Positions 1 through 27,870 of a DNA stretch of 27,870 nt are shown one piece after another (positions within the stretch are counted from its first letter, which is position 1; every line of letters starts with the position of its first letter). The position numbers and the translations under genes are program-made. The notes beneath the pieces were generated by a model, which made no database searches, had not been told where the DNA came from, and saw only the letters and a program-made list of their open reading frames with translations. Source of the DNA: Flavobacterium psychrophilum. Its GTDB lineage: Bacteria > Bacteroidota > Bacteroidia > Flavobacteriales > Flavobacteriaceae. The DNA is taken from NCBI GenBank assembly GCA_945878515.1, contig CAMCTL010000027.1:1-27870 (forward strand), in the 5' to 3' direction.

Positions 1-2606
1 GCATCGTCAGAATTGAAGGCTACAAGTACACCTTGATTGTGCATCAATGCGCCATTATATGGGATAGCATCATTTACTTCAAATTTGTAAGCCCACCAAT
101 CCGAGAAAGTCGAAGCACCAACGCCGTGTTCCCTCATTTCGTCTGCAACTTTGTAGCCTTCAAGAATATGAGTATAGGTATTAACTCTAAAATTAAATTT
201 TTCCGCAACTTTCATTAGCATTAAAATTTCGGATTGCACATAAGAATGACAAGTGATAAAACGCTCTTTATTAAGGATTTCGGCAATGGTCTGCAATTCT
301 AAATCAACTCTTGGAGACTTAATCTTGTCTTTCTTAGAACTTGCATTGTATTTTTTCCATGTATCATCATATTCTTTGGCACGTTGAAAATAATCGGTAA
401 ATACTTGTTCGACACCCATCCGACTTTGTGGAAAACGACTAGGAACTACATCAGCCCAATTGGATTGTTTAACATTTTCACCCAATGCAAACTTGATAAA
501 TTTGGGTTGCTCTTTGTATAACATTTCTTCTGGAGACAGTCCCCATTTCCATTTCACGATTGCAGAACGACCGCCTATAGGATTTGCCGAACCGTGTAAT
601 AACTGCGAAATAGTAACTCCACCAGCTAAATCTCTATAAATATTGATATCTTCTGAATTGACAACATCTTCTATAGTAACTTCGGCACTAGAGTTGTGAC
701 CGCTCTCGTTTACGCCTCTTGAAATGGCAATATGCGAATGTTCATCGATAATTCCGCTAGTTAAATGTTTTCCTTTTGCATCAATAATCGTAGCCGAAGC
801 ATCGGATATGTTTTTTCCAACAGTAGCAATTTTCCCGTTTTTAATTAAGACATCGGTTTCTTGAAGAATCCCTTCTTTTTCATTGGTCCAAACGGTGGCA
901 TTTTTGAAAAGTAAAGTTTGTTGCACTGGCTTTTCTATATTTCCAAAACCTATATTGGGGAATGTTACTGGAAAAACTGTATTCAGTTTGGCCGGTTTAG
1001 TAGTGTCTTTAACAACAACAAATGGCGAAGTTTTCGTGGCTGACCATTTCACTTCGGTTCCATTTGCCAAGACTGCTTTTCCAGAAAGGTTTTGAGTGTT
1101 TTCGACAAAGCCAGTCAATCGAGTAAAATTAGCATTAATAGTGTCTTTTGATTTTACTAATGCTGTAATCCAATTATTAGCAACCGAAAGTTTAGAATTT
1201 ACTTTCTTTTTTCCTTCGCTTGTTATTTCTGATTTTGGAGTCGTAATTTCACCGTCAATTTTCCATTTGTAAGAATCATTGTCAATGGTTAAATCATAAG
1301 TACCGCGAATGTCTTTTGCATTGAGATCATTAACAATAAATTTAGTTCCTTGCACCCAATTCTCAAATAAAACCGTCTTTTCGTCAAAAATTTCTCCCGA
1401 AGTAATTACAAAATTAGCATAGCTTCCGTTTTTTAAACTTCCAATTTCATTGCTTTTTCCAAGAATAGAAGCAGGAACTGTTGTTAAAGATTCCAGTGCT
1501 TTAGTTTTATCAAAACCAAATTTTATTGACCTTAAAAGATTGTTTCTAAAATCTTCGATTTTTTTTAATTTATCGGTTGTAAGCGCAAAAACTACATTAT
1601 TATCTGACAGTGCTTTTAAATTGGTTGGTGCTTGGTTCCAAAAGCGTAAATCCTTTAAATCCATTTGATTCGCTTGATATGGATTTGACACATCATACGC
1701 TTCTGGGAAATTAATTGGAATAATGAATTTTGAATTCGTGTTTTTAATTTCTTCAATTCTTTCAAATTCATTACCGGAGCCTTTCAAAACGTAATTTATC
1801 CCAAATTCTTTTCCAATTTTTGAAGCTCTCAAACTATTGAGTTTATCCTCGGCTGTGAAAATTTGGACTAACTTTTCATTATTTGTTAATGCTTCCAATG
1901 ACAAATCTGGAGTTTTTGAATTCCCGTTTTTGTACCAATTTTGGTCTAAGTACATCTGCCGAAGCAATGCTGTCATTCCCATTAATGAAGTTGGATAAGA
2001 CTGGTTTGTTATAACACTTCTGGTAAATCCAAAATGATTGGATACTTTGTTAGATAATATTCGAGTATTTTTATAGCTGTTATTTAAAGCAACTAAAGTT
2101 CCAGTTCCGCGAGCAATTCCATCTTGAACATGCGTTCCAACTACGCCAAAACCAGCTTTTAGCAACTCTTCTGCTTTTGTTTGGTCGTATTTAAAATTTT
2201 CAAAAGCATTAACCTCAGCACGAATATTCTCATTCCAATAATAACCTTCCCTTTTTGTATCGTATAGCAATCCTCGTCCTGGATTTGGATTGCCTTTTGG
2301 TTTTTCTATTCCAAAATCAGTGTAAATATCAATAAATGAAGGATAAATAGTTTTTCCTTCTAGGTTTACTGTCTTACAGTTTTTTGGAATTGAAATGTTG
2401 TTCCCAGCACTTACAACTTTCCCGTTTTGAATGAGTAAACTGCCATTTTCAATGATTTGCGTTGGAGTAATGTAAATCTTTGCATTTGTAAAAACAGTAT
2501 AAGTATTGTTTTTGCTTTGCACACTTTCATTATTTGGGAAATAATCTTGGGCATTAATTTTCGTGATAAAAATCGACAAAAAGACGAGTAGCAAAATTCT
2601 GTTCAT
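1..2606 (-). CDS. Two-domain amidohydrolase, secreted (3' end outside window)
   Basis: The reading frame runs without a stop from an ATG at 2606 to the left edge, about 868 codons, so the C-terminus is missing. Residues 1-19 (MNRILLLVFLSIFITKINA, then QDYF) form a typical Sec signal peptide, pointing to periplasm or export. The protein contains two amidohydrolase-like units. The first begins near residue 38 (FTNAKIYITP) but has IDIYTDFG where the metal-binding HxH should be. The second begins near FKNATVWTNE and has the intact IIDEHSHIAISRG motif, later followed by HSYVQSEIL and NTYTHILEGYK as further likely metal-ligand histidines. Related Bacteroidota proteins are annotated as imidazolonepropionase-like or Xaa-Pro-dipeptidase-like amidohydrolases; the substrate cannot be read from the sequence. 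The gene stands alone, divergent from yifB. Confidence 0.85.
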   Translation of the reverse strand, partial: MNRILLLVFLSIFITKINAQDYFPNNESVQSKNNTYTVFTNAKIYITPTQIIENGSLLIQNGKVVSAGNNISIPKNCKTVNLEGKTIYPSFIDIYTDFGIEKPKGNPNPGRGLLYDTKREGYYWNENIRAEVNAFENFKYDQTKAEELLKAGFGVVGTHVQDGIARGTGTLVALNNSYKNTRILSNKVSNHFGFTRSVITNQSYPTSLMGMTALLRQMYLDQNWYKNGNSKTPDLSLEALTNNEKLVQIFTAEDKLNSLRASKIGKEFGINYVLKGSGNEFERIEEIKNTNSKFIIPINFPEAYDVSNPYQANQMDLKDLRFWNQAPTNLKALSDNNVVFALTTDKLKKIEDFRNNLLRSIKFGFDKTKALESLTTVPASILGKSNEIGSLKNGSYANFVITSGEIFDEKTVLFENWVQGTKFIVNDLNAKDIRGTYDLTIDNDSYKWKIDGEITTPKSEITSEGKKKVNSKLSVANNWITALVKSKDTINANFTRLTGFVENTQNLSGKAVLANGTEVKWSATKTSPFVVVKDTTKPAKLNTVFPVTFPNIGFGNIEKPVQQTLLFKNATVWTNEKEGILQETDVLIKNGKIATVGKNISDASATIIDAKGKHLTSGIIDEHSHIAISRGVNESGHNSSAEVTIEDVVNSEDINIYRDLAGGVTISQLLHGSANPIGGRSAIVKWKWGLSPEEMLYKEQPKFIKFALGENVKQSNWADVVPSRFPQSRMGVEQVFTDYFQRAKEYDDTWKKYNASSKKDKIKSPRVDLELQTIAEILNKERFITCHSYVQSEILMLMKVAEKFNFRVNTYTHILEGYKVADEMREHGVGASTFSDWWAYKFEVNDAIPYNGALMHNQGVLVAFNSDD

Positions 2607-2808
2607 AAATAGGTAAAATTAATTTGTTTGCTAATATATTAAAAGAATCATAATTTGTGATGGAATTGTTATATTTTAACGTTTGTTAGTTCTAAATATA
2701 TCTATTACTTCCAACCATTTAAATTAAGATGGTATTTATTACAAATATTTTCACTAAATATTTAGTTTATTGAAATGTTTTCTATATTTTTAAAAAAAAT
2801 AAAGTACT

Positions 2809-4344
2809 ATGTTAGTCAAAGTTTTTGGAAGTGCCGTATTTGGAGTCGAAGCCACCACAATTACTGTAGAAGTCAATATGGATAAGGGAATTGGGTATCA
2901 TTTGGTTGGTTTACCAGACAATGCCATTAAAGAAAGTAGCTACCGAATTGCAGCCGCTCTCAAAAATAATGGCTATGCTATGCCTGGCAAAAAGATAACT
3001 ATCAATATGGCGCCAGCTGATTTGCGAAAAGAGGGTTCGGCTTATGATTTGACGCTTGCCATTGGAATCCTCGTAGCTTCGGCTCAAATAAAAGGTGACG
3101 AAATTGACCAATATATAATTATGGGAGAACTTTCGTTAGATGGAAGTTTGCAACCTATTCGTGGAGCGCTACCCATTGCTATAAAAGCGAAAGAAGAAGG
3201 TTTTAAAGGTTTTTTTCTACCGATGCAAAACGTTAAAGAAGCTGCAATTGTTGCAGGCCTTGATGTTTATGGTGTCGAAAATATTCAAGAAGTGATTGAT
3301 TTTTTTGACGGAAAAGGTACTTTGCAACCCACAACCATCGATACAAGAGCCGAATTTTATAAAACTTTAGATTTTCCCGAATTCGATTTTTCTGATGTTA
3401 AAGGTCAAGAAAGTATAAAACGATGTATGGAAATTGCCGCAGCTGGAGGACACAATATCATTTTGATTGGCCCGCCGGGAGCAGGAAAAACAATGCTTGC
3501 CAAACGTTTGCCTAGCATTTTGCCACCAATGACTTTGCGAGAAGCTTTGGAAACTACAAAAATTCATAGTGTTGCTGGAAAATTGAAAGAAGTTGGTTTA
3601 ATGAACCAACGGCCTTTCAGAAGTCCGCATCACACTATTTCTAACGTTGCTTTGGTTGGTGGCGGAAGTTATCCGCAACCAGGCGAAATTTCGATGGCAC
3701 ACAATGGCGTTTTGTTTTTGGATGAATTACCAGAATTCAAGCGAGATGTGCTCGAAGTAATGCGCCAACCGCTGGAAGATAGAGAAGTAACTATTTCGAG
3801 AGCTAAGTTTACCGTAACATATCCATCGTCTTTTATGTTGGTGGCTAGTATGAATCCAAGTCCAAGTGGTTTTTTTAATGATCCAGATTCGCCACAAACT
3901 TCTTCGCCACACGAAATGCAACGTTATTTGAGTAAAATTTCAGGACCATTATTGGATAGAATCGACATTCACATCGAAGTAACGCCAGTTCCTTTCGATA
4001 AATTATCCGAAGAGCAAAAAGCCGAAAGCAGTGTAGAAATTCGCAAACGAGTTACCGCAGCACGCGAAATCCAGACGGAACGTTTTGTGCAAATGGAAAA
4101 TATCCATTACAATGCACAAATGAATACCAAACACATCCGGGAATATTGCGCTCTTGATGATGTTTCGAAACAATTATTGAAAACCGCAATGGAACGTTTG
4201 AATTTGTCAGCACGAGCGTATGATAGAATTTTGAAAGTAGCCCGAACTATCGCCGATTTAGAAGCATCTCCAAAAGTGATTTCGTCCCATATTGCCGAAG
4301 CGATTCAGTATAGAAGTTTGGATCGAGATGGGTGGTTGGGGTAG
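2809..4344 (+). CDS. YifB/ComM-type Mg-chelatase-like AAA+ ATPase
   Basis: The 511-residue protein has the three-part YifB/ComM layout at the usual family length. An N-terminal Lon-protease-like (ChlI) fold covers roughly residues 1-170. A central AAA+ domain has Walker A GPPGAGKT at 221-228 and Walker B VLFLDELPEF at 301-310, with the family motif RPFRSPHHTIS just before it. The C-terminal Mg-chelatase helical domain contains NLSARAYDRILKVARTIADL. ComM in proteobacteria is a hexameric helicase that promotes branch migration when DNA is integrated during natural transformation; the role in Bacteroidota is less clear. The start is the ATG at 2809, with an A-rich leader and no evident Shine-Dalgarno site. 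It is followed by a non-coding repeat region, so it is probably monocistronic. Confidence 0.93.
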   Translation: MLVKVFGSAVFGVEATTITVEVNMDKGIGYHLVGLPDNAIKESSYRIAAALKNNGYAMPGKKITINMAPADLRKEGSAYDLTLAIGILVASAQIKGDEIDQYIIMGELSLDGSLQPIRGALPIAIKAKEEGFKGFFLPMQNVKEAAIVAGLDVYGVENIQEVIDFFDGKGTLQPTTIDTRAEFYKTLDFPEFDFSDVKGQESIKRCMEIAAAGGHNIILIGPPGAGKTMLAKRLPSILPPMTLREALETTKIHSVAGKLKEVGLMNQRPFRSPHHTISNVALVGGGSYPQPGEISMAHNGVLFLDELPEFKRDVLEVMRQPLEDREVTISRAKFTVTYPSSFMLVASMNPSPSGFFNDPDSPQTSSPHEMQRYLSKISGPLLDRIDIHIEVTPVPFDKLSEEQKAESSVEIRKRVTAAREIQTERFVQMENIHYNAQMNTKHIREYCALDDVSKQLLKTAMERLNLSARAYDRILKVARTIADLEASPKVISSHIAEAIQYRSLDRDGWLG

Positions 4345-4356
4345 TTTTAGATTTTT

Positions 4357-4384
4357 GATTGCAGATTTTAGATTGCAGATTTTA
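4357..4384. repeat. 14-bp tandem repeat, two copies
   Basis: The unit GATTGCAGATTTTA occurs at 4357-4370 and again at 4371-4384, followed by a partial third unit (GATT). It lies just after the yifB stop codon. Similar 'attgcagattttag' strings are common filler in flavobacterial intergenic DNA. No function is apparent. Confidence 0.7.
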
Positions 4385-4424
4385 GATTCTGGAGTTTAGT
4401 GCCGAAACCCAAGCTCCTGCTCCG

Positions 4425-4539
4425 CAAAGTCTGCGACTTTGAGGTAGTGATTTTCGGTTTGTAACCGATTTTGTTTTGGAATGCTTAATTTTATGTCAGT
4501 CAGAGACTGACGAACACATCCACAAAGTCGGAGACTTTG
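4425..4539. repeat. Cluster of four hairpins with 3-nt loops
   Basis: Four perfect inverted repeats with 3-nt loops lie close together. They are 4425-4441 (CAAAGTC TGC GACTTTG), 4455-4467 (CGGTT TGT AACCG), 4495-4511 (GTCAGTC AGA GACTGAC) and 4523-4539 (CAAAGTC GGA GACTTTG). The first and last share the same stem with different loops. The arrangement resembles REP-type repeats mobilised by RAYT (IS200-like) transposases, but no such transposase is in the window. Confidence 0.65.
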
Positions 4540-4589
4540 CATAGCGAGTTAAACACTAAATAAAGTGCAAAGTATCGATCAAATAATTA

Positions 4590-4597
4590 TAGTTTTG
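4590..4597 (+). promoter_or_regulatory. Likely -7 box for the YfcE-type gene
   Basis: TAGTTTTG at 4590-4597 matches the Bacteroidota -7 consensus TAnnTTTG and ends 19 nt before the ATG. No clear -33 TTG is present 17-23 nt upstream, so this is a half-supported promoter. Confidence 0.4.
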
Positions 4598-4616
4598 TGT
4601 TTCCAAATAATATAGA

Positions 4617-5108
4617 ATGAAAAAAATCCTACTGCTTTCGGATACGCACAGTCACATTGATGACAAAATTCTAAAATATGTTTCTCAGGCAGATGAAGTT
4701 TGGCATGCTGGCGATATTGGCGATTTGATTGTAACTGATACAATAAAAAAACTCAAACCATTGCGGTGTGTTTATGGCAACATTGATGACGATAAAGCTC
4801 GAATGGAATTCCCATTGCACAACCGATTTATGTGCGAAAATGTTGATGTTTGGATTACTCATATTGGTGGTTATCCAGGAAAATACAATCCCAACATTAA
4901 AACCGAAATGGCTCTAAATCCGCCCAAATTATTTATTTGCGGCCATTCGCACATTCTTAAAGTAATGTTTGACAAGAAAAATAATTTCTTGCATATAAAT
5001 CCTGGAGCTGCTGGAAAAAGCGGTTTTCATCAAGTACGAACAATGTTGCGTTTTGCTATTGACGGCGATAAAATAAAGGATTTGGAAATCATTGAGATGG
5101 AAAAATAA
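4617..5108 (+). CDS. YfcE/MJ0936-type metallophosphoesterase
   Basis: A 163-residue calcineurin-like phosphoesterase of the small YfcE/MJ0936 class. The dimetal motifs are all present in order: LLSDTHSH near residues 6-12, HAGDIGD near 30-36, YGNIDDD near 54-60, WITHIGGY, and GHSH followed by INPGAAGKSG. Proteins of this class hydrolyse phosphodiesters such as bis-pNPP or 2',3'-cAMP in vitro; the cellular substrate is generally unknown. The length is typical. The gene stands alone and converges on the LacI-family gene with only 35 bp between the stop codons. 2',3'-cyclic phosphate chemistry is also relevant to RtcB substrates, but the distance of about 10 kb to the RNA-repair island gives no reason to connect them. 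Confidence 0.9.
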   Translation: MKKILLLSDTHSHIDDKILKYVSQADEVWHAGDIGDLIVTDTIKKLKPLRCVYGNIDDDKARMEFPLHNRFMCENVDVWITHIGGYPGKYNPNIKTEMALNPPKLFICGHSHILKVMFDKKNNFLHINPGAAGKSGFHQVRTMLRFAIDGDKIKDLEIIEMEK

Positions 5109-5143
5109 ATGAAGCTATTCCTAATGTAAAAATTTATATTTGA

Positions 5144-6175
5144 TTATAAAATAGTAATTCTAGAAGATGATTTCCTGATTTGCAATTCGGGAGTTAACAC
5201 TACTTTTTTCTCAATTTTTAGATTTTCGGTATTATTAATTTGTTCCAAAAAGACTTTGGCTGTCATTTTTCCCATTTCCAAAGGCGATTGGTCAACAGAG
5301 GAAATAGAAAGTTCCATAAACTTTGTAAAAGGCTCATTGCTAAAGCCGATAACACAAAATTCTTCTGGTATCTTTACACCTCTTTCATTTAAAACCTGAA
5401 TCGCACCCAAAGCCGCGAAATCGCTAGTAGAAAATAAAGCATCTGGCGGATTTTGTAGATTCAATAATTGTTCCATTGCCAGTCTTCCGGCATCAACATT
5501 ACTTTTTATCTGCAACACATAATTTTCATTAAATTCCATTTTATTATCCATCAAAGCCTTTTTAAATCCTTCGGTTCTATTTTGGAAAATTTCTAAAGAT
5601 TGATCTCCTGTAAAATGTGCTATACGAGTGCATCCAACCTCAATAAGTTGTTTTGTAGCTAAATAACCCCCTTCAAAATCATCGATAGTTACAGAACTTA
5701 CTCCATCAATATTTTTTTTTCTGTCAAAAAATATCAAGGGGACATTTTTATCTACCACGCGCTTAAAGGCTTGATTATTTTCTTCAATAACATTAGAAAT
5801 TGACATCAAAATTCCGTCAACTTGAGCATTTAAGAGTGTATTAATAGTATCTAATTCCTTTTTTCCATCTTCGTGGGTTTGACAAATGATAACATGATAG
5901 CCTTCAGGATACAATTCCTCTTCGATTCCACGAATGATAGAGGCAAAAAAATTACTATCAATGCGTGGAACAATGACTCCTACATTGTTACTTTTTCCAC
6001 TTTTAAGAGCAAGAGCCAACCTATTTTGCTTGTAATTCATGGAAGCTGCTGTCTCCAGAACCAATTTTCGGGTACTTTCACTTATTTTAGGATTATTATT
6101 CAAAGCTCTTGAAACTGTAGCGGCAGTTATTTGAAGTTTTTTTGCAATATCGTAAATCGTGGTTCTGCGGCTCAT
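5144..6175 (-). CDS. LacI/GalR-family transcriptional regulator
   Basis: The 343-residue protein begins with the LacI-type helix-turn-helix TIYDIAKKLQITAATVSRAL (residues 6-25) and hinge region, followed by a periplasmic-binding-protein-like sensor domain (NNVGVIVPRIDSNFFASII onward, then GYLATKQLIEVGCTRIAHFTG). This is the usual family layout and length. Members bind palindromic operators and respond to sugars or related metabolites. No sugar transporter or glycosidase gene is adjacent, so the target is not indicated by context. It is read downstream of parC in the same direction but is separated from it by a strong terminator (6213-6248), so it has its own transcript. Confidence 0.93.
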   Translation of the reverse strand: MSRRTTIYDIAKKLQITAATVSRALNNNPKISESTRKLVLETAASMNYKQNRLALALKSGKSNNVGVIVPRIDSNFFASIIRGIEEELYPEGYHVIICQTHEDGKKELDTINTLLNAQVDGILMSISNVIEENNQAFKRVVDKNVPLIFFDRKKNIDGVSSVTIDDFEGGYLATKQLIEVGCTRIAHFTGDQSLEIFQNRTEGFKKALMDNKMEFNENYVLQIKSNVDAGRLAMEQLLNLQNPPDALFSTSDFAALGAIQVLNERGVKIPEEFCVIGFSNEPFTKFMELSISSVDQSPLEMGKMTAKVFLEQINNTENLKIEKKVVLTPELQIRKSSSRITIL

Positions 6176-6212
6176 AAAGCAATTTTAATAAAATATTTTT
6201 GTAAATTTAACT

Positions 6213-6248
6213 GAAAAAAAATCGGAGCAGAATTAATTCTGTTCCGAT
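6213..6248 (-). terminator. Rho-independent terminator of the parE-parC transcript
   Basis: 6221-6248 is a near-perfect inverted repeat (arms ATCGGAGCAGAATT and AATTCTGTTCCGAT, one G-T pair), followed on the minus strand by eight consecutive Ts (complement of 6213-6220). It lies 51 nt after the parC stop codon and just before the LacI-family gene. Confidence 0.9.
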
Positions 6249-6298
6249 TTATTACCATTCTAATAAATAGGGCAACCCACATTTTTCAAAAAACTAAA

Positions 6299-9013
6299 TT
6301 AAAACAAAGTAATTTGTCCGTCTTCATTGGGTTGCATATCATCTAAATCTTCATCTGTAGAACTTACTTCCTTTTCCCCTTCTACTTCCAGTTCTTCAGG
6401 AATAATTTCCTCTGGTTCTTCATAAGGTAAAGTTTCGAGCAAATTAACTTGCTTCAACTTGTCAGTAGTCAATTGATTTCCAAGCGCTTTAAATCCTTTG
6501 ATAGTAATAAAGTTCTCAATATCCACCGTTTGATTTTCTTTCTGGACTCCTTTCACTTTCGCAAAAACCAATTCGGCCATCGGTCTATAATCTGTAGAAA
6601 CAATCTCAAGTTGCGATTTTGGATGTTCTGTAATAAAAATTTCTTCTTTTCCTTCGCTTTCAATCAGGAATCTTTTAATGTAATATCGTTCTTTTTCGCC
6701 ATCATAATAGATGGCAGATATTGGTTTTTTAGGATGCCATTTTTCCAAAACCACCATATCTTCATCAAAATGAGTAGCCAATTCTGGAATAACGACCTTT
6801 AATTTTCCCTTTTGCGAAATGATTAAAATCTTATCATTTGGTCTAAATTCGCCCAGCAATTCTCCTCTTGCATCGACATTTAATCTTTGAACGGTATCGT
6901 CAAACCAAATTTTTCTAGGCAACAATGTTGAAATTCCTTTTTCCTTGATTTCGATTTTCTTGATAGGATATTTACTAACCAAATTTCCTTTTGAAGCACG
7001 ACCTTTTATAGCCATTGCAGCAAAATCCACATCCCATTTTAGTTTTTTTACTGTTCCTATTTGGCGTAAAATAATCGTGATTACCTCAGCTTCACCGTTT
7101 GGATTACAAGTGAAATACAATACTTGCGAACCTTTGGTTTCATTAGTCAAATCGTATAATTTATCACGCGTAACTCCCGAAACATTGAAACGTTTTATAT
7201 ACGATGGCCCCGATTTTCCATCACGGTAAATCATATTGTAAATCGTGCGTTTGTCGCTTTTGTCAAAAATAGCCACGTGGATAATATCTTTACCAACGAA
7301 TTTTTTATCATCAACTTTGCAAATCATCATATTTCCGTCACGGAGAAAAACAATTACATCATCAATATCGGAGCAATCTGTAACATATTCATCTTTCTTT
7401 AATCCGGTTCCAATAAAGCCTTCTTCCCTATTCACATAAAGTTTCGTGTTTCTCAAAGCCACTTTGGTAGCTTCAATATTATCGAAACTGCGCAATTCCG
7501 TTTGGCGTTCCCGACCTTTTCCGTATTTCTCTTTTAATTTGGTAAAATAGGCAATGGCAAAATCAGTTAGATTTTCTAAATGATGTTGCACTTCTTTCAT
7601 TTCATCTTCCAATTTTGCAATAAAGTCATCCGCTTTATCCGAATCGAAACGCGTAATACGAATCATCGGAATTTGAGTTAATTTTTGCAAATCGTCATCA
7701 TTAATTTCTCGAACAAAGGATGTTGCGAAAGGCTCAAATCGATCGTACATATATTTATAAAGCGATTCTCTGTCCGAATACAATTTGAAATCGATGTACA
7801 TTTCTTCCCGAATGAATATTTTTTCCAAGGTCGAAAAATGCCATTTGTTTTTAAGTTCTTCTAATTGAATTTCGAGTTCTTGTCGAAGCAAATCGACAGT
7901 CCGTTCCGTAGAAATTTTCAACATTTTAGAAACGCCTACAAACAAGGGTTTGTTGTCTTCAATCACGCAGCCCAAAGGCGCCACTGAGGTTTCGCAAGCT
8001 GTAAAAGCAAACAAAGCATCAATAGTTTTATCAGGAGAAACGCCTGGAAAAAGATGAATTAAGATCTCAACATCGGCCGCGGTATTGTCCTCGATTTTCT
8101 TGATTTTGATTTTCCCTTTTTCGTTGGCTTTCAAAATACTATCAATCAAAGTAGTCGTATTGGTCGAAAACGGAATCTGGGTAATCACCAAGGTATTTTT
8201 GTCCAATTGCGCAATTTTGGCACGAACACGAACTCGTCCGCCACGCATTCCATCATTATAATTAGACACGTCTGCAATTCCTGCGGTTTGAAAATCAGGA
8301 AAAAGGGTAAATGATTTTCCTTTCAGAATTTTAATGGAAGCATCAATCAATTCGTTAAAATTATGAGGCAACACTTTCGTGGAAAGTCCTACGGCAATTC
8401 CTTCGGCTCCTTGCGCCAAAAGCAATGGGAATTTTACCGGAAGATTATTCGGTTCAGCACGACGCCCATCATAGGAAACACCCCAATCGGTAATTTTTGG
8501 AGAATACAAAACCTCTAAAGCGAATTTCGACAAACGCGCTTCAATGTAACGAGAAGCCGCTGCGCTATCGCCTGTGAGGATATTTCCCCAGTTTCCTTGG
8601 CAATCTATCAGCAATTCTTTTTGGCCAATTTGTACCATCGCATCACCAATACTTTGGTCTCCGTGCGGATGGTATTGCATTGTGTGCCCAACGACATTCG
8701 CCACTTTGTTGTAACGACCATCGTCCAATTCCTTAAGCGAATGCATAATTCGTCGTTGAACGGGTTTGAAACCGTCCTCGATAGCGGGAACAGCGCGCTC
8801 CAAAATTACATACGAAGCATAATCCAAAAACCAGTCTTTGTACATTCCTGTAACCTTGGTAATAGTGTCTTCACTGTTTTCGTTGTTTTCGTAGAAATAC
8901 CCCACGGTGCTTGAAGTTTTTATATCTTCAAAACCTTCTTCGTTTGAGGATTCGAATACTTCTTCGCTATTTTCGTCTTCGTTTGGGTTGATGTTATCTT
9001 CGTCTTCGTTCAT
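6299..9013 (-). CDS. parC: DNA topoisomerase IV subunit A
   Basis: The 904-residue GyrA/ParC-family subunit forms the DNA cleavage-religation core with ParE for chromosome decatenation. The catalytic tyrosine is Tyr156 in AAASRYIEARLS. The quinolone-determining segment is HPHGDQSIGD (115-124), preceded by the conserved GFKPVQRRIM. An acidic N-terminal tail (about residues 1-50, rich in E, D and N) and an acidic C-terminal tail (EEPEEIIPEELEVEGE) are typical of the flavobacterial ParC branch. It is called ParC rather than GyrA because it shares a directon with a parE-like gene and because the C-terminal region lacks an obvious GyrA-box. The start is 10 nt after the DUF262 stop, with no Shine-Dalgarno, so translation probably follows from the upstream gene. 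The base composition is visibly more G+C-rich than the three genes upstream. Confidence 0.9.
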   Translation of the reverse strand: MNEDEDNINPNEDENSEEVFESSNEEGFEDIKTSSTVGYFYENNENSEDTITKVTGMYKDWFLDYASYVILERAVPAIEDGFKPVQRRIMHSLKELDDGRYNKVANVVGHTMQYHPHGDQSIGDAMVQIGQKELLIDCQGNWGNILTGDSAAASRYIEARLSKFALEVLYSPKITDWGVSYDGRRAEPNNLPVKFPLLLAQGAEGIAVGLSTKVLPHNFNELIDASIKILKGKSFTLFPDFQTAGIADVSNYNDGMRGGRVRVRAKIAQLDKNTLVITQIPFSTNTTTLIDSILKANEKGKIKIKKIEDNTAADVEILIHLFPGVSPDKTIDALFAFTACETSVAPLGCVIEDNKPLFVGVSKMLKISTERTVDLLRQELEIQLEELKNKWHFSTLEKIFIREEMYIDFKLYSDRESLYKYMYDRFEPFATSFVREINDDDLQKLTQIPMIRITRFDSDKADDFIAKLEDEMKEVQHHLENLTDFAIAYFTKLKEKYGKGRERQTELRSFDNIEATKVALRNTKLYVNREEGFIGTGLKKDEYVTDCSDIDDVIVFLRDGNMMICKVDDKKFVGKDIIHVAIFDKSDKRTIYNMIYRDGKSGPSYIKRFNVSGVTRDKLYDLTNETKGSQVLYFTCNPNGEAEVITIILRQIGTVKKLKWDVDFAAMAIKGRASKGNLVSKYPIKKIEIKEKGISTLLPRKIWFDDTVQRLNVDARGELLGEFRPNDKILIISQKGKLKVVIPELATHFDEDMVVLEKWHPKKPISAIYYDGEKERYYIKRFLIESEGKEEIFITEHPKSQLEIVSTDYRPMAELVFAKVKGVQKENQTVDIENFITIKGFKALGNQLTTDKLKQVNLLETLPYEEPEEIIPEELEVEGEKEVSSTDEDLDDMQPNEDGQITLF

Positions 9014-9023
9014 TTAAAATATA

Positions 9024-10694
9024 TTAAAATGGAACTGTATCATCTGTTAGACCAATATTAAAATAAAAATTACTTTCTTCTTGTGAAATTAAATTTGAAC
9101 GTATTTGCAAAACTTTTTCTATGTTTCCGTTTTCAAATTCATCACGCATTTTATCATTTATAAAAAATTCCGAATATTTACCTCTAAAATCATTATTTAA
9201 AAGAAAGGAAAGGTCTTTAACTTTTTTATTTTTAAAAACAAAAATGTTTTCCGATAATTTATTAAGAGAAACAACCATATTTGAACTCTCACCATACTTA
9301 TAAAGTAAATTATTTTCAACATCAGAAATAAGCCTCATAATTTTATAGTCTTCAACATAGTCAGAGTCAATTTGTTTAAAATTATTAGAATAATTTAACA
9401 TAAATAAAATATGACTTTTTGATCTTACTGCTCCTAAATTAACTTTTTTAGGCAATTCAGGTACATTAAATGCTAAATTAGGTTTGTCTTTAAAAATAGT
9501 TTGGTTACTTAATTGTTTTGAAAAATTCTGAAAAATTCTGAAAGCTTCTTTTCTTTTACTTGGACTATAAATTGTGAAATAATTTGCAAATGATGTTATC
9601 CAAAACCATTTTTTTAATTCATGTTTTTGTTCGATAGTTGGTTCGGAATTATTATTAAAGAATTCAACTAAAAAAATAAATTGCATATTAGCTGGAAGTA
9701 ATTTATTATCTACAATCAACAACTCCTCAAAAAGAAATTTTACAACTAATTCAATACTTGCCATTGTTTTTTCAACTTGAGATTTGAAGTTTGGTTTTTT
9801 TGATAAAAGTATAATGTCCGTTTTTTTATTATCTAAATACAAATCTCCAAACGAACTTTGAATACTTCTAAATATTAACTCTCTAACTGCAATTTCTTTT
9901 GGTCGTTTATCAGTAAAATTAAAAGTCTCTAACTTCTCTAAAGTTTCATCAATCTTATCACCTAACCTAAAATCAGATGAATATGTTTTAGCTGATAATA
10001 TCCAATCAGGAGTTATTGGTTTTCCTTCTTTATTTAATAAGGTGAAGATATCAATTGCTTCATCTAATGTACCTCCAGCAATTTCGATTACTGGCATTTG
10101 ATACCTTTCAAAAGTTGTCACAATTTTTTTTAATCTTGAAGTATATAAATTTGAAATTTCTGGTTCATAATCATTTTGAATAGTTTGCGATATAGTTAAA
10201 AAACCTTCAAAATCTAACAAAATATATACTGGAACTATATAACTTTCTCTTTCTTTATCCTTTCCTCTGTAGTTTTCAAATTCTTGATCTTTTAAGTTAT
10301 AAAAAATATTAAAAGTTGAGTTATATAGGTCTTTATTTTTAGTAAAATTATGAATATCTTGTGGATTTGTTAAAGCACCAAATAAAGATGACATTCTTTG
10401 ATAACCATCTAAAACGTATTTACATTTTATTTTCTCAAAAGTATTTATAAATTCATCCTTAATAAAATAGGGCCCTACTTGCTTGGCAACTTTAAATTGT
10501 GTTTCAGGTTTCCAAAAAAGAAATGATCCAATTGGATAATTTTTTTTAATACTCTTCAGTAAATTAATTACATTTTCTAAATCCCAAATAAAATCTCTCT
10601 GAAATTCCGGAATTTGTATAATACCAGCATTTATTTCTTTTAAATAAATGTCAAAATTATTATTAGATGGCTGTAAACTAATTAATGAACTCAT
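9024..10694 (-). CDS. DUF262 protein (ParB/Srx-like fold), third gene of the inserted cassette
   Basis: The 556-residue protein carries the DUF262 hallmarks: IQIPEFQRDFIWDLENVINL near residues 27-45, PIGSFLFWK near 54-62, and LDGYQRMSSLFGAL with the DGQQR-type motif as DGYQR at 96-100. It continues with FTLLNKEGKPITPDWILSA, also typical of the family. DUF262 is the N-terminal domain of GmrS/BrxU-type modified-DNA restriction proteins, where the DGQQR motif couples nucleotide hydrolysis to nuclease activity. No C-terminal HNH (DUF1524) motif is visible, so if it has a nuclease partner it should be another protein. Its ATG overlaps the stop codon of the upstream gene (ATGA, 10691-10694), which indicates translational coupling. 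The gene is notably AT-rich compared with parC. A role in phage defence is inferred from context. Confidence 0.85.
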   Translation of the reverse strand: MSSLISLQPSNNNFDIYLKEINAGIIQIPEFQRDFIWDLENVINLLKSIKKNYPIGSFLFWKPETQFKVAKQVGPYFIKDEFINTFEKIKCKYVLDGYQRMSSLFGALTNPQDIHNFTKNKDLYNSTFNIFYNLKDQEFENYRGKDKERESYIVPVYILLDFEGFLTISQTIQNDYEPEISNLYTSRLKKIVTTFERYQMPVIEIAGGTLDEAIDIFTLLNKEGKPITPDWILSAKTYSSDFRLGDKIDETLEKLETFNFTDKRPKEIAVRELIFRSIQSSFGDLYLDNKKTDIILLSKKPNFKSQVEKTMASIELVVKFLFEELLIVDNKLLPANMQFIFLVEFFNNNSEPTIEQKHELKKWFWITSFANYFTIYSPSKRKEAFRIFQNFSKQLSNQTIFKDKPNLAFNVPELPKKVNLGAVRSKSHILFMLNYSNNFKQIDSDYVEDYKIMRLISDVENNLLYKYGESSNMVVSLNKLSENIFVFKNKKVKDLSFLLNNDFRGKYSEFFINDKMRDEFENGNIEKVLQIRSNLISQEESNFYFNIGLTDDTVPF

Positions 10695-11758
10695 AATAAA
10701 TTTTTAATTTGAGTGAAAATTGTTTCTAATTCATTGCTTCCACATCTATTTTTTAATGAAACTCTATTAACTAAGGGTGAGTGAATAAAAAATTTAGGGA
10801 ATGAATTTTTATATCTTCTTTCGTCATGTTGAATACCCGCAGTTTCATTATCTCTATAATTAATCCCTTTTTCTAAAATAGAATAATTTCCGTCAGAAAC
10901 ATTAAATAAGTTATTTATTTCTGTGAAATCATTATTTTGAAAAGTGCTTTTACTTGGCTGTTTTTCATATCTCAGAAAATCTTTTTGTTCATCTGACAAA
11001 TACTGATAAGCGTTTATCCAATTAATGCAATCTTTATCGTCTGTTCTACTCGACAGAGATTTATTTTCTCTTATCTGAAATATCAATTCGTTAGGCATAT
11101 AATTTTCAATTGATCTTTTCTCTAGGATATGCCATTCGATATTTTTTTGTTTAAGAAAATCAGTCAAAGTGTTGTATTGTTTTGGCTCACTTAAATAATT
11201 TTTTTCGCTATCTAAAATCACTAAACCTCTATAATATTTATGCGTTTCGGTAATATGTTTCGCTGCTAAAATATTGAAAGTGTCCAATTTACCTTTAATT
11301 TGATTTTTTGCTCCTGAACCACCAGCATTAGCAAAATCTATCCAACGATTTTGAATACAAGTAATTACAAACTTATCATCTTCATCAAAATTATATATTA
11401 TTGATTTTATAAAATTTGAATCATTGAAGCTATTTTCAAGAACTATCCATAGAGGTTCTCTTAATAATTCTAATGCTTCCTCAAGATTATAATTATTAAC
11501 ATTTACATCGCTAGAAATAAAATATTTGATTTCAATTTGATTCTCATAAAAAGACGATTTTACTGAATCCTGAATTAATTCTTGATCAATACTATCAAGT
11601 TTATTATATAAATCTGTTTCTTTAATACTTTGAAAATCTAAAAATAATTTTGCTTTAGAAAACATAGAACCTTTAGTTTCAAAAATAATATTCAAAAGAA
11701 ATTGTATATCTTTCAAATCATTGGATTTGAATATATCTTCTCTAATTTCTATCCACAT
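10691..11758 (-). CDS. TOPRIM/DUF4435-like protein, second gene of the inserted cassette
   Basis: The 355-residue protein has no single obvious name, but acidic motifs appear in the order expected of OLD-type or DUF4435 TOPRIM domains. They are IVLENSFNDSNFI (Glu108, Asp112), then GGSGAKNQ near 146-153, then LVILDSEK (Asp183, Glu185), then EKRSIENYMP (213-222), which resembles the 'rEIENYL' motif of DUF4435. In OLD nucleases and in PARIS (AriB) this kind of domain works with an ABC-type ATPase; here the two are separate neighbouring genes. It starts 3 nt after the ATPase stop codon and overlaps DUF262 by 4 nt, so the three genes are one translational unit. The TOPRIM assignment is by motif only. 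Confidence 0.6.
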   Translation of the reverse strand: MWIEIREDIFKSNDLKDIQFLLNIIFETKGSMFSKAKLFLDFQSIKETDLYNKLDSIDQELIQDSVKSSFYENQIEIKYFISSDVNVNNYNLEEALELLREPLWIVLENSFNDSNFIKSIIYNFDEDDKFVITCIQNRWIDFANAGGSGAKNQIKGKLDTFNILAAKHITETHKYYRGLVILDSEKNYLSEPKQYNTLTDFLKQKNIEWHILEKRSIENYMPNELIFQIRENKSLSSRTDDKDCINWINAYQYLSDEQKDFLRYEKQPSKSTFQNNDFTEINNLFNVSDGNYSILEKGINYRDNETAGIQHDERRYKNSFPKFFIHSPLVNRVSLKNRCGSNELETIFTQIKNLL

Positions 11759-11761
11759 AAA

Positions 11762-12958
11762 TTAATTTTTTGTATTTTTCATTGCAAGAATTTCATCTAA
11801 TGATTCACTAAAAATTCCTTTTGGCCAATTTTCAACATTACCGTCAGACTTTACATTTACTTTTTCTAAAGTACTTTCATTCAATGTATGATTGTATTTA
11901 ACAAAATATATGTTAATCTCATTATTAGTAAAATAATCAAACTTTTTCTGTGCAATTAGTCTCCTTAATCTTAAAATAAAATTTTCGGAATGTGTTTCAA
12001 TTAAATATCTTTTATTTTTATCCTCCAAAGATTCCGCAAATCTTTCTGCTAAATCGCCGTGAGCTGAAGGATGAAGATGTAATTCTGGCTCTTCAATTAT
12101 TGTTAAAGAAGGTTTTTCTTCAACAATAAATGACTTTGTGATTAATGGCAATGTTTGACTTATTCCTTGTCCAACATTTTCTAAATTAGTTTTAAATAAT
12201 GTAGGTTGTTCCCTTATTAACTCAAAATAAAACTTACTTCTTGTTGTATCATTATCAATATTAATGCCCCAACCTTCAAAAGCAGTTTTGTACCAATCAC
12301 TGACATTCTTCAAAAGTTTCCCTTCTGAATACAATAAATCATTAATTAAAATTTCATAAGCAAATTTACCCTTGACACCTATTTTTTTTATATTTCTTTC
12401 TTTAGGTAAATCTTCATCAATTTCATTCGGTTGTATTCGATAAGAACTAATATAATCAAAATCAAATTTAAAATCATTTAAATTTGGCAAATCAAGATTT
12501 GAATTATTAATTTTTGCTAATTCAAAACCAGAAAAAGAACAGTCTAACAATTTATAATTATTTGAATTCAAATAATACTTTTTACTTAACAAATCATATT
12601 TTAATATAAACTCATCATTATAATTCCAATAGCTTATATATAATGCATTTTTACCAAATTGAACATCTACTGATAAGAATAAACCATTATCATTATTAAT
12701 AATAAATTTAAAAAGTCCTGTAGTTTCTTTTCCATAATTTAAATCAGAATAATTAGTTCCTAAAGTAACTCCCTCGTTTTCCCAACTAAATGGCGATTCT
12801 TTTTTTCCATTTAAACTTTCTGAAATTAAAGTAGGCAACTTAGCCAAAGCACTTTTACCTGAACTATTTTTTCCTATTAAAATAGTAATTGGCTTTAGTT
12901 CAAGTTCCTGCTCTTCATTAAAAATCTTAAAATTCTTAAACGATATTTTATTAATCAT
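11762..12958 (-). CDS. ABC/OLD-type ATPase with DUF3696-like tail, first gene of the inserted cassette
   Basis: The 398-residue ATPase begins with the AAA_15/SMC-like FKNFKIFNEEQELEL strand. Walker A is GKNSSGKS at 29-36, a signature-like segment is NVGQGISQTLPLI, Walker B is LTIIEEPELHLHP, and the H-loop is RYLIETHSENFILRLRR. Near the C-terminus, DGNVENWPKGIF matches the DUF3696 'WPxGFF' motif. Such ATPases pair with nuclease or DUF262 genes in defence islands. The gene starts 46 nt after the parE stop, in the same direction. A sampled 60-base line of this gene (12421-12480) has 12 G+C, against 29 in a sampled line of parC (8401-8460), consistent with acquisition from another source. Confidence 0.88.
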   Translation of the reverse strand: MINKISFKNFKIFNEEQELELKPITILIGKNSSGKSALAKLPTLISESLNGKKESPFSWENEGVTLGTNYSDLNYGKETTGLFKFIINNDNGLFLSVDVQFGKNALYISYWNYNDEFILKYDLLSKKYYLNSNNYKLLDCSFSGFELAKINNSNLDLPNLNDFKFDFDYISSYRIQPNEIDEDLPKERNIKKIGVKGKFAYEILINDLLYSEGKLLKNVSDWYKTAFEGWGINIDNDTTRSKFYFELIREQPTLFKTNLENVGQGISQTLPLITKSFIVEEKPSLTIIEEPELHLHPSAHGDLAERFAESLEDKNKRYLIETHSENFILRLRRLIAQKKFDYFTNNEINIYFVKYNHTLNESTLEKVNVKSDGNVENWPKGIFSESLDEILAMKNTKN

Positions 12959-13004
12959 TTTATTTTATTTAAACAATTACAAATTTAACTTATATTACTG
13001 ATAT

Positions 13005-14867
13005 TTAATTTGACTCAACCACATCCAATTCCACCTTCAAATTCTTGATGATAAATTCTTGTCTATCCGGCGTATTTTTTCCCATATAGAAAGACAACAA
13101 TTGCTCTACCGAAGTGTTTTTATCCATCATAATAGGATCCAATCGAATAGTTTCTCCAATAAAATTCTTGAATTCATCTGGTGATATTTCTCCCAGTCCT
13201 TTAAATCGGGTAATTTCTGGCTTGGGTTTTAGTTTTTCTATGGCATCTCTTCGTTCTTCTTCGGAATAACAATAAATGGTCTCTTTCTTGTTTCGAACCC
13301 TGAAAAGTGGCGTTTGCAAAATATACAAATGCCCTTCTTTGATTAATTCTGGGAAGAATTGCAAGAAAAACGTAATCAACAACAATCGAATGTGCATTCC
13401 ATCGACATCGGCATCGGTGGCGATTACAATGTTGTTGTAACGCAATTTTTCCAATCCATCTTCAATATCCAAAGCGGCTTGCAACAAATTGAATTCCTCG
13501 TTTTCATACACAATCTTCTTGCTCATTCCGTAGCAATTCAATGGCTTCCCACGAAGACTGAAAACTGCTTGAGTATTCACATCACGCGATTTTGTGATGG
13601 AACCCGAAGCCGAATCTCCTTCGGTAATAAAAAGTGTGCTATCTAGGTTTTTCGGATTCTTGGTATCGGGAAGATGTGCTCGACAATCTCTTAATTTCTT
13701 GTTGTGCAGGTTGGCTTTTTTGGCTCGATCAGTGGCCAATTTTCTGATACCAGAAAGTTCTTTACGCTCTCGTTCGGCTTGCAAAATTTTGCGCAATAAA
13801 GCATCGGCAGTTGCTTGATTTTTATGCAAATAACTATCTAATTTATTTTTCACAAAATCATTGACAAAAGTACGAACCGACTGCATTCCGGGTTCTGAAC
13901 CCATATCAGTCGAACCTAATTTTGTCTTGGTTTGCGACTCAAAAACCGGTTCCATTACTTTAATGCTAATCGCAGTCACAATCGATTTTCGAACATCCGA
14001 AGCTTCGAAAGGTTTATTGTAAAACTCTCGAATAGTCTTTACAATGGCTTCACGATACGCCGCCAAATGCGTTCCTCCTTGGGTGGTATTTTGTCCGTTG
14101 ACAAACGAATGATACTCCTCAGAATATTGGGTTTTACTGTGCGTTAAAGCAATTTCGATATCGTCACCTTTCAAGTGAACGATTGGATATTCCAAATCTT
14201 CTACACTGATGGTTTCTTCTAATAAATCTTTCAATCCATTTTCAGAAAAATATTTTTCACCATTGAATAAAATGGTCAAACCATTGTTTAAGTAACAATA
14301 GTTTTTGAGCATTTTGATGATGTACTCCAAACGGAATTTGTAATTTTTGAAAATCGTTTCGTCTGGAATAAAAGTAACTTTGGTTCCTTTTCGCTTGGTA
14401 GTTTCAATAATATCTTCGTCCAGAACCAAATTCCCTCCTGAAAATTCAGCACCTTTTTGCTTTTCGTCTCGAACAGATTCTACTCGAAAAAAACTTGACA
14501 AAGCATTAACCGCTTTGGTTCCAACGCCATTTAAACCTACGGATTTTTTAAACGCTAATGAATCATATTTGCCACCAGTATTCATCTTGGACACCACGTC
14601 AATTACTTTTCCTAACGGAATTCCACGACCATAATCGCGAACAGAAACTGTTTTTTCTTTGATAGTTACCTCGATAGTTTTCCCAGCACCCATAACGAAT
14701 TCGTCGATACAGTTGTCCAAAACTTCTTTGAGCAAAATATAAATACCATCATCGGATGAAGAGCCGTCTCCAAGTTTCCCTATGTACATTCCGGGACGCA
14801 TTCTGATGTGTTCTTTCCAGTCGAGTGACCGTATATTGTCTTCGTTATATTGGGTTTGATCTGACAT
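13005..14867 (-). CDS. parE: DNA topoisomerase IV subunit B
   Basis: The 620-residue type IIA topoisomerase ATPase subunit has a GHKL fold with EVLDNCIDE (48-56), DYGRGIP (78-84) and [11 protein letters not shown] (111-121). The TOPRIM domain has [10 protein letters not shown] (414-423) and TDADVDG (484-490), and the C-terminal [16 protein letters not shown] motif is present. It supplies ATP-driven strand passage to ParC. GyrB is usually somewhat longer in this phylum, and pairing with parC on the same strand supports ParE. It is the first gene of the transcript and has a consensus promoter at 14932-14959. The interval to parC is about 4 kb because of the inserted three-gene cassette, which any parE-parC polycistronic message would have to cross. 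Confidence 0.93.
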
Positions 14868-14931
14868 TTTAAATTGTATCGAATTTTCGCTAATGTAATA
14901 AAATAAGATTGTATTTAAAACAACAGAAAAC

Positions 14932-14959
14932 CAAAGTTATTAAGATTTTTTTTTGACAA
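14932..14959 (-). promoter_or_regulatory. parE promoter (-33 TTG, -7 TAACTTTG)
   Basis: Read on the minus strand, TTG (14959-14957) is followed by a 17-nt spacer and TAACTTTG (14939-14932), an exact match to the Bacteroidota TAnnTTTG box. The -7 box lies 64 nt upstream of the parE ATG, leaving room for a leader. Confidence 0.7.
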
Positions 14960-15025
14960 AGGAATTTAGATTGCCAAACCAAGAAAAAAATATAAACCCA
15001 TTCCGTTATGTCTTTGTATAAATTG

Positions 15026-15056
15026 AAAACCACGAATATAAACTCGTGGTTTTACT
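15026..15056 (-). terminator. Hairpin terminator after the SPFH gene
   Basis: 15026-15053 is an inverted repeat with 10-nt arms (AAAACCACGA / TCGTGGTTTT) and an 8-nt loop, starting 3 nt after the SPFH stop codon. The T-run on the minus strand is short and comes from the arm itself, so it could also work for converging readthrough. Confidence 0.6.
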
Positions 15057-16154
15057 TTATTTAACAAAAATCTCCTTCAACTGACCAATGATGTTTCCTC
15101 CTCCAGAAATGGTGATTTCTCCAATCTTATCGGCGATTTTCTCTACATATTCCATTTCTTTTAATTTCCACAACATTTCGTTTTCTTCCATCAATTTGGC
15201 AGTGTTCAACAAACTTCTGGTTGAAGCGGTTTCTTCTCGTCTCATGATGCTGTTGGCTTGTGCCTTTTTTTCGGCTACCAAAACTTGATTCATGATTTCT
15301 TTCATATCGCCTGGTAAAATAACATCTCGAATTCCCGCATCGGAAACCGCCAAACCTAAATCGGTGATTTTGGTTTTAACTTCTTCCAAAATAGCCGAAG
15401 CAATTGTGTCTTTTTTACTCAATAATTCATCCAATGTCAAGTTTCCCACAAAAGCTCTCAAAGCCAATTGCATCAAAACGTACAGCTGTTTTTCGAAATC
15501 TTTGTTGGCTACCAAGGCTTTTAAAATATCCGTAACCTGGTATCTCACGTAGAAATTGATTCTCAAGCCTGCTTTGTCTTTAGTCAATAATTCTTGACCT
15601 GATATTTCCAATTGTTGTTGTCTTATATCTACTGTTTTGACTTCGATTGTAATGGCGTTATTCCAAAAATAGTGTGTTCCTGCAGCCAACTCTTTGACAT
15701 AAGTTCCATTCACGAACAACAAGGCTTTGTCATTGCTTGACACGATAAACTTCCTCACGAAAGCCTTCAATTTAACCGTTTCGAACAAAAACATTGGAAT
15801 TTGTTCTGTGATTTCCACTTTAGATAAATCTATTCTGGAGAAATACATATTGGTTACGCCTTTCCAAAAAGCATAGGTTCCTGCTGTCAATACTTCCTTG
15901 AAGTTTCCGTTTACAAATTGTAAAACAATTTCGTTATCGTCCACTTCAATTACTTCTAACATTGAAGCCAATACTTCATTTTGAATCAAGATGTTGAATT
16001 CATAAGGCGATTGGAAAGCGACTGTTTTCTCGAAAACCATCATTTGTTTGTTACCAAAAATCCATTGTGAACCTTCTTTTATCACCTTTACTAATTTTCT
16101 GTTTTCGAATACCAAACCTACTTGGTAGGCATCGATTGTAATTCTTTGTATCAT
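15057..16154 (-). CDS. SPFH/band-7 (slipin-like) protein of the RNA-repair island
   Basis: The 365-residue SPFH/band-7 protein contains the slipin core (VTEQIPMFLFETVKLKAFV through GLRINFYVRYQVTDILKALV and VSDAGIRDVILPGDMKEIMN) and a charged helical tail. Unlike membrane stomatins it has no N-terminal transmembrane segment: it begins MIQRITIDAYQVGLVFEN. SPFH proteins form large rings or cages. Surveys of bacterial RNA-repair systems describe SPFH/band-7 proteins as likely scaffolds next to RtcB and RlaP genes together with a tRNA-like non-coding RNA. That is the situation here: a tRNA-like locus lies about 480 nt upstream on the same strand, and rtcB and two rlaP genes lie further along. The scaffold role is inferred from this context. 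Confidence 0.85.
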   Translation of the reverse strand: MIQRITIDAYQVGLVFENRKLVKVIKEGSQWIFGNKQMMVFEKTVAFQSPYEFNILIQNEVLASMLEVIEVDDNEIVLQFVNGNFKEVLTAGTYAFWKGVTNMYFSRIDLSKVEITEQIPMFLFETVKLKAFVRKFIVSSNDKALLFVNGTYVKELAAGTHYFWNNAITIEVKTVDIRQQQLEISGQELLTKDKAGLRINFYVRYQVTDILKALVANKDFEKQLYVLMQLALRAFVGNLTLDELLSKKDTIASAILEEVKTKITDLGLAVSDAGIRDVILPGDMKEIMNQVLVAEKKAQANSIMRREETASTRSLLNTAKLMEENEMLWKLKEMEYVEKIADKIGEITISGGGNIIGQLKEIFVK

Positions 16155-16211
16155 ATTTTTTTTATTTTAATTCCAGTTTTTTAATTCATTGAGTGCAATT
16201 ATTATTTTTTG

Positions 16212-16331
16212 AAACACATAGAAACATAGCTAGTGTTGGTTTTAATTAGGCGTTTCACTTATTTTAAGAAAACATAAGTTAATTAGCAATTGCCTATTGG
16301 TTTACCCAATCCTTTTCTAAACCTTTCATTT
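16212..16331. repeat. Diverged copy of a palindrome-ended element (copy 1)
   Basis: 16212-16229 (AAACACATAGAAACATAG) and, 19 nt further on, GGCGTTTCACTT (16249-16260) match copy 2 at 25894-26043 with nearly the same spacing. The right end is eroded (TTCTAAACCTTTCATT near 16315-16330). It lies 58 nt upstream of the SPFH ATG. Copy 2 lies 91 nt upstream of the rtcB ATG in the same orientation. Confidence 0.55.
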
Positions 16332-16346
16332 TTTATTTCTAAAAAT

Positions 16347-16541
16347 TCAACAATTGCACCTAACAGGTTTTCTTTTCTCTTTTAAATAAGAAAACCATTT
16401 GTCTTTCTCCTCTTGAAAAAACGGAAGAATTGTTTGCATTTGCCTTACTCCAATTGTTTTGCGGTGGTCTTTTGAAAAAGCAATTCTGTGAATTAGATCC
16501 TCAATCAAACCGAAAAGGAAGGAAGCCGTAACCTCTACATT
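16347..16541 (-). other. Open frame without a clear start, possibly a gene remnant
   Basis: On the minus strand a frame stays open for about 64 codons and ends at TGA (16349-16347). Its translation looks protein-like in the second half (QTILPFFQEEKDKWFSYL, then KEKRKPVRCNC), but the only internal ATG is at QMQTIL and no good start lies upstream. It lies between the tRNA-like locus and the SPFH gene. It could be a degraded gene or chance. Confidence 0.2.
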
Positions 16542-16567
16542 TCAATTCCTGCTGGTTCTTGTTGAGT

Positions 16568-16599
16568 GTACGTTTTGGATTTTGAAATCCAAATAGTAC
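16568..16599 (-). other. Long hairpin downstream of the tRNA-like modules
   Basis: On the minus strand, outer GTAC/GTAC arms enclose TTTGGATTT and AAATCCAAA with a 2-nt centre, a near-continuous 32-nt hairpin. It follows the tRNA-like modules on the same strand and could be the 3' domain of that RNA. It is not followed by a T-run, so it is not a normal terminator. Confidence 0.4.
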
Positions 16600-16640
16600 T
16601 GACAAAGACCAAACAGTTTTCTTTGTGGTACATCTTTTTA

Positions 16641-16733
16641 AGAGTGATGTGCTCTGGAATACAGATTTTAAGTCTGTATGGCGACAAGCCGCTGTCAAAA
16701 CCAAATCAAATTGGTTGCAGGATTCGAACCTGC
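16641..16733 (-). ncRNA. tRNA-like module B, permuted, with Leu(UAA)-type anticodon arm
   Basis: Read on the minus strand, the tRNA parts occur in permuted order. First comes the T-arm GCAGG TTCGAAT CCTGC (16733-16717), preceded by C48 (16734). Next is an acceptor stem AACCAA / TTGGTT (16716-16711 with 16704-16699) closed by a 6-nt loop TTTGAT. After TT for positions 8-9 comes a D-arm GACA GCGGCT TGTC (16696-16683, short loop containing GG). An anticodon arm follows: ATACAGA, loop CTTAAAA, TCTGTAT (16679-16659), which is the loop of tRNA-Leu(UAA). Last is a hairpin AGAG CACATCA CTCT (16655-16641) where a class II variable arm would be. All domains of a class II tRNA are present, with the break between variable arm and T-arm. 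No CCA end exists, so aminoacylation is not expected. The fold was made by eye. Confidence 0.55.
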
Positions 16734-16739
16734 GATTTT

Positions 16740-16807
16740 TCTATTGTTCTAACCTACTGAACTATTCCGATTACTCGAAAGTGGGAATCGAACCCACGAC
16801 CCATAGA
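16740..16807 (-). ncRNA. tRNA-like module A with acceptor stem capped by a GUAA tetraloop
   Basis: Minus-strand order is as follows. TCTAT (16807-16803) pairs with ATAGA (16744-16740) as a 5-bp anticodon-type stem. Then come GGGTC as positions 44-48, T-arm GTGGG TTCGATT CCCAC (16797-16781), and acceptor TTTCGA (16780-16775) paired with TCGGAA (16770-16765) across loop GTAA, a GNRA tetraloop. TA at positions 8-9, D-arm GTTC AGTAGGTTA GAAC (16762-16746) and A26 complete it. The residues of tRNA tertiary pairs are present: U8-A14, G15-C48, G18G19 with TTC, T54-A58, A26-G44. This is a complete tRNA elbow without a free 3' end, and it opens through the anticodon stem. Bacterial Y RNAs carry tRNA-mimic modules, and band-7/RtcB loci are reported to encode tRNA-like RNAs. 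The six-frame translations here (RIRTCD, GIEPTTHRV) are the usual false ORFs antisense to tRNA T-arms. Confidence 0.7.
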
Positions 16808-16811
16808 GTGT

Positions 16812-16881
16812 GACCGTTTTTTGGGAAACAGCCTAAAACCTCCAAATCAAGTTGCATAGAAAAACCTAATACGCTTTCGCG
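16812..16881 (-). other. 5' helices upstream of tRNA-like module A
   Basis: On the minus strand three further hairpins can be drawn: GCGTA/TATGC (16874-16854), AACTT GATTTGG AGGTT (16853-16837), and an 8-bp GGCTGTTT / AAACGGTC stem with a 6-nt loop (16833-16812, two G-T pairs). CGCGAAA at 16881-16875 could also pair, with one mismatch, to TTTCGAG at 16780-16774 as an alternative open acceptor stem for module A. They suggest that the transcript begins above 16881. The exact ends are not visible. Confidence 0.35.
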
Positions 16882-16990
16882 AAAAGTTCCCTACAATGGT
16901 GCTATACAGAAACACGCAACAAGACTTGTTTGATATTTTCAGTCTATAAAAGAACTTGTTTTATTTCTTGAGCAAATATTCAAAAGGGAG

Positions 16991-17009
16991 TGCGCAAGGA
17001 TTCTGCGTA
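16991..17009. promoter_or_regulatory. Candidate shared operator, site 1 (tRNA-like RNA / wgr intergenic)
   Basis: TGCGCA (16991-16996), a 7-nt spacer AGGATTC, and TGCGTA (17004-17009) form an imperfect inverted repeat, continued by GTGAAA. The same layout, with ATTC TGCGTAGT identical, occurs at 25845-25863 between rtcB and the WYL gene. The site lies 181 nt before the wgr start and about 110 nt upstream of the tRNA-like RNA on the other strand, so it could control both directions. Confidence 0.6.
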
Positions 17010-17189
17010 GTGAAAAAAAATATTCATAGGTAGTAGAATTAAAATAATTAAGATTTTTAATAACAAAAAAATAATTCTAAATATCATTGCTGTTTTTAAG
17101 AAAATTTTTACCTTTCAAACAGATTATTTAGTAAGTTTTTAAGCATAAAAAAAATCAACATTTACAAAAGATTCGCAATACTATTCTAA

Positions 17190-18599
17190 ATGAAAAAACA
17201 TCTCAAATACATCGACGGCAATTCAGATAAATTCTGGCAAATAGAAGCTTCTGGCACACAATTTACCGTTACCTATGGCAAAAATGGAACTTCTGGAGTT
17301 TCTCAAACAAAAACATTTGCAAGCGATGAAGAATGTATAAAAGCTGCTGAAAAAATAGCAGCCGAAAAAATAAAAAAAGGATATTCTGAAAATGGGGAAG
17401 TCACAATTAGTGAAAAAATTGATGCAAAAACTGGAAAAATTTCAAATATTGGAGAAATCTTGAATATTTATGATTTTATTTTAAAAGAAAAAGATTTAAA
17501 GTTGCTCTTGCCGTTTCTGGAAGAAAACACAAAAGGTAATATGGATCCTATTCGTAAACATATCAAAAAAAACAAACGATATTGGATGACTTATATCGAT
17601 TTGGCCTTAGAACCTGGATACAAAAAAACAAACAAAAATAATTGGGATTGGGGAATTCGTGGTGACGACAAAATAAAAGAAATCATCACCCTGAGTGCTA
17701 TTGCTACATTTGACAAAACAGATATTTTGACATTTGATGAAGTCCTTGAAATTTTAGAAAGAACAATTAATAAACCTGAATTTTTAGAGATTTTGAAATG
17801 GGCACAACCTAATTGGGCTGGATCATATCTTTTAGATAAATTCAGAAAATCAGAATGGATAAATTTTGATTATAAATCACTACGGTTTCTTGAAGATAAT
17901 GGTTTTGTATCTTTTAATCCAGAATTATACGCATTATGTTTGTCAAGGTTCAATAGTTGGTCAGCCAACATAAAACCTCGCGAATTTATAGATTTTCTTG
18001 CAAACGATACAATTGCACATCAACGAGATGTTCCGCAATTATTTAATTACGAAACCAATATACAAAATAGTACTTTTAATGAAAATCCTAAAGCAAATTA
18101 CAGAGAATTTAACACTTGGGATTTAACTTTTAAATTATTATTATCTGAAAATAAATTAGATAGAAAAGCATTTATTGAAAATGCTATTTTGATTCAAACC
18201 AAGGAATGGAACAATAATTTGAAGTTGTTTTTCAGAAAAGTACTTGAAGATTTGAATCTTTCTGCCGATGATTTGATTCCGTTTCAAGAACATATATTTA
18301 CTTATTTTCATAATTCAAATCCAACTATTACAAATTATGGTTCTGATTTAATCAAAAAAATATACGAACATCCCAAGTTTAAAGCCAAATCTTATTTTGA
18401 ATGGTTAGCGGCATTAATGATGAGAAGTGATAGTAAAACAGCTATCAAAAACAGCCTAATGGTTTTAGAAAAATTATCCAAAAAAAATCCAAAACTAAAC
18501 AAATCAATTTCAATACTAATAGCGGATGTATTTGTGGTTTCTGATTTAAGTTTGCAAGAACGAGTTTCAAAACTACTGCTGAAAATTGCAGATAAATAA
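17190..18599 (+). CDS. WGR-domain protein, first gene of the WGR-SWIM operon
   Basis: The 469-residue protein starts with a WGR domain (residues about 1-70: HLKYIDGNSDKFWQIEA, then FTVTYGKNGTSGVSQTKTF, ending in a KKGY motif). This domain is known from PARP proteins and bacterial MolR, where it is thought to bind nucleic acids or proteins. The remainder is alpha-helical with W-rich segments and no recognisable enzyme motif, similar in plan to MolR-type proteins. The ATG at 17190 has an A-rich leader. The next gene starts 21 nt downstream and the SWIM gene 5 nt after that, so the three form one operon. In other bacteria WGR/MolR and SWIM genes sit with MoxR and VWA genes; here those are absent. 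A link to RNA repair rests on the shared operator and position. Confidence 0.8.
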   Translation: MKKHLKYIDGNSDKFWQIEASGTQFTVTYGKNGTSGVSQTKTFASDEECIKAAEKIAAEKIKKGYSENGEVTISEKIDAKTGKISNIGEILNIYDFILKEKDLKLLLPFLEENTKGNMDPIRKHIKKNKRYWMTYIDLALEPGYKKTNKNNWDWGIRGDDKIKEIITLSAIATFDKTDILTFDEVLEILERTINKPEFLEILKWAQPNWAGSYLLDKFRKSEWINFDYKSLRFLEDNGFVSFNPELYALCLSRFNSWSANIKPREFIDFLANDTIAHQRDVPQLFNYETNIQNSTFNENPKANYREFNTWDLTFKLLLSENKLDRKAFIENAILIQTKEWNNNLKLFFRKVLEDLNLSADDLIPFQEHIFTYFHNSNPTITNYGSDLIKKIYEHPKFKAKSYFEWLAALMMRSDSKTAIKNSLMVLEKLSKKNPKLNKSISILIADVFVVSDLSLQERVSKLLLKIADK

Positions 18600-18620
18600 G
18601 ATAAAGCTTTCAAAGAAAAA

Positions 18621-20303
18621 ATGTCGGATTATGTTTCATTCATGCAAGGAAATATTAAAAACAATTTGAGCGATTTTTTAAAGGAAGACGATTTAATTGA
18701 GCATAATTCTGCAATTGAACACTATCAATTTAAACCTCAAAAATCAAAATTATTGCTTGATGAAGTTCAAACGCCAAAAGATTGGAACGACATAATATTC
18801 CTTTTTGGAAAATTTATTTCTTCTGAAGAAATTATTGATTCTGAGATTTTAATGAATGTTTATATTACCCAAAGACATTTATTTCCGAATGACTATACAA
18901 CACAATTGCAACCCTACTTGAAACAATTAGAAAAAAGTTATTTCAACAGCATATTAAAAAATTATATCAAAAATTTATTAATAAATAAAATTCCAAATAA
19001 AAACGTAGTTTACAAGGTAAATGATAAAGAATTAATCACCTTAAATACGTTAAGACTCGCAAAGCCACTTTATGAAAAAGTATTAGAAAAAAACAGAACA
19101 AACTCATCGATACCATTACTTTCATTTCCTAGTCATTTACCGTTTTGGGTAGCTCCAAAAGTCTTATTAGAACGAGTACTTGATTATCAAAATGCTAAAG
19201 AAGAAATAAATGTAGTCGATTTGAGTATTGCCATTTCCAGAATGCCAAGGGAAAATGTAGAGGACGCATTGCCATTATTAGAAAAAATTGATGGTGAATT
19301 AAAAAATTTATTAGGTTATTGTTTAGGAGTTTCTAATGAGATTTTAATTAGCTCAAATTCAATTTTCACTAAGTTATTTAATAAAGTTGGAGGCTCAACC
19401 AAAGAATCTGAAAATCTAGCACTTTGGGCATTCGCAGCAAGAACTTTTTATCCTAATGAAAATCATACTGTTTTTGAAAAAACATTTTTAAATGATATCC
19501 CTTTTGCTGTTGCGCCGTTCAAACCAAAATTTGAGTTCAAAGAAAAATGGAATGAATGGAAAGATTATCATACTAAAGAATTGGTTCGTTCGCCATCTTG
19601 GATGGAATTAAGATTTAATTTGCCTGAAAATAAGAACACTCCAAGTCATTTTTTATATGGTTTAGATTTACATTTAAAAGTAGAAAAAGAAAGGTGGTAT
19701 TCAAATTACAAATTAGAAAGCGAAGCCAATGCACAGTATTGGCATAGTCTGCTGCCACAAAACGACGATGCTTTGGCTTGTTTGTTACTACAAAACACTT
19801 GTAAAACAACTGATGGAACCAATAATGAACTTATAGGTTTCTTAAAAATTACCAATCAACCCGAATTTCAATTTTCTGAAACATCTTTGTTTTTATTTAC
19901 TTGTTGTTTCTTTCAAGAAAAAAAAGATTTACGTTTGTTAGCCTCTGAAGTATTAATAAATTTGGTCGAAAAACAAGCTATAGAGGTTGGTTTATTTGCC
20001 GAAAAATCAGCTTTTCTTATTAATAATAAATATGGTGTTTTACTGCGATTTATTGATAGTATTATTGCAATGAAAGATGTTTCTAGTTTGCATAATTCTG
20101 CATTATTCTTATTGTTAGATGGTATCTTTAAAGAAATTAATTTTAAGAACAAACTGCCAACTAATTTTAAAAAAATGATTGAAAATTATCTGGATGTAAT
20201 GTCAAAAACCAACCAAAAACCATCTAAAGAATCTAAAATTTTATTTGAAAAATTAAAAGATAATACAGCATTGAAAGCACTAGTAAAACAAATTTTAAAT
20301 TAA
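18621..20303 (+). CDS. Unrecognised helical protein, second gene of the WGR-SWIM operon
   Basis: This 560-residue protein is not recognised with confidence. It is predicted mostly helical, with repeated segments such as LPLLEKIDGELKNLLGYCLG and SLFLFTCCFFQEKKDLRLLA that suggest HEAT-like helical repeats, which would make it a scaffold or adaptor. No catalytic motif, signal peptide or transmembrane segment is evident. Bacteroidota genomes often have a large uncharacterised helical protein between WGR and SWIM genes (the DUF6493-type proteins are one candidate), but that match is from memory and weak. It lies 21 nt after the WGR gene and 5 nt before the SWIM gene and is presumably co-translated with them. 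Confidence 0.7.
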   Translation: MSDYVSFMQGNIKNNLSDFLKEDDLIEHNSAIEHYQFKPQKSKLLLDEVQTPKDWNDIIFLFGKFISSEEIIDSEILMNVYITQRHLFPNDYTTQLQPYLKQLEKSYFNSILKNYIKNLLINKIPNKNVVYKVNDKELITLNTLRLAKPLYEKVLEKNRTNSSIPLLSFPSHLPFWVAPKVLLERVLDYQNAKEEINVVDLSIAISRMPRENVEDALPLLEKIDGELKNLLGYCLGVSNEILISSNSIFTKLFNKVGGSTKESENLALWAFAARTFYPNENHTVFEKTFLNDIPFAVAPFKPKFEFKEKWNEWKDYHTKELVRSPSWMELRFNLPENKNTPSHFLYGLDLHLKVEKERWYSNYKLESEANAQYWHSLLPQNDDALACLLLQNTCKTTDGTNNELIGFLKITNQPEFQFSETSLFLFTCCFFQEKKDLRLLASEVLINLVEKQAIEVGLFAEKSAFLINNKYGVLLRFIDSIIAMKDVSSLHNSALFLLLDGIFKEINFKNKLPTNFKKMIENYLDVMSKTNQKPSKESKILFEKLKDNTALKALVKQILN

Positions 20304-20308
20304 ACCCA

Positions 20309-21637
20309 ATGACCGATTTACAATATAAATACCAAGGAATTTCAACCTTTAGTAAAACCAAAGGAATAAATAATTTGGTTATGGCACACCAAACAGAAAT
20401 TGAAGAAATCAATAACATTCCTTGTTTTTTTTGGGGAAGTTTGAACGATCCTTATGTTACTGCCAAATGTTGGAGCACGATTGCCAAAGTCGTTCGGTCT
20501 AGTTTTGGACCTATTCCTCCAAGTCTGCGAGATCCTATTGTTTCTGCTGGAGCAGAAAGATTACGATTTGAAGGTTTCTCTTCGTGCAATGGGGTTTATG
20601 TTCGTTTGGATATGAAACCAGAATCTATCGATGGCGAATTTATTGCCAACGGAACTACTAATGTGGATTTTAATGACCCAATGCTAAATGCATTAAATGC
20701 AATTCAAAAAAACGAAAAAGTAACTTTGGCTGTTGGACAAAAAGAAATGCAAGTCATTACAAGCAAATCTAAAGTGGTTGAAAAGAAAGTAACCTTACCA
20801 CCAAGATGGATTAAGGGTTTAACTAGCGTACAATTGTATTTAGCAGATATGGATATGAAGTTTGAACTCAATAAAATTCAAACTATTCAACTATTTCAAA
20901 GTTTACCCAAAGGCAATGTTAAAGGCGAATTTTACATTACCAAACGCGCAGGGAAATTTATGTTTTCGACACTTGCAACTCAAGACAGTGTTCGAATTGG
21001 AGGCATTCATAGGTTGCGATTATTAGAAGGAGTTTTAGCCATTGTCGATAAAATATATTTTCACGAATCTTCAGACAAAGAGACTTGCGCTGTAGTTTGC
21101 GAATTTGGAAAAATGCAATTACTAATGGCTTTTTCTCCTGATGCGTACCGCGGTTTTTCGGGCGAAGGAAAAGCATTAGAAAATATGTCAGAAAATGTTC
21201 CAATAGAATGGGTTTACGGGCTGAATAGTTTATTGAAATCTAACGAAACATTCAACCCAACGATGCTCTCTATTGAAAATGATATTGATTTTGGCACAAT
21301 GGAAAATCTTACTGCAAGTTTATCTTCAATGGGATTGTTAGGTTATGATGTTTCAGCGCGCACCCATTTTTACAGAAGATTGCCATTTAAAACGGAACGG
21401 ATTTTAAGTCTCAACCCAAGATTAAAAAATGCCAAAAAATTAGTTGACAATGAAGACATTGAAATTGTTGTTCGACAAGCCAATTATGTTGAAGCAAACG
21501 TAAAAGGTACTGGAGTTACTCACAAAGTAATAATCGATGGCGAAAACCAACGCTGCACCTGCGATTGGTTTACGGCTTACCAAGGCAAAAGAGGAATTTG
21601 CAAGCATATTTTAGGGGTGAAAATGATGGTGGGTTAA
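20309..21637 (+). CDS. SWIM zinc-finger protein, third gene of the WGR-SWIM operon
   Basis: The 442-residue protein ends in a SWIM zinc finger: Cys416, Cys418, Cys431 and His433 in CTCDWFTAYQGKRGICKH, matching the CxCx(n)CxH pattern, with the upstream HKVIIDG strand typical of the fold. SWIM fingers bind DNA or proteins. The N-terminal 380 residues show no enzyme motif; they resemble YehQ-type proteins, which pair with MoxR-VWA or MolR partners in other bacteria. The last 68 nt overlap tail-to-tail with the opposite-strand RlaP gene (21570-21637). Since the zinc-binding Cys431 and His433 codons lie in the overlap, this frame is clearly coding there. The start at 20309 is 5 nt after the upstream stop. 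Confidence 0.85.
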   Translation: MTDLQYKYQGISTFSKTKGINNLVMAHQTEIEEINNIPCFFWGSLNDPYVTAKCWSTIAKVVRSSFGPIPPSLRDPIVSAGAERLRFEGFSSCNGVYVRLDMKPESIDGEFIANGTTNVDFNDPMLNALNAIQKNEKVTLAVGQKEMQVITSKSKVVEKKVTLPPRWIKGLTSVQLYLADMDMKFELNKIQTIQLFQSLPKGNVKGEFYITKRAGKFMFSTLATQDSVRIGGIHRLRLLEGVLAIVDKIYFHESSDKETCAVVCEFGKMQLLMAFSPDAYRGFSGEGKALENMSENVPIEWVYGLNSLLKSNETFNPTMLSIENDIDFGTMENLTASLSSMGLLGYDVSARTHFYRRLPFKTERILSLNPRLKNAKKLVDNEDIEIVVRQANYVEANVKGTGVTHKVIIDGENQRCTCDWFTAYQGKRGICKHILGVKMMVG

Positions 21638-22694
21638 CCATATACAATTGTTCCCGAATTTCAATCAAAACCTTTGTCATTTTCTGCGCATCAGGTATTT
21701 CAGGTAAATTACAGCTTGAATACAAACTTTCAATTGAGGCAAGTAAAACATCAGCCATTTCGAGTAAAACATCATATTCCATATTACCAGCTTTTATAGA
21801 TAATAACTCCTCTCGATTCGGCACTCGGATGCTTAATTTTCCCGTGGCGAGAATTTGCTCTGCGGTTTGCAATAATCGGATGGTGTGCATCATATTTTTG
21901 CTGTCGTAATTCTTGCCATGTTGCTGGTTGGTATTATAGCGTTCTTCATTACGTTTCTCCATCCAATCCCAATATTCCTTGTATTCTTTGCAATATTGTG
22001 AATAGCCGTCTTGATTGCACAACAAATAAGCCACTTCTTTTTCTCCTTTCGGGATTGACGACAAGGACACTTCATTGGAATTTTCGTTTTTAATGATGCC
22101 ACGATAACCCAAAGTGTTGTTTTGGTCATAAAACAGTGCATACATCCCTTTAGAATTAGGCATATTGATTAAACCGCAACGTTCCTGAACGAAAGCTTTC
22201 GCTGCCAACCATTGCGAAAGTGTAACCGAATCATAGCCTTGCAAAACGTAGCAAAAATCCAACAGGGTTTTCTTTTGCTTTTCCATAGGGTTAACGATTT
22301 TCTTTTTCAAACCTCTCGCTTTTTTGATTTGTGTCATAGCATAGCCCGCAAAACTGTCTTTACATAATTTAGACAAGAAATCTTCTAATCTCAAACGCTC
22401 CATCAACGGATGTTGGTACAAAATACAATCCTCTGGCGATGCCAAAATCTCCAGAATATTTGGGTTATTTTTAAGCAACAATTCTACAAAACGACCTATT
22501 TCATAATACACCTCATCATTGGTTTCATTACTTATCTGCGGAAGATACTGCAACCCATAAAACTGCTCTTTAGGCAAATAGTACACGCCTTTAATGTCCG
22601 TATCCGATGTGGGCGTATCTAACCCAAAAGATTTACTGCCCGAAATAACTTCGAAAAGGATGAGGTTTTGAGATTTTAAATCTTGGATGGTCAT
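21570..22694 (-). CDS. RlaP-type nucleotidyltransferase (second copy)
   Basis: The 374-residue protein is a DNA-polymerase-beta-like nucleotidyltransferase of the RlaP/YcgL family (PF10127). Residues 18-37 contain GSKSFGLDTPTSDTDIKGVY, the family G-S ... S-D-x-D active site, and YNTNQQHGKNYDSKNMMHTI is another conserved segment. RlaP proteins occur beside RNA ligases and are proposed to add nucleotides to damaged RNA ends. Its ATG overlaps the stop of the kinase-like gene (ATGA, 22691-22694), so the two are coupled. About the last 22 codons lie antisense to the SWIM gene; the family-like sequence ends near IREQLY, so the tail may be an extension after loss of an earlier stop. Confidence 0.88.
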   Translation of the reverse strand: MTIQDLKSQNLILFEVISGSKSFGLDTPTSDTDIKGVYYLPKEQFYGLQYLPQISNETNDEVYYEIGRFVELLLKNNPNILEILASPEDCILYQHPLMERLRLEDFLSKLCKDSFAGYAMTQIKKARGLKKKIVNPMEKQKKTLLDFCYVLQGYDSVTLSQWLAAKAFVQERCGLINMPNSKGMYALFYDQNNTLGYRGIIKNENSNEVSLSSIPKGEKEVAYLLCNQDGYSQYCKEYKEYWDWMEKRNEERYNTNQQHGKNYDSKNMMHTIRLLQTAEQILATGKLSIRVPNREELLSIKAGNMEYDVLLEMADVLLASIESLYSSCNLPEIPDAQKMTKVLIEIREQLYMVNPPSFSPLKYACKFLFCLGKP

Positions 22695-23317
22695 TTGTAA
22701 AATTGTTCAGTGAGGTAAAAAACGGTGTCGATGAAATACAAATTACCGTCAAGAGTCAGCACATTTTCATCATGTAAATCTTCTAGAATGATTCCTAAAT
22801 CTGGATTAAAATAATCGTTGTTTCTTGTATTTTGAAAGCCATTTTCATTAAGAAATTTTTTGACAACTTCTATTTCTGTTAATGTATCAAATTTTATAAA
22901 ATCCTGTTCAACGACAGCATACAAAATTGCTTCGGATTCATAAAACCCAACTAATTTATAAGCTGTATCTGGAAAAAAGAAATTATTCAATAATAAGTTA
23001 TTGAAATAATCTTCCCAAGAAGTATAATAAATGGAATCATTGAGTTTAAAAACGGCAAACTCATCCGGATGTAGATACACCTTTTGTTCAGCACCACTAG
23101 AAACAAAAGAACTGAGATCAATATTTACTTTCCAAAAATTATTTTGGTTGCAAAATTGTCTTATGCTCGTTGCTTCTTCACTCTTGATTTGCTTGCTGTC
23201 TTTAGCCTCGCAACCTGAGTTCTTGCTTCTTCTAAGGAAACTGGCGACCGCTTGGATAGCATCTCCATGCCTAACTTGGCTCTTTCCTGAAATGATATTT
23301 TGTAGTTCATGTTTCAT
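22691..23317 (-). CDS. Polyvalent-kinase-like protein coupled to RlaP
   Basis: The 208-residue protein fits the minimal protein-kinase-like fold of the polyvalent-protein kinase family (PF18762 type). GAEQKVY (75-81) and Lys91 fit the nucleotide-binding lobe, VVEQDF (135-140) the hinge, DLHDENVL (180-187) the catalytic loop with Asp183 and Asn185, and FIDTVF (195-200) the metal-binding Asp197. The first 60 residues (GDAIQAVASFLRRSKNSGCE) resemble the N-terminal part of related hypothetical proteins. The substrate is unknown; in an RNA-repair setting it could phosphorylate an RNA end or a protein, but nothing in the sequence decides this. It has its own likely -7 box (23331-23338) and its stop overlaps the RlaP start by 4 nt, so it is the first gene of a two-gene unit. 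Confidence 0.65.
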   Translation of the reverse strand: MKHELQNIISGKSQVRHGDAIQAVASFLRRSKNSGCEAKDSKQIKSEEATSIRQFCNQNNFWKVNIDLSSFVSSGAEQKVYLHPDEFAVFKLNDSIYYTSWEDYFNNLLLNNFFFPDTAYKLVGFYESEAILYAVVEQDFIKFDTLTEIEVVKKFLNENGFQNTRNNDYFNPDLGIILEDLHDENVLTLDGNLYFIDTVFYLTEQFYK

Positions 23318-23330
23318 GAAATTTAGATTA

Positions 23331-23338
23331 CAAAGATA
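23331..23338 (-). promoter_or_regulatory. Likely -7 box for the kinase-rlaP unit
   Basis: Minus-strand TATCTTTG matches TAnnTTTG exactly and lies 13 nt upstream of the ATG at 23317. No TTG is found at the expected -33 distance. Confidence 0.45.
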
Positions 23339-23418
23339 AAGATTTAATTTTATTAATTCTTATGACACTTACGGCCTTATAAAGGTCAGATGAATAAAAG
23401 GTTTAGGCTGCGGAGGTC

Positions 23419-24189
23419 TCAGATGGTGTTTTTAATATTATATTTAAATATCTCATTCTTAAAAACCCCATCCAATTCCACCGCCATCTTCTTCCCACTA
23501 CCCAAACCACTCGCATTCTCCTGATTAAACTTCACCGTTTCCAACAAAAAATCAGTTATTAAGGATTCTTTTGGGTGCAAATAACTTTCGTCTTGGTTGG
23601 CTTTTATCTCCATTAACTCCACAATTTTATCTTTAACATTCTTGGGTGCGATAGGTAACAAATCCATAAAATCCACTGGCGGAAAACTGTTGTTTTCTAT
23701 TATCCAACGGCCAGCTAATGCGGTACGCAAGGCGTAGAAATAACTTTTCAGTTTCACTTCTTCGGCTTCACATACGTCCATAAAATTCTTGGTCGTTCCT
23801 AAATAATGGTGCAAACAGGCAATCGGCGAAAAACAATCTTTTGCTAATGTTCGCATTTGGGCTACAAAAGCTTCATCTTCAAAATACACCACAGGCGAAT
23901 ACAACCACTCTAACAAAGGTGCATTGGATTTGGCTAATAGTTTTAAAGCTTTCCGTAAATCCCAACCGGAACCGTCCAAATCGTCTTCGGTCATGAACTC
24001 GATTACATCGGGTTGCTCCCAAAGCGAAAGGTAATAGTCTAAATCGTGTTTGTAGATAAAACGAATGTCATAATCGCTGTCTGGAGAAGCAAATCCCCAG
24101 GCACGACTGCCTGATTCGCAAGCAAAAAGGATTTCTACCTGCTTGCTCTTCTCTATTTCTTTTAGTTTTTCTAGTATTTTCTTTTCCAT
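23419..24189 (-). CDS. RlaP-type nucleotidyltransferase (first copy)
   Basis: The 256-residue RlaP/YcgL-family nucleotidyltransferase has its active site in ACESGSRAWGFASPDSDYD (residues 24-42), with Ser-Asp-x-Asp metal ligands, followed by WDLRKALKLLAKSNAPLLEW, the family's second conserved helix. It is about 120 residues shorter than the RlaP at 21570-22694, and the two sequences differ strongly, so they are distinct subfamilies rather than a recent duplication. The neighbours are RtcB upstream and the kinase-like gene downstream, all on the minus strand. RtcB joins 2',3'-cyclic phosphate and 5'-OH ends, and an RlaP could rebuild lost nucleotides before ligation; that order of events is inference. 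A terminator-like hairpin (24208-24258) separates it from rtcB. Confidence 0.9.
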   Translation of the reverse strand: MEKKILEKLKEIEKSKQVEILFACESGSRAWGFASPDSDYDIRFIYKHDLDYYLSLWEQPDVIEFMTEDDLDGSGWDLRKALKLLAKSNAPLLEWLYSPVVYFEDEAFVAQMRTLAKDCFSPIACLHHYLGTTKNFMDVCEAEEVKLKSYFYALRTALAGRWIIENNSFPPVDFMDLLPIAPKNVKDKIVELMEIKANQDESYLHPKESLITDFLLETVKFNQENASGLGSGKKMAVELDGVFKNEIFKYNIKNTI

Positions 24190-24199
24190 ATTGTATTTT

Positions 24200-24207
24200 C
24201 AAATTTA
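24200..24207 (-). promoter_or_regulatory. Possible -7 box for the first rlaP
   Basis: Minus-strand TAAATTTG matches TAnnTTTG, with a TTG 15 nt upstream inside the preceding terminator hairpin. It lies only 10 nt before the ATG, which would give a very short or absent leader, so confidence is low. Confidence 0.3.
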
Positions 24208-24258
24208 GTAAATAAAAGACCACAAAACATTAAATGATATAATGAATTTGTGGTCCTT
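24208..24258 (-). terminator. Rho-independent terminator upstream of the first rlaP
   Basis: GACCACAAA (24218-24226) and TTTGTGGTC (24247-24255) form a perfect 9-bp stem around an AT-rich loop, followed on the minus strand by TTTTATTTA. It ends any transcript that comes through the rtcB-rlaP intergenic region. Confidence 0.75.
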
Positions 24259-24334
24259 AATAATTCAACGGTTTCGCCAACATAAACGGCTACTATTTGC
24301 TGTCGCTTGGGGTGGATTTGAACCTCTATTTTTT
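24259..24334 (-). other. Short non-coding segment with T-loop-like sequence between rtcB and rlaP
   Basis: Between two terminator-like hairpins, the minus strand contains GAGG TTCAAAT CCACCC (around 24312-24327). This has a canonical T-loop sequence, but the stem has only three of five pairs, and no D-arm or acceptor stem could be matched. It may be a decayed tRNA-like piece or a chance match. The rest (GCCGTTTATGTTGGC near 24278-24292) is a small inverted repeat. Confidence 0.25.
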
Positions 24335-24378
24335 GGATAAAAAATAAAACCTAACCCGTTTCGAAAACCTGTTAGGTT
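24335..24378 (-). terminator. Hairpin terminator just after rtcB
   Basis: GTTAGGTT (24371-24378) and AACCTAAC (24348-24355) pair as an 8-bp stem, with an inner GTTT-TCG-AAAC hairpin, followed on the minus strand by TTTATTTTTTATCC. It starts 4 nt after the rtcB stop codon. Confidence 0.75.
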
Positions 24379-24381
24379 AGC

Positions 24382-25803
24382 TTAATCCTCTCTACTTCCA
24401 TCATCCGCCATTCTTACCATTTTTGGGGTAAACTTCGCCACGACATCCACCAAATCTTGTTGGGCTGCCATCACTTGGTTGATGTCTTTGTAGGCCATTG
24501 GGGCTTCGTCTAGTCCTGCGCCAATTAAGGTTACACCGTGGTCTTTCAAAATGCTTTGCATTTCGTTTTGAGAAATGGTTTTTATGGCTTGGGTTCGGCT
24601 CATTTGTCGTCCCGCTCCGTGTGAAGCGGAGTTTATGGCGTTTTCCTCGCCTTTTCCTCTTACCAAAAAACCAGGTGCCGTCATACTTCCTGGAATAATT
24701 CCCATCACGCCTTTTCCAGCTGGTGTGGCTCCTTTTCTGTGCACGATGACTTCCTCACCGTTCCAAATTTCTTTCCAAGCAAAATTGTGGTGGTTTTCTA
24801 CTTTGGCCAAAACCGTTGCGCCCAATGCTTTTTGCATTTTAATGTGTATAATCTCGTGACAAGCCGAAGCGTAGTCGCCCGCCAAGTTCATTGCTATCCA
24901 ATATTCTTGTCCCAATTGCGAATTCATATCCAAATAGGCCAAGTTTCTGGCGGCATCGGGTAATTTGCAAACGTCTTTGGCTATTTTGGTATAATGTCCC
25001 GCCACGGTAGCGCCAAAACCTCTAGAACCGGAATGGGTCAACAAAGCAACGTATTTCCCTTTTGGGATATTCAAAAGGACATCGTCTTGGGCAAATTCCA
25101 TAATTCCGAATTCCACAAAGTGATTGCCTCCGCCGGAGGAACCCAATTGTGACCAAGCTTTGTCTTTTAAATTCTTGACCAAAGCATTGTCGTTGAAACT
25201 TTGGTTTTCTAAAACCGCATGATCCGATTTGTATTGTCCGTGAAAACCGTGACCCGCTCCAAACTTGGTGTGCGCCACCAATTCCCTTTTGAATTTGGCT
25301 TCGTTCTCATAATAAAATCCTTCTGGAATATCGTAAACAGATAAAGCCATTCGGCACCCAATATCAACACCCACGCCATAGGGAATGATGGCATTTTTGG
25401 TTGCCAAAACTCCACCAATGGGTAAGCCATAGCCTTGATGCGCATCGGGCATTAAAGCTCCTGCGACAGTTATGGGCAATTGCATTGCGACTTCCATTTG
25501 TTTTCTCGCACCTTCGTCAATATGTTCTAAACCATAAGCGGAATAGGCCTTTGGGTTGGGGTTCAAAGCGATGAAATCTTCTGGTTTTTCATTGGCTTTT
25601 TCGATCAGTGCCAAGGCTAAGGAACTGAAAATAGTATCTTCTCTATAGTTTTCTGGGGCTTCTAATACGTTTTTGAAATGGGTTAGCATTTCGTCTCGTT
25701 TGAAACCGTTTCTTTTTCTGTTTATTTTTAATGCGATACCTATGATTTCGCCTTGAGGCAATCCTAATTCCATTAATTCAAATCCGTTGATTTTTGTTTC
25801 CAT
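24382..25803 (-). CDS. rtcB: RtcB-type RNA ligase (3'-phosphate/5'-OH)
   Basis: The 473-residue RtcB seals RNA with 2',3'-cyclic phosphate or 3'-phosphate and 5'-OH ends using GTP and Mn2+. Conserved motifs in order are GVGVDIGCRMALSVYD (metal Asp and Cys), GSSGGGNHFVEFG (Asn-His), THSGSRGFGATV, KVENHHNFAWKE, GATPAGKGVMGIIPGSM and ASHGAGRQMSR, whose His is the guanylylated residue. It is full length, with the longer N-terminal region of this branch. No rtcA cyclase or archease gene is adjacent; instead the neighbours are two rlaP genes, a kinase-like gene and a divergent WYL regulator, which marks a stress or conflict RNA-repair system rather than tRNA splicing. A candidate operator (25845-25863) lies 42-60 nt upstream of the ATG. 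Confidence 0.96.
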   Translation of the reverse strand: METKINGFELMELGLPQGEIIGIALKINRKRNGFKRDEMLTHFKNVLEAPENYREDTIFSSLALALIEKANEKPEDFIALNPNPKAYSAYGLEHIDEGARKQMEVAMQLPITVAGALMPDAHQGYGLPIGGVLATKNAIIPYGVGVDIGCRMALSVYDIPEGFYYENEAKFKRELVAHTKFGAGHGFHGQYKSDHAVLENQSFNDNALVKNLKDKAWSQLGSSGGGNHFVEFGIMEFAQDDVLLNIPKGKYVALLTHSGSRGFGATVAGHYTKIAKDVCKLPDAARNLAYLDMNSQLGQEYWIAMNLAGDYASACHEIIHIKMQKALGATVLAKVENHHNFAWKEIWNGEEVIVHRKGATPAGKGVMGIIPGSMTAPGFLVRGKGEENAINSASHGAGRQMSRTQAIKTISQNEMQSILKDHGVTLIGAGLDEAPMAYKDINQVMAAQQDLVDVVAKFTPKMVRMADDGSRED

Positions 25804-25844
25804 TGTGTTTTATTTTTTTTGATGGTACAAAGATTTTTTATTTC

Positions 25845-25863
25845 TACGCAATTATTCTGCGTA
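25845..25863. promoter_or_regulatory. Candidate shared operator, site 2 (rtcB / wyl intergenic)
   Basis: TACGCA (25845-25850), 7-nt spacer ATTATTC, TGCGTA (25858-25863) form an inverted repeat, with outer TTTC / GAAA extending the dyad. It shares its layout and ATTCTGCGTAGT with site 1 at 16991-17009. Its place close to the rtcB start suits a repressor or activator site; the WYL protein encoded next door is the obvious candidate to bind it. Confidence 0.65.
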
Positions 25864-25893
25864 GTAGAAATATTTGTTTACTTTTATTTTTTT

Positions 25894-26043
25894 AAACACA
25901 TAGAAACATAGGTTTTGTGAATTTTGAAAGGCGTTTCACTTTTTTTAAGAATTCATAGGCTGGTAGGAAACCAAGACACGAGCGATAGCGAACAGGCGAA
26001 GCAATTGGTCTTGTCTAACTTTTTTCTAAGTTTCTATGCGTTT
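25894..26043. repeat. 150-bp element with 18-bp imperfect terminal inverted repeats (copy 2)
   Basis: The left end AAACACATAGAAACATAG (25894-25911) and the right end CTAAGTTTCTATGCGTTT (26026-26043) are inverted repeats with two mismatches. The inside is non-coding and includes GGCGTTTCACT (25930-25940), shared with copy 1 at 16212-16331. It resembles a MITE or dispersed flavobacterial palindromic element sitting in the rtcB-wyl intergenic region. Confidence 0.65.
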
Positions 26044-26105
26044 CCAATTTATATATCTACTAATTTAATAATTGAACCATCAGGTTCTATTTAACAAAGA
26101 AGATT

Positions 26106-27125
26106 ATGTCATTGAATAAAAATGCCCTTATTCGCTATAAAACCATCGATAAATGTTTGCAAAACCAATATAGAACTTGGACTTTGGAAGATTTGATTGC
26201 CGTGGTAAGCGATGCTTTGTATGAATATGAAGGAAAAGAAAATCCGGTCAGTAAACGCACGATACAATCCGATATTCAAATGATGCGGAGCGAAAAACTG
26301 GGCTATAATGCGCCGATTGTGGTCTATGACAAGAAATTTTACAAATATGAAGTCGAAGATTTTACGATTACCGATATTCCGCTGACGGAAACCGATATGA
26401 ATGTTCTGACTGAGACGGTTGCGATGTTGAAGCAGTTTAAGGATTTTTCGTTGTTTAGCGATGTTTCGGATATTTTGCAGCGGTTGGAGGATAAAATCTA
26501 TGCCGAAAAGTCCAATTCTAAACCCGTTATTCACTTAGATAAAAATGAAAACCTAAAAGGACTGCACTTCTTGGACGAAATTTATCAGGCGATTATTAAA
26601 AAAGTTGTTTTGGTTATAACTTATAAATCATTCAACTCTAGGGAAAAAAAGCAGTTTCCTTTTCATCCCTTCATATTAAAAGAATTCAATAATCGTTGGT
26701 TTTTGATTGGGAGAATTAAAAAAAGTCAGCCGATTCGAAATTTGGCTTTAGACCGAATTATCCGAATCGATTATGATTTCAATTTACCCCATTTAGAGGA
26801 TGATTTTAACGCCGATGAGTATTATAAAAATGTAGTTGGAGTCACCGTGAATAGCGGTTTACAACCCAGAAAAATAGAATTGTGGATTGATGCCATAAAT
26901 GCCCCTTATGTCATCACAAAACCACTTCATAACACCCAACGTTTGATAAAAACCAATGAAGATGGCAGTATCATTATTCATTTATTACTTATAGAAAATT
27001 ATGAATTGGACCGTCTGCTTTTGGGTTTTGGCAACGGACTAGAAGTATTACAACCAGAAAGATTGCGCAACCGAATGCGAAGAATATTGCAAGCAGGATT
27101 AGAACGGTATACTGTTGATTTGTGA
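26106..27125 (+). CDS. WYL-domain transcriptional regulator, divergent from rtcB
   Basis: The 339-residue regulator has an N-terminal winged HTH-like region (about residues 8-80, with NPVSKRTIQSDIQMMRSE as the likely recognition helix). A WYL domain covers about residues 155-225 (VLVITYKSFNSREKKQF, then FNNRWFLIGR containing the family signature at 196-202, then IRNLALDRI). A C-terminal WCX-like extension ends in PERLRNRMRRILQAGLERY. WYL proteins sense nucleic-acid ligands and regulate defence and DNA-damage genes. Its position, divergent from rtcB across a 302-bp region that holds a dyad operator, suggests it regulates the RNA-repair genes. That is inference; DNA binding by this protein cannot be seen here. 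The start ATG at 26106 is preceded by an A-rich leader. Confidence 0.9.
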   Translation: MSLNKNALIRYKTIDKCLQNQYRTWTLEDLIAVVSDALYEYEGKENPVSKRTIQSDIQMMRSEKLGYNAPIVVYDKKFYKYEVEDFTITDIPLTETDMNVLTETVAMLKQFKDFSLFSDVSDILQRLEDKIYAEKSNSKPVIHLDKNENLKGLHFLDEIYQAIIKKVVLVITYKSFNSREKKQFPFHPFILKEFNNRWFLIGRIKKSQPIRNLALDRIIRIDYDFNLPHLEDDFNADEYYKNVVGVTVNSGLQPRKIELWIDAINAPYVITKPLHNTQRLIKTNEDGSIIIHLLLIENYELDRLLLGFGNGLEVLQPERLRNRMRRILQAGLERYTVDL

Positions 27126-27271
27126 TTATATAAAAACCAAATTTATCTAAAATGGTATATTCAACTTTTAGCTTTCGAAATAAAACTTTGTTTTACGTCG
27201 ATAAATACAGATAGCATTTTTAAAATGGATCTGTAAAAGTTATTGAAAATCTAATTCTTACACTTAAAAAA

Positions 27272-27870
27272 CTATTGATAATGACAAAAAATCCCTGTAT
27301 CGGTGACTGTCCACAAACTAGCCTTTTGATTTGCGATTTTCAATGCGTTATTAGCCCAAGTATTACAAGTATAAAACAGGTTATAACTTCCTTTAGCTTC
27401 ATAAAAAGCATCTCTGTTTCCATAACTGTAATTGGAAATCCATTGAACGCGTTTAGAAGAATCAAACTCAAAACTTTCGGAAATATAAGTGACTAGTTTT
27501 TGATATTCTTCTGCGGAAATTTTAATCTTTCTACAACTTGCATTTTCTTGCATATTTTTATAAAATGTAGTGTGTATTGCCGACGAACTTAAACCAAAAG
27601 CAGCATTTAAAGCTGTACTCGTTTTCAAATCCGACCATTCGGGTGTATTAAGATAAAACCCTTTGTCGCCCCAACCAAAAGCGAGATAATTGACCAAACT
27701 GTCATTAGATTTCGTGTGATGGAAACGAATTTCTTTAGACCAATCTTTAAATTCATTTTTAATGGGAACGACAATATCAGTATGAACTCCATTTGATAAA
27801 ATGAATATTTCAATTGCTTTATCTTTTTGGGCGATATCCGAGTTAACCGCTATTTTACAAATAAAAAGTG
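27272..27870 (-). CDS. DUF2459/TIGR02117-like protein (5' end outside window)
   Basis: The frame is open from the right edge to TAG at 27274-27272, about 199 codons. It continues upstream of the in-frame TTG at 27697, so that TTG is not the true start. The family motifs are NGVHTDIVVPI, then FGWGDKGFYLNTPEWSDL, then YSYGNRDAFYEAKGSYNLFY and CNTWANNAL near the end, matching DUF2459 (TIGR02117). Members are small, usually membrane-anchored or exported proteins of unknown function; the N-terminal anchor would be outside the window. There is no visible link to the RNA-repair genes. Confidence 0.8.
   Translation of the reverse strand, partial: LFICKIAVNSDIAQKDKAIEIFILSNGVHTDIVVPIKNEFKDWSKEIRFHHTKSNDSLVNYLAFGWGDKGFYLNTPEWSDLKTSTALNAAFGLSSSAIHTTFYKNMQENASCRKIKISAEEYQKLVTYISESFEFDSSKRVQWISNYSYGNRDAFYEAKGSYNLFYTCNTWANNALKIANQKASLWTVTDTGIFCHYQ

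What the first reader, a model, noticed from the sequence alone, without database searches (positions are those of the whole stretch)
16740..16807. tRNA mimic with a GNRA-capped acceptor stem
Seen directly: on the minus strand a complete tRNA elbow can be folded (T-arm, D-arm with A14, G15, G18, G19 and A21, U8, A26, GGGTC variable loop ending in C48). However, the 3' acceptor strand (16780-16775) runs through a GTAA tetraloop into the 5' acceptor strand (16770-16765). The molecule therefore has no free CCA end and opens through the anticodon stem. Bacterial Y RNAs are known to carry tRNA-mimic modules, and tRNA-like RNAs are reported beside SPFH/band-7 genes in RNA-repair loci. A capped mimic here, without a Ro60 gene, would be a cofactor or decoy for the repair enzymes.
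Basis: partly seen in the sequence, partly recalled or inferred. Interest (0 to 1): 0.92.

Follow-up and report, generated by a model that had tools for sequence, protein, structure and literature searches.

The report
Capped tRNA-mimic RNA beside Band-7 gene
Upstream of a membrane-scaffold (Band-7) gene in a Flavobacterium-like RNA-repair locus lies an RNA built from two inside-out tRNA copies whose ends are sealed by small loops, conserved in related bacteria and probably a bait or platform for enzymes that cut and mend tRNAs.

Summary
On the minus strand, 16740-16807 folds as a circularly permuted tRNA elbow whose acceptor is capped by GTAA. A second permuted module follows (T-arm 16717-16733, capped acceptor 16699-16716, D-arm, anticodon arm 16661-16677), then a pseudoknot (16630-16655); a Band-7/SPFH gene lies downstream on the same strand. 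The element occurs upstream of Band-7 in 79 of 79 relatives with upstream DNA. Pairs covary (98.5% of cells paired, 0 of 500 shuffles), including the tertiary 15-48 pair. In a sample of 395 genomes of the phylum, 18 of 20 with this Band-7 type have the RNA just upstream; the other two have a capped or nearly capped T-arm there. Ro60 is in 1 of those 20, RtcB in 18. Rfam scores module 1 as sub-threshold YrlA (41 bits, cut-off 69), so the capped acceptor is a known Y-RNA trait. A Band-7-linked tRNA-like RNA is, as I recall, already in print (2016; text not held). Not found described in the papers searched: the tandem design, the changeable anticodon arm, the pseudoknot and the tRNA-gene arrays beside it. 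Function is inferred, not shown.

The parts
16889..16937 (-). conserved 5' block AATATCAAAC...TTTCTGTATAGCACCATTG of the RNA
   Evidence: strongly conserved by eye in the 35 sequences printed (window and 34 of the 79 loci); coordinates; no formal count
16854..16894 (-). 5' stem-loop domain (predicted)
   Evidence: RNAalifold on 29 sequences; changes on both arms seen by eye; no formal pair count
16812..16834 (-). hairpin before module 1
   Evidence: helix 1: 96.0% of cells paired, 6 of 8 pairs with double changes
16740..16807 (-). module 1: permuted tRNA elbow opened at the anticodon stem (the finding)
   Evidence: closing stem = helix 2, 99.0% paired, 2 of 5 pairs with double changes
16781..16797 (-). 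T-arm 1
   Evidence: helix 3: 100% of cells paired, 3 of 5 pairs with double changes
16765..16780 (-). acceptor stem 1 capped by GTAA
   Evidence: helix 4: all 5 pairs with double changes, 99.5% paired
16745..16764 (-). U8, D-arm 1, A26
   Evidence: helix 5: 100% paired, 2 of 4 pairs with double changes; 15-48 covariation; not in the window's own MFE
16717..16733 (-). T-arm 2 (start of module 2)
   Evidence: 5 of 5 pairs in 66 of 68 sequences; not in the window's own MFE; with D-arm 1 it is the part that Rfam scores as tRNA, 31 bits
16699..16716 (-). acceptor stem 2 AACCAA-TTTGAT-TTGGTT, capped
   Evidence: 42 distinct stems in the window and relatives, compensatory
16679..16698 (-). D-arm 2
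   Evidence: reading of sequence; no formal pair count
16661..16677 (-). anticodon-type arm ACAGA-CTTAAAA-TCTGT
   Evidence: 73 of 80 sequences have a 5-bp/7-nt hairpin here, U33 in 69 of 73
16630..16655 (-). H-type pseudoknot AGAG-CACATCA-CTCT-TAAAAA-GATGT
   Evidence: second helix scores >=5 in 61 of 73 against 10.4% of shuffled tails; 29 distinct helices
16551..16619 (-). probable 3' structured region of the RNA
   Evidence: reading of sequence and partly; weak, 3' end not defined
15057..16154 (-). Band-7/SPFH (slipin-like) gene downstream of the RNA, same strand
   Evidence: Pfam PF01145; synteny
24382..25803 (-). RtcB-family RNA ligase
   Evidence: PF01139 E 8.7e-82
23419..24189 (-). RlaP nucleotidyltransferase of RNA-repair loci
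   Evidence: PF10127 E 1.3e-77
21570..22694 (-). second, partial RlaP-like protein
   Evidence: PF10127 E 2.9e-23
26106..27125 (+). WYL/WCX regulator
   Evidence: PF13280 and PF25583

Best explanation
Shown: the window encodes a conserved structured RNA, upstream of and co-oriented with a Band-7 gene, with a permuted tRNA elbow with a capped acceptor (module 1, anticodon arm missing), a second permuted and capped tRNA-like module that ends in an anticodon-type arm (module 2), and a pseudoknot; a 5' domain is predicted. Inferred: it is the counterpart of YrlA for a locus without Ro60. The Band-7 protein (SPFH proteins form membrane-bound oligomers; general knowledge) holds the RNA as Ro60 holds Y RNA. 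The sealed elbows look like tRNA to tRNA-binding enzymes but cannot be charged or used for translation. The changeable anticodon arm is bait for anticodon nucleases (in the window with anticodon UAA). The RNA thus draws off or flags tRNA-cutting enzymes and brings damaged tRNAs and the RtcB/RlaP repair enzymes together; the tRNA-gene arrays upstream in most relatives would replace isoacceptors that are lost. The window itself has no such array.
For: Capped acceptors after 153 of 155 mimic T-arms (window and 78 loci), against 21 of 101 upstream T-arms outside the RNA (31 loci) and 20.3% of 15,500 shuffles. 98.5% of cells paired and double changes in 18 of 27 pairs. 15-48 pair 58 G-C, 10 A-T, 1 G-T of 69. 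Permuted reading 4.99 of 5 pairs against 2.03 for the ordinary tRNA reading, n = 68. Anticodon loops: 73 of 80 have the hairpin; C32 65, U33 69, A37 69, A38 70 of 73, while the anticodon takes 14 values among the 69 with U33. Pseudoknot. 18 of 20 Band-7-type genomes among 395 have a model hit 325-601 nt upstream, same strand (coordinates compared), and RtcB is in 18 of the 20 against 173 of 395 overall. Ro60 in 1 of 20. tRNA genes in the 4 kb upstream in 55 of 75 loci, 241 of 241 co-oriented, none in the 4 kb downstream of Band-7 in 74 loci; mostly Asp, Pro, Leu, Asn, Tyr, Arg, His, Phe, none assigned to Gly, Val or Thr, 7 unassigned. Hughes et al. 2020 (PMC7790460, passages read) suggest YrlA's tRNA-like domain may competitively inhibit an anticodon nuclease.
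Against: No transcript, binding or phenotype data. In Salmonella, fragments of YrlA were not detected when tRNAs were cut (PMC7790460), so a mimic need not be a substrate. Module 1 has no anticodon arm in most loci, which fits a docking role better than bait. No anticodon-type hairpin by my criterion in 7 of 80, and a few of the 73 found (such as loops reading ACCATCA) are probably other hairpins; only one T-arm in 3 of 79 sequences. No RtcB in 5 of 41 carrier genomes and 2 of 20. The RtcB enrichment (18 of 20) is not corrected for kinship. The lack of Ro60 is not a significant exclusion: 27 of 395 have Ro60 overall, so about 1.4 of 20 would be expected. The window alone folds weakly and its MFE shows a D-arm 1/T-arm 2 pairing instead; folded alone, the MFE has T-arm 1 in 61 and T-arm 2 in 63 of 77 sequences, window included.
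Confidence: 0.45

Rival explanations
1. Cis-acting leader: the RNA is the 5' part of the Band-7 mRNA. tRNA-binding or tRNA-cutting enzymes that engage the mimics switch Band-7 expression; the modules act on this transcript only.
For: Upstream and co-oriented in 79 of 79 loci with upstream DNA, T-arm 1 402-796 nt before the match start; no terminator-like site on the minus strand between them in the window (simple scan).
Against: The gap to the gene changes freely in length. Two tRNA-like modules plus further domains are more than a switch needs. The relative YrlA acts in trans (published, recalled).
Confidence: 0.25
2. An ordinary YrlA Y RNA whose partner is Ro60 (or PNPase alone), with Band-7 adjacent by chance.
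For: Rfam YrlA 41.1 bits on module 1; true YrlA arrays exist in the phylum and score above threshold (L115, 73.2 and 73 bits). In 11 of 11 weak-hit genomes that I tested and that are not of the Band-7 type, Ro60 lies within 2 kb of the hit (coordinates).
Against: Below the Rfam threshold in the window; no Ro60 in 36 of 41 carrier genomes or in 19 of 20 Band-7-type genomes; the Y-RNA-like lower stem read in L115 is not seen around module 1; Band-7 is the constant neighbour.
Confidence: 0.12
3. Circularly permuted tRNA genes: the transcripts are cut, ligated by RtcB and opened at the acceptor to give working tRNAs, as in some algae and archaea.
For: Same order of parts and same 15-48 contact; an intervening sequence of 1 nt is known in an archaeon (PMC3978253, abstract and passages read); RtcB-family ligase in the locus.
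Against: Module 1 has no anticodon arm in most loci; acceptor stems are mostly 5-6 bp, not 7 (module 1: 59 of 78; module 2: 60 of 75); caps of module 1 are mostly tetraloops (GTAA 21, GCAA 19) that do not look like sites for removal; no RtcB in 5 of 41 carriers.
Confidence: 0.04
4. Remains of decayed tRNA genes left at the edge of a tRNA-gene array.
For: Parts of tRNA architecture, with tRNA genes in the 4 kb upstream in 55 of 75 loci.
Against: Decay does not produce compensatory changes, a covarying tertiary pair, a conserved pseudoknot or conserved synteny in distant genomes.
Confidence: 0.01

Closest known systems
YrlA / bacterial Y RNA (Rfam RF02553)
   Same: T-arm, capped acceptor and D-arm in permuted order, opening through a closing stem; found in RNA-repair loci
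   Different: Scores below threshold (41.1 against 69); no Ro60 in most carriers tested; two tandem modules, the second with an anticodon-type arm; pseudoknot; constant Band-7 neighbour
tRNA-like RNA of SPFH/Band-7 RNA-repair modules (Burroughs & Aravind 2016, NAR 44:8525; abstract recalled, text not held)
   Same: A tRNA-like non-coding RNA cognate to Band-7 in RNA-repair systems; very likely the same RNA
   Different: Could not be compared: whether that paper describes capping, permutation, tandem modules, anticodon variation or the pseudoknot is unknown to me
Circularly permuted tRNA genes (PMC3978253, abstract and passages read)
   Same: 3' half before 5' half, loop across the acceptor, 15-48 contact
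   Different: Those yield working tRNAs; here module 1 mostly lacks the anticodon arm and acceptor stems are mostly shorter than 7 bp
tmRNA (recalled)
   Same: Large RNA with a tRNA-like domain plus pseudoknot
   Different: tmRNA has free, charged acceptor ends; here both acceptors are sealed; no tmRNA family among the 12 Rfam matches in the gap

Membership tests
YrlA (RF02553) | Rfam gathering score of 69 bits | tested here: not met
   41.1 bits in the window; a relative near RtcB passes (L115, 73.2 bits)
YrlA (RF02553) | permuted T-arm, capped acceptor, D-arm module | tested here: met
YrlA (RF02553) | Ro60/Rsr gene in the genome | tested here: not met
   absent in 36 of 41 carrier genomes and in 19 of 20; the window's own genome is not held, so for the window only its 19 scanned proteins were tested, without a TROVE hit
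YrlA (RF02553) | binding to PNPase through the tRNA-like module | not testable with these tools
   needs biochemistry
tRNA | complete tRNA gene by ARAGORN | tested here: not met
   0 genes in the window
tRNA | acceptor pairing of an ordinary tRNA (5' strand before, 3' strand after) | tested here: not met
   2.03 of 5 pairs against 4.99 for the permuted reading, n = 68
Permuted tRNA gene | full tRNA sequence including anticodon arm and 7-bp acceptor | tested here: not met
   module 1 lacks the arm in the window; acceptor lengths (7 bp or more in 19 of 78 and 15 of 75); module 2 of the window has the arm but a 6-bp acceptor
Band-7-associated tRNA-like RNA (2016) | tRNA-like RNA next to a Band-7 gene in an RNA-repair context | tested here: met
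   the definition itself is recalled, not read
Band-7-associated tRNA-like RNA (2016) | sequence or structure match to the published RNA | not testable with these tools
   paper not held

The most novel reading that the evidence does not exclude
The RNA is a damage-sensing fuse. Both acceptors are sealed and each module is threaded through one chain, so a cut in the anticodon loop of module 2, once its 5-bp stem opens, splits the transcript and separates the 5' mimics from the pseudoknot and, if co-transcribed, the Band-7 mRNA. RtcB can reseal it. Changing the anticodon arm between species (14 anticodons among 69 sequences with U33) retunes which anticodon nuclease trips it: an RNA-based immune sensor whose specificity is written in a replaceable anticodon loop.
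Probability: 0.12. Interest if true: 0.93.

Novelty: new variant of a known kind. Interest (0 to 1): 0.74.

Why it matters
It ties together a tRNA-mimic RNA of Y-RNA type, a Band-7 scaffold, RNA ligase and nucleotidyltransferase genes and arrays of spare tRNA genes. It offers a concrete, testable reason why RNA-repair loci carry tRNA-like RNAs: to meet anticodon nucleases. It also shows that the capped-elbow module occurs without Ro60, so the module rather than the Ro60 tether may be the old core of bacterial Y-RNA biology. The covariation model and the coordinates given here make expression, partner and bait tests straightforward.

Tried and rejected
Ordinary tRNA gene: ARAGORN finds none in the window, and the ordinary acceptor pairing fails. 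tRNA-Sec and the other weak Rfam matches were taken as chance or as T-arm echoes. The window's own MFE pairing of D-arm 1 with T-arm 2: its 5-bp helix is possible in 3 of 68 sequences, so it was not adopted; its second, 4-bp helix is possible in 68 of 68, because both strands are parts of conserved tRNA motifs. Promoters and terminators: the simple scan gave chance-level results, so RNA ends are not claimed. A generic pseudoknot finder was too noisy (15 of 80 above the 95th percentile of shuffles); it was replaced by a parse anchored on the first helix, whose sequence set was chosen by regex and, for 5 distant loci, by eye; L080 was left out there because the regex picked the wrong place. Phage copies: one exact 5'-block pattern in viral contigs, 0 hits; a diverged copy would be missed. 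The weak hits of the phylum scan (142 of 395 genomes at E <= 1e-3) were not counted as the RNA: of 20 regions fetched, 5 (L118, L122, L131, L133, L134) hold ordinary tRNA genes and no capped T-arm. In one search three of the regions near Ro60 or RtcB (L120, L126, L132) also show no cap by my criterion. Rows dropped: alignment A2 left out 8 loci with a different, class-II-like module 1, 3 with one T-arm, L056 (70 nt upstream) and near-identical sequences, keeping 40 loci, L045 was missed by the leader pattern although it has both modules. At least 3 of the 13 strong phylum hits (G008, G036, G040) lie in genomes of Band-7 loci already collected, two of them (L018, L068) in the model's training set, and others may; the distant ones (G266, G128, G351, G347, G317, G230, G339, G293, G430, G359, Band-7 54-64% identical) carry the argument. 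Ro60 test: 25 genomes of my choosing, 11 of them not of the Band-7 type. (spare tRNAs): ARAGORN reported only 23 tRNAs outside the array in G039, so of the array's six isotypes (L075) Asp, His, Pro(TGG), Tyr and Arg(ACG) were seen outside; Lys was not seen. Papers: no title or abstract start listed by searches describes a tandem capped mimic next to Band-7; I read passages of PMC7790460, PMC6514570, PMC7159879, PMC8394870, PMC10264068 and PMC3978253 only; subscription papers are mostly not held.

Full report
WHAT IS THERE. The gap between the Band-7 gene (15057-16154, minus) and the divergent WGR gene (17190, plus) holds no ORF of 80 aa or more. Rfam gives YrlA, 16723-16820, 41.1 bits, E 1.9e-7 for 1,035 nt, below the gathering score of 69, and tRNA, 16709-16771, 31 bits. 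The two overlap because the chain runs T-arm 1, capped acceptor, D-arm 1, T-arm 2. T-arm 2 is followed by its own capped acceptor AACCAA-TTTGAT-TTGGTT, a D-arm, an anticodon-type arm (CTTAAAA loop) and a pseudoknot.

RELATIVES. The Band-7 protein has relatives of up to 93% identity; among the 120 listed, those with an organism name are mostly Flavobacterium. An alignment-based scan of GTDB contigs returned the best 80 of 278 loci. In 79 of 79 with enough upstream DNA (L056 has 70 nt), one or two T-arms of the element lie upstream of Band-7 on the same strand. Counting the window and 78 loci (L045 missed by the leader pattern), 76 have two T-arms and 3 have one.

STRUCTURE IS REAL. Capped acceptors follow 153 of 155 of these T-arms, against 21 of 101 upstream T-arms outside the RNA (31 loci) and 20.3% of 15,500 shuffled flanks. 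There are 37 and 42 distinct stems in modules 1 and 2, and the caps of module 1 include GTAA 21, GCAA 19 and GAAA 4. In the alignment of the window and 40 loci (dropped rows are listed under Tried and rejected), 98.5% of 1,101 cells pair, 18 of 27 pairs have double changes and the covariation score is 0.485 against 0.186, with 0 of 500 shuffles reaching any of the five observed values; sliding partners by 1-3 columns gives at most 49.8% paired. The tertiary 15-48 pair switches between G-C and A-T: 34, 6 and 0 mixed in the alignment, Fisher 2.6e-7, not corrected for kinship; 58, 10 and one G-T among the 69 of 80 sequences with the D-arm consensus. The pseudoknot's second helix reaches the score in 61 of 73 sequences against 10.4% of shuffled tails, with 29 distinct helices. 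Against: thermodynamics alone is weak. The window's z is -2.1, and its MFE and centroid pair D-arm 1 with T-arm 2 and lack the closing stem. That 5-bp alternative is possible in 3 of 68 sequences; T-arm 2 pairs 5 of 5 in 66 of 68, and it is in the MFE of 63 of 77.

MODULE 2 CARRIES A CHANGEABLE ANTICODON ARM. With no constraint on the loop, 73 of 80 sequences have a 5-bp/7-nt hairpin there. C32 (65), U33 (69), A37 (69) and A38 (70) of 73 are those of a true anticodon loop, while the anticodon takes 14 values among the 69 with U33 (15 among all 73), among them CAA 23, GAA 19, GTA 7, TTT 5 and, in the window alone, TAA. A few of the 73 hairpins are probably not anticodon arms.

GENOME SAMPLE. 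The covariance model R1 was run on 395 genomes drawn evenly from the phylum; 142 hit at E <= 1e-3, but only 13 at 69 bits or more, and all 13 have a Band-7 match in the fetched 3 kb. At least three of these genomes come from the loci already collected. Searching the same sample for the Band-7 protein (E <= 1e-60) finds 20 genomes. Comparing coordinates, 18 of them have an R1 hit 325-601 nt upstream on the same strand; of the other two, L162 has a 6-bp capped T-arm and L164 a T-arm with only a 4-bp GAAA-capped stem, below my criterion. So 19 of 20 have at least one cap by the criterion. RtcB is present in 18 of the 20, against 173 of 395 overall; Ro60 in 1 of the 20, against 27 of 395. The kinship of these genomes is not told, so no significance is claimed. 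In 25 of the 80 first loci RtcB lies within the fetched flank (up to 10 kb), 25 of 25 on the strand of Band-7, 6 within 1 kb. RtcB is in 36 of 41 carrier genomes tested.

THE RO60 BRANCH. Other, weaker R1 hits lie next to Ro60. I tested 25 genomes: 14 of the Band-7 type (Ro60 in 1, G098) and 11 others, in which Ro60 lies within 2 kb of the hit in 11 of 11 (coordinates); in 7 of these 11 RtcB also lies in the fetched region. One of them (L115) is a tandem array of YrlA, two copies of which pass the Rfam threshold. The phylum thus seems to use the capped elbow in two settings: with Ro60 as YrlA, and with Band-7 as the RNA of this window. The split is not strict (G098 has both) and, given Ro60's low frequency, not statistically shown.

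NEIGHBOURHOOD. Within 4 kb upstream of the RNA, 55 of 75 loci carry tRNA genes (241, all co-oriented), and none of 74 loci carries any in the 4 kb downstream of Band-7. They are mainly Asp, Pro(UGG), Leu(UAG), Asn, Tyr, Arg, His and Phe, then Lys and Ser; none is assigned to Gly, Val or Thr, and 7 are unassigned. That Asn/Asp/His/Tyr, Arg and Lys are targets of colicin E5, colicin D and PrrC is established knowledge, recalled; the eLife paper PMC10264068 (passages read) names these nucleases and gives tRNA-Lys(ttt) for PrrC. Pro, Leu and Phe are not on that recalled list. The window has no array. It does have RtcB, RlaP, a second RlaP-like protein, a polyvalent-protein kinase and a WYL regulator.

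MECHANISM. Shown: a conserved permuted, capped, tandem tRNA mimic tied to Band-7. Inferred: sealed ends exclude charging and translation, so selection for a tRNA shape must come from other tRNA-binding enzymes; a loop that keeps U33 and A37 but changes its anticodon points to enzymes that read anticodon loops; the locus content points to tRNA cutting and repair. Hughes et al. 2020 (PMC7790460, passages read) raise the same idea for YrlA as a competitive inhibitor and report that its fragments were not detected. I therefore favour a Band-7-held bait and docking RNA (0.45) over a leader switch (0.25).

KNOWN OR NEW. The abstract of Burroughs & Aravind 2016, as I recall it, already names SPFH/Band-7 modules with a novel tRNA-like molecule; the paper is not held, nor are Chen 2014, Wang 2018 and Sim & Wolin 2018 on bacterial Y RNAs. 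The kind is therefore known; the capped tandem design, the anticodon variation, the pseudoknot, the tRNA arrays and the contrast with Ro60 were not found in the titles and abstract starts listed, which cannot see most subscription papers.

Noticed in passing
17190-21637 (+): WGR-DUF6493, DUF7824/DUF7825 and SWIM proteins; PADLOC matches SWIM_XIII (E 1.9e-67) and, weakly, WGR_XIII (E 7.9e-6), names I recall as retron type XIII effectors, yet no reverse transcriptase was among the 19 window proteins scanned with Pfam.
   Followed up: partly
9024-12958 (-): A three-gene cassette matching the PADLOC candidate defence system PDC-M55 A, B and C, sitting between topoisomerase subunit A and B genes.
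   Followed up: partly
L001-L080, 4 kb upstream of the RNA: Co-oriented tRNA genes in 55 of 75 loci (two or more in 50) with a biased isotype set, none in the 4 kb downstream of Band-7.
   Followed up: partly
L115:8850-9560: Tandem YrlA-type RNAs ahead of an RtcB gene: three capped modules by script, two more by eye; two copies pass the Rfam threshold.
   Followed up: partly
L044, L055, L061, L066, L071, L073, L075, L076: In these 8 loci module 1 is replaced by a class-II-like module with its own anticodon arm (by eye; ARAGORN calls Leu in L055, L061 and L071 and other or no isotypes in the rest tested), which suggests exchange of modules.
   Followed up: no
21570-22694 and 22691-23317 (-): A partial RlaP-like protein overlapping by 4 nt with a Kinase-PolyVal protein, next to full RlaP and RtcB.
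   Followed up: no
16717-16764 (-): In the window D-arm 1 can also pair with T-arm 2 (MFE and centroid), an alternative fold whose 5-bp helix is possible in only 3 of 68 sequences.
   Followed up: partly
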